A stretch of DNA of 64,000 nucleotides from Porpolomopsis calyptriformis (lineage: Eukaryota > Basidiomycota > Agaricomycetes > Agaricales > Hygrophoraceae): assembly GCA_951640195.1 (NCBI GenBank), contig OX621166.1:372001-436000 (forward strand), given 5' to 3'. The position numbers and the translations under genes are program-made. Shown piece after piece: positions 1-64,000 of this stretch. The stretch's first letter is position 1. Each line of letters starts with the position of its first letter. Under the pieces are notes generated by a model, which worked only from the letters and a program-made list of their open reading frames with translations, was not told where the DNA came from and did no database searches.

Positions 1-94
1 CAGGCAGAATACACATAAACCAATCTATATACTACATAGAAAGAAATAATAGAAACAGAAAATAAATGCTGTAGTAATACAACTGCAGTGACAA

Positions 95-402
95 CTACAT
101 TCTTCTGTAGTCCATCAGGATGTCAGGTATCTCTGACATACTCTCAATACATTCCTGAAGCGAAGCTAGCTTAGGTTCAGGGATTGGCAAGCCAAGTGAA
201 ACTTGCTCGCTATCGCTGCCTGGCAGTGCAGTGCAGTCTTGTGAATCACACTGTGAATGGTGTTGCGAAGTGCGGGACAAATCCCAGCCATGAGGTGGTC
301 CACACTTGGCGAGTGTGTATGTGGTTAGTCCATGCTGAGTGAATGAGTTAGACGCATCAAACGCATCTTGGGTGATCAGGCCTGTGGATTGGGTGACAGA
401 CT
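95..402 (-). pseudogene. Unrecognised gene relic, distal (C-terminal) part
   Basis: This is the downstream end of a minus-strand reading frame that stops at 95-97. When LTR A (403-2104) and one AGACT duplication are removed, the frame continues without a shift from the piece at 2105 onward, the junction reading ...SSNDES then VTQSTGLITQ. The protein end is rich in Ser, Thr and Gln and shows no domain I recognise. I see the frame continuity directly; that it was once a single coding gene is inferred. Confidence 0.45.
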
Positions 403-613
403 TGTCACAACTGTAGTTGCAAGTCTTTTCGTTGATCACAAGGCAGGCTTTGGAGCTTAATAAGTCTAAGAGGATATAGAAAAAGGTTCTGATAGGAATG
501 TCTTCGTAAAGGGTGATGATTCCTTCTGTATTAAGTTTGACTTCTACAAAGAAGTTCTGTTGTGGGTTAAATCCATTATGTGCCTCTGCTGAGAGTTTAG
601 GGAATATAGGTAT
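403..613 (-). pseudogene. Sense LTR-encoded ORF ('ORF0'), copy A, start codon lost
   Basis: This minus-strand frame corresponds to the LTR-borne ORF that begins MPIFPKLSAE in copies B, C and D. Here the start codon is ATA (611-613) instead of ATG. The frame is otherwise open to the LTR edge and then runs into flanking DNA as an accidental fusion. In the complete element the same ORF reads from the 5' LTR into the internal region towards gag. The function is unknown. Confidence 0.6.
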
Positions 614-756
614 GAACAGTTGGTTCGGTGATAGTGGTTTTATGTTTCTCTTTTCTTGTTCTGATAGAAAAGAAGTCCGATGATTCTGATTGCATTCGTG
701 CTACTACAAGTAATCTCACAGGAGGACGAAGTGATGATCCGCTTTGCCCTCAGGGT

Positions 757-763
757 TTATATA
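757..763 (-). promoter_or_regulatory. Sense TATA box of LTR A
   Basis: TATATAA on the minus strand, about 28 bp upstream of the sequence ATCACTTCGTCC, which I take as the start of R. The motif is conserved in LTRs B, C and D and would drive the retroelement RNA leftwards. Confidence 0.6.
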
Positions 764-1064
764 GTATTTCTAAAATAGGAGTCATTATGAGTCAGCCTCT
801 ACAGTCACCCCATTTTCTATTGTTCACAGCCTCCAGTTTAAGGTTTGCTATTGTTCCTAGTCATACTGCGGAAGGCTGTGTGCTTCTGATGACTCAATTC
901 TATTAGGCATAGCCTTCTGCAGCATTGGGCTGTGTTGTCTCATGACTGGTTTCTATTGTTCTTTGGTCATGAGATCGCCATTGTTTCTATCTCTTGTCCA
1001 GCGTATCAGGTTTCTCTTCTTTGACTGAGGAACCTCCTTTTGGTCCTCCCTTTGTTCATAGATG

Positions 1065-1071
1065 TATAAAA
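1065..1071 (+). promoter_or_regulatory. Antisense TATA box of LTR A
   Basis: TATAAAA lies 49 bp upstream of the ATG of the antisense gene. The surrounding GTATAAAAGGTGTGG block is kept in copies B and D, and as TATATAAAAGG-type sequence in C. It lies about 300 bp from the sense TATA and points the other way. Confidence 0.6.
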
Positions 1072-1119
1072 GGTGTGGAGTTGTATCCCTATACTTCAGT
1101 TCAATCCTTGTCAATCATT

Positions 1120-1955
1120 ATGACTCCCTCCCACCAAGGCCACTACGTTCGATTCTTCAAGCAGTCTGGGGTAGTGCACTGCACTGCCCCTGTCTTCCTT
1201 GATTGTGACTCTTTCCATTACTACCTTCAGCGTATCCCTTCTGACGCCGACCTCTGTTGGTCTTCTTTCTCCTGTTTCGCTTGCAGTGGCAAGCACAAAG
1301 TCAAGAAGTGTCTGTTCATTCGCTGGCCAATCCAGCATGCTTGTAGCTTGATGGAGGATCCGCTTGGTGAGTATTTTGTTTTGTCTTTATTAGTCTGTGT
1401 TTGTTGATAATAGGCTTTCCCTTTCTTAGCTTGGGATAATAACCCCCCTCCCCCTACTTCCCAGCTCCCTTTGGAGAAGCGAGTTGATTGGAGTTCTGAT
1501 CATTGGGGGTATCCCTTCCCCTTTGATGATGCTAAGCCTGGGGACTTGGCTACAAGCCCCCCTTTCCGTCCTTGGACCCCTGGTCCATTAAGTCCTTTAT
1601 CTAGTGGTAATACTCTAAACTCTCTCACCCTCTTCGTAATTGTTAATCCTTTATCTTTTTAGTTGAAGATTTGTCCTTGTCGTCAACCAATGTTAACGTC
1701 AAGATTGAGGAAGAAGAAGAAGTTCCTCCCAGTTTGTTGTGGAGTCCCACTAATGATTGGTTGGGTGAGGAAGCGAGAAAGATAGCAATGGGTTTCGTCA
1801 AAGGGAAGGCTGCTGAGTTGCAGGCCTCTGGTGGTGACACTAATGGGGCCATCTATTGGGGTAATAAGTTGGCTACATTAGATGGTCAGGTGGTTTCTAG
1901 TTTCATAGAGTTCTTGAGGGACAGTATGGTGCAGGAGATTACCAAGACGGACTAG
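1120..1955 (+). CDS. Antisense U3 gene, copy A: 238-aa zinc-knuckle-like protein, three exons
   Basis: Exons are 1120-1366 (247 nt), 1430-1606 (177 nt) and 1663-1955 (293 nt), giving 239 codons with stop and no internal stop. Intron 1 (63 nt) is GTGAGT...TTCTTAG and intron 2 (56 nt) is GTAATA...TTTTTAG with a TTAAT branch-like site. Exon 1 is Cys-rich and contains CFACSGKHKVKKC, a CX2CX3HX4C arrangement close to the retroviral CX2CX4HX4C knuckle. Exon 2 is Pro-rich (PPFRPWTPGPLS). Exon 3 has an acidic run, then a helical segment (GEEARKIAMGF...). The gene lies entirely within U3 of an LTR, opposite to gag-pol, with its own TATA and AATAAA. I do not recognise the family; nucleic-acid binding is inferred only from the knuckle-like motif. 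Confidence 0.8.
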
Positions 1956-2012
1956 TTTTAGGTAGTTAGTTGGACATGGACCCCCTTTCTTGTACACATA
2001 GTCTCTGCTGCC

Positions 2013-2018
2013 AAATAA
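2013..2018 (+). terminator. Poly(A) signal AATAAA of antisense gene A
   Basis: AATAAA lies 57 nt after the stop codon of the antisense gene, within the conserved string AATAAAGACAGCCCC found in every copy of this LTR in the window (C on the other strand). Confidence 0.55.
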
Positions 2019-2104
2019 AGACAGCCCCCTTTCCAAAGAGAACAGGCACAGAAAAGAGAGGAAAAGAACAGAATTTTAAGAGAGTGAATACCAATTTCAT
2101 GACA

Positions 2105-3312
2105 AGACTCATCATTGGATGAGATACGAGATGGGGGACATCGGCAGGGATGACCGTCTAGGAACCAGGTGTCATTTCCATCATGAAGTGACGATGGAAT
2201 GCCATTCCTTGCCAATGTATTATGCACAGACTCTCTGTACATCTCGAGGGAGGATAAGTCCGAGACATTACCCTGGAGGGTGTCCTTGAGCCATTGAAAG
2301 GCATAGACAAAGGCGTCATCTGCCTGTTCAAATGTCATGCCTTGTCCGGTGAAGAATGGAATGAGGGATTGTTCTGTGACATTGGATGACCCAGAGTACT
2401 GGGCTGGTTCTCTGGGGGGTTCCGCAATGGACAGGTTCAATCCCATCACAAGTGAGTGATAGTGGCCAGGCATTCCAAACAGGAGGGCTGCCGCTCTGAT
2501 GTATTGTGACCGTATCTGGTCGGCGTCTGTCAATGATCCGGTGGGAGCACAGGTCTTAGGCGACTTTGGTTTGTGTCAACTAACCAAAAGCATCCCACAG
2601 AGGCTTTGCAGCGAAATGCTGCCATCTCATTCTAAGTGCACTCCAGGGTGCGCGGCATGGCAGTTTATGTAGAACCAATGAGCCCACTCTTCCAGGGAGC
2701 TTGAGGCAGTTGGCTGAGACAGGTTAATCCGTCCAGGCACAGAAGAAGTCAGCACCTGTACAGGTGCATTGGTGGAATTACCTGAAGCCCAGGTGGGAAC
2801 TCTCCAATTGATTAATGCAATGCGTTGAGCATCTGTTCTACTCTCTTGAGGAGTCGCCTGCGCTGTCGTGATGAACGATCGCGCAAGTTCAAGAGCCTCA
2901 TTGTTGCCTGATGCTTAGGCTTGAATGAACAGAGCGTGCCATTGGCGCGCATTGATGGGGTATCCGCGGTCATCCACAGATTGAGTTCCATGGGGAGGGG
3001 GCAATCCCATCACTTCATTTCATTGTGCTGCTTCAGCGCTTGCGCCAACCCAGATGGTCTGGTCAATGGGTGAGTAATGGGCCCCAGCAGGGATGCTGGG
3101 CCAAGCAGTAATGGTTGAGCGCTTCTTGCACTTTTTGATCATCTCGCCACTAGGGCCAGATTGATTATTCACTCCTGGATCTGGGAGGTTTGGGAACTTG
3201 ACATATGAGGTGGGTTGAAGGCGAGCCTTCAGTTCCTCATTCTCTCAAATGATTTGAGGAAAGCATCTCTTGATGTACGCATTATCCTCCTTGTCGAGGT
3301 CTTCGAACATCA
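2105..3312 (-). pseudogene. Unrecognised gene relic, proximal part
   Basis: The minus strand encodes protein-like stretches such as SPIDQTIWVGASAEAAQ, VDDRGYPINARQWHALF and ADQIRSQYIRAAALLFG, interrupted by several in-frame stops, many consistent with TGG to TAG or CAG to TAG changes. It continues into 95-402 when LTR A is removed. On the right it is cut by LTR B, and its N-terminal part does not reappear on the far side of element II. I do not recognise the family. Confidence 0.45.
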
Positions 3313-3523
3313 TGTCACAACTGTAGTTGCAAGTCTTTTTGCTGATCACAAGGCAGGCTTTGGAGCTTAATAAGTCTAAGAGGATATAGAAAAAGGTTCT
3401 GACAGGAACGTCGTTGTAAAGGGTGATGATTCCTTCTGTGTTAAGTTTAACTTCTACAAAGAAATTCTGTTGTGGGTTAAATCCGTTACATGCCTCTGCT
3501 GAGAGTTTAGGGAATATAGGCAT
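3313..3523 (-). pseudogene. Sense LTR-encoded ORF0, copy B (3' LTR)
   Basis: ATG at 3521-3523 starts MPIFPKLSAEACNGFN..., open for 70 codons to the LTR end at ...TCNYSCD, then running by chance into the flanking gene relic. Because this is the 3' LTR, the ORF has lost its downstream partner. Confidence 0.55.
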
Positions 3524-4831
3524 GAACAGTTGGTTCGGTGATAGTGGTCTTATGTTTCTCTTTTCTTGTTCTGATGGAAAAGAAGTCTGATGATTCTGAT
3601 TGCATTCGTGCTACTACAAGTAATCTCACAGGAGGACGAAGTGATGATCCGCTTCACCCTCAGGGTTTATATAGTATTTCTAAAATAGGAGTCATTATGA
3701 GTCAGCCTCTGCAGTCACCCCATTTTCTATTGTTCACAGCCTCCAGTTTAAGGTTTGCCATTGTTCCTAGTCATACTGCGGAAGGCTGTGTGCTTCTGTT
3801 GACTCATTTCTATTGGGCACTGCCTTCTGCAGCATTGGGCTGTGTTGTCTCATGACTGGTTCCTATTGTTCTTCTAGTTATGAGATTGCTGTTGTTTCTA
3901 TCTCTTGTCCGCGTATCGGGTTTCTCTTCTTTGACTGAGGAACCTCTTTTTGGTCCTCCCTTTGTTTGTAGACATATAAAAGATGTGGAGTTGTATCCCT
4001 ATGCTTCAGTTCAATCTTCATTAATCATCATGACTCCCTCTCACCAAGGCTACTACGTTTGATTCTTCAAGCAGTCTGGGGTAGTGCACTGCACTGCCCC
4101 TGTCTTCCTTGATTGCAACTCCTTCCATTACTACCTTCAGTGTATCCCTTCTGATGCTGACCTCTGTTGGTCTTCTTTCTCCTGTTTCGCTTGTGGTGGC
4201 AAGCACAAAGTCAAGAAGTGTCCGTTCGTTTGCTAGCCAATCCAGCATGCTTGTGGCTTGATGGAGGATCCGCTTGGTGAGTATTTTGTTTTGTCTTTAT
4301 TAGTCTGTGTTTGTTGATAATAGGCTTTCCCTTTCTTAGCTTGGGACGATGACCCCCCTCCCCCTACTTCCCAGCTCCCTTTGGAGGAGCGAGTTGATTG
4401 AAGTTCCGATCATTAGGGGTATCCCCTCCCCTTTGATGATGCTAAGCCTGAGGACTTGGCTACCAGCCCCCCTTTCTGTCCTTGGACCCCTGGTCCATTA
4501 AGTCCTTTATCTAGTGGTAATGCTCTAAACTCTCTCGCCCTCTTCATAATCATTAATCCTTTATCTTTTTAGTTGAAGATTTGTCCTTGTTGTCGACCAA
4601 TGTTAACATCAAGATTGAGGAAGAAGAAGTTCCTCCTAGTTTGTTGTGGAGTCCCACTAATAATTGGTTGGGTGAGTGTCATGAAATTGGCATTCACTCT
4701 CTTAAAATTCCTCTCTTTTCTTCGATCTTTTCTTTTCTTTGCCTGTTCTCTTTGGAAGGGGGGCTGTCTTTATTGGCAGCGGAAACTATTTGTACAAAGA
4801 GGGGGAGTCCATGTCCGACTAACTATCTAAA

Positions 4832-5667
4832 CTAGTCCATCTTGGCAATCTCTTGCACCATACTGTCCCTCAAGAACTCTACGAAACTCGAGACTACTTG
4901 ACCATCTAATGCGGCCAACTTATTACCCCAGTAAATTGCCCCATTGGTGTCACCACCGGAGGCCTGCAACTCGGCAGCCTTCCCTTCGATGAAACCCATC
5001 GCTATCTTTCTCGCTTCCTCACCCAACCAATCGTTGGTGGGACTCCACAACAAACTGGGAGGAACTTCTTCCTCCTCGATCTTGACGTTGATGTTAGTCA
5101 ATGACAATGACAAATCTTCAACTAAAAAAGGCAAAGAAATCAGCAACTACAAAGAGACCGAGAGAGTTGAGAGCATTACCACTAGACAAAACACTCAATG
5201 GACCAGGGGTCCAAGGGCGGAAAGGGGGACTGGCAGCCCAGTCAACTGCCTCCTTCTTGACGGAAGGAAGAGAGTCAGCCCACTTGTCGGACCCCCAATT
5301 AACCTGCTCCTCCAAAGGGAGCTGGGAAGTAGGGGGAGGGGCGTCGTCATCCCAAGCTAAAAAGAAGGAAAGCCTATTAGCAACAAACATAGACTAACAA
5401 AGACAAAACAAGACACATACCAAGCGGATCCTCCATCAAGCCACAAACATGCTGGATTGGCCAGCGAACATACGGACACTTTCTGACCTTATGCTTGCCA
5501 CCGCAAGCAAAACAAGAGAAGGAGGACCAGCAGAGGTCGGCGTCGGAGGGGGTGCGCTGAAGGTAGTAGTGGAAAGAATCGCAATCGAGAAAGACAGGAG
5601 TGGTGCGGTGCACCACTCCAGACTGCTTGAAGAATCGGACGTAGTGGCCTTGGTGGGAAGGAGTCAT
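4832..5667 (-). CDS. Antisense U3 gene, copy C: intact 237-aa protein, three exons
   Basis: Exons on the minus strand: 5667-5421 (247 nt), 5356-5180 (177 nt) and 5121-4832 (290 nt), 238 codons with stop and no interruption. Intron 1 is GTATGT...TTTTTAG (64 nt) and intron 2 is GTAATGC...CTGAT...TTTTTTAG (58 nt). Exon 1 keeps CFACGGKHKVRKC (CX2CX3HX4C). Compared with copy A the 290-nt third exon lacks one Glu codon of the acidic run, an in-frame change. Exon 2 differs from A at many residues but stays open. A TATA (TTTTATA on plus, 5717-5723) lies 50 bp upstream and AATAAA (TTTATT on plus, 4769-4774) follows the stop by about 60 nt. Function unknown. Confidence 0.82.
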
Positions 5668-6023
5668 GATGATTGACAAGGATTGAACTGAAGTGTAGGG
5701 ATACAACCCCACACCTTTTATATGCTCAGACACAAAGGGAAGACCAAAAGGAGGTTCCTCAGTCAAAGAAGAGAAACCCGCTATGCTGGGCAAGAGATAG
5801 AAACAATGGCGATCTCATAACCAGAAGAACAATAGAAATCAGTCATGAGATAACACAGCCTCAACCTGCGGAAGGCTATGCCCTATAGAATTGAGTCATC
5901 AGAAGCACACAGCCTTCTGCAGGATGACTAGGAACAATGGCAAACCTTAATCGGAGGCTGTGAACAATAGAAAATGGGGTGACTGTGGAGGCTGACTCAT
6001 AATGACTCCTACTTTAGAAATAC

Positions 6024-6030
6024 TATATAA
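6024..6030 (+). promoter_or_regulatory. Sense TATA box of LTR C
   Basis: TATATAA, 28 bp upstream of ATCACTTCGTCCTCC (6052-6066), the presumed start of R and the segment that pairs with the primer-binding site of the complete element. The sense ORF starts about 110 nt further on at 6174. Confidence 0.6.
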
Positions 6031-6173
6031 ACCCTGAGGGCGAAGTGGATCATCACTTCGTCCTCCTGTGAGATTACTTGTAGTAGCACGAACGCAATCA
6101 GAATCATCAGACTTCTTTTCCATCAGAACAAGGAAAGAGAAACATAAACCCATAACTACTGAGCCAATCGTTC

Positions 6174-6384
6174 ATGCCCATATTCCCTAAACTCTCAGCA
6201 GAGGCACGCAACGGATTTAACTCGCAGAACAACTTCTTTGTAGAAGTAAAACTTAACTCAGGAGGAATCATCACCCTTTACGAGGACGTCCCCATCAGGA
6301 CTTTCTTCTACATCCTACTAGACTTATTAAGCTCCAAGGCCTGCCTTGTGATTGACAAAAAGACTTGCAACTACAGTTGTGACA
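6174..6384 (+). CDS. Sense LTR-encoded ORF0, copy C
   Basis: ATG at 6174 starts MPIFPKLSAEARNGFN; the frame is open to the end of the LTR. It shares the segment VEVKL..GGIITLYEDVP and LLDLLSSKACLVI with copies B and D. By chance it continues in frame beyond the LTR into the remainder of exon 3 of antisense gene B and stops at 6575, giving a 133-codon fusion of the two LTR-encoded proteins. In a complete element the frame would enter the internal region towards gag. No known domain is recognised. Confidence 0.55.
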
Positions 6385-6722
6385 GTGAGGAAGCGAGAAA
6401 GATAGTGATGGGTTTCATCGAAGGGAAGGCTGCCAAGTTGCAGGCCTCCAGTGGTGACACTAATGGGGCAATCTATTGGGGTAATAAGTTGGCCGCTTTA
6501 GATGGTCAAGTAGTTTCTAGTTTCGTAGAGTTCTTAAGGGACAGTATGGTACAGGAGATTGCCAAGACGGACTAGTTTAGGTTTTTTAGTTAGACATGGA
6601 CCCTCCTTCTTGTACATATAGTCTCTGCTGCCAATAAAGACAGCCCCCCTTCAAAAGGAACAGGCAGAGAAAAGAGAGGAAAAGAATGGAATTTTAAGAG
6701 AGTGAACGCTAATTTCATGACA

Positions 6723-6739
6723 TTACCCCCCTCCTAGAG
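6723..6739 (-). other. Polypurine tract of family II element
   Basis: Minus strand CTCTAGGAGGGGGGTAA abuts the first base of 3' LTR B. It fixes the gag-pol direction as minus and identifies B as the 3' LTR. Confidence 0.75.
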
Positions 6740-8038
6740 TCCACTGGAGCTATGTGAGGATGGACCCAAAGCTCTTCTCCTCACAAACTTGAAGTCAGGA
6801 TGCTTGTCATGAAATTCTAAGATCCTTCCCGCCGCATTTTCCAGGTTCTTCTCTGGTTCCTAGGAATTTTCTGAGATTGAATACCCTTTCCATTGTACCA
6901 AATATTGCTTTTGGTTGCGCCAGAGTCTCCCATCCAAAATCTGGTCCACTTCATACTCTTCCTCCCCTTCAATCTCTATTCCTCCAGGCTCCTCCAATCT
7001 CCTTCCTTCTATCTCCGAGTCCACATAGGTGCTGAGCAGATTTTCATGAAAAACTGGATGTATCCGATACTTCTCTGGTAATTCCAGTTTGTAGACTTGG
7101 TTCGAAAGTTTCTTTTCTATCACAAAGGGTCCCAACCTTTTATCCGCTAGTTTCTTGCTGGGAGCAGTAGTGTGGATGTTTGTTGCATCCAACCAGACCT
7201 TATCTCCAACTTCCCTACATCCTTCTTCCTTCCCATGATCATAGTAATTCTTCATTGTCTCTTGGGCTAGTCTTATTGATGCTTTGATTTCTTCCTGAAC
7301 CCTCTTGATCTTGTCAGTCAAATCTTGGGCTCTGGGTACTTCCAATTTTCCAGCCTGAGGAATTGCCATTCTTGGATGGTACCCCCTTGCAGTGTAGAAT
7401 GGAGTCCTTTTCGTCAACATGTTTTCATTATTGTTATGGGCAAACTCTGCTATTGGTAAGAACTTGGCCCAGTTGTTTTGTCGATAATTGCAGAAGGTCC
7501 TGAGGTATTGTTCTAGTTCTTGGTTAACGCATTCAGTTTGTCCATCCATCTGAGGGTGGTACGCTGTTGAATAGGCTCCTTCAATTCCTAGTTTCTTGAA
7601 AATTCCCCTCATCAGTTTTGATGTGAATTGTGTTCCGCAATCAGAAATCATCTTCTCAGGGACCCCATGCAATTTCCAGATATGATTCATATACAGCTTT
7701 ATTGTCTCCTCTGTATCCACCTCAGTGGTGGTTGGTATAAAATGGGCCTCCTTTGTTAACTGGTCTACTATGACCCAGATAGCGTCGTAGCCTTCTGACT
7801 TCGGCAGTTCCATAATGAAGTCATTTGTTACTGTCTCCCATGGTCTTTCTGATGGCGGTATTGGCATCAATTTTCCTTTGGTTTTCTGGTAGGATCTTTT
7901 CTTCCGGTTACAGGTATCACAGGTTTTCACATAATGTTTGACATAAATCGTGATCCCGGGCCACCAGTAGTTTCGGGTGAGCAGTTCTAGTGTGTGGTAC
8001 TCCCCTTGATGTCCCCCTTCCAGGGTATCATGGTGCAA
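6740..8038 (-). pseudogene. Family II integrase and chromodomain (end of pol)
   Basis: A long open stretch from 8038 down to 6860 carries the integrase zinc-binding HHCC region (HHDTLEGGHQGEYH...CDTCNRKK), the catalytic core (FIMELPKSEGYDAIWVIVD, ISDCGTQFTS, YHPQMDGQTECVNQELEQ) and the C-terminal part (YRIHPVFHENLLSTYV). It ends in a chromodomain (EEEYEVDQILDGR...YLVQWKGYSISENS) and continues after one stop (TAG where Trp is expected) almost to the polypurine tract. A chromodomain fused to integrase defines chromoviruses and is known to direct insertion towards marked chromatin. This is the best-preserved part of this pol. Confidence 0.85.
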
Positions 8039-9060
8039 CTGTACCAGGTCCCTCCTTATTTCTTCATCTTTTGGGACATAGACTTTTCCTTTGAAGAGGA
8101 TTAGACCATCCTCTGTGTTCTAATCCTCTAATCCTTTTCTAAGTTTTCTTAGTGTTCCTCCCTTAACTATTTTCAAGGCTTCTTCAATTTCAGAGTCGAA
8201 AGCTTCGGAGGCTCGAATTCTTTGTAGTATTAGGTGGTCTTTGACTGTTGTCATATGTCCTCGAAACAGGGCCTTGATTTTGAAGACTTTAGGTTTTAAT
8301 AATGTCTGTCCCTGATTTTCTTCTCCTTCTATCTGATAGTCTGCTTGTCTAGATAATTTGTCTGGTTTTCCCCCAGTCTTCCAGGTCGATGTTTGATTAT
8401 ATAATCAAATCTGGTTAGGAATAAACTCCATCTTGCCTGTCATCTAGTCAGGGTTTTTGCTGAGGCAAAGTACTGTAGATTTTGGTGATCTGATAAGATA
8501 GTTACTTGGTGTCTTGCCCCTTCTAGATAATGTCTCCATTCTTTGAGTGACGCTATTATGGCTAATAGTTCTTTGTCATATATTTTGTAGTTTCTTTCTG
8601 CTTCATTCATTCCTCTGGAGTAGAAGGCTATTAGATGTATCTTTCCATCTTTTCCATATTGTGAGATAACAGATCCAATAGCATAATCCGAGGCATCACA
8701 TTCTAAAATGTATGGTTCTTCTGGGTTTGCCATTGCCAAGATGGGTGCAGTAGTGAATTTCTTTTTTAGGAGCTGAAAGGCTTGCTCCTGTCTCTCCCCC
8801 CATTCCCATTTTCTTCCTTTTCATAGTAGTTCCGTAATTAGTCTCACTGTTTTAGAGAATTCAGGGATAAATCATCTATAGAAGTTTGCAAAGCCTAAGA
8901 AAGATTACACTTCTTTTACCTTTCATGGTGTCGGCCAATCAATTACAGCCTTGACCTTTCCTGGATCCATCTCAATCTTCTCCTGGCTGATAAGGTGCCC
9001 TAAATATTCCACAGAATCCTTGAAGAAGTAGCATTTCTCTGGTTTGAGGAACAGGTCATT
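8039..9060 (-). pseudogene. Family II RNase H and RT thumb region, decayed
   Basis: The open segment 8739-8440 gives ILECDASDYAIGSVISQYG, YDKELLAIIASLKEWRHYLE and VTILSDHQNLQYF, the gypsy RNase H. Upstream, 8760-9060 still reads CYFFKDSVEYLGHLIS and SFLGFANFYR with stops where Gln, Arg or Trp are expected. The stretch 8039-8440, linking RNase H to integrase, is full of stops and frame changes. Confidence 0.75.
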
Positions 9061-9948
9061 CTCTCTTGACCTTTTGAGTATTTCTCAAATATGTCCCAGC
9101 TGTTCCTCCTCATCTTTAGAGTATATTAGGATGTCATCAATGTATATTTCAACATATTTTCCAATTAAGTCATGAAAAATGGTGTTCATCATTCGTTGAA
9201 AGGTTGCTGGAGCATTTGTTAATCCAAACCACATTACCTGTGGTTCGAAGAGTCCTTCTTTTGTATTGAAGGCAGCTTTCCATTCATCTCCTTCCTTTAT
9301 TCGAATGTTGTTATATCCCCATCGCACATCCAATGTAGTAAAGACTTTTGCACTAGCTAGATTGTCAAGCAATCTCTGCATTAGTGGCAGCAGGTATTGA
9401 TCTTTTATAGTTGCATTATTTAGTCCTCAATAGTCCACTATAAGTCTTAACATCCCATCTTTTTTCTTGATAAAGAAGACTGGTGAAGCAACGTGAGATC
9501 TGGACTCAACTATGTACCCCTTTTTTAGATTTTCTGCAATAAATTCTTTTAGTGCTTCAGCTTCTATTGGTGCCATTGTATAGGGGTGTTTATTCAGTAG
9601 TGGCTTTTCAGGTATAAGGTTAATTGGATGATCATATGCCTTCCTGAGTGGTAGTCTTTCCGATGCCTTTTTGTCGAACACATCTCTATAGTCGTGTAGA
9701 GGTTTTGGTACTAGTTCTTCAAAGGTTTTATCTCCTTCCTTGATAGTTGTCAGTTCAGCTACTTTCTGAGATATAGTAAAGCCTGCTGCTATTCGCCTGT
9801 CTAGTCCTTTCTTTGGAGTTAGGATCTGATCTCCTTCTTCAGGTTGGTATTCTCCTAGTACATTCCATTCACGTATCCAGGTGTTATCTAAGTCTGGACT
9901 CCAGTATTCCATTTCTGTTTCATCCATCCTAATTTTCTGGATTTTCAT
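9061..9948 (-). pseudogene. Family II reverse transcriptase, decayed
   Basis: Frames 9948-9427 and 9381-9085 are one RT broken by a stop. Motifs: [49 protein letters not shown] and the catalytic YIDD (about 9133-9144). The upstream part (KPLHDYRDVFDKKASERLP, YTMAPIEAEALKEFI) is the usual pre-RT linker of Ty3/gypsy pol. Confidence 0.85.
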
Positions 9949-10377
9949 CTTCTTTCTATCTTTCTGTTTCTTGGTTTGACAAAAACTTGGGCACCGGCTA
10001 AAGGTAATCTTCTCTGTTTCCCAATTGATTTCTGGGTTGTGTCACTTTAACCAGTCTATTCCAATGATAAAGTCATCCTCCCCTATTCCTGCTATAAGGA
10101 AATCTTCTTTTGTCCTGTGTCCTCCTAAGTCCAGATTGAGCTGGACCTTTTGGGTGATCCTTCCCATTCAGTTCATTGTTTGGTCAACATTCATAATCTT
10201 GATGGGCTTTCTTAGTGGTATAGTTTTCAGCTTCTGGGTTTTCACCACTTTTGGTGAGATAAAGAGTGAGGATGCTCCGCAATCAATAAGGGCTTTAGTT
10301 GTCCATTCATTCTTTCCTTCATGAAGGTTTACATGAGTATAAATCTGTCCTTCATTAGGGTTGGGGCTAATGTACAT
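9949..10377 (-). pseudogene. Family II aspartic protease region
   Basis: Minus frame 10377-10168 contains KALIDCGASSLFISPKVV, an aspartic protease active site with D-C-G-A in place of the usual D-S/T-G-A. Stops follow before the RT frame. It lies between the gag zinc knuckle and RT, as expected for Ty3/gypsy. Confidence 0.65.
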
Positions 10378-11356
10378 AGTTGAATCTTTGTCCTTTAAGT
10401 CCTTATTTGGTCGGGCTAAAGAAATTGCAGAGTCTTTCTTCAGCCTTGAGCAAAATCCTCTTCTCCCCCTTCATTCCCTTCTTCGTTGACTTTCTTTGCT
10501 TGGATATTTCCAAATTTCTTTCTAGGACAAGCCCTGGCCATGTGACCTGCTTGCCTACAGAAGAAGCATCATCCCTCTTTCATCAGGTTTTTTCATTCTT
10601 CCTCTGTCAGTTGAGCGACTTTGATGGCTACATTTTTTCGGTAGTTTCCAGTTGGCTCTACTCTTCTTTTTTCCTTGGCCCTTATCAATATTCTTCCTTC
10701 AATGGTTAAGGCCACCTGCAATAACTCTTGCAAAGTTCCAGGCCTCTCAATAGTAACCATGATATCTCTGATTTGATCTTTGAATCCCTGATAAAATATC
10801 TCAGCTAGGGTCTCTTCTCCATAATCACATTGGAGTACCTTTTCAAGGAATTTAGCATAGTAATCTGTGATCAATTTTTCCTGATTAATGGTCCTCCAGG
10901 TGGTGGTGCAAATGGATTTAATGCTGGAGTTTTCTTTGGACTTTCTTCAGGTGGTTCCTCTCTTCCTTTCTCTTTTGGTTCCTTGGTCAGTGTTTCCATT
11001 CCTGAGTGGGCAATCGGAATCTTCAGTCCCCATCCAGTGAGCCCTGTTTTCTCTGTTGGTTTCATGGGTACTGGGTCTAGTAATCCAACTCGACTCAAGT
11101 AGGTCATGCTCTCCCTTCCTATTCCCCTTCCTCTGCTACTTAATGCCCTGCTCGCTTCAGGTTCTCCTCCCGCCTTCCTCTTCAGTTTCCTCCCTAATGT
11201 TCCCAGAGTGGTGAATAGTCCTTTCTCCTTTTCTGTCTCGTCATCCCCTTCATCTTCAGGTTCATCTGCTGTTCGAGAGAAACTGGTAGTGGACCCCCAG
11301 AATGCAGTTTCAGGTGTCTCTTTGCTCAGTTCACTCTTGGAGCTTGCAGGAGTCAC
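10378..11356 (-). pseudogene. Family II Gag with zinc knuckle
   Basis: The 11356-10871 frame is a hydrophilic segment with ESPKKTPALNPFAPPPGG; the 10874-10593 frame looks like the end of capsid (YYAKFLEKVLQCDYGEETL, YQGFKDQIRDIM). Near 10525-10566 the minus strand encodes CFFCRQAGHMARAC, a canonical CX2CX4HX4C knuckle, in another frame. Gag is therefore broken by frameshifts. Confidence 0.7.
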
Positions 11357-11834
11357 TGGGTCCTCTATTCCTACTTGGTAACTGAGCGCAGTTACAGTAG
11401 TATCTCTCGGATCCTGGTATGGTTAACTCATAATTAGGGTCTTCATATATATCTATCTGTATTCTGATTGGTTTATTTGCAAGCTTATGGAAGGCCAAAT
11501 AGTTTACGCTTCCTTTGGTTGCTGAGAAGAACAGTGTTTCTCGTCTAAGGAGATGGTATCGATCGTCATCCAATATTAAGCAAGATAACCAGTCTGCAGT
11601 GTGATTCCAACACTTCATCCTAATGTCACAACTGTAGTTGCAAGTCTTTTCATTGATCACAAGGCAGGCCTTGGAGCTTAATAAGTCTAAGAGGATATAG
11701 AAAAAGGTTCTGACAGGAACATCTTTGTAAAGGATAATGATTCCTTCTGTGTTAAGTTTGACTTCTACAAAGAAGTTCTGTTGTGGGTTAAATCCGTTAC
11801 GTGCCTCTGCTGAGAGTTTAGGGAATATAGGCAT
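11331..11834 (-). CDS. ORF0: 167-aa ORF starting in the 5' LTR and entering the internal region
   Basis: ATG at 11832-11834 lies in LTR D; codons 1-70 are LTR sequence, the boundary is crossed at 11624, and the frame continues (DWLSCLILDDDRYHLL, GSVNYLAFHKLANKPIRIQI) until 11331. It overlaps the gag frame (ending 10871) by 26 nt in a +1 relation, so it may be the true N-terminus of Gag separated by one indel or a programmed shift. A gag frame that starts inside the LTR has a known precedent in Ty1. No domain is recognised. Confidence 0.6.
   Translation of the reverse strand: MPIFPKLSAEARNGFNPQQNFFVEVKLNTEGIIILYKDVPVRTFFYILLDLLSSKACLVINEKTCNYSCDIRMKCWNHTADWLSCLILDDDRYHLLRRETLFFSATKGSVNYLAFHKLANKPIRIQIDIYEDPNYELTIPGSERYYCNCAQLPSRNRGPSDSCKLQE
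11611..11623 (-). other. Primer-binding site of family II, complementary to its own R
   Basis: Directly after the LTR end TGTGACA the minus strand reads TTAGGATGAAGTG. It has no TGG start of a tRNA site. Eleven bases, AGGATGAAGTG, can pair with CACTTCGTCCT in R, 28 bp after the sense TATA, with one G-U pair. This is the arrangement of Tf1-type self-priming. Confidence 0.5.
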
Positions 11835-12519
11835 GAACAGTTGGTTCGGTGATAGTGGTTTTATGTTTCTCTTTTCTTGTTCTGATGGAAAAGAAGTCCG
11901 ATGATTCTGATTGCGTTCATGCTACTACAAGTAATCTCACAGGAGGACGAAGTGATGATCCGCTTTGCCCTCAGGGTTTATATAGTATTTCTAAAATAGG
12001 AGTCATTATGAGTCAGCCTCCGCAGTTACCCCATTTTCTATTGTTCACAGCCTCCAGTTTAAGGTTTGCTATTGTTCCTAGTCATACTGTGGAAGGCTGT
12101 GTGCTTCTGATGACTCAATTCTATTGGGCATAGCCTTCTGCAGCATTGGGCTGTGTTATCTCATGACTGGTTTCTATTGTTCTTTGGTCATGAGATCGCC
12201 ATTGTTTCTATCTCTTGTCCAGCGTATCAGGTTTCTCTTCTTTGACTGAGGAACCTCCTTTTGGTCCTCCCTTTGTTCGTAGATATATAAAAGGTGTGGA
12301 GTTGTATCCCTATGCTTCAGTTCAATCCTTGTCAATCATCATGACACCCTCCCACCAAGGCCACTACGTTCGATTCTTCAAGCAGTCTGGGGTAGTGCAC
12401 TGCACTGCCCCTGTCTTCCTTGATTGCAACTCTTTCCATTACTACCTTCAGCATATCCCTTCTGACGCCAACCTCTGTTGATCTTCTTTCTCCTGTTTCG
12501 CTTGTGGTGGCAAGCACAA

Positions 12520-12613
12520 TATTAGATAAGGATTCATTTAAAACGACACCTAAACTTGTTAATAATAATCCACCGGATCATTTTATTAAACTAAAGAAAA
12601 CAACTCTAAAACT
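12520..12613. other. 94-nt AT-rich block of unknown origin replacing 3 nt in LTR D
   Basis: LTRs A, B and C read AAGCACAAAGTCAAGAAGTG here; D has 94 nt in place of AGT. The block is A+T-rich, lacks GT-AG ends and shows no inverted repeats or duplication. It may be filler DNA from break repair, for example of organelle origin; I cannot assign it. Confidence 0.5.
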
Positions 12614-12990
12614 CAAGAAGTGTCCATTCGTTCGCTGGCCAATCCAGCATGCTTGTGGCTTGATGGAGGATCCGCTTGGTGAGTATTTTGTTTTGTCTTT
12701 ATTAGTCTGTGTTTGTTGATAATAGGCTTTCCCTTTCTTAGCTTGGGATGATGACCCCCCTCCCCCTACTTCCCAGCTCCCTTTGGAGGAGCGAGTTGAT
12801 TGGAGTTCTGATCATTGGGGGTATCCCCTTCCCTTTGATGATGCTAAGCCTGAGGACTTGGCTACCAGCCCCCCTTTCCATCCTTAGACCCCTGGTCCAT
12901 TAAGTCCTTTATCTAGTAGTAATGCTCTAAACTCTCTCGCCCTCTTCGTAATTGTTAATCCTTTATCTTTTTAGTTGAAGATTTGTCCTT

Positions 12991-13958
12991 TGTCATGATC
13001 CCAAACTGATTTGGTATCAAACTTAACCAAAGATCATGTATTCAGCAAGTAGCATCCATAGCTCAAATACCCTTTATCTTATCTTATCTTATCTTATCTT
13101 AGATAAGATATCACTGTCCCTCACATATTATCTTATCTCAGATAAGATACACTACTATCTTTACCTATGCTATCTTATCATGGACAATAGCATTCTTCCC
13201 CATTGTTCTCTGAGTCACTATGACTCATATTAATCTCCTCCATTGTTCTCCTCATTGTCTGACTCATGGTGAGTCACAATTCAAACTCCTCATTGTTCTT
13301 TTATCCATTGTTCTTATTTCCTATTGTTCTCATTGCCCATTGTTCTCAAACATATAAAAAGGGCCCCCTTTTCACCAGTGAGGAGTTCAGTTCAGTTCAA
13401 GTTCATTTTCCCCCCCACTTTTACCCCACTCCCTCCCCTCAGTCTATCCTCCCCCTTTTCCTTGAACTTACCCCTAGTACTACCTCTTATTGATACTACT
13501 TGTCTGTAGTCAATACATCCAATCCAGTCTAGTCTATTAAGCTTATATCCTGTGTGATTTCGCCTAAGCCCTCTTACGTTAAGAACTAACTTAGGAATCA
13601 CCCCTTGACGTATTTCTGTAAGTTGAAGATAGCCACCGAGGACTATCTTATCTTACTTCAGCCCCTGCTTATTCATCACATTCTCTAAGTCTCAGTCCTT
13701 ATTGGAGAGACCTCACTGTGATACATATTCTTCTAAGTCAGCCGTTGACTTCATTCTTGTTCTCCCAGTCAATACTATCCATTGAGCTTGGATAGCCTGC
13801 TCATCTGTACATCCCAGCCAAGGATTACTCAAGCCCCATCAAAGGAGGAAGTGTCCATTACTCAATCAATTCACATCTCCCCTGAACAACTAGGACTTAC
13901 TTGATTAACGTACAACTCCAGTAGTTCTAGAAGTGAAGTATTTATATTTCACCTGATA
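12991..13958 (+). repeat. Solo LTR of gypsy family I (968 bp)
   Basis: TGTCATGATCCC...CACCTGATA, flanked by CCTT at 12987-12990 and 13959-13962. It matches the ~1.04-kb LTRs at 36180, 44192, 54071 and 58646 in the opposite orientation, including the GATAA run, ACAAT and TGACTCA/TGAGTCA motifs and TATA box. It lies in exon 3 of antisense gene D. Confidence 0.9.
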
Positions 13959-14385
13959 CCTTGTCATCAACCAATGTTAATGTCAAGATTGAGGAAGAAG
14001 AAGTTCCTCCCAGTTTGTTGTGGAGTCCCACTAATGATTGGTTGGGTGAGGAAGCGAGAAAGATAGCAATGGGTTTCGTCGAAGGGAAGGCTGCTGCGTT
14101 GCAGGCCTCCAGTGGTGACACTAATGGGGCAATCTATTGGGGTAATAAGTTGGCCGCATTAGATGGTCAAGTAGTTTCTAGTTTCGTAGAGTTCTTGAGG
14201 GACAGTATGGTGCAGGAGATTGCCAAGATGGACTAGTTTTAGGTAGTTAGTCAGACCTGGACCCCCTTTCTTGTACACATAGTCTCTGCTACCAAATAAA
14301 GACAGCCCCCCTTCCAAAGAGAACAGGCACAGAAAAGAGAGGAAAAGAACAGAATTTTAAGAGAGTGAACGCCAATTTCATGACA

Positions 14386-15460
14386 CTTCCCCTTTTGTCG
14401 GAAATCCTCCAAGTATTGAAACTTGCTACTGCTTCCCTTTTCACTGTTATCAATATTCAATGGGGATTTAACAACATATGATGCAAGGAAGGTGATGAAT
14501 GGAAAGCGGCTTTCATCACTAATTGTGGACTCTTCAAACCAACCGTTATATTCTTTAGACTACAGAATTCCCCAGCATCCTTCCAATGAATGATAGACAT
14601 TCTTTTCAAACCTGTTTTGGACTCTGGCTGTGTCCACATTTATATTGATGACATCCTTATCATGGGCAACACCCCTGAAGAAATTCACCACTGGACTGAC
14701 AAAACCCTCAAACTTATGGAGAAGAATCAGCTGTCTGCCAAACCTGTCAAGTGTCAAATGGAGAAGACCTCAGTCACCTATCTTAGTATGATCATTTCCA
14801 AAGGTCAACTTGCTATCAACCTGGAGAAGGTGGATGCCATTATCAATTGGCTAACACCCCAAAAACTGCGAGATCTCCAATCTTTTCTTGGCACTACCAA
14901 CTTTTGGTGCTGCTACATCAAGAGTTTCTCCTCAGTCATTCATCCCCTTTGTGGCCTCCTATGGAAAGACCAACCTTGGGATTGGTCCCCATTGTGTCAG
15001 AAAGCCTTTGAACAGCTCAAGCACCTCATCACTACAGCCCCCATCCTTCTCACTCCCTGGCCAGACCTCCCTTATCTCTTGGAGACCAATGCCTCTGACT
15101 TTGGTATTGGCACAGTCTTATCTCAGAAACACAACAATGGCTAGCACCCTGTTGGCTTTTTCTCGAAGTCCCTACTCCCTGCTAAGTACAACTATCCTAC
15201 CCATGATCTGGAAATGCTTGCAATCATCACTTCCCTCAAGTATTGGTGCTATCTTTTAGAAGGTGCAAGGGATACTGTGTTGATAAAGACAGATAATTTA
15301 GCACTCAAATATTTTATGCAAAACAGGTCCCTCTCCAGACAACAAGCATGATGGATGGAATTCTTAGGCAGATTCAACTTCAAAATTGAGTACTCTCCTG
15401 GAGTCAAAAACAAAGCCAATAGACTCTCCCACTGACCCAATCACTGTCATACAGAAAAAG
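14386..15460 (+). pseudogene. Family III RT and RNase H
   Basis: The frame opens directly at the junction (LPLLSEILQVLKLATAS) and contains FTVINIQWGFNNIR, the catalytic YIDD at 14641-14652, SFLGTTNFWCCYIKSF and the RNase H segment LETNASDFGIGTVLSQ. Stops interrupt it at FQ*MID (TGG to TGA), after KHNNG and near the end (LSH*PNHC). It resembles the RT of element IV motif by motif, so both belong to one chromovirus group. Confidence 0.85.
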
Positions 15461-16330
15461 AAGAACTAGAAGGTCAAGCCCTCCTCCCCCCCCAAATGTT
15501 TCATCAATGCCATCATTTCCATGTCCGAACCCTCTTTCATGTCAAAACTTCATTTCCCTGACTTTAATCAAATCCCAGAGGACATTCGCATCAAATTATC
15601 TGATCCCTCTTCCAGCTACTCCTTCACTGATGGAATTGTAAGAGATGCAGGAGATTGTATTGTCATGCCAGCAGATGTATCGCTACACATAGAGATAATT
15701 CAATTGACCCACTCCCTGCCCTATGGAGGCTATCCTGGAATCAAGAAGACATGTGAGCTTGTGTTGCGGAACTACACCTGGAGTAGTGCTGCCCCTAACA
15801 TCTGTGTATTCATATCATCCTGCCCAACCTGCCAACAAGTTAAGCTTTATCCTTCAAAGCCTGCAGGTCTCTTAGAACCCATTCCCCCTTCATCTCGACC
15901 TTGGGAAGAAATTACTGCCGATCTAATTGTGGAACTCCCCCAATCATCTGGCTACAATACTGTCTTAGTCATTGTTAATCGCTTCACTAAACACACTCAC
16001 TTTATTCCAACAACTTCAAACATCTCAGTAGAAGGAGTCACAAAACTCTTTAGGGACAATATATGGAAACACCACGGTTGGCCAAAGAAGATCATAACTG
16101 ATTGAGAAACTCAATTTGCCTCTAAATTTGCGAAAGTGCTCAACACTCACTTGGGAATTATTTCCAGTTTATCTACCACTTATCATCCCCAAACTGATGG
16201 CCAAACAGAATGCACTAATCAAGAACTCAAGCAATACCTTCATTTATATACCAACTTTATGCAAGACAATTGGTCCAATTAGCTATCCCCAGCTGAATTC
16301 ATGTACAACAACTGACAACATTCCTCGATA
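15461..16330 (+). pseudogene. Family III integrase
   Basis: Zinc-binding part HSLPYGGYPGIKKTCE...SSCPTCQQVK, catalytic core with TADLIVELPQSSGYNTVLVIV and YHPQTDGQTECTNQELKQYL. A TGA follows KKIITD, at the second catalytic Asp region, and further TAG and TGA codons follow. The element is clearly inactive. Confidence 0.8.
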
Positions 16331-16930
16331 AAACACACTCCCTTCTATCTTGATACTAGTCAACATCCTTTTGTTCCATCCATCCCCACGACTTCCACTT
16401 CTAATCCCACAGCAGACACCTTCCACAATCATCTCACAGAAGCCTGTGAAGAAGCCTCAAAAGCCCTAGAAGCAATGGCCAAAACCATGAAGCGCTTTGC
16501 AGATTGCAAACGGAAAGACACCCAACTCCAAATAGGTCAATTTGTTTATCTTGATACCCATAACTTAAAAACAGGTTGTCCAACCCTCAAACTCGATGTC
16601 CAATGCACTGGACCTTTCAAAATTCTAGAAAGAATTGGAAAAGTCTCTTATCACCTGGCCCTCCCTATCTCCTGGAAAATTCATGACGTCTTTCACATTT
16701 CACTCCTGAGACCTGCTAATATTAACACCGATCTCCATCCAGAAGAAGTGGACAATAATCTCCACCCACCTCTAGATGTTATTCAGGAGAAAGAAGAATA
16801 CAAGGTCAAACAAATCCTTCAACACCACAGATCTACTCAATGTCACACATATTTAGTTAAATGGGTTGGCTATCCTATCAAAGAAGCAACCTGGGAGCTG
16901 AAGAGGAATCTCCTCCATGCAAAAGAATGA
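16331..16930 (+). pseudogene. Family III integrase C-terminus and chromodomain
   Basis: Open from 16475 to TGA at 16928: TLKLDVQCTGPFKILERIG, IHDVFHISLLRPANI, then the chromodomain KEEYKVKQILQHHRST...YLVKWVGYPIKEATWE. This end of pol matches the fragment captured in element I-2 (48517-48820). Confidence 0.8.
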
Positions 16931-17420
16931 ATTCTGGAATACAAATGATCAATTGAAATGGCAACTTAATCATTCTTTCATAGTATCAACTCCCCTCTTT
17001 TGTGTTTTCACTTTCATCACCCTTGCCAAACTCTGACTGGTCTTTATAATCTCTTTCATCTCTATCTTTTCCCCTCAGAATCAATGACAACATGCTCACT
17101 GAATGCACTCATCACCAAACTGCTCACAAGTCAACTGGTGGTTGCCCACCTTGCACTCCCCACATGTCCACTGGAGGACAACCCCCTCATCATGCTCCTC
17201 CTCTGCTTGCTTCCACCTCATCCACCTATGGTGAAGCAGAGCTTGGTGGACAACTCTGGCAACACAACTGTTGTGCGTGGAATTGAGCCCTCTCCATGTG
17301 GCCAGAAGAGATTATTGCGCCACCTATCCCACCCAAGCAAATTATTGAGTAGTTGAAGAAAGATGTTGACTATTACAAGAGTGAGATCACAAGATTGAAT
17401 GAGGAATTATACAACCAATG

Positions 17421-17811
17421 TGTTATAAACTGGTCACTGTCGAGATGGTTTTACTTCAGAGTGCTCTGTCCCAAGATGATAAGAATGTCTCAAGTCCTAG
17501 TTATTAGGTTGTCTAATGAGGAATCAGACTTAAGGTCTGAGTACAACTAACTAGGAGTTTATATACTGACTACACTACTGTGGATGAGTCAGTATCTACA
17601 TGAGGAATACATGCGACGAGTAAAGATAAGCATGATAGAAGACTCAGAGCATGTGAAGAGATGAAACATAATTGTCGGAAATGAGAAGTGTCCTATCTAG
17701 GATAAATGGAAAGATACGAAACTGTGGGGAATCCCAAACAAAGATAAGACAGATCCGACTAATCAATGATGACTAACATAGAGAAGGAATGAAAAAATAA
17801 CATCCGTGACA
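17421..17811 (-). repeat. 3' LTR of element IV (391 bp)
   Basis: Minus strand TGTCACGGATG...GTTTATAACA. It contains TATATAAAC about 30 bp before CAGACCTTAAGTCTGATTCC, the probable start of R. It matches the U3-R part of the right LTR and, less closely, the LTR of element V. Confidence 0.85.
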
Positions 17812-17829
17812 TACACCTCGCTTTCCGGG
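17812..17829 (-). other. Polypurine tract of element IV
   Basis: Minus strand CCCGGAAAGCGAGGTGTA directly before the 3' LTR. The GTGTA ending is shared with the family III tract (GTGGGTATA, GTGGGTGTA). Confidence 0.6.
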
Positions 17830-17845
17830 AAATTCGACCTGAATT

Positions 17846-18625
17846 TCAAACTTGGGTGGTGTTGGGTGTTTCATCCTCCGAGGCCTGAGTCAAGATTTCC
17901 TCAGTGGCGGGGGCCTCGATGGCCACTGAGAGGGAAGCGACGGGGGTGGTTTCTGAGACTGCTTTGACAGGGGAAGGGGCTTGGACTGTTGTGATGTTGT
18001 CATTATCATCTGGGTGTTCCAGATTGAGGTCGATGGGATATTCGACCAATTTCCCGTACTTGATTAAGGTTTCTGTCATTGCGAGATCTCATTGAGCTCG
18101 CAAGAAATCTTCTCTGGAGAGCTGTTTGGCTCAACGACTTTCTTCCACAAGTTTGACAATGATGGCGTGGGTAGTGACATCATAGCAGTCTACCCATGTT
18201 CGCTTCTTCTGACGTTGGAGCTCCTAGACTTTGAGCTTGCTATTGTCCCATCAGTTCTTCCAGAACATAACACTTTTTCATAACGACTCATTCTCAGCTT
18301 GTAGGGTATTGCATTCTTCACAGAGCTCTCAGTTCCAATTACTGACACTGTTACTATGGACCGTGAGATGGGAAATAGTGATGGTGGGGTCTTCAGGGGG
18401 AGGGGTTTGTGTGGGATATTCTCTGAAGAAATCCTCTGTGCGAACGTGAGCTTGTCGATGTAATTGTCAAGTGGAAGAGGTAGAGGTGGAGGGACCGGGG
18501 GTAGGGGAACGGATGGCAGATGAAGGGATTCGTCCAGCACATTGGATGGCGACTTGAGGAGAGGGAGATCAAGTGGCGGGCATCTTTGAGTGAGTTATTG
18601 TAGTTGGGGCATTTGTCCAAAGTGG
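17846..18625 (-). pseudogene. Element IV accessory ORF after pol, decayed
   Basis: Minus-strand protein-like segments follow pol in several frames: a Pro-rich start (SVPLPPVPPPLPLPLDN), a short coil (NTLQAENESL) followed by FWKN and KRTWVDCYDVTTH, and an open tail (17846-18079) with NLEHPDDNDNITTV. The position and layout (Pro-rich, then coil with Trp) recall ORF3 and ORF-X, but direct similarity is weak. Confidence 0.45.
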
Positions 18626-18759
18626 GTAAAAGATTGGATAAAGTTGTATCAACAACTCTGAGTTCATAAGTGCCTCTCGGATCTAAGAATAGAATTCAAA
18701 AATGGACAGCCGGAATGATGACAAATGAGTTAAGTCGCCATTTGAATTGAGTCTTCGTA

Positions 18760-19996
18760 AGTCTTTATTATTTCCTTGGCGTGTCGTAAGACATTTGATC
18801 GTTCTTCCCAAGTGGCTTCTTCGATCAGATAACCTTTCCATTTAACCAAGTATTTTCATCGACGTTTAGCTCCAGAATGTTGAAGAATAGATTCAACTTC
18901 ATATTCTTCTTCATTCTCAATCAGATCTGGGGGAGGTCGAGATGTATCAGTAATATCAGGGTGGAACGACTTATCTTCGACATTTGGTCTCAGGAGTGAT
19001 ACGTGAAAGACTGGGTGGAGCTTCCAAGTTCCAGGGATATTGATAAGGTACGCAAGATCCAATACTTGTTTCAGGATCTTGAATGGTCCAGTCCTATGGT
19101 GATACGACCCCTTGGTCCCCTGAGGTCCGGAGGACATGTTCCATATATCTACGTGATCCCCCAGACGTCCACTACACTGCTATGATGTCCCCGACTTCGC
19201 GATTTGGCTTCCCGTCCAGCGATTTATCTCCGAACGCTTCGGATTTCTGCGAATTTCTTCGAATTCTCCAATCCTTCGATTCGCGATCGCAGCTCATATC
19301 AAAGGATGCATCTGATAGCCAGACATCCATTGTGTAGATCCTCATCATTCCCATTGACCCTTTCACTGGTGGCTTCATTCAGATGTCTTATCCCTTTACT
19401 ATATAGCATATAAAGGGATCCTTGTTTTCACAGATATATTTACTTGTAGATATGTTTGTATCATAAAAAAGGAAGATAGATCCCATCATCCCACGTCTAG
19501 TCCTTCATGTTTGAGCCTCTTCGACCACCTCTAGCACTCTAGAGAGTGCTCCGATTTTCCGATTTCTTCTATTTCTTCGATTTTTACGATTTCTTTGATA
19601 GCTCCTTTCTATTGTGCCTCCCACCATCTCTCAGGGCAGATCCCAGAGCTCAGACGGCTCCACATCGCATCAATGGTTATCTAGTTTCTTGGCAGGTCGA
19701 GTCATCTTGATGTTCTTGGTGTCTAACCAAACCAAATCTCTGACTCTGAAGGAGGGAGAGAGTTTCCATTTTTGATTGGCATACTTCTTCATTGATTCTG
19801 CGGCATGTGATAGTGATTCGCCAGCATTTTTCTGAGCATGCGTGAGATGTTCATGAAAGGTATTTGCTGCGGGAACATTACTTGGGGATTCAATAGTAAT
19901 TGGCAAATGAGGGTGGTGGCCATATTCTAAATAGAAAGGTGATTGTGAAGTGGCAGAATGTTGTTGATTATTATAGGCGAATTTGGCAGAAGCCAA
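18760..19996 (-). pseudogene. Element IV integrase C-terminus and chromodomain, split by solo LTR
   Basis: The 19996-19670 frame (FAYNNQQHSATSQSPFYLEYG ... MTRPAKKLDNH) continues across the solo LTR 19101-19672 into 19098 downwards (HRTGPFKILKQVLDLAYL, HPVFHVSLLRPNVEDK). The chromodomain follows: NEEEYEVESILQHSGAKRR, TGA, then KYLVKWKGYLIEEATWEE. Confidence 0.75.
19101..19672 (+). repeat. Solo LTR of family VI type (diverged) in element IV
   Basis: (T)GATACGACCCC...CATCA, flanked by ATGGT at 19096-19100 and 19673-19677. The first T may belong to the LTR, making the duplication 4 bp. The ends and the TATATAAAGGGATCC-like region match LTR 61672-62280, but the middle is diverged, so it is a related subfamily. 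Confidence 0.8.
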
Positions 19997-20418
19997 CCAT
20001 TCGGACTAGTCGTCTTGCATGAAGTTGGTATAGAATCGCAAGTAGACCTTGAGTTCTTGATTTGTTCGTTCAGTCTGACCATCGGTTTCGGGATGATAAG
20101 CAGTAGACAGTCCAGAAATGGTTCCTGGGAGTTTGTTAAGGGCTTCAGTGAATTTTGATGCAAACTGAACTCCAGGATCAGAAATGATCTTCTTTGGCCA
20201 TCCATGATGTTTCCAGATATGATCACGGAAAAGTCGGGCAGCACCTTCTGATGAAGGATTGGAAGTCGTCGGGATAAAATGGGCACATTTCATAAAGCAA
20301 TCGACAACTACCATCACAGCGTCATGTCCAAGCGAGTTAGGTAGTTGAACGATGAGATCAATGGTTATCTCAGTCCATGGTTCAGTAGCGGTGGGTATAG
20401 GTTGTAGAAGTTCTGTCA
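19927..20418 (-). pseudogene. Element IV integrase catalytic core
   Basis: Minus strand: DAVMVVVDCFMKCAHFIP, WKHHGWPKKIISDPGVQF and YHPETDGQTERTNQELKVYL, giving the D-D-E triad, then a TAG where Trp is usual (MQDD*SEWL). The upstream linker continues to the solo LTR at 20424. Confidence 0.8.
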
Positions 20419-20423
20419 GCTTT

Positions 20424-20669
20424 TGTTACATCCCAGTTCCGACAAACTCTGATGAATTCCAATGAACTCCAACAACTCCGAACACTCTGTACTTTTCACA
20501 TGTTTCTTACTTATGACATCCTCTGTCGTCACTATGTCTCAGATATAATTATCTAGCAGGTATATAAGTACTGCGTTTTTTCCTGTATCTGTAGACAGAA
20601 TATCAACTAAGTCCTGTCGTTTATCCAACTCCGATCTCCGAAATCAACTCCGAAACTTCGGACCTAACA
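20424..20669 (+). repeat. Solo LTR of an otherwise unseen family (246 bp)
   Basis: TGTTACATCCC...CCTAACA flanked by perfect GCTTT duplications at 20419-20423 and 20670-20674. It contains AGGTATATAAGTACTG as a TATA box and repeated CTCCGAA motifs. It interrupts the integrase linker of element IV. Confidence 0.85.
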
Positions 20670-20674
20670 GCTTT

Positions 20675-22340
20675 GAGGGATAATTCTTGTTTTGCTGACA
20701 AGCAGGGCAGGACCGCACGTAGTTGATAATGTCTTGAGAGACGCCATCCCAAACAAAGTTTCGGAGCACTAGCTCCTTCGTCTTCTCAATGCTAGGGTGT
20801 TCAGCATGGGGGCAGGTGTGGGACAGTCGTATTATATCTGTGCACAAAGATACTTCCTCTGGCACCACAATTCGACCTTCAACATTGCGAACCAACCCAT
20901 CGGCTTGGTCCCAAAACAATGAGGCATCCTCAATTTTCTGTGAGATCTTATTCGGTATCGGTAGTTTGAAGCATAATCTTGTGAAAAAGTCTGGTTTTGA
21001 AAGTTTGATGATCAAATTGATCCAATGATCATTCGCAATTAAAATCTCATTTTCCACCTCACCTTTACCTCCATCAAAATAATCCGGGTGTCTGGATAAT
21101 CCATCGGCTTTGTTCTTTCTCCCTGGGACATACTCGATTTTGTATTTGTATCTCGCTAGAATTTCTGACCAATGAGCACGTCGTCCAAATAACACACGAG
21201 CGGTACTGAAATATTTGAGGGTGAGACTGTCAGTGCGAATCAGAAGATTATGTCGTGAACCTTCCAAAAGGTGTCGCCATGTGTTGAGACAGTCTATTAT
21301 CGCTAGAAGTTTGGCGTTATGAGTCAGATAATTCTTTTCAGCAGGGGTTAAGGATCTTGAATGAAAGCCTATGGGTTTCCAGTCATTACCATGTAGTTGA
21401 GACAATATACCTCCTAAGGCAAATCCAGAGGCGTCAGTCTCCAAACAATACAGCAAGTCTTGGTCCGGTACTTTGAGAACAGGGGCATTCATGAGGGAGT
21501 ACTTTAATTGGTCAAAGGCATGTTGTCGCTTGGGAGTCCATTCCCATACAGTGTCTTTGCGGAGTAACTGGTTAAGTGGTTGGGCGATTTCTGAAAAGTC
21601 CTTGATATATTTTCTCCAGAAATTTGCACTTCCAAGGAAAGATTGGAGTTGTTTGATAGTCTGGGGTTTGGGCCATTCAACTATGGCCTTGACCTTCTTG
21701 GGATTGGTTCCGATATGACCTTTCGTCAAGGTCATTCCCAGATAGATCACCTCCTCTTTCTCGAATTGGCATTTGACAGGTTTACAGGAGAGTTTGTACT
21801 TCTTCATGATATCAAGGGTTTTGAATGTCCAGTATTGCAGTTCTTCAAGGTCATCTCCACAGATGAGAACGTCATCAATATAGATGAGAACACAGCCTGA
21901 TTTTAGTACTTCAGTGAATCGTGTATCGATCATTCATTGGAATGTAGCTAGAGAATTTCATAGACCAAAGAACATCACTCTTGGAACGTAAAGTCCTTCG
22001 ACTATAAGGAAGGTGGCTTTCCATTTGTCACCTTCTTTAATACGAATGTTATTGAATCCCCATTGGATATCTACAACTGTGAATAGTGCAGCAGATCGGA
22101 GTTTTGGTTGTTGGACGATCTGATGCAGGAGAGGTAGGGGATAATGGTCGGGAACTGCAAAGTGATTCAAATATTGATAGTCTTTGATTGGTCTATATCC
22201 AGCATCTTGTCCTTTCGCATTGATGTCTTCAGCTTTCTTGCTCAGGAAGAAGGGAGCGGCTTGAGGTGAAGAACCTTTGAATATTCGTCCAGTGGCCACA
22301 TTTTCAGCTAAAAACTTCTTCAGATATTCTATCTCTCAAG
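20675..22340 (-). pseudogene. Element IV RT, RNase H and integrase zinc domain
   Basis: Frames 22299-21958 and 21933-20644 form one polyprotein with a stop between them (PATFQ region, TGG to TGA). Motifs: FFLSKKAEDINAKGQDAGYR, FTVVDIQWGFNNIR, YIDD at 21871-21882, SFLGSANFWRKYIKDF, LETDASGFALGGILSQ, DGLSRHPDYFD and the integrase zinc part CPHAEHPSIEKTKE...SCPACQQNK (Cys where His is usual at the first position). Confidence 0.85.
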
Positions 22341-23100
22341 GGGACATCAGATAAGTCATGTCAGTTTGAGGTATGAAGTCATCTCTGAGGTCAATGACAT
22401 AATCGAACTCAGAATCAGGTGGAAGACAATCAAAGGACTCCTTGGCAAAGACACTAGCATAGTCTTTCCAATAGACCTTCAGTACAAACTTTCGCATATC
22501 TTCCTCCACCATGCTGGCTTGAGATTTGTCCAATTTTGAAATACTTGTGATTGCCAGCGAGACCGATTCTACCACAGTGGACTCTGCTTCACTGCTACAA
22601 TACCAATGAGGAGTCTCTTTGCCTCTAAGAGCCAGTGTTGACTCCTTCCAATCGATACTAGGGTTTTGAGCTCTGAGCCATGGGTAGCTGAGGATAATAT
22701 CAACTTTGGATCCAAGGTTGGTCACTTCCAAACGGATCCTTTCGGTGTGTCCACCTGGAGCTTCTATCCAGACATCTGTGTCAAAAATGATCAGGCCTCC
22801 TCGGTTCTCTGACCCATCGGCATTCTATATGGGGATTGGGGTTTCCAAATCCTGAAGAGTAAATTCGTGATGAGTTGCGAAGGTCTCATCCATAAAGTTT
22901 CCAGAAGCTCCACTATCAATAAGACACATGGCAGGGACATGTCAGCCAGTATCTGAAGCCTTGATCCAAACGTCCATTGTAAGTCCTGAGTCACCCTTTT
23001 CGATAGTACCAAGAATTCAAAATAGATTGCATGGAGTAATGGTACATTGAGTGGTATGGTCTGTAACGTGGGGCAAATCATCCAAACCTTTCAAAAACCC
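22341..23100 (-). pseudogene. Element IV aspartic protease
   Basis: The minus strand encodes CLIDSGASGNFMDETFATHH (about 22880-22940), a standard D-S-G-A active site, then VDIILSYPWLRAQNPSIDW (LGxPWL-type flap and end region), before the pre-RT linker. Frameshifts separate it from gag. Confidence 0.75.
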
Positions 23101-23188
23101 TGGGACTTCAAGTCCATTGCCAGCCTCTTCTTTTGATCATCTGACCAATTGCATATACCACATTTCGCCATATCCGATGGAGTTTCGC

Positions 23189-24783
23189 TCATTGCCAGTG
23201 TAGCGGGTGAGCTGACATTCTCCATGTTGGGCTCAGTGGTAATGACATGTATGTCTTGGCCTCATCCTCGTCCTCATCCTCTGTAACCTCCTCTACCTCG
23301 ATAGTATCCTCCTCAATGTGAGGAAGAGGTATCGGGTATATTCTTCGCATCACTGGCAACACAGTTTGGGCAGGTGTTCGCGAAGTGACCAGGTTGGCCA
23401 CAGGAGTAACAATTTCCATACGGGATCGTAAGGGCAGAAGAGGTAGACTCTTCTCTCTTGACTGTGGGGGCTGCTGTCATTTGACGGGTCATCGATGCAG
23501 CCATGGACGATCCTCGGGTAGGAAAGGGGTTGGAATATTGGGGTCAGGACATAGAGGACTGTTTCTGTGAGGCGAGAATGTCCTTTTGATGTTGGTAATA
23601 TGTTGTAGCGTCTTTCCACTCTTGAAGTGTAGTGGGGATGGTGGGGAGTTGGTAAGCATATTCTATGAACTTGGAGTCGAGTCTAGCTTGATAGAGATCA
23701 ATGAGGGCAGCGTCGTTGAAACCAGTATCAACCTGTAAAGCGCTGAAGCGCAGATTATAATCTTCAATTTTCTTCCTTCCCTGGTGGAGATTCTTGATAT
23801 TGTTGTGAGCATGAGACTCTCTGTCGATCCCTTCAAATGTAGATTGGAATCGAGTCACAAAGGCAGCCCAGTTGATGGCTCTCATGTCATTGGTCTCCTT
23901 TTCAGACCAGGTTTGGGCCATCGTACCCTTCATGAAAGAAAGGGCGAAGGGGATTTTGTGTTCATCACGGTGATACGACCCCTCCGTCCCCTGAGCACCG
24001 TATATTCAACTATACAAATACTAGATGCCTACCAAATCCTTCGAATATGAACTCGAACCCTCCAAATGCTCCCGATAGCTCCCGAACGTCCCGAACGACT
24101 TTGAGAATCATCGAACGCTCCGAACGCGATCGAAGCTTTCTGAACGCGAATGAAAGTTTGTATATCAAAGGGAAGACACTATTCAAAGGCATCTGTTCTC
24201 TTCTATTTCTCCCTTTTCATTCGATTCCTTCATGTCCATTCACTACTTTCCCCTTAGATCATTAGAGAGGCTCCCCTTTTATCATATACACTCAAAGGGA
24301 TCCTTGTACTAGAAGATATATATACTGTATGTTGTAGCTAGTGATCCAACAAGTTAGATATTTGCTTCTCGCTCTCAAGTCTAGATCCTCTTTAGATCTT
24401 CGAAGACTTCCTCTTTCAACTTTCCGATCCTTCCGATTCCCCGATCGATCTCGTTCGCGAACGATCGAAGACTCCCTTTCCACAATTATCGATCATAGGC
24501 TGTGTCGAGACTCTTTATAGTCATCCTTGCACCTTGTTCTGTGTTCGGTTCTCATACACAAAGCAGACGTATCAACAGTAAGGTTTTCCCATAAAATATA
24601 ATTCGCAGCTGTTAATAAATTTGTCGACATCCTGCTGTCGACCAGTAAACTCATCTGGTTTGGCCATCTTTATCTTGATGGTGGGAGCGGCAGGAGGTTG
24701 GGGTTGAGGTTGCGGTGGGGGCTGGGGTTGAGCTTGAGCGGCAAGTTGTTGGTTAAGATTTTGAATCTCTGCTGCTTGTTGTG
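23189..24783 (-). pseudogene. Element IV Gag, split by solo LTR and 5'-truncated
   Basis: 24783-24575 encodes a Gln/Pro-rich part (NLNQQLAAQAQPQP) and IKMAKPDEFTGRQQDVDKF; after the solo LTR, 23970-23544 continues with DEHKIPFALSFMKGTMAQTW and the capsid-like end. The zinc knuckle CYSCGQPGHFANTCPNC (CX2CX4HX4C) lies near 23355-23410. The N-terminal part present in element V Gag is missing, deleted together with the PBS. Confidence 0.75.
23971..24574 (+). repeat. Solo LTR of family VI (604 bp)
   Basis: TGATACGACCCC...GACGTATCA, nearly colinear with the LTR of element VI (61672-62280). Flanks are ACGG(T) and ACAG(T), one mismatch from a duplication. It interrupts gag of element IV after MGKPYC. 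Confidence 0.85.
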
Positions 24784-25142
24784 CATTCTTATCGTCTTGG
24801 GACAGAGCACTCCGAAGTAAAACTGTCTCAACAGCGACCAGTTTATAACAAGAATCAGACTTAAGGTCTGAGTATGACTAACTAGGAGTTTATATACTGA
24901 CTACGCTACTGCGGATGAGTCAGTATCTACATGAGGAATACATGTGATGAGTAAAGATAAGCATGATAGAAGACTCAGAGCATGTGAAGAGATGAAACAT
25001 AATTGTCAGAAATGAGAAGTGTCCTATCTAGGATAAATGGAAAGATACGAAACTGTGGGGAATCCCAAACAAAGATAAGACAGATTTGACTAATCAATGA
25101 TAACTAACATAGAGAAGGAATGAAAAAATAACGTCTGTGACA
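24784..25142 (-). repeat. 5' LTR of element IV with inverted U5
   Basis: U3 and R (25142 down to about 24851) match the 3' LTR. After AAGTCTGATTC the next 67 nt (24784-24850) are the end of U5 in reverse orientation (TGTTATAAACTGG... up to GATAAGAATG), joined directly to gag. The inversion point coincides with the R/PBS inverted repeat; the start of U5, the PBS and the gag N-terminus are deleted. Confidence 0.75.
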
Positions 25143-25236
25143 CAATGGTTGGATTTGGATCAGGAGAAGAGAATGAGCAAGCACTGGAGAGAACAAGCTA
25201 AATACTAGGAGGTGAAACATGAGGAAGTTGCAAAGG

Positions 25237-25553
25237 TGTTACGATTGTGTTTCATGTCCTGCTTGTCATGGACTGGTTACCTGGTCCACAGACAGACTCT
25301 ATTTGGTCACGTTGTTGTCGCCTTTCTTATCTTGTTTCTTTGCCTGAGTTTATCATTCCACATAACCTAGATTTGACGATAGCTTAGATGGCTTTGCTTA
25401 TCTGCTTAGTCATTACTACTTAGTGTCCCTGTTAGTCATCAGGGCATAGGGTACACCATCATGTATATAAGAGTAGTTGGATAGGCAAGGTTGGCCCATC
25501 CTTAGTTATCCACTTAGTACTAGGGGTATAACTTGTCTATTGTGAACCTAACA
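25237..25553 (+). repeat. Solo LTR, unassigned family (317 bp)
   Basis: TGTTACGATTG...GAACCTAACA, flanked by perfect AAAGG at 25232-25236 and 25554-25558. It contains ATGTATATAAGAG. Removing it restores the ORF3 frame (VAKVLPHL). Confidence 0.85.
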
Positions 25554-25803
25554 AAAGGTACTTCCCCATCTTGATTCCCTGACTCCCCCTGTTTTCCCAG
25601 GTCCACTCATCATTCCCCCTAGTTCATTGTCAAACCCCATCGCCATCCCCAATGATAATGATACTTCCCCAGTTGACATTATTTCCCTGTCAACTGCTAT
25701 TCCTAACAAGGACTTATCCTAGTCCTTCCCCTCCTCCACACCCATCAACACTCTCAAACGCTGCCTCAAATTTCAGGATGAAATTCCTTTTAGTGTGGGT
25801 ATA

Positions 25804-26171
25804 TGTTACGGATGTACTTTTTCTTTTTCTTTTAGTCATACTTGATTAGTCTCTTAGCCATTCATCCTTCCACTTTACCAATTTATATATAGAGACTAGT
25901 CACATGTATCTTCATTCCAACTCTTCACAAGTCACATTCCATTTCCTTCATTCTTTCTGTGACTCTTCACTAGTCACATTCTGGATTCCACTTTGTAATT
26001 GTCCTTATGACTGACTCATGGTGACTCAGGTAGTTAGTATATAAAGCCTGACCTCTAGTTGGTAGATTAAGTTTGATTCCTAGTTAGCTCCCCCACTCTT
26101 TAGTTGAATTCCATTTCCTCATCAGCCCCTCCAATGTGAGAAGTAAAACCTTCGACTACCAAATCATAACA
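25804..26171 (+). repeat. 3' LTR of family III (368 bp)
   Basis: TGTTACGGATG...AATCATAACA following the polypurine-like AGTGTGGGTATA. TATA is in GTTAGTATATAAAGCC. It contains a TGACTCATGGTGACTCA pair. The start is matched by the truncated LTR end at 47629-47722 and the whole LTR by the decayed copy at 35087-35374. Confidence 0.8.
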
Positions 26172-27310
26172 GATTCACCCCACTATATTACCATTGCGAT
26201 TTCGTATCATACAAGTTCCATGTTTGAAGTCCATGGAGTATCCATCTTCATCAAGTCATCCAATTGATACTAGCATGTATCCAACAGTGGGTGAGTATAA
26301 GACATCTGTGAGTTATATTTTTAATGTTTGCGATCCATTTGGGATTTCAATAACCATATCACCCTTGGTGACAGCATTGAACTTCTGTTTTTTGGTAGCA
26401 GAGAGAGTCTTGGGAGGTATTGATGTGAGTCATTTGAAGTTCCCTTAGTAGGGACTGATATGCTAGGTTGCACTGGAGTCGTATAACTCAATTGTTAACA
26501 TTTCACTGGTGTTTCCTTCAGCATCAACTGATGCAATTGTAATGGGGTCAGGGTCAGCTGGTGTTCCATCCATGATGAAACAAGTGCTTGCATCAGAATC
26601 ATCATCACATGTGAGATCCCACCTGTGATGCTCTGGGTCACAACAGTCAGCATTTACTCAGTCAAACCAAACCATCTCATATCCATCATCATAATTCTCC
26701 CACTCATTGTCATCGCTATTCATGACAATACCAAGCTCCAGCATGGAGGTGCATCCATCATGGGGTGGGTTAGTCATCATTCACAATTTGTTTGAGGACT
26801 CAACATTGTGTTTGAAAGCATAGCAGCCTTCTGAGTCAGAATTGATTGCAGCATTCATGCTACCTGAAGGTTTGGACTTTCAGGGTGCAAGACAATCCTG
26901 AGAAAAATGTCCCCTTTTGCCACAGTTGTAGCATTCATCCTTGGGACTGGCTGTTCACTGTCCCATTCATCTCCCAGGTTATTTAGGGCTATTGGGTACA
27001 ACTAACATTGCTTTGTCACTGTCATAACAGTTTTATTGGTTCCAACCAGGCTTCCATTGTCACATAGTGACCTGGCTGTCATACTCTTCAGAGATGAGTG
27101 CAATAAGCGCATCTGGCTTAATATCTTGAGAGGTAACATTGGGTTGTTGGGAGGCTAGAAGCCTTGCTATAGAAGGTAAGAGGGATCTCAAAGGAGATTC
27201 CTGATGTTTGTCCAAGGGGTATCGGAACATGTGAGGACAGATTCAGTAATCAGGGGATGGTTGTAGATGTTCCTTGACATTGGAACTCTCAATATAACAA
27301 GTAGGAAGGT
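26172..27310 (-). pseudogene. Ty1/copia gag-protease relic
   Basis: The minus strand encodes the zinc knuckle CYNCGKRGHFSQDC (26893-26934), a protease site YDSSAT.HISPY (Ser where Gly of DSGAT is usual), and LTDVLYSPTVGYMLVSIG followed by GYSMDFKHGTCMIRNRNG, which is the conserved junction before the copia GAG-pre-integrase domain. Many stops, mostly at Trp, Gln and Arg codons. RT and LTRs are not present; the left edge abuts LTR III. Confidence 0.75.
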
Positions 27311-27825
27311 AAGATGTATTATTGGAAGTATATGTGTGAGTATATATATAGAGGAGGTGAATAAAGGGACTTCTTTGTAGGTATATGTACAAAGGGTAGT
27401 TCCTTTGTAAGAGTATGTGAGTGGGAATTAGGTAGATAAGTGAAAGGAAGATAGGATAAAGTAGATAAGATAAGAAAACAAAGAAAAGAGACTTTCCTAG
27501 TAGGTTGAGGGTGTTTCCAATGGATTTCGTGTTTTCGGAAGTGTTCTGGTTAGAGGCAGATGCTTCAGAATGGTTAATTGGAAGACTGGAAGGGTTCGGT
27601 TTGGGATATATGAGTACAGATTTGGTGGGGTAGAGCTCTTGTAGATGGTAGAAGGGTTTTCCATTAATAGGAAGTATGGATCTCCTACATATCTGGGGTA
27701 GTTAGATACCAGTTGTCCCCAGTTGGTGTGAGATTAGAGTTGAGTCATGTGATTTTGTTGACTGCTCTTATGTGTGACTGTATGTGACATGTCACCATTT
27801 TCAAACTTGAATAACAACATCAAAG
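27311..27825. other. Non-coding stretch
   Basis: AG-rich on the plus strand, with TATATATATAGAGGAGG and several AGATAAG-type strings near 27435-27475. I see no gene or repeat I can name. Confidence 0.4.
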
Positions 27826-28606
27826 ATGTCTAATGACAATGAACTGACAGACTTCAAGAGTCTCATTATTAAGCTTCAAGATGTGTCGGTCCTCTATCCT
27901 GGGGGGCCAGAAAGCTCTGGGTATAATACCTGGGTGCTGGAGAATGCGGATCACGCAGTGAGTTTTCTTTGATGTGTCTTAATGCTGGACTGATCAGTCT
28001 GTGCAGACAAAGTTTTTAGTAAGACTTCCAGAGATGATAGAGGGTGGGGAGGAGATTCCCCAAGTGGTGGAGGATCTTGCAGAGGAGATAAGCAAGGTGT
28101 ATGAGAGGCATGGCAGGTGGTGGAAGGCAGAAAGGAAGGCGATAGAGGAGAAGGAGAGGGTGATAGAGGAAGAGGCATAGGCTAAGGCAATTGTGGAGGA
28201 GAGGCAGGAAGCTGAGGTGGCAGCAGAGAAGATAACAGAAAAGATGGAGGAGGAGAAGAGGATCGAGGAAGAGGAGAAGGAGAAGTGGGAGCAGGTTGAG
28301 CAAGTGAGGGCCTGTCAGGAGAAGATGCTGGGGGCTGGATCGAAGGCATCGGAGGAGCCTTTGGTTATAATGACAGAGAGGGGTGGGACAGTGACAGTGA
28401 CATTGGAATACATTGGGAATGGTGAGGATGAGGTCAGCGCGGAGGAGGAAATGTCAAAGAAGGGCAGACAGGTCAAATCTGTCATACAGGTAAGTCTGGT
28501 TTTTTTATTTTTATTAGTGTACATGTTCTAATGTACATTTTTAGTGTCATGAGCTGGCATACAACTGCTGTGTGAAGTGGCTTATTCCATGCATTAAGTA
28601 CCTGGG
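27826..28606 (+). pseudogene. Coiled-coil gene relic with a Cys cluster, cut by LTR E
   Basis: Exons 27826-27957, 28007-28489 and 28545-28606 with in-phase GT-AG introns (49 and 55 nt; GTGAGT...TGCAG and GTAAGT...TTTTAG). The protein starts MSNDNELTDFKSLIIKLQ, has a Glu/Lys/Arg coiled coil across exon 2, and ends in a Cys-containing segment (CHELAYNCCVKWLIPC). One TAG (28178-28180) replaces a probable Gln codon. The 3' end is lost at the LTR. The plan (coil, then C-x-C cluster) suggests a small DNA-binding or hypothetical fungal protein; function not assigned. Confidence 0.55.
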
Positions 28607-29944
28607 ATGACAAAGTGATGATCTGCTTTGCCCTTAGGGTTTATATAGTATTTCTAATCCTCTTTCCTATTATTCACAGCCTTCTGAATAAGGTTTGCCA
28701 TTGTTCCTAGTTATACTGCAGAATGCTATGTTATTCTAATGACTCAATTCTATTAACCATAGCCTTCTATAGTCTAGATGTGTAGTCTTATGACTTATTC
28801 CTTATTATCCTCTGAGTTATGAGATTACTGCTGTTTCTATATCTTGCTCAGCATATTAGGTTTCCCTTCTTCTACTGAGAAGGCTCCTATTAGGGTTCCC
28901 TTTGTATTCTCCAGTATAAAAGGAGTAGGGATTGTATAATTCTTACTCTAGTTCAGTCCTTATCAATCATCATAACTCCCTCCCACTAAGGCTACTACAT
29001 TTGGTTCTTCAAGTAGTCTGGGGTTGTGTACTGCACTGCCCCTGTCTTTCTTGATTGCAATTCATTCCATTACTATCTCCAATGTATCCCCTCCGATGCT
29101 AATCTCTGCTGGTTGTTCTTCTCCTGTTTCGCTTGCAGTGGTAAGCACAAAGTTAAGAAGTGTCCATTTGTTTACTGGCCAATCTAGCATGCCTGTAGTC
29201 TGATGAAGGATCCGCTTGGTGAGTATCTTGTTTTGTCTTTATTAGTCTTTTTTTGTTGATAATAGGCTTCCCCCTCTTTTTAGCCTGGGATGATAACACC
29301 CCTCCCCCTACTTCCTAGCTCCCTTTGGAGGAGAAAGTTGATTGGAGGTCCAATTGTTTGGGAAACCCTCTCCCTTTCTCTGATCCCAAGCCTGAGAACT
29401 AGGCTTCCAGTCCCCCCTTCCATCCTTAGACCCCAGGTCCTTTGAGTTCTTTATCTAGTAGTAAGCATCTCTGCTTTCTTGCTCTCTTTGTAGTTACTCA
29501 TTCCTGCTTCTTGAAGACTTGTTGGTATTGTTGACTAATGTCAACATCATGATTGAGGAGGAAGAGATTCCACCTAGTTTATTGTGGAGTCCCACCAATA
29601 ACTGGTTGGATCAGGAGGCAAGAAAGATAGCAATGAGTTTTGTAGAGGGAAAGGCTGCAGAATTGCAGGCCTCTGGTGGGAACACCAATGGGGCAATCTA
29701 TTGGGGAAATAAGTTAGCTGCATTAGATGGTTAGGTAGTCTTGAGCTTCATAGAGTTCCTACAGGATAGTATAGTACAGGAGATAGCAAAGACAGATTAA
29801 CTTGGATAGTTAATTGGATATAGACTCTCCCTCCTTTGTATAAATAGTCTCTGCTGCCAATAAAGACAGCCCTTCATATAAAAGCAACAGCAAAAAAGAG
29901 GAAATGAATAGAATTTTAAGGGAGTGAATACCAATTTCATAACA
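28607..29944 (-). repeat. LTR 'E' of family II, diverged, lacking U5
   Basis: Similar over its length to LTR A from position 727 to 2104 but with many substitutions; the right end is TTTCATAACA. The U5 side (ORF0) is absent: similarity begins at GATGACAAAGTGATGATC, inside R. No duplication can be defined. Confidence 0.75.
28972..29800 (+). pseudogene. Antisense U3 gene, copy E, degenerate
   Basis: The ATG is ATA at 28972-28974. Exon 1 keeps the knuckle coding (CSGKHKVKKC) and the GTGAGT donor near 29219; exon 2 has stops at Gln and Trp codons; exon 3 is open from about 29519 (VNIMIEEEEIPPSLLWSP) with a stop near 29730 and ends at TAA 29798-29800. It is the most diverged copy yet still aligns over all three exons. 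Confidence 0.65.
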
Positions 29945-30700
29945 TATATAAATACTTATAACTTTCTAGTTTTAGTATTAATAAGGCTACCCCTCCTTGT
30001 ATTTAGAGATCCTTGTTTACCCTATCCCTAAGTAGGCCTAAGTAATCACTGCAACCTAATATTAATAGTATAAAAGGGTGTAAATAATCTTATATATTTT
30101 AATAAAGATGTGGGATATACCTAGTAGTAATATGTAGATTACTAAGAGTGTTGAAAGGTAGAAGGTAACCTTTAATAAAAGGAATCAAAGGGTAAAATGT
30201 TAAAGGTAGCAATAGTGATATGTTTTAATTCTAGTATATTAGAAATATTAGTTATTAATAAAACTAGTAGCTTTAAATAAATAAAATAGTAGTTTATTAA
30301 TAAACTACTGATCCTAGCTACTATTTTTTATTTAGTAAGTTAATATACTTACAAGTAGTAGTATTTAGCCTACTGAAAACTTAACTTCTAACCTTTAACT
30401 TCTAATCACATAATATTAAGTTATATACTTTATTTAGTAAGATATTATATATCTAGTTTAATTTAGTAATTTTATCTTTATCCCCATATACTAGTTTTAT
30501 TGTGCAATATAAAAAGCTATATGTAATTAATAGTTTTTCTCTATTTCTTACTCTTAACTATTATAACCCTATCTAAAAGGTATTAAATTGTTTATAAACC
30601 CTAACCTAGTTTAAAAGAATGTGTAAGAGGCTAATAGGTAAAGCTCTTTGAAGACTAGAATTGCATATGTTATAAAGGATCTGACTGATGTTATGCATTA
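29945..30700. other. AT-rich stretch without recognisable features
   Basis: Strongly A+T-rich with many TAGTA and TTAATA strings. No ORF, LTR end or repeat unit that I can define. Confidence 0.5.
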
Positions 30701-30707
30701 GATAGAG

Positions 30708-31160
30708 TTGATAAGACCTGGGTGGTGCCTTCTAGGCATGAGAATGGGTCCTGATCTTATAGCATGGTTAAGGCTCAGTAGTAGGAGACACCTTCTTCTA
30801 GTTATTCAAACTAAGTGCCAGTTGAGTGGGAACACCCACACACTTGCTACAGGTGTCACTGCTGAGGCAATTCAATCACTTAGTCCACATACATTCTATG
30901 CTTTACTAGTATGTGTGACAACAGTCTTAACATGCAAATCCTACTAACCACTTTTTATAGACACGGAAGACAGTGAAAAACAAGGTTAATCACATGCTCA
31001 GTGTGATCAACAAAGACTAGTGTTTCACTGGCTCAACTTACAATATCCTGCAGGTTGTTACCTCATATCCACTTAATGCCAACTTCAATGCCAAGTTATC
31101 AGTAGTTAAGGATGCATTAAAGAAGGACAACCTCCCCTTGCTACCTTGAAACACTCTATA
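30708..31160 (+). pseudogene. Unrecognised gene relic
   Basis: Plus-strand protein-like segments (GVTAEAIQSLSPHTFYALL; NHMLSVINKD; TSYPLNANFNAKLSVVKDAL) in two frames, separated by a possible intron ending TTTTTATAG at about 30959. Stops interrupt it. Family unknown. Confidence 0.3.
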
Positions 31161-31383
31161 CTACTGGCATCTCTTGCCAGCTGTGCCTCTACCCCCTTAA
31201 TTCTGAAGGCAAACAAGCAAGGATACTATTGCATAACCAAGTCAAATGTAAGGTGGCTAAGCTGAGTGGTATTATTCTGATCATGAATGATATATGCATC
31301 AATTCTTGTGTGGGTTTCACTGGTCCTTGGTCTGAGTGTGAGTAATATACTGAAGTCAAAAAAAGAAATAAGATGAAGAAATA

Positions 31384-31523
31384 ACAAGTATTAACCTGAT
31401 ATATAAACCCAGTATACTGGGTTAGAGGATGTTAGGAATTGTTATAACATGTTACAAGTATTAACCTAATATATAAACCCAGGATTGTGGGTTACACCAT
31501 GTTATGAACTGTTATGATTTGTT
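31384..31523. repeat. Two 70-bp tandem units with an 18-bp palindrome
   Basis: The units start ACAAGTATTAACCT at 31384 and 31454 and align over 70 bp. The first contains the perfect palindrome AACCCAGTATACTGGGTT (31406-31423); the second has AACCCAGGATTGTGGGTT in the same place. Confidence 0.7.
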
Positions 31524-31597
31524 ACATTTTATCCATGATATAACCCAATATTCCAGGTTTGTACTGAGGTTATTCTGGATACTCAGGTCCTAATGTA

Positions 31598-32690
31598 TTA
31601 ATAAAAACCATTTACAATACTATCTACCTTGCTTCTTATCCTTTCCACTTCCAGTTGGACATTAGATACTTCTAGATGATTCAGTATCATCTTCATCAGT
31701 TTCTCCCACTCCTTTAATGCAGGTTGGATATCGACAGTAATTTCTCTTGTGGAATTGACTGGAACTCCATTCTGTATATAATCTGACACCCAACCCAATT
31801 CCACATCCAATCCCACCAACACCTCTTCCCACCCTTCAAACCTGTAACCCTAGACCCTACAGTGTATCACTGGAGTAAATGTGATCATAGCATGAATACA
31901 GTATAGCACAAGTTGGAACCCTTCTGGATCTTCCACATAATGGACAGACAATCCCTTGAGTTCCCTGATCACCCTGATCATCATATCCTTTTTAGCTATG
32001 CATTGACTCTGTCTCCTCTACCATAGGATATTTTTTTGTATTCTAGGCCAGAGTAACCACAGCTTCTTCCTAGTGATGAACTGTGGTAGTCAAAATGCAC
32101 ATCTGTGAAGAAGCCAGGTTGTGACACGGTGCTGCTCCACATCAAATCATCCTTCTTGCTTTTATTGACAATCCATGATTCGAAAAATGTCAGGTCAATC
32201 TTGAGTTTGCAGTCTTGACTCCCCAGAGATTTGAATGGGACAGCCAAGGCTGTCAAGAACCTCTAATTGGGTTCCCCCCAATTCCAGCACCACAGACCTT
32301 CAATCAGGGATGCGATAAACTTGGACAGCCTAGTATTGAATTGTTGTCTGAAATGATAGTCATGGAATAGTAAACTTGATGTGCTCTTCCCTTTTTCCAA
32401 ACTGAACACCTCTTCTATTACCCTAGACAGGGAGGGGGCAATGTCATACATGCACTTGATATTTATGTTGTGTTTCACAATCAGATCTTTGAACTTGAGG
32501 AGTGTCTATAAGACTTGAGCTCCTAGAACTTGGTGTGGTAGCTAGGAGAGTAGAGGAGATGTCCACATCTTGAACAGCAGCTCAAGCTAGCTGTTTTCTA
32601 GACAACTGGCACAGACGAGATGGGTTTTCAGGATAGGATTGTGTACTGCAAGCTCTGTGGAAGATGGCATAGTGGTGTCTAGAGATGAAT
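31598..32690 (-). pseudogene. JmjC-like (cupin) gene relic
   Basis: Frames 32478-32263, 32256-31996 and 31822-31598 join with shifts. SQPGFFTDVHFDYHSSS followed, after a frame change, by KLWLLWPRIQKNIL resembles the region around the metal-binding H-x-D of JmjC-like proteins common in Agaricomycetes. The tail LGWVSDYIQNGVPVN is open. Several stops and frameshifts; the assignment rests on this short motif. Confidence 0.4.
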
Positions 32691-33541
32691 TAAGAAAATG
32701 CTATCAAGTCATGTAGTTTACATACCTTTAGGTACTTGGATTGTTTCAGCAGTTGATTCTGAAGCAGATTTTAGTTTTGAAAGGAGGATAATGATGTTAC
32801 TCACTATAACTATTCAACTTCCATTTCTTGCTCACCCAGGATCTTCTCATCTACTCTGCTGCCATCGTTACCTATTGAAGTGGTTAGAATTGCAACACTC
32901 TGTCTCTGATGACAGGGTGTGCAAATTAGACAGATTCCGAAGCTCTCTCCTAACCATGTTGTATGTGCACATATATGTTGGCACCCTCACCCTGTTTGAT
33001 GTACAGGTCTCCCTGAAGACTAAATGTAGGGCTTAGGTCAATAGTCCTAGACTAGGAGATATATCGAAATTCAGTTTTCTGTGATCTGAATCTCATCATC
33101 TTGTATGTTATCCCTTCTGATTTGGAATGGATTAGCTTTTATGCAGGTTACGCTAAGACATTCTAGTGACTTACCAGGACATTGTGCTAATTGGCTATTG
33201 ATTTCTTGATCTCTTTCAGCAAAAATTTCTTCCATAGTTCATGTTTAGATTAGTGTTAAGGTTCAAGCTATGTGCTATGCCACAGTCACATCATTGGTTA
33301 TGCAACACATTACATGTCACATAACACTAAAATCCTTCTCTATAGCTAATCTGTCTGTCCCCTATCACTTAACCTGTGTGATGCAGTCTAAGATAAGTGA
33401 ACAACTACCCACCAAAGAAGGTCTGACCTATCAAGCATGGGTTGCAAAGTATGCTCAACATGCGGCAAGTTATATTTTTTTTTCATACTGATTATCTATA
33501 GTCTGATTTTTTCTATCATCATTTAAATAACAATGCTATTA
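32691..33541. other. Stretch without a supportable gene
   Basis: Contains plus-strand open frames of 112 and 73 codons (32698-33036, 33270-33491) lacking recognisable motifs. The second has KISEQLPTKEGLTYQAWVAKY, which looks protein-like but is isolated. Confidence 0.3.
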
Positions 33542-34103
33542 AGATTGTTATCCTCAGATTCAATTTGGAAGCCATGGCCAAAGAAATCAACATAGCCTGG
33601 GTAGAATCCCAATCGCAAGTGAACTAAGTATGCAGCAATCCTGATGAGGTAAGAATGAGGCATGGGTATATGGGTCAGGGTTGATATATGCACCCTGACC
33701 TGCATTATGCATACTCATCTAATTTATATTCAGTCTACCCACACAGGTTGTACCAACAACTCATGCAAAGGTACTTATTTTTATTTATTTTGGTTGTTGC
33801 ATTCATAACTTGTCACAAGATAATACTAACACCTGCAATAAGCCAAACTGGACTAAGAGACGAGCAGTCTTAGCCCAGCAGCTGGAACAATTGGTCAAGA
33901 GACCTTGGCTCAACCTGTTCTTACCACCACTTCCTTCAATGTCCCTTCCCAGTACTAATGACAGATCCAAAAACAAGCAAGACAGTGACTTACATGACCT
34001 CTGCAAGCAGGCCCATGATATATTAGATAAAATAGACAAGAATTTACAAATGTATAATAACAAGATTGATATATTGTTGAAATATTTAGACTGGTTTAAT
34101 TAG
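33542..34103 (+). pseudogene. Unrecognised gene relic, 3' end
   Basis: The last open segment (33810-34103) has no ATG and reads RRAVLAQQLEQLVKRPWLNL, then DLHDLCKQAHDILDKIDKNL, a helical C-terminus ending in TAG. Earlier pieces (LEAMAKEINIAWVESQSQ) are separated by possible introns. No family recognised. Confidence 0.3.
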
Positions 34104-34199
34104 ATTATATAATGTGCAAGTGTGTGAGTGCATGGGTTAAGAAGCTACACCTACCACACCTGATACTCATTATCCTCAGCAGAATATAAATGAGAGTTA

Positions 34200-34375
34200 C
34201 AGAAATATAATATCCTGCCTAATATAAACAACCTAACTATAAACCCATAACCCATACTGGTACCTATAACCTATACTCCTACCCATAACCAGTACTCCTA
34301 CCTATAACCTATACTCCTATGTACCTATAACCCATACCCATACTCCTACTGGTACCTATAACCTCATAATTGAAT
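34200..34375. repeat. Degenerate minisatellite, TATAACC/TACTCCTACC type
   Basis: Repeated strings such as CCTATAACCTATACTCCTA and CCCATAACC follow each other irregularly between about 34230 and 34365. Confidence 0.6.
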
Positions 34376-34379
34376 GGGT

Positions 34380-34900
34380 ACAATAAACTATAGCTTATGA
34401 GATATCCTTCTTCATCCCGAATACCTCCCACATACTAGTATGTATAAAATGGGGAATGCAAATCCACTGACTGCCCTCCCATAGTCCAATCTTGTGTTTT
34501 AAAATCTTCCCTCTAAACAACACCATGTCCCCAGGTTCAAGATGGACAGAGAGTCAGATTTGTGGCATATGCACATTCCCACCCTTGAAATTGCCAAATG
34601 CAACTAGGAGTAACCATCCCATGTCCAGATCTTGCCTGTTGGTGTGCAAGCCAAGCTAGGAATTGAATAAAATTTCATAGCCTTCAACCAAACAACAGTC
34701 CAGTTGTTAGAATATCCAGAAGAATTTAACCTTGCTCATCTGTTGCTATAAGGTGATTAGCTTGGAAAAATAGGCCAGGTCTAAGTACTGGAAAGCCTGA
34801 TTGACCCGGAATAATAAAAGGTCTAGGTTAACTAGCAACTTGCAACTGGCTTTGAACAATTTGCCCATCTTGATGATATCTGAACTCGGAACTAATCCCT
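34380..34900 (-). pseudogene. TET/JBP-type 2OG-Fe(II) dioxygenase relic
   Basis: The minus strand encodes GLHTNRQDLDMGWLLLVAFG, GNFKGGNVHMPQI, a stop, then LSVHLEPGDMVLFRGKILKH and IPHFIHTSMWEVFG. The order H-x-(N/D)..D, GxFxGG..(L/M)P, L.PGDxVLFR..LKH and HTS matches the double-stranded beta-helix core of the fungal TET/JBP oxygenases that modify 5-methylcytosine. That family is expanded in basidiomycetes together with KDZ transposons. Upstream parts (FEGYEILFNS) are recognisable with stops. No KDZ transposase is seen here. Confidence 0.55.
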
Positions 34901-35086
34901 CAATACTGGTTTGCTTAGCACCTTCACAATAAATACAGCCTGTATGTTATCACACATGTATATTACATCAGTTACTTGATAATATAATATATCTCTTTCT
35001 TTGTCTTCACCACATCACCTATACAACACTCTATCTCTAGAAGAATGATATAATAAGAGTAGTAAAGTTATAGATAATAAAGTTGA

Positions 35087-35374
35087 GATAGTAGTCACAT
35101 GTCCTTCCCTTTAACTCTTCACAAGTTATATTCTATTTCCTTTATTCTTTCTTCAACTCTTTATAAGTTATATTCTATTTTTCTACTTTATAATCATCCT
35201 TATAACTAACTTATCAAATTAGGTAGTTAGTATATAAACCCTATTCTATAGTTAGTAAAGTTGAGTTTAATTCCTAGTTAGCTTCCTCAATCTTTAGCTG
35301 AACTTACTATTTATTCTTATCCTCAGCTCTACCAAGTATTTGAAGTAAAACCCTTTAGCTACTAAATTATAACA
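35087..35374 (+). repeat. Decayed LTR of family III
   Basis: Aligns with 25890-26171 throughout (ACTCTTCACAAGT, GTATATAAACCCT, TCCTAGTTAGCTTCC, AAATTATAACA) but most C have become T, removing both TGACTCA sites. The 5' third is missing or unrecognisable. Confidence 0.7.
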
Positions 35375-36179
35375 CCTAGCTCTGTTCTATTAATAATTTA
35401 TAGACTGAGGTACTTAAGGTCATTCAGAGTCTTCCCCACCTATCACATAGTCTAGGATACAAGGATAAGAGAGATATAGCTATTAAATTAATATATGTTC
35501 TTAGCTAAGTACTTAGTCAAATACCCTTATTGTTTGATAATAATCTATATAATATCCTTATAGGCCTAATAAACTTTTACCCTTTAACATGAAGTTGGTT
35601 TCAAGTAGAGTCCTTGCAATTAGCTATTGGATTAGTACTAAAAAACCTCCTTAGTATTTACCTAGATGTTTTAAAGCTAGGAAAATAGAATAGCACTCTA
35701 GAAGGTAAGGAGTTTGAGCTACTAATTAAACATTTACAAGAGATAGTAAAGAGCCTTAATTAGAACCCACTCTCTTATATCTTGTGTAGATAGTTAAGAG
35801 ATATGATTCTATAAGAAGTTTTCCTAATATTTTATAACATTTTTAACTTTAATATAGCTAAGGAAGTAAACTATCTATACTAACTACAACCCTCCTTTAC
35901 TAGTAGTATTGCTATAACTTGGCTAGCTAGGTAAGCCTTAGCTACAGCTAAAGAAGCTAGTTAGTTTTTGCCTAGCTATAGCTACAGCTAAAGCTAGCTA
36001 GCTAGTAGCTAAGCTAGATAACTTAGGTAGAGTAGCTTTTTACAATCTTACAAATGCTATCACTACATTAGTTAATATAATAGGGTGTATTAAGAAATAA
36101 GAAGGCCTAAGAGGTAGAAATATAGTATATAATCACAAATAAGCTCTGTGAAAATCTAAACTCCTGCAAACATGTCCGG
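35375..36179. other. AT-rich remnant beside the decayed LTR, with AGCTAGCT-rich segment
   Basis: Probably decayed internal sequence of the same element (possible gag-like string EFELLIKHLQEIVKSLN on plus near 35710), but too degraded to assign. Between 35918 and 36025 AGCTAGCTA, TAGCTACAGCTAAAG and similar strings recur, giving local inverted repeats. Confidence 0.4.
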
Positions 36180-37225
36180 TATCAGGTGAAATATAAATAC
36201 TTCACTTCTAGAACTACTGGAGTTGTACATTAATCAAGTAAGTCCTAGTTGTTCGGGGGAGATGTGAATTGATTGAGTAATGGACACTTCCTCCTTTGGT
36301 GGGGCTTGAGTAATCCTTGGCTAGGATGTACAGATGAACAGGCTATCCAAACTCAATGGATAGTATTGACTGGGAGAACAAGAATGAAGTCAACGGCTGA
36401 CTTAGAAGAATACGTATCACAGTGAAGTCTCTCCAATAAGGACTGAGACTTAGAGAATGTGATGAATAAGCAGGGGCTGAAGTAAGATAAGATAGTCCAC
36501 GATGGCTATCTTCAACTTATAGAAAATGTCAAGGGGTGATTCCTAAGTTGGTTCTTAACGTAAGAGGGCTTAGGCGAAATCACACAGGGTATAAGCTTAA
36601 TAGACTAGACTAGATTGGATGTATTGACTACAGACAAGTAGTATCAATAAGAGGTAGTACTAGGTACTGAGTACTAGGGGGTAAGTTCAAGGGAAAAGGG
36701 GGAGAGTGGGGGGGGAGGGATAAAGTGGGTTGAAAGTGAACTAAATGTGAACTTAATGTGAACTGAACTCCTCATTGGTGAAAAGGGGGCCCTTTATATA
36801 TGTTTGAGAACAATGGGCAATGAGAACAATAGGAAATAAGAACAATGGATAAAAGAACAATGAGGAGTTTGAATTGTAACTCACCATGAGTCAGACAATG
36901 AGGAGAACAATGGAGGGGATTAATATGAGTCATAGTGACTCAGAGAACAATGGAGTGATGACAGAACAATAGAGAAATGGGATATGAGTCATTCTGACTC
37001 AGAGAATAATGGGGGAGAATGCTATTGTCCATGATAAGATAGCATAGGTAAAGATAGTAGTGTATCTTATCTGAGATAAGATAATATGTGAGGGACAGTG
37101 ATATCTTATCTAAGATAAGATAAGATAAGATAAGATAAGATAAGGATGTGTGAGCTAAGGATGCTACTTGCTGAATACATGATCTTTGGTTAAGTTTGAT
37201 ACCAAATCAGTTTGGGATCATGACA
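36180..37225 (-). repeat. 3' LTR of I-1 (1046 bp)
   Basis: Minus strand TGTCATGATCCC...CACCTGATA. It contains the GATAA run (37105-37145), ACAAT motifs, three TGACTCA/TGAGTCA pairs, and TATATAAAGG near 36795. The GTGAACTTAAT repeat is present in about three units. Confidence 0.88.
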
Positions 37226-37409
37226 TCTGCAGGGGACAAAGAAATTACAACTGTCCTCAGTTGATTCTTGCACAATATAATACCTTTGACCCAGTAGTTT
37301 CTACATTACAAGGTCTCATATTCGACATAGCAAGGGAAAAGCTTTCCTAACCATCCATTCCAAGGTTTCTTCTTCTCCATCCTAGCATATTCCCGGTCGA
37401 CCACAAGCA

Positions 37410-37980
37410 AAATGTCAACATCTCCCAGCTCCAAGTGTGCCTCCAATACCCAATATGATTTCGCAACAATCCAAACACTGCTGACTACCGCTCGTCCCTG
37501 TCATTGGACTTGGTTACTTGGATATCGAAATTGGATAAGGGATCCCAATTGGATAGGACCACCTTGGATATGGCTAAGACGGAAAACAAATCCATCCCAG
37601 TTGAGGGACTGAAAACCACTTTGAAGTCATTGAGCGGTGGCAAGTATAGTGGGGGTAGAGGTATTTTGAGGTGGGGGATATGAGTGGTCTGGGAGGATTA
37701 GGCCAGTTCTTGGCCCAGGGATATATACGGGGGGTGGCTGTTCGATTTCGACCGAGGCGCGAAAAAGCCGAGATTCGCGAAGGAGGGTACGCATGGATGA
37801 GTTGGCGGTGTCCTCATAGTTAGATTCAGGGATAGACATGAGGGAAGTGGATGATTGCATTGTGACAAAAAAGAGTAAAGGCTGAGGGCAGTGTTGGATA
37901 GCGGTGAGTGCGATATCGTGGCTTGTGAACTGAACCCGGTTTATAGGCACGTGACTAGCCTGAGCTGAAATCTTAGTCAA
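37410..37980 (-). pseudogene. ORF-Y of element I-1, broken
   Basis: Counterpart of 45311-45871. ATG (MQSSTSLMSIPESNYED) is kept; the frame stops after TILATAQ at 37627 where I-2 has CGA (Arg), and again after NQVQ. The rest (SGFQSLNWDGFVFRLS, SVWIVAKSYWVLEA) is readable. Function unknown. Confidence 0.6.
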
Positions 37981-38162
37981 TCCTTTAACGATTCTGTCGC
38001 TTGTAGAGGGTTTACATATTTAATTATTTACCCAATGTCTCTCCTATTTACAGGGATTACTCCTAATAAGAGATTCTTTCTGTGACATTGTGGTAAAAAG
38101 AGTAAAAAGGACTATACAAAAATAAAACAAAGAATTGGTGGCGCGTGTATGAGGAACAAATA

Positions 38163-38684
38163 CTACTCCCTATCTAAGGGTTCTTCCTCCATGGGGCCAT
38201 TGGCACCAATGAGAGATGAAGGAGGGATAATGACATTGGGGGGAAGGGGGGGAATAGATGGGATGAACGCGCTTTGCCCATATGCTGTTACATACCTAGA
38301 CTCCCAGTATGTAGCTTGATCCATCCAATACTCAATCATTTCCACCCTTAAATGTAGCGCTAGCTCCTGCCCTACAAGTTTGCTGTTGAGCTCAAAGAGC
38401 TCGCTCTCGAGCTTCCGAAGGTACACGTCTTGCTGATGTCGATCCCTAAGTAGGGTCGCGATGATTTCGTCCTTTGACGGATTAGCCGGTGCCTCATCCA
38501 TTGCAGGCATGAGGGTATAAAGGGGTTGGTGGGGGTTATGGCAATCGTAGGCAGTGAGAGGTGGGGGCAGCAGTACGTGTGTCGTAGGTGGGGGGAGGTT
38601 GCTAGATGTGGCTTGGTTGTTCGGGTTTGCCTGGTCCCAGTTGAACCATTGGCGTTGTGCTTCAGTGGAATAGGGTGTCGACAT
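38163..38684 (-). CDS. ORF-X of element I-1: 173-aa coiled-coil accessory protein
   Basis: ATG at 38684, open to 38163, 147 nt after the end of pol. N-terminus rich in Pro and Asn (NWDQANPNNQ, LPPPTTHVLLPPPL), then a coiled coil (YLRKLESELFELNSKL) followed by MIEYWMDQATYWESRY and a Pro-rich end (PPLPPNVIIPPSSLIG). Only a handful of residues differ from the I-2 copy. It shares plan and motif (W-x3-QA-x-YWE, then a Pro-rich IIPPSS tail) with ORF3 of family III. Role unknown; open in two copies although pol is broken. Confidence 0.65.
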   Translation of the reverse strand: MSTPYSTEAQRQWFNWDQANPNNQATSSNLPPPTTHVLLPPPLTAYDCHNPHQPLYTLMPAMDEAPANPSKDEIIATLLRDRHQQDVYLRKLESELFELNSKLVGQELALHLRVEMIEYWMDQATYWESRYVTAYGQSAFIPSIPPLPPNVIIPPSSLIGANGPMEEEPLDRE

Positions 38685-38831
38685 GATGAGCAGTTTGATT
38701 TCGAGTGGAGGGGAGGGACTTTGCAGCAGGAGGTAGCTTGTTGTCGTCTAGATTGAAGGAAAGTAATAAGCAAGTGTGGGGGCATGCAGTTTACATCAGG
38801 TGGCTAGATCTGATCGACGATTAAGTCTTGA

Positions 38832-40493
38832 TTAGGAAGTCTCATTACTTAAACTTCCCATTTCAATATCAGTGTCCAGATCGCTGGGTTCTGATCGATG
38901 ATCGGAGTCCTTGGAAGCTGTTTGCCCATCAGCAATCTCATCATCATGGGATAATCTATATAGGGTAGGGCTATCTCGATAGATGTAGGGGAGTAAGCGG
39001 AATGCAGCATAATGTTCTGCATGTTCGGCTCCATCCAGTTCCTGGAGGATGTAGGCTCCTCTTGTCGTTCTCTTGGCTACCTTATATGGGCCAAGGTACC
39101 TTGGTTCTGTCTTGAGCCTTCCTAAGGTAGATTCTAATCGGCTATTTCTGACAAGGACTAGTTCTCCTGGTCTATAATATCTTCTGATGAGACACTTCCT
39201 GAAACGGTGTTCAAACTGTTGCTTAGACTTGAAACGAGCTTTCTTTAGAGTTTCAGCAGCTTTGTCAATATCTTCTTGATGTCGTTCTAGCTGTCTAATC
39301 CTCAGGGCAAGGAGATCAGAGGTTGATAATCCTGATTGGAAACCCTCAACCATGAAGGTAGCTTCTGCAAGATCAAAGGGTAATAAGGGATGCATTCCAT
39401 GAAGGAGATAATATGGGGAATATCCTGTAACACTACTGACTGTAACTCAGTCAGCAAAGGCTGCTATCTCCACCTGTTTGTGCCAGTTTCTGATCCTTCC
39501 AAATTTATCTTTGTCACTTGACTTGACGATAGCCTCTCGTAACGTGAAGTGACCACATTCCACAACTCCATTGGCATGCTTGTTATATGGAGAGATCCAA
39601 ACTTGGGGTATATTCAGTCTCTGCAGCAATATTTCAAATGCTCCTCTGACTTCACTTCCATTATCTGTCACAACATGACCAATTGCTCCATATCGGCAAT
39701 AAAGTTGTTCCCAGAAGAACTTAGCTAGGCTCTGGGAATTATTCCTACGTAAGGCCTTGGCTTCAACTATTCCAGTAAGGTTATCACAAGCTGCGACAAT
39801 GAAGTGGAATCCAGCAGATGGAGGCATGAACATAACATCAATATACACTTTTTTGAAAAGAGTAGTAGGCGTGGAATTTGTAGGAGGTAACTCCATTCGT
39901 TTGAGGCTTCGGATTTGGCACTCATGGCATGAGGAGATATGATGGTGGACATCTGTTCTAAGATGTGGCCAGAAGAATCGTATGCGGATAATTTCAAAGA
40001 CTGCTTGTTCTCCCTTATGGCCTAGGTTTTCGTGGGCTTGAGTGAGGATAGCAAGCCTCTTCTTTGGCTTTAGAATTACTAGTAATGGTGACTTGTTGCT
40101 TCTTTTAAACATCTTTTCTTCTTTCACAAAGAACTGTGTGGCTTTCTTGATAAATCTTTTTCGCTCCTGTAAACTTGAGAAATGGGGTAGATGAAAAGTA
40201 GAAAGGAATTTATAAATTTCTAATAATAAAAGGTCTTGGCGTGATCTTGTGGATGATGAAGGGAGGGCATATGAAGAGTAAGGGAGGGGTGTAGCAGTTA
40301 CAAATGAAAAATCTTTAATTGATTGAAGTAAAGGAACGTGGATAAGTAATGCAAGATCATCTAACCATGCATCACTATGAATAGGGAATTCTTCATCCTC
40401 TGCTAACTCTCTTCTAGAAAGGGCATCTGGTCCTCTGAATTGAGTAGCAGGTATATGAATAAGTTTGAAATCAAATAAAAGAATCCCTTGGAT
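38832..40493 (-). pseudogene. Element I-1 integrase and end of pol
   Basis: From right to left: linker (FRGPDALSRRELAEDEEF; 40490-40130), zinc part AHENLGHKGEQAVFE...SSCHECQIRS, catalytic core (VYIDVMFMPPSAGFHFIVAA, VVTDNGSEVRG, NKHANGVVECGHF), TGA at 39447 where I-2 has CGA (FAD-R-VTVSS), then the C-terminal frame 39395-38832 (YRPGELVLVRNSRLESTLG, EPRYLGPYKVAKRT). No chromodomain: the tail is acidic (DLDTDIEMGSLSNE). Confidence 0.82.
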
Positions 40494-42968
40494 CTATCTG
40501 TTAATAGCAGCATTGGGTTGGAGATCTGGTTCATTAAGCATGCCTTTGATATACTTGGCATCAACTTCTACATGGAGATTCTTAACTCCAATAAGATATA
40601 GCCTCCAATGGCGTAGTGCACGATATAGTCCATATAATTCAAGTTTAGGCTGGGAATACCTGGCCTCTCTTTCATTCATGGGTAGTGAGCCATATCTAGC
40701 TGGACGACGTTTTCCTTCATCATCAATTTGGGACAGGATAAATCCTGCAGCAATAAAGCTGCTATCTACAGATAATATAACTGGATTGTCTGATTGATAG
40801 TCAATTGGACGTAAGGCTGGGGCTGAGGCGATTTTCTGTTTTAGTGTATCAAAGGCTTCTTGTCTTCTATCATCCCAAATGAACTCTGCATCTTTATGAA
40901 CCAATTCTGTGAGAGGTCTGGCCAGATGAGAGTAGTCTTGAATCCAAATACATACTGTTCCACATAATCCTAAGAAGCCTCGTACTTCTTTAGGAGTCTT
41001 GAGAGGGGGCCATTTGAGGATCTTGGATACTTTGTCATCCTCTGGACAACGTCCTTCAGGGGTACACTTCTGTCCAACTATAAGCACATTAGGTCTACAT
41101 ATCTGGGATTTCTTAGCAGTAAAGGTTCCACCTGCACATTTTACTTGGTGCATAACACGGTGTACATCTAAGGCATGTTCCCAAATAAATCTTCTGATTC
41201 CAGGGTTATCAGGAAGTACTTCTGGCTTTCCATCTTTATCGAGAAATCTTGAGGGAGGCCCTTTAATTGGCAGGTCATCAATAAAGATGTTTGCTACTAC
41301 AGGGATTTCATCTTGAAGAATGAAAGTCATACATTTCTGGAATTCAGCTGGTGAGTTAGTGAATCCCATGGGCAATGAAGTGATACGAAGAAGTCCAAGT
41401 GGTGTATAAAAGGCAGTAAGATCTCGTGAGGCTGGATGGACCTTTCTAGCATCAAATCCCCAGAAAAGGTCAAAGACTGTGTAATATTGGCGTCCTGCAA
41501 ATGGTTCTACAAAATCATCCACAATGGGAGGGAGACCAGCATCTCTAATGGTGACTTTATTTAGAGGCTGAAGGTCATGAACAATTCTTAGGGTTCCATT
41601 CTTTTTCAAGACGCAGAACCATCGTGATCGATAGGATGATTGACTTGGCTCATAGACTCCTGCATCAATCTTGGTTTTCAAGAGTTCTATGACTTTCTCA
41701 CGAATCCCTGGAGGGATAGGGATATTCTTATACACCCAAGGGGTGTGCGGGATAGTTGGAATAATATATGGTGAAAAGTATGACTCTTTGAGTGTTCCTC
41801 GTTCTGGATCTTCAAAGGCAATGGCTTCCTGGTTAAGCCACATAACATGATTGAATAGTTTCTCTTCTTCAGGGAGAAGGAACCCTTCTTCATTTACCTT
41901 TAGAAATTCTAGTCGAGCTTCAGTGAGTCTTGGGGTTGGAGAGAAATCAGGGGGCTGTCTTGGCAAGAAGGGGAGGCTGGATAAAGGGTTGTGAGGGAAC
42001 TTTCTGATTACTCTAGCAGCTTCAGGGAATGTCCCAGACACTGGGTAAGTCCTTTGGCTAACCTTCTTGTAGGCTGTGAACACTTTGGGGAAACCTTCGC
42101 TATCTAGGTTATCAGATGGAATCATAACAGTGTCGTCAATGTTGAGGTATTCTCTTGCCATCTCATTTTCATCTGTAAAGTAGTAGTAGTTGGCTTCTGA
42201 ATCGGCAGGTGTAGTTTCATTATCATCTTCAGGGTAGGCTAGCTCTGGTTCATAAGAGGGGGTATACTCGGTATCTTCATTTATAGTCATTGAGTAACAT
42301 TTGATGTGATGACTCTGAGGATTGTTGATTTGAGGTGTGCATAATGCATGTAGTTTCTTATTACTAGGATTGGGTGACATAGGGTTGGTATGGAGAGTAG
42401 CTAAACTAGGTGGGATTGCCTTGGTATAAATCATATTTAAGGAGAACAGTGGGCAAAATGATTGGTCTGAGCATAGAAGAGGGTATCTTGGTGCAGGGGA
42501 CAAAGTAAGTGAGTTTTGCATATGGGAGAGGGAGTTGGCTGTAGGTTTAATCCTGAGGATAAACCTGAAGGTCTCTGGTGTTAAAGTAAGGACCAAAGTA
42601 CCCTTCATTAAACAGATCTGAGATGAGGGAGGGGTTACGAAATTCCATGTTAAGAACTGCATTGATTGCATCAGCAAGAAGTAGTCTGTTTGCTGCTTGA
42701 AATACAGCAGCTGAATACAGAAAAAACTCTGCTTCCTCTTCTGAGAGCAATGGGTTACACCCAGCTCTCTCCTGCTCAACAGGAAAAACAAATGGACTAG
42801 GATGAGGGCACTAAGGCATCTGGTATGGGGTGCATGAGTCTTCTTTCCTCCAATGAGGGAACAGTTGGCTGTGGTATAGAAAGTAATGGTGGGCTGGGTT
42901 ACTGACTGGCATGGTATGGACATAAGTCTTCCAGGCAGGGGTGTTGAGGATAGTGGCAGTATGCCCAA
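40494..42968 (-). pseudogene. Element I-1 reverse transcriptase and RNase H
   Basis: Open from the overlap with gag to a TAG at 40494 (PNAAINR-stop, expected Trp). Key parts: NIPIPPGIREKVIELLKTKI, RSRWFCVLKKNGTLRIVHDL, YTVFDLFWGFDARKVHP, PAEFQKCMTFIL, the catalytic FIDD (41274-41285; Phe instead of Tyr), GFLGLCGTVCIWIQDYSHLA, and RNase H NPVILSVDSSFIAAGFILSQ ... YSQPKLELYGLYRALRHW. A possible own start is MTINEDTEYTPS near 42290. The frame overlaps the gag end by about 420 nt in +1 relation, so it is made by a shift or by reinitiation. The only full RT of this family in the window. Confidence 0.85.
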
Positions 42969-44191
42969 TACATGTATGAAGGGCCTTGCGGATTCCAGCC
43001 AAGAAGGCTAGGTGGACCTTGGCACTGTCAATGAAATGGTCAGGCCCAATGAGGGACTGCATAGTGGGGCGTGTGGGTAAAGGCAAGCCTCCCCCCTTGG
43101 CTGTGATATTCAGGATGTAGATGGGCTCTGCTGAGCTGAGTACAGGCTCTGCCTACAACTGGTTGAGCAGGTTCTGCTCTGGATAGTGGGTTGACTGAAG
43201 GGAAGTAAGGGTATTGGGGGTGTCTCTGAAGATCATAGGTTTCATAGGGGGGGGAGGACAGATATCAGTCTCTTGATTGTGACTTAGATCAGACATGTAA
43301 AGAGAAGATAATGTATTGGAGGGGTATACAAAAGATACATCATCTTCAGAGGAAATATCAGAATCAGAGGAAGCATCTGATTCCATGCGGACATCCCAAT
43401 GGTGCCCGGCACCATTTACATACTTGTGATATCTATCATACGACGTATTTACAAAGGGGTCCCCGCGCTCGCGCAGGGACACACTGCTGTCGTACATTAC
43501 GTCAGTGGGTGAGTACAGGGTATATGGGGGGGAATCGAGGGAAGGGCGCGACGGGCGGTAAACGCCGTCGTCGTCGGACATGGAAGTGGGCAGTGACGGG
43601 AGGAACAAGGGGGTGCGACGAGCGGTCGGGTGCTCGTCGCATGTGTCGATGGGGGGGAGTGGGGAATAGCGAAGTGCGGGGGCTGGTGGGCAGTCATATG
43701 CGCCGTGGTCCCACTCCAGGTAGGACTGAGCGCGGGGGCGCATGTAGGTGCGCCCATACGAATGGACTAACGATGTCAGGGTGTCGTTAGCGGGGTATCG
43801 GGTGGGGACATGGACAGTTGTGGTTGTGGGGGCTGGGCCGACCGCGTTGAATGGGGAAGTCGGTGGTGGAGGTGGGGGCGATGCTGAGTCGCGGGTCCGG
43901 GCCCGCTGTGTGTCAAGTGACGACTGGGCGTCACTGAGGGGGCGTCGGAGCGGGAGAGGGTGATGAACAGGCGGGGGGGGTCGCGCAGACGTAGCGAGTA
44001 AAACCATGGGCGGGGGCGACGGGGGCGCGCGCAGCTCCTGACTGTCGACCGGGTAATCGCCCCACCTGCGCTCTACCTCCATGGGCGACGACATCTCCAT
44101 GTTGGCGTCGTCGCCCTCATAGTCGTGGTCGACGGACGAGGGGGCAGGGACGTAGCAATTGGACCCGGGTGGGTCCATTCGCGGGTCGCGA
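42547..44191 (-). pseudogene. Element I-1 Gag, C-terminal part (left of I-2)
   Basis: Continues the gag frame cut at GCGA. The GC-rich Pro-rich segment (44178-43500) is followed by SSDSDISSEDDVSFVYPSN, TAG (43153, Gln in I-2), a second TAG near 42811 (Trp in I-2) and the conserved end LLLADAINAVLNMEFRNPS to TAA. Confidence 0.75.
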
Positions 44192-45234
44192 TATCAGGTG
44201 AAATATAAATACTTCACTTCTAGAACTACTGGAGTTGTACGTTAATCAAGTAAGTCCTAGTTGTTCGGGGGAGATGTGAATTGATTGAGTAATGGACACT
44301 TCCTCCTTTGATGGGGCTTAAGTAATCCTTGGCTAGGATGTACAGATGAGCAGGCTATCCAAACCTAATGGATAGTATTGACTGGGAGAGCAAGAATGAA
44401 GTCAACGGCTGACTTAGAAGAATACGTATCACAGTGAGGTCTCTCTCCAATAAGGACTGAGACTTAGAGAATGTGATGAATAAGCAGGGGCTGAAGTAAG
44501 ATAAGATAGTCCTCGGTGGCTATCTTCAACTTACAGAAATACGTCAAGGGGTGATTCCTAAGTTGGTTCTTAACGTAAGAAGGCTTAGGCGAAATCACAC
44601 AGGGTATAAGCTTAATAGACTAGATTGGATTGGATGTATTGACTACAGACAAGTAGTATCAATAAGGGGTAGTACTAGGTACTGAGTACTAGGGGTGAGT
44701 TCAAGGGAAAAGGGGGAGAGTGGACTAGGGGAGGGGAGTGGGGTAAAAGTGGGTTGAAAGTGAACTGGAAGTGAACTTAACTCCTCACTGGTGAAAAGGG
44801 GGCCCTTTATATATGTTTGAGAACAATGGGCAGTGAGAACAATAGGAAATAAGAACAATGGATAAAAGAACAATGAGGAGTTTGAATTGTGACTCACTAT
44901 GAGTCAGACAATGAGGAGAACAATGGAGGAGATTAATATGAGTCATAGTGACTCAGAGAACAATGGAGTGATGACAGAACAATAGAAAAATGGGATATGA
45001 GTCATTCTGACTCAGAGAATAATGGGGAAGAATGCTATTGTCCATGATAAGATAGCATAAGTAAAGATAGTGGTGTATCTTATCTGAGATAAGATAATGT
45101 GTGAGGGACAGTGATATCTTATCTAAGATAAGATAAGATAAGATAAGATAAAGGATATTTGAGCTATGGATGCTACTTGCTGAATGCATGATCTTTGGTT
45201 AAGTTTGATACCAAATCAGTTTGGGATCATGACA
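44192..45234 (-). repeat. 3' LTR of I-2 (1043 bp) with motif-rich U3
   Basis: Minus strand TGTCATGATCCC...CACCTGATA. TATA near 44806-44814. Upstream in U3: eight ACAAT motifs (44820-44990), three TGACTCA/TGAGTCA pairs each 3 bp apart (44890-44906, 44939-44955, 44998-45014), and five GATAA units (45126-45152). Identical by eye to 54071-55113. Confidence 0.9.
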
Positions 45235-45310
45235 TCTGCAGGGGACAAAGAAATCACAACTGTCCTCAGTTGATTCTTGTATATACAATGTCTATCGACC
45301 TAGTAATCCT

Positions 45311-45871
45311 TTATACAGATGAGGTCTCATATTCGGTACAGCAAGGGAAGAACCTTCCCAACCATCCATTCCAGGGTTCCTTCTTTTCCATCCTAGCATC
45401 TTTCCGATCCACCACAAGCAAAATATCAATGTCTTCTCGCTCCAAACGTGCCTCCAACACCCAATACGATTTTGCGACGATCCAGACGCTAGTAATTATT
45501 GCTCGTCCTTGTCTTTGGACTTGGTTGCTTGGGTAGCGGAATTGAACAAGGGATCCCAGTTGAATAGGACCACCTTGAATACGGCTAAGACGGAAAACGA
45601 ATCCATCCCAGTTGAGGGACTGAAAACCGCTTTGAAGTCGTTGAGCGGTGGCAAGTATAGTGGGGGTAGAGGTATTTTGAGGCGGGGGATATGAGTGGTC
45701 TAGGAGGATTAGGCCAGTTCTTGGCCCAGGGATATATATGGGGGGTGGCTGTTCGATTTCGACCGAGGCGCGAAAAAGCCGAGATTCACGAAGGAGGGTA
45801 CGCGTGGATGAGTTGGCGGTGTCCTTATAGTTAGATTCAGGGATAGATGCGAGGGAAGTGGATGATTGCAT
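45311..45871 (-). CDS. ORF-Y of element I-2: 186-aa accessory protein
   Basis: ATG at 45871 (MQSSTSLASIPESNYKD), TAG/TGA-free to 45311; the frame is also open upstream without ATG. Middle part EIEQPPPIYIPGPRTGLILL, then GFVFRLSRIQGGPIQLGSLV and SVWIVAKSYWVLEARLERE, an alternation of hydrophobic and basic residues suggesting a folded beta-rich domain. It ends about 75 nt before the 3' LTR. No family recognised. Present but broken in I-1. Confidence 0.6.
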   Translation of the reverse strand: MQSSTSLASIPESNYKDTANSSTRTLLRESRLFRASVEIEQPPPIYIPGPRTGLILLDHSYPPPQNTSTPTILATAQRLQSGFQSLNWDGFVFRLSRIQGGPIQLGSLVQFRYPSNQVQRQGRAIITSVWIVAKSYWVLEARLEREDIDILLVVDRKDARMEKKEPWNGWLGRFFPCCTEYETSSV

Positions 45872-46174
45872 TGTGACAAAAAGGGTAAAGGCTGAGGGCA
45901 GTGTTGGATAGCGGTGAGTGCGATATCGTGGCTTTGTGAACTGAACCCGGTTTATAGGCACGTGACTAGCCTGAGCTGAAATCTTAGTCGATCTTTTAAC
46001 GATTCTGTCGCTTGTAGAGGGTTTACATATTTAATTATTTACCCAATGTCTCTCCTATTTACAGGGATTACTCCTAATAAGAGATTCTTTCTGTGACATT
46101 GTGGTAAAAAAGAGTAAAAAGGACTATACAAAAATAAAACAAAGAATTGGTGGCGCGTGTATGAGGAAGGACTA

Positions 46175-46696
46175 CTACTCCCTATCTAAGGGTTCTTCCT
46201 CCATAGGGCCATTGGCACCAATGAGAGATGAAGGAGGGATAATGACATTGGGGGGAAGGGGGGGAATAGATGGGATGAACGCGCTTTGCCCATATGCTGT
46301 TACATACCTAGACTCCCAGTATGTAGCTTGATCCATCCAATACTCAATCATTTCCGCCCTTGAACGTAGTGCTAGCTCCTGCCCTACAAGTTTGCCGTTG
46401 AGCTCAAAGAGCTCGCTCTCAAGCTTCCGAAGGTACACGTCTTGCTGATGTCGATCCCTAAGTAGGGTCGCGATGATTTCGTCCTTTGACGGATTAGCTG
46501 GTGCCTCATCCATTGCAGGCATGAGGGTATAAAGGGGTTGGTGGGGGTTATGGCAATCGTAGGCAGTGAGAGGTGGGGGCAGCAGTACGTGTGTCGTAGG
46601 TGGGGGGAGGTTGCTGGACGTGGCTTGGTTGTTTGGGTTTGCCTGGTCCCAGTTGAACCATTGGCGTTGTGCTTCAGCGGAATAGGGTGTCGACAT
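46175..46696 (-). CDS. ORF-X of element I-2: 173-aa coiled-coil accessory protein
   Basis: ATG at 46696, same length as the I-1 copy. It contains RDRHQQDVYLRKLESELFEL, EMIEYWMDQATYWESRY and a Pro-rich tail. Start choice: the ATG follows the pol stop by about 150 nt, with no other in-frame ATG upstream. Its homologue in family III (ORF3) is also carried in this same element at 47810-48391, so I-2 holds two members of the family. Confidence 0.65.
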   Translation of the reverse strand: MSTPYSAEAQRQWFNWDQANPNNQATSSNLPPPTTHVLLPPPLTAYDCHNPHQPLYTLMPAMDEAPANPSKDEIIATLLRDRHQQDVYLRKLESELFELNGKLVGQELALRSRAEMIEYWMDQATYWESRYVTAYGQSAFIPSIPPLPPNVIIPPSSLIGANGPMEEEPLDRE

Positions 46697-46844
46697 GATG
46701 AGCGGTTTGATTTCGAGTGGAGGGGAGGGACTTTGCAGCAGGAGGTAGCTTGTCGTCGTCTAGATCGAAGGAAAGTAATAAGCGAGTGTGGGGGCATGCA
46801 GTTTACATCAGGTGGCTAGATCTGATCGACGATTTAAGTCTTGA

Positions 46845-47635
46845 TTAGGGAGTCTCATTACTTAAACTTCCCATTTCAATATCAGTGTCCAGATCGCTGG
46901 GTTCTGATCGATGATCGGAGTCCTCGGAAGCTGTTTGCCCATCAGCAATCTCATCATCATGGGATAATCTATATAGGGTAGGGCTATCTCGATAGACGTA
47001 GGGGAGTAAGCGGAATGCAGCATAACGTTCCGCATGTTCGGCTCCATCCAGTTCCTGGAGGATGTAGGCTCCTCTTGTCGTTCTCTTGGCTACCTTATAT
47101 GGGCCAAGGTACCTTGGTTCTGTCTTGAGCCTTCCTAAGGTAGATTCTAATCGGCTATTTCTGACAAGGACTAGTTCTCCTGGTCTATAATATCTTCTGA
47201 TGAGACGCTTCCTGAAACGGTGTTCAAACTGTTGCTTAGACTTGAAACGAGCTTTCTTTAGAGTTTCAGCAGCTTTGTCAATATCTTCTTGACGTCGTTC
47301 TAGCTGTCTAATCCTCAGGGCAAGGAGATCAGAGGTTAATAATCCTGATTGGAAACCCTCAACCATGAAGGTAGCTTCTGCAAGATCAAAGGGTAATAAG
47401 GGATGCATTCCATGAAGGAGATAATATGGGGAATATCCTGTAACACTACTGACTGTAACTCGGTCAGCAAAGGCTGCTATCTCCACCTGTTTGTGCCAGT
47501 TTCTGATCCTTCCAAATTTATCTTTGTCACTTGACTTGACAATAGCCTCTCGTAACGTGAAGTGACCATGTTCCACAACTCCATTAGCATGCTTGTTATA
47601 TGGGGAGATCCAAACTTGGGGTATATTCAGTCTCT
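46845..47635 (-). pseudogene. Element I-2 integrase C-terminal remnant
   Basis: Begins at the junction (RLNIPQVWISPYNKHANG) and keeps the catalytic Glu region (GVVEHGHFTLREAI) and the whole C-terminal part to 46845. The zinc region and both catalytic Asp are gone. The open frame extends upstream into foreign LTR sequence but that part is not integrase. Confidence 0.8.
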
Positions 47636-47809
47636 GTATATACATTGGTAAAGTAGAAGGGTAAACGGATAAGAGACTAATCATGTCTGACTAAAAAGAA
47701 AAAGAAAAATACATCCATGACATACACCCACACTAAAAGGAAATTTATCCTGAAATTCGAGATGGCATTTGAGAGAGTTGATAGGTGCAGAAGAGGGGAA
47801 GGACTAGGA

Positions 47810-48391
47810 TTAGTCCTTGTTGGGAATAGTTGTTGACAGGGAAGTAATGTCAACTGGGGAAAGAAAGTCGTCATCGGGGATGGTGATGGGGTTCGACGAT
47901 GAACCAGTAGGGACAATGAGTGGACCGGGGAAAATGGGTGGAGCAGGAGAATTGAGATGGGGAAGTACCTTTGCAACTTCCTTGTGTTTCGCCTCCCAAT
48001 ATTTGGCTTGTTCTCTCCAGTGTCGGCTCACTCTTCTCTCTTGGTCTAACTCTGACCACTGATTATACAACTCCTCATTCAACCTTACGATCTCGGCCTT
48101 GTGATAGTCAACATCTTTCTTTAATGACTCGATGATTTGCTCGGGAGGGATAGGTGGTGCATTGATTTCTTCAGGCCAAACGGAGAGGGCCCGGTTTCGC
48201 GCGCGGCGGTTATGCTGCCAGAGTTGTCCGACAAGCTCGGCTTCACTGTAGGCTGATGAGGTGGAAGCCAGTGGTGGGGGAGCGTAATGAAGGGGCTGTC
48301 GTTCAGTGGACATGTGAGAAGTTCGTGGTGGGCGACCACCAGTGGACTTGCGAGCAGTTTGGGAGTGGTGTTGGATACGTTCTGCAGGCAT
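47810..48391 (-). CDS. Captured family III-like ORF3: 193-aa coiled-coil accessory protein
   Basis: ATG at 48391, uninterrupted. His/Pro/Ser-rich N-terminus, EAELVGQLWQHNRRARNRAL, coil SLKKDVDYHKAEIVRLNEEL, then SRHWREQAKYWEAKHKEVAK and the tail PPIFPGPLIVPTGSS ... SLSTTIPNKD. The family III copy at 17092 has the same protein with stops. Intact here although it is a passenger. Function unknown. Confidence 0.7.
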   Translation of the reverse strand: MPAERIQHHSQTARKSTGGRPPRTSHMSTERQPLHYAPPPLASTSSAYSEAELVGQLWQHNRRARNRALSVWPEEINAPPIPPEQIIESLKKDVDYHKAEIVRLNEELYNQWSELDQERRVSRHWREQAKYWEAKHKEVAKVLPHLNSPAPPIFPGPLIVPTGSSSNPITIPDDDFLSPVDITSLSTTIPNKD

Positions 48392-48516
48392 AGCAAATGG
48401 TTGATATTGAGGAGTAGAATGGAGATGGTGGCGATTATAAAGACTAGTCGGAGTTGGAAAAGGGGTGATAAAAGCGAAAAATGTAAACGAGGGGAGCTGA
48501 TACCATGAAAGAGTGA

Positions 48517-48820
48517 TTAAATTGCTGTTTGAATTAATTGTTTATATTCTAGAATTTGTTCTTTCATGTGAAGGAGGTTCTTCTTCAGTTCCCAGCTTGC
48601 TTCTTCGATGGGATAGCTGACCCATTTGACCAAATACATATAATGTTGAGTAAACCTGTGGTGCTGAAGAATTTGTTTGACCTTATATTCTTCTTTCTCT
48701 TGGAGGTGGGTGGAGATTATCATCCACTTCTTCTGGATGGAGATCAGTGTTAATATTAGTGGGTCTTAGGAGTGAAACATAAAAGGCATCATGGATTTTC
48801 CAGGAGATAGGGAGGGCTAA
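48517..48820 (-). pseudogene. Captured chromodomain end of family III-like pol
   Basis: LALPISWKIHDAFYVSLLRP in one frame, then, after a shift in the DDNLHPPP region, EKEEYKVKQILQHHRFT...YLVKWVSYPIEEASWELKK to TAA at 48517. Matches 16640-16930. It has no function in I-2 as its integrase is absent. Confidence 0.75.
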
Positions 48821-48896
48821 GCATAAAGGTGGGTATCTTAGTGCAGGGGACAAAGTAAGTGGATTTTGCATATGGGAGAGGGAGTTAGCTGTAGGT

Positions 48897-51800
48897 TTAA
48901 TCCTGAGGATAAACCTGAAGGTCTCTGGTGTTAAAGTAAGAACCAAAGTACCCTTCATTAAACAGATCTGAGATGAGGGAGGGGTTACGAAATTCCATGT
49001 TAAGAACTGCATTGATTGCATCAGCAAGAAGTAGTCTGTTTGCTGCTTGAAATACAGCAGCTGAATACAGAAAAAACTCTGCTTCCTCTTCTGAGAGCAA
49101 TGGGTTACACCCAGCTCTCTCCTGCTCAACAGGAAAAACAAATGGACTAGGATGAGGGCACCAAGGCATCTGGTATGGGGTGCATGAGTCTTCTTTCCTC
49201 CAATGAGGGAACAGTTGGCTGTGGTATCGAAAGTAATGGTGGGCTGGGTTACTGACTGGCATGGTATGGACATAAGTCTTCCAGGCAGGGGTGTTGAGGA
49301 TAGTGGCAGTATGCCCAATACATGTATGAAGGGCCTTGCGGATTCCAGCCAAGAAGGCCAGGTGGACCTTGGCACTGTCAATGAAATGGTCAGGCCCAAT
49401 GAGGGACTGCATAGTGGGGCGTGTGGGTGAAGGCAAGCCTTCCCCCTTGGCTGTGATATTCAGGATGTAGATGGGCTCTGCTGAGCTGAGTACAGGTTCT
49501 GCCTGCAACTGGTTGAGCAGGGTCTGCTCTGGATAGTGTGTTGATTGAAGGGAAGTAAGGGTATTGGGGGTGTCTCTGAAGATCATAGGTTTCATAGGGA
49601 AGGGAGGACAGATATCAGTCTCTTGATTGTGACTTAGATCAGACATGTAAAGAGAAGATAATGTATTGGAGGGGTATACAAAAGATACATCATCTTCAGA
49701 GGAAATATCAGAATCAGAGGAAGCATCTGATTCCGTGCGGACATCCCAATGGTGCCCGGCGCCATTTACATACTCGTGATATCTATCATACGACGTATTT
49801 ACGAAGGGGTCCCCGCGCTCGCGCAGGGACACACTGCTGTCGTACATTACGTCAGTGGGTGAGTACGGGGTATATGGGGGGGAATCGAGGGAAGGGCGCG
49901 ACGGGCGGTAAACGCCGTCGTCGTCGGACACGGAAGTGGGCGGTGACGGGAGGAACAAGGGGGTGCGACGAGCGGTCGGGCGCTCGTCGCATGTGTCGAT
50001 GGGGGGGAGTGGGGAATAGCGAAGTGCGGGGGCTGGTGGGCAGTCATATGCGCCGTGGTCCCACTCCGGGAAAGACTGAGCGCGGGGGCGCACGTAGGTG
50101 CGCCCATACGAATGAACTAACGACGTCGGGGTGTCGTTAGCGGGGTATCGGGTGGGGACGTGGACGGTTGTGGTTGCGGGGGCTGGGCCGACCGCGTTGA
50201 ACGGGGAAGTCGGCGGTGGGGGCGGGGGCGACGCTGAGTCGCGGGTCCGGGCCCGCTGTGCGTCGAGTGACGACTGGGCGTCACTGAGGGGGCGTCGGAG
50301 CGGGAGAGGGTGACGAACAGGCGGGGGGGGTCGTGTGGACGTAGCGAGTAAAACCATGGGCGGGGGCGACGGGGGCACGCGCGGCTCCTGACCGTCGACC
50401 GGGTAATCGCCCCACCCGCGCTCTACCTCCATGGGCGATGACATCTCCGTGTTGGCGTCATCGCCCTCGTAGTCGTGGTCGACGGACGAGGGGGCCGGGA
50501 CGTAGCGACTGGACCCGGGTGGGTCCGTTCGCGGGTCGCGAGTGGGGGGATGGAAAGCGTCGACGCACCGCGTCACTGGAGGTACGTCAGTTTCCATTTG
50601 ATTTACTTCTTCCGGGTACTCACAAATTACTTCCGGGCCACTTCTCCAGGCTGGAGATGGCTTGGTGGGGACGCGAGAGCCTCCAGCGCCTGGGGAAGGA
50701 GGGGGCGCGGCTGGGGCTACTTCCCCGACTGCCAACGCGTTGGGGTAAAACTTGAAGTACAGTTGCCCCACCCTCACAGAGGGGGGGGCGTAGGGATTGT
50801 CGGAAGTGATGGCCGCGAGAGTAGCGTTGAGGAGGATCCCGTGTTCGAACGGGATCCCACGCTCGTCCAATTGTGGAGGGAACCGTTGGGCGTAAGGGGA
50901 CACGACCATGAAGGTAGCGGAGGGAGCCGTGGGGTGGACTATCCGCTCAGCGATGGCTCGCGTCATCAGACTGAACATATCGGGGCCCTCATGAGGGAGG
51001 GGTCCCCAGTCGACGTGCACCGGGAGCGGGAGAATGTTGGGGGAAAAGGGGGGCGGTAAAAAAGGGGTCACATGGACGTAGGGAGCGCTTTGGGACGTAG
51101 TCTGGGCATGAGGCATCGTTTTTAGCGGTAACGATTGCCTCTTTGGAATAAATTTTGGACTTATATGCTTATTGGGAACAATGGTGGCGTCTTTAAAAAT
51201 AGAATTCCCATTGTTAGTAACTAATTCAGTCAGATATGCGCTAAAAAACAATAAACCTCCATCTCGGAGTCCGTTTTTCGGAGGATTTGTAATACTCATA
51301 ATAGGATATATCACGTCTGAGCTCGAATTCTTATTGTTCTCTGTCGGTCCCGAGGTTACGGTCGGTACCGACGCTTTTGGAAGTAAGTTCGAGCGGAGCT
51401 TAGAACTCGCAGGCCCATCGACGGCTGGGCTTGAACTACTTCCAGTGGCCGTATTGGTAAGTGCAGCACATACTGCTACCTCAGGCCTAACAAGTGGGCT
51501 TGGATTAATGTGGTACCCTAAGGAGGGAACCTGAGGGGCTACAAATATCTCATATTTGGCCTCTGGATTCTTTGGGTGCTTGAACAAGAGGTAAGTTCCC
51601 TCTGTTCTTTCATCAATGGTAACTAGATTATCACGTAGCCATGGGCGTCCAAGTAATAAATCAAAGGGGACTGACTCCCCAATAAAGAGATTGGCATAGG
51701 TAGTAATACCTCCACAGGTTAATGGGACATTAGATACCAATCCAGCAAGGGTTCCTACACCTCCATTAGCATCATTCATAACTAACGTCTTAGTTAGGTC

Positions 51801-53957
51801 CCTCGGTCTCTGAAGGATTAATTTCCATGCATCCTTACTAACCACATTCAATTGGGAACCTGTGTCAATGATAGCAGATACAGGGCGCTTATCACATTCA
51901 ACCTGGAGCTTGATCAGTTCCTCTCTGTCTCTAGTGAGAAAGGAAGTAGCTAAAACAGCAGTCTTCACATTCTTCCTTTTGATCATTTCTGAGAGTTTAT
52001 CAGATATTTCCTTGGATGATCCCAGGACTTCTCTGACTTTCAGGGTAACTGATGTATTAAGAATCTGATTAACTACCTGGTTGTTACCAATTGTAGAGGA
52101 TATTTCTGATTGACGTACTGGAGATTTAGTAGAGACTTGGGGTGCTAATTCTGTGGTATCTTGGGGTAGGGGTGCAGTCTGTTTAGCTCTGGATTTTCTA
52201 GTTATATCCTTCATGTCAATATCTTTATTAATTTCTGTGGGAGGAATTCGTTTAACTCTAGCATCAACAGGTGTAGGCAGTGCCTTAATAAAGTCTTTGT
52301 TGTGATGAGGCTTCAGTACCTCATCTGGGAGATGAGTTTGGAATCGTAAGGGGGCAGCTTTAGGTGTAGTGCTTGGGAATGGGTGAGAACCTTGGGTAGC
52401 AGCTGTGCTTTCTTTCCCTTTAGTTCTGGACTTCATAGGGGGATAGACTCCATCAAATACTTCCTTCCTAGCTGTAGTAATCTTGTGAGGGACTCTGTCT
52501 GCTACCATGACTTGTACATCCTCATCCTGGACTTCTGGCTCATACTCAGTGGCTGGGATTACATATACACCTGAATCATCTTTGTCAAACTCAGGTTCTG
52601 ACAGGTAGTAATCTGAGCAATCACTTTGCAGAGTAAGGAAATGAGTCTGGATGGGTTTAGTCTTGTCTTGAGTGAGTCTTGCTACAGCTTGGATAAAGGT
52701 CTCTTCAGGGAGTCGACGAATAAAAGCACCATTCTTGAATACTAGCTTCCTATTTGCATCACGTATAAGTGTGCCTGAAGCAATAAGTTCATCAATCTTG
52801 GGACAACTAGACATTCCATGTCCTTTACTTCCACAACCATAACAGGTGATTGTGTCTCCAGTACTCCTAGGACTAGTATTGGATATAGGGAATGTGTTTG
52901 AAGAGGGAAGCATAGAAGATCTTGGTGAAGATACTCGAAGAGTAGGTGGTTTGATACACCTAGCAATATCAGGATCAAGTTTGAGGGCTTTATAGTAGGC
53001 AAGTCCATAGCGTAAATCATCTAGGGAGAGTTTTCCCATCTCTTTGACAAGAGATTCTACTTCATCTTGGACTGGAGTAGTAGACTTGCTAGATGCCTTC
53101 TTACCCTTGTGATCTTCTTTCTTCTGACTGGTCTTCTTCAAGGGTTTCTTGAGATCTTCATCATCAGAATCCCATCTGCTCTTATGGGACTTCTTACCAT
53201 TATTCTTCTTCTTCCTTCTAGGTCTCCTTTCGACTTCACTTTCTTCGTCAGATGATGAAGAGTTATCACTAGATGTGTCTGACTCTGTTTCATCATCCCT
53301 TCCAGGAATATCTGAGTCAGAGTCAGCTAGGTTGATATCAAACCGATTACGTTCAAATAACACTTCAGCTACTTTGATTACTTTCTTCATAGGGAATGGG
53401 GAAGTAACATCCAGAGGGGTGGTTCCAGAAGCATTAATAAGTCTGGCTTCAATCACCTGTCTGAGAGTCTTGTTAATTCCATTCCAGAAATAAGCAGCTT
53501 GTTCGTCTTCTGAGATTCTCTGCTTGGCTTGTAGCCATCCTGCAATAGTGATGAATCTTCTTTCATACTTCTTCCAACGTGTTAATGAATGGATTTGCCT
53601 AGTCTTCCACTTACGAGTGAAAGAGAGGAGGTCTTTGACAATGTATCGAGTTTCCTTTAAGGCAGCATCATAGTACCTATTGAGATCAGCTTCCAGCTTG
53701 GGCCAATCATTGGTCCTATAGCTTTCAAGGGCTTCAATTAACTGGACTACTTTACTAGAACAGTAGTCAATGAGGTGTTCACCCTTCTCCACATCAGGTA
53801 CATTGTAAACTTTACATAACTGATTAAAGTGTCTGAGGAAGCGCTTGATCTGTTCATGGCTTCCACTGAACTTAGATGGAGCAGACTTCTGTCCCAGAAG
53901 GGGCATCATGTCTGGGGTGCGTGTAAACTGAGATTGGACTTGAGACTGTCCAGACAT
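48897..53957 (-). CDS. Element I-2 giant Gag-protease polyprotein, 1686 aa, intact
   Basis: ATG at 53957 (MSGQSQVQSQFTRTPDM). Residues ~30-210: capsid-like helical region (EQIKRFLRHFNQLCKVYN, AYFWNGINKTLRQVIEARL). Residues ~210-300: acidic then basic low complexity. Zinc knuckle CYGCGSKGHGMSSC at ~372-385 (52803-52844). Protease AIIDTGSQLNVVSKDAW at ~695-711 (DTGS near 51855-51866) with LLLGRPWLRDNLVTI. Residues ~1129-1369 are encoded by a GC-rich Pro-rich block unlike the rest. The conserved end (IGPDHFIDSAKVHLAFLAGI, RLLLADAINAVLNMEFRNP) is unique to the family. Far longer than a usual Ty3 Gag; the additional ~900 residues between protease and RT are unexplained. Likely translated, as it is uninterrupted in a recent insertion. 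Confidence 0.85.
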   Translation of the reverse strand: MSGQSQVQSQFTRTPDMMPLLGQKSAPSKFSGSHEQIKRFLRHFNQLCKVYNVPDVEKGEHLIDYCSSKVVQLIEALESYRTNDWPKLEADLNRYYDAALKETRYIVKDLLSFTRKWKTRQIHSLTRWKKYERRFITIAGWLQAKQRISEDEQAAYFWNGINKTLRQVIEARLINASGTTPLDVTSPFPMKKVIKVAEVLFERNRFDINLADSDSDIPGRDDETESDTSSDNSSSSDEESEVERRPRRKKKNNGKKSHKSRWDSDDEDLKKPLKKTSQKKEDHKGKKASSKSTTPVQDEVESLVKEMGKLSLDDLRYGLAYYKALKLDPDIARCIKPPTLRVSSPRSSMLPSSNTFPISNTSPRSTGDTITCYGCGSKGHGMSSCPKIDELIASGTLIRDANRKLVFKNGAFIRRLPEETFIQAVARLTQDKTKPIQTHFLTLQSDCSDYYLSEPEFDKDDSGVYVIPATEYEPEVQDEDVQVMVADRVPHKITTARKEVFDGVYPPMKSRTKGKESTAATQGSHPFPSTTPKAAPLRFQTHLPDEVLKPHHNKDFIKALPTPVDARVKRIPPTEINKDIDMKDITRKSRAKQTAPLPQDTTELAPQVSTKSPVRQSEISSTIGNNQVVNQILNTSVTLKVREVLGSSKEISDKLSEMIKRKNVKTAVLATSFLTRDREELIKLQVECDKRPVSAIIDTGSQLNVVSKDAWKLILQRPRDLTKTLVMNDANGGVGTLAGLVSNVPLTCGGITTYANLFIGESVPFDLLLGRPWLRDNLVTIDERTEGTYLLFKHPKNPEAKYEIFVAPQVPSLGYHINPSPLVRPEVAVCAALTNTATGSSSSPAVDGPASSKLRSNLLPKASVPTVTSGPTENNKNSSSDVIYPIMSITNPPKNGLRDGGLLFFSAYLTELVTNNGNSIFKDATIVPNKHISPKFIPKRQSLPLKTMPHAQTTSQSAPYVHVTPFLPPPFSPNILPLPVHVDWGPLPHEGPDMFSLMTRAIAERIVHPTAPSATFMVVSPYAQRFPPQLDERGIPFEHGILLNATLAAITSDNPYAPPSVRVGQLYFKFYPNALAVGEVAPAAPPPSPGAGGSRVPTKPSPAWRSGPEVICEYPEEVNQMETDVPPVTRCVDAFHPPTRDPRTDPPGSSRYVPAPSSVDHDYEGDDANTEMSSPMEVERGWGDYPVDGQEPRVPPSPPPMVLLATSTRPPPPVRHPLPLRRPLSDAQSSLDAQRARTRDSASPPPPPPTSPFNAVGPAPATTTVHVPTRYPANDTPTSLVHSYGRTYVRPRAQSFPEWDHGAYDCPPAPALRYSPLPPIDTCDERPTARRTPLFLPSPPTSVSDDDGVYRPSRPSLDSPPYTPYSPTDVMYDSSVSLRERGDPFVNTSYDRYHEYVNGAGHHWDVRTESDASSDSDISSEDDVSFVYPSNTLSSLYMSDLSHNQETDICPPFPMKPMIFRDTPNTLTSLQSTHYPEQTLLNQLQAEPVLSSAEPIYILNITAKGEGLPSPTRPTMQSLIGPDHFIDSAKVHLAFLAGIRKALHTCIGHTATILNTPAWKTYVHTMPVSNPAHHYFRYHSQLFPHWRKEDSCTPYQMPWCPHPSPFVFPVEQERAGCNPLLSEEEAEFFLYSAAVFQAANRLLLADAINAVLNMEFRNPSLISDLFNEGYFGSYFNTRDLQVYPQD

Positions 53958-54047
53958 AGTAAGTGTTGAATACTAAGTTGGGAGTTATATTGATGAGTGG
54001 GGTCTGAATAAGTTGGGGAGTGAGATTACAATCAATCACAAGCACAC

Positions 54048-54065
54048 CCCTCGCGGTGGGCTCCA
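54048..54065 (-). other. tRNA-type primer-binding site of I-2
   Basis: Minus strand TGGAGCCCACCGCGAGGG, 5 nt after the LTR end. It begins with TGG (complement of CCA) and implies a tRNA with acceptor strand GGTGGGC and U at the discriminator position, which would fit tRNA-Cys (tentative). Confidence 0.75.
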
Positions 54066-54070
54066 AATTA

Positions 54071-55113
54071 TATCAGGTGAAATATAAATACTTCACTTCT
54101 AGAACTACTGGAGTTGTACGTTAATCAAGTAAGTCCTAGTTGTTCGGGGGAGATGTGAATTGATTGAGTAATGGACACTTCCTCCTTTGATGGGGCTTAA
54201 GTAATCCTTGGCTAGGATGTACAGATGAGCAGGCTATCCAAACCTAATGGATAGTATTGACTGGGAGAGCAAGAATGAAGTCAACGGCTGACTTAGAAGA
54301 ATACGTATCACAGTGAGGTCTCTCTCCAATAAGGACTGAGACTTAGAGAATGTGATGAATAAGCAGGGGCTGAAGTAAGATAAGATAGTCCTCGGTGGCT
54401 ATCTTCAACTTACAGAAATACGTCAAGGGGTGATTCCTAAGTTGGTTCTTAACGTAAGAAGGCTTAGGCGAAATCACACAGGGTATAAGCTTAATAGACT
54501 AGATTGGATTGGATGTATTGACTACAGACAAGTAGTATCAATAAGGGGTAGTACTAGGTACTGAGTACTAGGGGTGAGTTCAAGGGAAAAGGGGGAGAGT
54601 GGACTAGGGGAGGGGAGTGGGGTAAAAGTGGGTTGAAAGTGAACTGGAAGTGAACTTAACTCCTCACTGGTGAAAAGGGGGCCCTTTATATATGTTTGAG
54701 AACAATGGGCAGTGAGAACAATAGGAAATAAGAACAATGGATAAAAGAACAATGAGGAGTTTGAATTGTGACTCACTATGAGTCAGACAATGAGGAGAAC
54801 AATGGAGGAGATTAATATGAGTCATAGTGACTCAGAGAACAATGGAGTGATGACAGAACAATAGAAAAATGGGATATGAGTCATTCTGACTCAGAGAATA
54901 ATGGGGAAGAATGCTATTGTCCATGATAAGATAGCATAAGTAAAGATAGTGGTGTATCTTATCTGAGATAAGATAATGTGTGAGGGACAGTGATATCTTA
55001 TCTAAGATAAGATAAGATAAGATAAGATAAAGGATATTTGAGCTATGGATGCTACTTGCTGAATGCATGATCTTTGGTTAAGTTTGATACCAAATCAGTT
55101 TGGGATCATGACA
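54071..55113 (-). repeat. 5' LTR of I-2 (1043 bp)
   Basis: Same length and, by eye, same sequence as 44192-45234; ends at TGACA next to the GCGA duplication. Confidence 0.9.
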
Positions 55114-58100
55114 GCGAGTGGGGGGATGGAAAGCGTCGACGCACCGCATCACTGGAGGTACGTCAGTTTCCATTTGATTTACTTCTTCCGGGTACTCACA
55201 AATTACTTCTGGGCCACTTCTCCAGGCTGGAGATGGCTTGGTGGGGACGCGAGAGCCCCCAGCACCCGGGGAAGGAGGGGGCGCGGCTGGGGCTACTTCC
55301 CCAACTGCCAACGCATTGGGGTAAAACTTGAAGTACAGTTGCCCCACCCTCACAGAGGGGGGGGCGTAAGGATTGTCAGATGTGATGGCCGCGAGAGTAG
55401 CGTTGAGGAGGATCCCATGTTCGAACGGGATCCCGCGCTCGTCCAATTGTGGAGGGAACTGTTGGGCGTAAGGGGACACGACCATGAAGGTAGCGGAGGG
55501 AGCCATGGGGTGGACTATCCGCTCAGCGATGGCTCACGTCATCAGACTGAACATATCGGGGCCCTCATGAGGGAGGGGTCCCCAGTCGACGTGCACTGGG
55601 AGCGGGAGAATGTTGGGGGAAAAGGGGGGGCGGTAAAAAGGGGGTCACATGGACGTAGGGAGCGCTTTGGGACGTAGTCTGGGCATGAGGCATCGTTTTT
55701 AGCGGTAACGATTGCCTCTTTGGAATAAATTTTGGACTTATATGCTTATTGGGAACAATGGTGGCGTCTTTAAAAATAGAATTCCCATTGTTAGTAACTA
55801 ATTCAGTCAGATATGCGCTAAAAAACAATAAACCTCCGTCTCGGAGTCCATTTTTCGGAGGATTTGTAATACCCATAATAGGATATATCACGTCTGAGCT
55901 CGAATTCTTATTGTTCTCTGTCGGTCCCGAGGTTATGGTCGGTACTGACGCTTTTGGAAGTAAGTTCAAGCAGAGCTTAGAACTCGCAGGCCCATCGACG
56001 GCTGGGCTTGAACTACTTCCAGTGGCCGTATTGGTAAGTGCAGCACATACTGCTACCTCAGGCCTAACAAGTGGGCTTGGATTAATGTGGTACCCTAAGG
56101 AGGGAACCTGAGGGGCTACAAATATCTCATATTTGGCCTCTGGATTCTTTGGGTACTTGAACAAGAGGTAAGTTCCCTCTGTTCTTTCATCAATGGTAAC
56201 TAGATTATCACGTAGCCATGGGTGTCCAAGTAACAAATCAAAGGGGACTGACTCCCCAATAAAGAGATTGGCATAGGTAGTAATACCTCCACAGGTTAAT
56301 GGGACATTAGATACCAATCCAGCAAGGGTTCCTACACCTCCATTAGCATCATTCATAACTAACATCTTAGTTAGGTCCCTAGGTCTCTGAAGGATTAATT
56401 TCCATGCATCCTTACTAACCACATTCAATTGGGATCCTGTGTCAATGATAGCAGATACAGGGCGCTTATCACATTCAACCTGGAGCTTGATCAGTTCCTC
56501 TCTGTCTCTAGTGAGAAAGGAAGTAGCTAAAACAGCAGTCTTCACATTCTTCCTTTTGATCATTTCTGAGAGTTTATCAGATATTTCCTTGGATGATCCC
56601 AGGACTTCTCTGACTTTCAGGGTAACTGATGTATCAAGAATCTGATTAACTACCTGGTTGTCGCCAATTGTAGAGGATATCTCTGATTGACATACTGGAG
56701 ATTTAGTAGAGACTTGGGGTGCTAATTCTGTGGTATCTTGGGGTAGGGGTGCAGTCTGTTTAGCTCTGGATTTTCTAGTTATATCCTTCATGTCAATATC
56801 TTTATTAATTTCTGTGGGAGGAATTCGTTTAACTCTGGCATCAATAGGTGTAGGCAGTGCCTTAATAAAGTCTTTGTCATGATGAGGCTTCAGTACCTCA
56901 GTTGGGAGATGAGTTTGGAATCGTAAGGGGGCAGCTTTAGGTGTAGTGCTTGGGAATGGGTGAGAACCTTGGGTAGCAGCTGTGCTTTCTTTCCCTTTGG
57001 TTCTAGACTTTATAGGGGGATAGACTCCATCAAATACTTCCTTCCTAGCTGTAGTAATCTTGTGAGGGACTCTGTCTGCTGCCATAACTTGTACATCCTC
57101 ATCCTGGACTTCTGGCTCATACTCAGTGGCTGGGATTACATATACACCTGAATCATCTTTTTCAAACTCAGGTTCTGATAGGTAGTAATCTGAGCAATCA
57201 CTTTGCAGAGTAAGGAAATGAGTCTGGATGGGCTTAGTCTTGTCTTGAGTGAGTCTTGCTACAGCTTGGATAAAGGTCTCTTCAGGGAGTCGATGAATAA
57301 AAGCACCATTCTTGAATACTAGCTTCCTATTTGCATCACGTATAAGTGTGCCTGAAGTAATGAGTTCATCAATCTTGGGACAACTAGACATTCCATGTCC
57401 TTTACTTCCACAACCATAACAGGTGATTGTGTCTCCAGTATTCCTGGGACTAGTATTGGATATAGGGAATGTGTTTGAAGAGGGAAGCATAGAAGATCTT
57501 GGTGAAGATACTCGAAGAGTAGGTGGTTTGATACACCTAGCTATATCAGGATCAAGTTTGAGGGCTTTATAGTAGGCAAGTCCATAGTGTAAATCATCTA
57601 GGGAGAGTTTTCCCATCTCTTTGACAAGAGATTCTACTTCATCTTGGACTGGAGTAGTAGACTTGCTAGATGCCTTCTTACCCTTGTGATCTTCTTTCTT
57701 CTGACTGGTCTTCTTCGAGGGTTTCTTGAGATCTTCATCATCAGAATCCCATCTGCTCTTATGGGACTTCTTACCATTATTCTTCTTCTTCCTTCTAGGT
57801 CTCCTTTCGACTTCACTTTCTTCATCAAATGATGAAGAGTTATCACTAGATGTGTCTGACTCTGTTTCATCATCCCTTCCAGGAATATCTGAGTCAGAGT
57901 CAGCTAGGTTGATATCAAACCGATTACGTTCAAATAACACTTCAGCTACTTTGATTACTTTCTTCATAGGGAATGGGGAAGTAACATCCAGATGGGTGGT
58001 TCCAGAAGCATTAATAAGTCTGGCTTCAATCACCTGTCTGAGAGTCTTGTTAATTCCATTCCAGAAATAAGCAGCTTGTTCGTCTTCTGAGATTCTCTGC

Positions 58101-58534
58101 TTAGCTTGTAGCCATCCTGCAATAGTGATGAATCTTCTTTCATACTTCTTCCAACGTGTTAATGAATGGATTTGCCTAGTCTTCCACTTACGAGTGAAAG
58201 AGAGGAGGTCTTTGACAATGTATCGAGTTTCCTTTAAGGTAGCATCATAGTACCTATTGAGATCAGCTTCCAGCTTGGGCCAATCATTGGTCCTATAGCT
58301 TTCAAGGGCTTCAATTAACTGGACTACTTTACTAGAACAGTAGTCAATGAGGTGTTCACCCTTCTCCACATCAGGTACATTGTAAACTTTACATAACTGA
58401 TTAAAGTGTCTGAGGAAGCGCTTGATCTGTTCATGGCTTCCACTGAACTTAGATGGAGCAGACTTCTGTCCCAGAAGGGGCATCATGTCTGGGGTGCATG
58501 TAAACTGAGATTGGACTTGAGACTGTCCAGACAT
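55114..58534 (-). pseudogene. Element I-1 Gag-protease, N-terminal part (right of I-2)
   Basis: ATG at 58534; open for 989 codons through the zinc knuckle (CYGCGSKGHGMSSC) and protease (AIIDTGSQLN) to a stop at 55565. The stop results from one additional G in a G run near 55625 (seven instead of six in I-2). The original frame resumes (APSATFMVVSPYAQQF, 55506-55114) until the insertion point of I-2 and continues at 44191. About 97-98% like I-2. Confidence 0.85.
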
Positions 58535-58622
58535 AGTAAGTGTTGAATACTAAGTTGGGAGTTATGTTGATGAGTGGGGTCTGAATAAGTTGGGGAGTGA
58601 GATTACAATCAATCACAATCAC

Positions 58623-58640
58623 CCCTCGCGGTGGGCTCCA
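58623..58640 (-). other. tRNA-type primer-binding site of I-1
   Basis: TGGAGCCCACCGCGAGGG on the minus strand, 5 nt from the LTR end, as in I-2 and, in plus orientation, element VI. Confidence 0.75.
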
Positions 58641-58645
58641 AATTA

Positions 58646-59713
58646 TATCAGGTGAAATATAAATACTTCACTTCTAGAACTACTGGAGTTGTACATTAAT
58701 CAAGTAAGTCCTAGTTGTTCGGGGGAGATGTGAATTGATTGAGTAATGGACACTTCCTCCTTTGGTGGGGCTTGAGTAATCCTTGGCTAGGATGTACAGA
58801 TGAACAGGCTATCCAAACTCAATGGATAGTATTGACTGGGAGAACAAGAATGAAGTCAACAGCTGACTTAGAAGAATACGTATCACAGTGAGGTCTCTCC
58901 AATAAGGACTGAGACTTAGAGAATGTAATGAATAAGCAGGGGCTGAAGTAAGATAAGATAGTCCACGATGGCTATCTTCAACTTATAGAAAACGTCAAGG
59001 GGTGATTCCTAAGTTGGTTCTTAACGTAAGAGGGCTTAGGCGAAATCACACAGGGTATAAGCTTAATAGACTAGACTAGATTGGATATATTGACTACAGA
59101 CAAGTAGTATCAATAAGAGGTAGTACTAGGTACTGAGTACTAGGGGTGAGTTCAAGGGAAGAGGGGGAGGGTGGGATAAAGTGGGGAAAAGTGAACTGAA
59201 TGTGAACTTAATGTGAACTTAATGTGAACTTAATGTGAACTTAATGTGAACTGAACTCCTCATTGGTGAAAAGGGGGCCCTTTATATATGTTTGAGAACA
59301 ATGGGCAATGAGAACAATAGGAAATAAGAACAATGGATAAAAGAACAATGAGGAGTTTGAATTGTGACTCACCATGAGTCAGACAATGAGGAGAACAATG
59401 GAGGGGATTAATATGAGTCATAGTGACTCAGAGAACAATGGAGTGATGACAGAACAATAGCCAAATGGGATATGAGTCATTCTGACTCAGAGAACAATGG
59501 GGGAGAATGCTATTGTCCATGATAAGATAGCATAGGTAAAGATAGTAGTGTATCTTATCTGAGATAAGATAATATGTGAGGGACAGTGATATCTTATCTA
59601 AGATAAGATAAGATAAGATAAGATAAGATAAGGATGTGTGAGCTAAGGATGCTACTTGCTGAATACATGATCTTTGGTTAAGTTTGATACCAAATCAGTT
59701 TGGGATCATGACA
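58646..59713 (-). repeat. 5' LTR of I-1 (1068 bp), with expanded 12-bp repeat
   Basis: Pairs with 36180-37225. It is longer chiefly because the unit AATGTGAACTTA is repeated about five times (59191-59250) against about three in the 3' LTR. Ends TGACA, then CCTC. Confidence 0.88.
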
Positions 59714-60230
59714 CCTCATCACAAATAATTGGGAATGGCAGCATTGACTCCATAATGGTGGGGAGGTCCAAATGCTGGCCTCATGTAAGGGTTTTAGTTC
59801 TTGCCTTGCTCAAGACCAGACTGAATATAACCAATATCTATTGGGTGCAGTATCTCTAGTACAAGCAGTGGCAAAGGGTTAAAACATACTGTAAATAGTG
59901 GTAAATACAGCCTATATACCACTCTGAGGTACCAAACACCTATCAACACTGATCACCCGCCTCTGTAGGCTCTGTAACAGCTATATCTGTTACACCTCAA
60001 CATTGAGTGGAATGTGCAACAAAGGCTGTCCTGCAATTAAAGAGATGTTTGGGGCTACAAAAAATGAATTGTGCATTTACATGTAACATTTGGCAGGTCG
60101 AGTTAGGTGAAGGGATAGAGGTGATTACTTGAAAGAGTCAAATGCATAAGCCAATGATTGGATTAATAGAGAGAAATGAAATGCATACCTGACTCAAAGT
60201 CACAACTGGAATTCTTTTATATGCAGAAAC
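59714..60230. other. Unique stretch between I-1 and element V
   Basis: No ORF of note, LTR end or repeat. Probably old non-coding or decayed DNA into which elements I-1 and V inserted. Confidence 0.4.
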
Positions 60231-60641
60231 TGTCACGGTCGTAATTTTCCTTCTTTTTCTTTATCTTATTGTATGCAAACCTATCTCTTATCTTGGGATT
60301 CCCCCCATTTGTTATCGGGATTCCCCATTGCCTTTCTTCGGGATTCCCTAGGGATTCCCCACTACTTTACCCATATGCGGATACACTTCATTTCCGTTAT
60401 GTTTCAACCCCTCTATGATTCGTCATCGATCACGATGACTCATCCTTATCTCTACCTCATGTTATGCTGCACTGACTCACACAGATAAGTAGTCAGTATA
60501 TAAACAGTACTTCTGTATGTATCAGACCTTAAGTCTGATTCCTCGTTAGCCTACTCATAACAAGGACTTGGAACCATCTCTTATATCTCTTGGGACAGAA
60601 CACCCGAAGTAAAATGCGTTCCGAACAACCGGTTTATAACA
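60231..60641 (+). repeat. 5' LTR of element V (411 bp)
   Basis: TGTCACGGTCG...GGTTTATAACA. TATATAAA at 60497-60504; AAGTCTGATTC, the probable start of R, at 60531-60541. Contains TGACTCA motifs. The left flank is GAAAC. Confidence 0.8.
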
Positions 60642-60653
60642 AGAATCAGACTT
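60642..60653 (+). other. Self-complementary primer-binding site of element V
   Basis: AGAATCAGACTT directly follows the LTR. GAATCAGACTT is the perfect 11-nt complement of AAGTCTGATTC in R. This is the length and arrangement of the Tf1 self-primer. Confidence 0.65.
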
Positions 60654-60705
60654 CCTTCTGGTTCTCTCCCACCTGCTTATCCAAACATCCCCATCACTGT
60701 AATCA

Positions 60706-61671
60706 TTGACATCACCTCTTTGCTCCTTACCCACTTCCATCCTGGCTTCTACCGACAACTCAGACGTTGAAGAACAATACGAAGATCCTCTCTCAAGATC
60801 GACTTTTTCAGCTACGATTCGAGATCAAGAACCATCCTTTTCTTCAGTTCTTGAAGAAACGTTAGCCACTCCCACCCCTGCTCCTACCCCTCTAGGACTG
60901 CGGACTCGATCGAGAACAAGAGGACTCTTCTCTTCATCTTCAGCCCCAACAACAAGACCAGTTCATCAACGAACTGCTACCCCACCAGGACGATACAGTT
61001 CTCTCTACTCCCAACTTTCCTCTGCGACACCTACACCAACACCAACAGCTCCAACAACCCCACAACAGCCAACATCTACCAATATGTCAGGAACGTCCAC
61101 CAATGCCCCCACCAACCCCCCCACCATTGACATTATGACCTTGATGGCCACTGTTCGCCAACTTGAACAAACCATCACCCAACAACAACAGCTAATCACC
61201 CAGCTCCAGCAACAACAACCTCAACCTCCTCCGCCACACCAACAGCCTCCTTTGCCTCAACAACCTGCTCCCCCCTCCATCAAGATCGCCAAACCCGATG
61301 AATACAATGGGTCTGCAGCCAAATGTCTTAACTTCATCCAAGCTTGTCGCCTAGTCCTTGACGACAGTCAATGGTCCGACAGACAGAAAATCACTTATGT
61401 CTTGTCGTTTATGAAGATCGGTGTCACCCAATCATGGGCCCGACAGCAGACTCAAGAATTCAAACGTGCTCAATGGGTTGGAGCCGATTACGAGGATTTT
61501 ATGGAAGAGCTCGAGGAATGCTTTGGAGACGTTGATGCGAGAGCGACAGCGCAGGTCAAAATTCAAAAGGTAACCCAAGGACTTTCTACTGTGGACAATT
61601 ATAACGTATGATTCGGAGCTCTCGCGGACGAAACTGGATTCAATGACGACGCACTCAAAGTTTTCTACCGG
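60706..61671 (+). pseudogene. Element V Gag, partial
   Basis: Open from a stop at 60700-60702 to a TGA at 61609-61611, continuing in frame (FGALADETGFNDDALKVFYR) to the insertion of VI. No ATG in the first 125 codons; first in-frame ATG is at 61084 (MSGTSTNAP). Low-complexity Pro/Thr/Gln N-terminus, short coil (MATVRQLEQTITQQQQLITQ), then capsid start KIAKPDEYNGSAAKCLNFIQ and QSWARQQTQEFKRAQWVGAD. Confidence 0.7.
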
Positions 61672-62280
61672 TGATACGACCCCTCCGTCCCCTGAGCACT
61701 GTATATTCAACTATACGAATACTAGACGCCTACCAAGTCCTTCGAACACAAACTCGAACCCTCCGAACGCTCCCGATAGCTCCCGAACGTCCTGAACGAC
61801 TTCGAGAATCATCGAACGCTCCGAACGTGATCGAAGCTTTCCGAACGCGAATGAAAGTTTGTATATCAAAGGGAAGACACTATTCAAAGGCATCAGTTCT
61901 CTTCTATTTCTCCCTTTTTCATTCGATTCCTTCATTCCTATTCACTACTTTCCCCTTAGATCATTAGAGAGGCTCCCCTTTTATCATATACACTCAAAGG
62001 GATCCTTGTACTAGAAGATATATATACTGTATGTTGTAGCTAGTGATCCAACAAGTTAGATATTCGCTTCTTTCTCGCTCTCAAGTCTAGATCCTCTTTA
62101 GATCTTCTAAGACTTCCTCTTTCGACTTTCCGATCCTTCCGATTCCCCGATCGATCTCGTTCGCGAACAGTCGAAGACTCCCTTTCCACGATTATCGATC
62201 ATAGGCTGAGTCGAGACTCTTTATAGTCGTCCTCGCACCTTGTTCTGTGTTCGGTTCTCATACACGAAGCAGATGTATCA
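61672..62280 (+). repeat. 5' LTR of element VI (609 bp)
   Basis: TGATACGACC...GATGTATCA with perfect 6-bp inverted ends (TGATAC/GTATCA). U3 is dense in CGAACG and TCGAA strings; TATATATACTGTATG near 62018. Solo relatives are at 19101-19672 and 23971-24574. Confidence 0.88.
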
Positions 62281-62283
62281 TTT

Positions 62284-62301
62284 TGGAGCCCACCGCGAGG
62301 G
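62284..62301 (+). other. tRNA-type primer-binding site of element VI
   Basis: TGGAGCCCACCGCGAGGG, 3 nt after the LTR; the same 18 nt as in family I, although the LTRs are unrelated. Confidence 0.75.
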
Positions 62302-62359
62302 CCCACTATTAAAATCTTAAAAGATTCCTTCGACTCAGTCCTTCGAACCGCCATTCCCG

Positions 62360-64000
62360 ATGCACAATCGAGTCACTCGAAGCACAACCTTACGAGATAG
62401 ATTCACTCGGAACATCGATCCGACCCAACCAACACTTCCCAGCTCTCAAATAAAACAGAATTCAACTTCGATCAACAATCCCGACTCCCCCGACGAACCC
62501 TCCTCTACCTTATCACTTTCCTCATTATCATCGATTTCTACAATGACTATGACGACCCCACCAAACCTAGTAATGCCCGCTCGCGGTCACTCAACCGCCC
62601 CGAAGTTCAACCCCGAACAACCACGAGAACTTCGAAGATACTTCCAAGACCTCAGAGGTCTTTTCGCTAATTGTAGCATCACTGATGACGATGCTAAGAA
62701 GACCTACGCCTGCAAGTACGTCGACATCGATACCTCCGAACTCTGGGAATACCAAACGGAGTTCCAAGCTGGACATACGTTCGACGAATTCGTCGCCGCC
62801 ATCTATAAGCTATACCCAGGATCGGAAGACAATCGAAAGTGGTCCATCGCCGACATGGACAAGATAGTCGGAGAACAGCTTCGACTAGGGATTATGAACA
62901 CAAACGAACTCGGAGCGTATTTCCGATCGTTCCTTGCGATTACTAAATTCCTGCGATTGAAGAACAGAATCTCCGAAGCAGAACAAAGTCGCGCCTTCGT
63001 CCGAGGATTCCAACCCGAACTCTGGACTAGAATCGTCCGACGACTGGAAATCAAGTTCCCCGACCACTTCCCCGACGATCCTTACGGGGTAAACGATATC
63101 AATGAGGCGGCTCATTTCGTTCTATATGGAACGTCTCCGAACACCTTTCTACCACGCGAAACGACGACTTCGACGACGACTACTACCCCTGCCACGAAAC
63201 AAGAAGACCTCAGCATCTTCATGGAAAAACTAATGACTACGTTGGTCAAAACCCTGGACAATAGAGGTCCCCCGAAACGAAACCCGCCCCCTCAAACACC
63301 ACAAACTTCGGAACGACGACCCAACGCTCCTGACCCATTCGAGCCGAAAACCTGCGTTTTCTGTGGAAGTCCCGATCACTTCATCGGAAGCTGCCCGACC
63401 TGCCGCGAATATATCCAGAACGGTCAATGCAAGAAGAACTTCGAAGGAAGGATCGTACTCCTGAATGACAGGTTCGTCCCCCAGCAAATGCCGGGAAAAA
63501 CCTTGAAAGAACGAATGGATGAATAGTACAAGCAAAACCCAACCCCGACCACTGGAATGATGTACGGAATTTCAGCAGGTATCCAACGCGATCCAGCGAC
63601 CGAGACTTACCAACTATCGGCCGACGAACGGATCGCTGCTCTCGAAAAAGAGATTTTCGCGTTAAGGAGCAAGAAGACGTTTGATGGAGTAGAGATAGTT
63701 CGGCCTTGACGACAAGAACAGGACAAAGAGAAAGCAACCGACAAACCATCGAGTGCTCCGATCGCGACCATCCCGACTCAACCCGCTACAACGGAACATC
63801 CGTTCGCGAAAGCAAAAGAGTCCAACTACGTACCGCCCCACATCCGGAACTTTGGCTCTCCAATGGCGAAAAGAGACAGAGACCCCTCGTACCACACTCA
63901 AGCGCCGATCCAAGACGCCAAGATCGCCTCCGATGTCTATAATCGTTCGATGAAAACCCCTTGCGTCACGCTTTCCCCCGAAGAGTTGTTATCCCTCTCA
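62360..64000 (+). pseudogene. Element VI Gag, partial, two stops
   Basis: ATG at 62360 (MHNRVTRSTTLRDRFTRN). Capsid region ~ residues 70-240 (HSTAPKFNPEQPRELRRYFQ, AFVRGFQPELWTRIVRRLE), zinc knuckle CVFCGSPDHFIGSC (about 63352-63393), TAG at 63524-63526, then a readable frame (DERIAALEKEIFALRSKKTF), TGA at 63707-63709 (probable Arg CGA), and on to the window end (YVPPHIRNFGSPM). Protease and RT are outside. Confidence 0.78.

Follow-up and report, generated by a model that had tools for sequence, protein, structure and literature searches.

LTRs are usually regarded as non-coding control regions, and repeat masking takes them out of gene finding. Lentiviral nef is named beside sag of MMTV as a system close to the one presented here; to our knowledge, sag is not a separate antisense unit with introns of its own. 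The hbz transcript extends into internal sequence, and Tf1 has, as far as we know, short LTRs with no such gene.

As described in PMC4667437, most of sag lies within U3 and the gene is therefore kept by solo LTRs. Purifying selection was reported for sag lineages (0.289 in a one-ratio test), and 0 of 25 orthologous bat LTRs differed from a dN/dS of 1 (PMC4667437). Antisense accessory genes present in most copies have been described for Grande (gene23), RIRE2, Retand, PvRetro13 and Boty of Botrytis (brtn) (PMC7264820, PMC11963269), brtn being named in PMC8365987 as well. The Grande antisense gene has its own promoter, and the functions of such aORFs are given as unknown (PMC7264820, PMC11963269); the word intron is absent from the main text of both articles. 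Antisense genes from LTR promoters include HBZ and APH of HTLV and ASP and HAP of HIV-1; hbz starts from the LTR promoter and has a spliced form, and the transcript of ASP extends from U3 into env (PMC10186651). HAP goes back to a 2006 claim of an antisense gene in the HIV-1 U3-R, the abstract of which gives no introns (PMC1654176). A fungal LTR with a U3 that varies between subfamilies has also been described, in an article from which the word antisense is absent (PMC10787394).

We analyzed a stretch of 64,000 nucleotides from Porpolomopsis calyptriformis (the window), which contains LTR copies A to E. The LTR family shows TG...CA ends, 5-bp TSDs and pairs flanking gag-pol with a PBS and polypurine tract.

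403..2104, minus strand (gag-pol sense): LTR A, solo, 1702 bp, from self-alignment, termini TGTCA/TGACA, TSD AGACT
about 2104-734, minus strand: U3 of LTR A, given the presumed sense start
about 733-403, minus strand: R and U5 of LTR A, on the same premise
4677..6384, plus strand (gag-pol sense): LTR C, solo, 1708 bp, from alignments, TSD GTGAG
3313..4676, minus strand: LTR B, first part, up to the insertion of LTR C; 3' LTR side of an element in decay
6385..6722, minus strand: LTR B, second part, adjoining the polypurine tract side, TTACCCCC
6723..11623, minus strand: internal region between LTRs B and D, gag-pol remains, from ORFs and matches to the gag-pol ORFs of the related element L050
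11624..14385, minus strand: LTR D, 5' LTR side of the B-D element, broken by other insertions
28663..29944, minus strand: LTR E, partial, 77-79% identity to A, B and C

Self-alignment identifies LTR B as the insertion target of LTR C. The internal region between B and D carries a PBS-like sequence at its 11623 end and a polypurine tract at its 6723 end.

The sequence-only reading had proposed a three-exon antisense gene in LTRs A and C. We found it with the exons, GT-AG introns and open frames as proposed, apart from the start codon of gene A, which moves by one base from 1119 to 1120.

1065..1070, plus strand: TATA box (TATAAA) of antisense gene A, sequence match
1120..1366, plus strand: exon 1 of gene A, 247 nt, containing CX2CX3HX4C
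1430..1606, plus strand: exon 2 of gene A, 177 nt, proline-rich
1663..1955, plus strand: exon 3 of gene A, 293 nt including the stop
2014..2019, plus strand: AATAAA of gene A, sequence match
5421..5667, minus strand: exon 1 of antisense gene C, 247 nt
5180..5356, minus strand: exon 2 of gene C, 177 nt
4832..5121, minus strand: exon 3 of gene C, 290 nt including the stop
4769..4774, minus strand: AATAAA of gene C, sequence match

The predicted introns measure 63 and 56 nt in A and 64 and 58 nt in C, all of them GT-AG, and the spliced frames are free of stops over 238 and 237 codons, respectively. The gene lies wholly inside the LTR in opposite orientation to gag-pol, and inside U3 given the presumed sense start, so that each element would carry two copies and each solo LTR one. 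The remaining copies were confirmed to be in decay: B has a stop at codon 11 and an exon 3 split by LTR C, D is broken up by insertions, and E has lost the ATG and contains several stops, its exon lengths still being exactly 247/177/290.

By its description, sag shares the coding use of U3 with this gene; it is a sense gene with promoters outside and inside U3, whereas the gene here is antisense (PMC4667437). Similar to the aORFs of the Grande, Retand and Boty type, the gene is antisense to gag-pol and conserved in most copies. In contrast to these, which are described in the internal region from pol to the 3' LTR (PMC7264820, PMC11963269), it is located inside the LTR; an internal aORF would occur as a single copy in each element and disappear when a solo LTR is formed. 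There are precedents for coding in U3 (sag) and for antisense accessory genes (Grande, Retand, Boty), and their combination with introns, i.e., a complete intron-containing antisense gene within a retrotransposon U3, was not found among the open-access titles and beginnings of abstracts listed. The earlier claim of a new kind of retroelement cargo is too strong in view of sag (PMC4667437) and HAP of the HIV-1 U3-R (PMC1654176).

The type of element was assigned from L050, which has two 1708-bp LTRs with 24 differences between them and the TSD ATCTA. Its Pfam domains comprise gag, protease, RT, RNase H, an integrase zinc domain, a Tf2-1-like SH3 and a chromodomain; pol is split into several ORFs, and its order PR-RT-RH-IN with the chromodomain is that of a chromovirus (Ty3/Gypsy). 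Two features concern the sense strand:

723..733, minus strand: presumed start of the sense RNA, CACTTCGTCCT, which complements the PBS of related elements
11331..11834, minus strand: sense ORF of 167 aa, starting in R/U5 of LTR D and crossing the LTR end and the PBS

A sense TATA is located at 756-761, about 28-30 nt ahead of the presumed start. In L050, this presumed transcript start is complementary to the PBS over 11 nt. L084 and window copy D differ from the L050 complement at one position, which reads as a G-U pair; covariation of PBS and transcript start in L084 was considered and rejected, as R is unchanged and pairs by G-U. In Tf1 and Tj1, the PBS is complementary to the 5' end of the element's own mRNA (PMC4600332), and the element here would have this PBS layout, given the presumed sense start, and carries a chromodomain and a Tf2-1-like SH3. 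It is a chromodomain Ty3/Gypsy retrotransposon and probably self-priming. The predicted sense ORF begun in the same LTR is also conserved, its LTR part showing codon bias in 73 copies.

A protein search of the 33.5-Mb genome yielded at least 331 matches to the antisense protein. We compared 79 LTR copies, 40 of which came from a protein match and 39 from rows of a DNA search; 97 further regions were listed, and 40 of these were taken into the comparison. L025, L040 and L041 (partial or overlapping) were left out before alignment, and L042-L049 were dropped because they duplicate other loci. All exons are contained in 77 copies, the exceptions being L038 and L085 with exon 3 cut off, and the tree comprises 73 copies, without L038, L039, L056, L064, L071 and L085. 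The spliced frame is intact in 33 of the 77 copies and in 12 of the 39 DNA-search rows; sampling by protein match, the source of the other 40, favors open copies. Exon 1 measures 247 nt and exon 2 either 177 or 174 nt in 77/77 copies, exon 3 measures 290, 287, 293 or 284 nt in 73 and is out of frame in 4, the introns span 61-65 and 53-58 nt, and all four GT/AG sites are kept in 75. Among the 12 commonest variants listed for the antisense TATA stretch, 11 retain TATAAAA. A perfect 5-bp TSD with no PBS or PPT alongside marks 46 of the 79 copies as solo LTRs, 24 of them with an open frame, which bears out the proposal of a self-contained gene in U3 that is also present in solo LTRs; 7 copies adjoin a PBS or PPT and 26 belong to neither class. 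In at least four cases, two of the 79 copies are duplicates of one and the same insertion.

On internal branches of the tree, changes at codon positions 1/2/3 number 130/105/448 (238 sites each). With sites restricted to those free of CpG in every copy, this corresponds to 0.39/0.23/1.45 changes per site, with 1.20 for introns. The sequence-only reading had named a dN/dS near 1 and frequent frameshifts as signs against its gene. Among open copies, the 484 pairs whose dS exceeds 0.1 have a dN/dS of about 0.12 (0.11-0.14), far below the 0.51-0.54 simulated for neutrality, and frame-breaking exon lengths are confined to the 4 of 77 copies mentioned above. Distinct indels amount to 6 in 714 exon sites versus 75 in about 994 other sites, and multiples of three make up 3/6 and 7/75 of them, respectively (Fisher P = 0.023). 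These data show purifying selection on the predicted protein in the replicating lineage, with its frame and putative splice sites conserved.

LTRs A and C contain further ORFs of 60 to 145 codons on both strands, as would be expected if open frames arose by coincidence from base composition or from constraint acting on the other strand. We regard this as extremely improbable, because the order of changes in the 73 copies (position 2 < 1 << 3) fits coding in this strand and frame, intron rates are close to those of position 3, and exon lengths are preserved even in copy E. The share of open copies was dropped as proof against chance. In a neutral simulation with substitutions only, starting from an open ancestor, 30% of copies are open at 4.2% change and 5% at 8.4%; the mean pairwise difference of the open copies is 8.8%, i.e., about 4.4% for each from a star-like ancestor, so that the simulation is not clearly beaten. 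The case for more than chance is based on codon-position bias, dN/dS and indels, and not on the number of open copies.

Alternatively, the antisense transcript might act as RNA, with the frame being incidental. Such a transcript could pair with the U3 part of the genomic RNA, to which it would be complementary, and thereby mediate self-silencing or copy-number control, roles that have been discussed for antisense transcripts (PMC7264820). This would leave unexplained why changes at position 3 outnumber those at positions 1 and 2 by factors of 3.4 and 4.3, and likewise the in-frame exon lengths, the low dN/dS and the conserved GT/AG sites. We therefore hold an exclusive RNA role to be highly improbable, and the transcript may act as RNA in addition to encoding the protein.

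A different pattern emerged after insertion. Five same-insertion pairs and one LTR pair differ at codon positions 29/16/18, with a pN/pS of 0.58 (Fisher P = 1.6e-8 against internal branches); this set comprises 63 coding differences, 34 of which come from the pair L006/L007, the other five pairs contributing 16/6/7. Because the lineage shows codon bias and same-insertion copies lack it, selection appears to have acted on the replicating element. Terminal branches retain a bias of 339/184/547, or 0.55/0.29/1.48 per site at non-CpG sites with introns at 0.83. We read this as lineage time before insertion combined with the bias of the protein search toward open copies; weak selection after insertion may also contribute. 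Premature stops are scattered across the tips. Stops at codons 72 and 100 were considered as inherited and rejected as such, their bearers being spread over different regions of the tree; for the pair L008/L017, shared descent may account for them. Neurospora-type RIP was considered for the C-to-T changes at the tips; these show a 5.4-fold enrichment at CpG and none at CpA (0.89), which looks like CpG decay. That inserted copies would drift is a view supported by few data.

These results also bear on the suggestion that the cargo outlives its element as a working gene, which finds no support in the 63 differences after insertion, free of codon bias, or in the scattered tip stops. If a captured gene were kept for host benefit and still worked in solo LTRs, the 24 open solo LTRs and the residual terminal-branch bias would fit. 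Open young solos need no selection, however, as about 62% of copies stay open at 1.4% neutral change in the simulation. With same-insertion copies free of bias and premature stops recurring at tips throughout the tree, we consider host benefit very unlikely.

We judge it likely that the element as a whole is a Ty3/Gypsy LTR retrotransposon with a divergent U3 promoter and an antisense spliced accessory gene, selected in the lineage and drifting once inserted. U3 would serve as a divergent promoter region with two TATA boxes about 300 bp apart, one for a sense RNA with gag-pol and the small sense ORF that begins in R/U5, and a second for a separate antisense mRNA with three exons and a protein of about 237 aa. 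The introns could persist through reverse transcription, since the genomic RNA corresponds to the sense strand and would not present them as introns. The protein would have an accessory role for the element, with young copies producing it before CpG decay and silencing set in. Most speculatively, it might act in the nucleus or on nucleic acids via its conserved Cys/His residues, tuning sense transcription or replication in analogy to HBZ for HTLV-1.

Many open copies in the genome could supply the protein in trans, and selection on a single element should then relax, except where these copies are not expressed or the protein works in cis. A protein needed for transposition but mostly supplied in trans, its antisense position serving only to accommodate introns and a second gene, is unlikely in our view, since the purifying selection that continues in the lineage speaks for each active element having to bring a working copy of its own. 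Why an element needs its own antisense protein with so many gene copies around is a question raised by these data. We lean slightly toward the LTR as a two-way gene pair of an undescribed class, in which a spliced antisense accessory gene fills most of U3, a sense ORF starts from R/U5 and both share a promoter region; the antisense placement would preserve the intron-containing gene, and each new site would receive its own working copy, leaving dispensable ones as solo LTRs. Here, one strand of an LTR carries a conserved, apparently spliced protein gene, and the other strand contains the beginning of a second one. This shows a route by which a retroelement may keep introns, and long fungal LTRs merit screening for genes.

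The antisense protein has no Pfam family. Searches of a set of 5.8 billion proteins had no hit at E <= 10, either by phmmer with the 237-aa protein (362 candidates scored) or by hmmsearch with an alignment of six sequences, the latter among the 7993 candidates listed. As a control, the gag of the element found one protein, at 5.2e-5, among the matches listed; the set thus holds few relatives of such elements, and missing homologues say little. By tblastn, no match to the protein was obtained in viral contigs, and three PDB sequence matches at 0.04-0.087 were taken as chance. AlphaFold predictions for exon 1 (A1) and exon 3 (A2) reached a mean pLDDT of 46.7 and 50.1 and no reliable fold. With neither family, database relative nor fold, any biochemical role is a guess; low-confidence hints are strands and a helix for exon 1 and two long helices for exon 3. 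The spacing of the exon 1 motif, CX2CX3HX4C, differs from that of the CCHC zinc knuckle, CX2CX4HX4C, which is present in canonical form in the element's gag.

The sequence-only reading had proposed a complete spliced gene inside the LTR, antisense to gag-pol. This was borne out at the sequence level: the three predicted exons (247, 177 and 290-293 nt), the GT-AG introns, the TATA box and the AATAAA signal all lie within the LTR. The window (C4:372001-436000; genome 33.5 Mb, 17 contigs) and L050, a whole element elsewhere in the genome, contain the following features.

403-2104: LTR A, solo, 5-bp TSD
6384-4677: LTR C, solo, 5-bp TSD, nested in LTR B
11624-14385: LTR D, paired with LTR B around gag-pol remains, minus strand
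11331-11834, minus strand: sense ORF, begins in R/U5 and crosses the LTR end and PBS
L050:1698-1973: its counterpart, with the same start and crossings

LTRs B and D have no common TSD (flanks ACATCA vs CTTCCCCT), so the element they bound may be rearranged. L050 carries the TSD ATCTA and LTRs differing at 24 of 1708 positions, and pieces of it matched gag, protease, RT, RNase H, integrase zinc, Tf2-1-like SH3 and chromo domains. Its 5' LTR is followed 3' by TTAGGACGAAGTG; the complement of the last 11 bases, CACTTCGTCCT, is present in the LTR ~28-30 nt downstream of the sense TATA. Such an arrangement of PBS and presumed transcript start matches the one that excerpts of PMC4600332 describe for self-priming elements. 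It would put the sense start in LTR A at ~733 of the window, which would imply a U3 of ~1370 bp holding the entire antisense gene.

DNA and protein searches gave at least 45 and at least 331 matches in the genome, respectively. The comparison covered 79 LTRs: the DNA search supplied 39, and the other 40 were taken from the 97 further places that the protein search gave. Among the 77 copies with all exons, 33 had an open spliced frame, 72 had the ATG, and in 75 all four splice sites were canonical; in the DNA-search set alone, 12/39 were open. A perfect TSD without adjoining PBS or PPT marked 46/79 LTRs, seven had an adjoining PBS or PPT, and 26 were neither by the same test. Several LTRs on different contigs or far apart have the same flanks (L004/L005, L006/L007/L059, with L059 placed by eye, L010/L011, L014/L018 and L070/L075); these are segmental duplications, usable as clocks. 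For L042, L044, L045 and L046 (G000:C8:1553988-1554509 and others), one stop-free match runs from exon 2 through intron 2 into exon 3, and in such copies unspliced intron 2 might be translated too.

On internal branches of the copy tree, changes at codon positions 1/2/3 numbered 130/105/448, and on terminal branches 339/184/547 (238 sites each). When only sites without a CpG in any copy were counted, the rates were 0.39/0.23/1.45 (introns 1.20) and 0.55/0.29/1.48 (introns 0.83), respectively. The nine closest pairs of open copies had a mean dN/mean dS of 0.469; over the following 35 pairs it was 0.260, and over the remaining 484 it was 0.114-0.136. Simulated neutral change under the observed mutation bias gave 0.51-0.54; the proposed dN/dS check on the spliced ORF came out in favor of the gene. 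Within five common-flank pairs and one LTR pair, differences were 29/16/18 by codon position (pN/pS 0.58), with 34 of the 63 coming from one pair. These patterns indicate that the antisense gene was under selection in the replicating lineage, and that copies, once inserted, appear to drift. When L050 was set against the window element, RT showed 16/12/87 differences by codon position and gag 10/25/54; by this measure, constraint on the antisense gene is not far from that on gag-pol.

C-to-T tip changes were 5.4-fold enriched at CpG, and premature stops hit the same few codons repeatedly across the tree. This CpG decay, the short introns and the chromodomain Gypsy element suggest a fungal genome, perhaps that of a basidiomycete. 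Open copies were found on both sides of the root; the more diverged half has three, L001, L010 and L028.

The predicted protein (236-238 aa) matched no family in a Pfam search. Exon 1 encodes a CX2CX3HX4C motif (C52, C55, H59, C64), its cysteines kept in 22/22 aligned copies and H59 in 21/22, as well as other Cys and His residues that are conserved. The exon 2 part is proline-rich and variable; the exon 3 part is conserved and, as modeled, may be helical. Since the element's gag has a zinc knuckle of its own, the antisense protein is no substitute for a missing one.

Codon evolution shows that the antisense gene is coding and conserved, and that it was selected along with its element. We infer two divergent promoters ~300 bp apart. 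The host would splice the antisense mRNA, with introns presumably kept because genomic RNA runs the opposite way, and the protein would serve the young, not-yet-silenced element. As its role we tentatively favor regulation of sense transcription or replication, by analogy with HBZ (PMC10186651) and proposals for plant antisense ORFs (PMC7264820, PMC11963269), as excerpted.

What appears new is the combination; coding in U3 and antisense accessory genes are each already known. Excerpts of PMC4667437 describe MMTV sag as coding in U3 that survives in solo LTRs, with selection not seen after integration, and PMC1654176 made the claim that the HIV-1 LTR holds an antisense gene. Plant and fungal elements have antisense accessory genes, but outside the LTR, according to excerpts of PMC7264820, PMC11963269 and PMC8365987. 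A complete, intron-bearing, antisense gene within U3 was not found among the titles and partial abstracts listed in searches of open-access papers.

The sense ORF encodes 167 aa in the window, where it reaches past the position of the L050 gag start, and 91 aa in L050; it had no Pfam match. Internal changes per site in its LTR part (0.39/0.14/1.56 at positions 1/2/3) show a strong codon bias. Gag has a stop after AQLTEEE at the same place in L050 (3376-3378) and the window (minus strand), with a zinc knuckle in frame beyond it in both; readthrough could explain this, as could a defect common to both. In the window copy, gag has a second stop ahead of the knuckle. A second nested repeat family (36174-39623, 44185-47636, 50538-59713) has long ORFs of 989 and 1686 aa and repeats of ~1.04 kb, one pair of them 100% identical.
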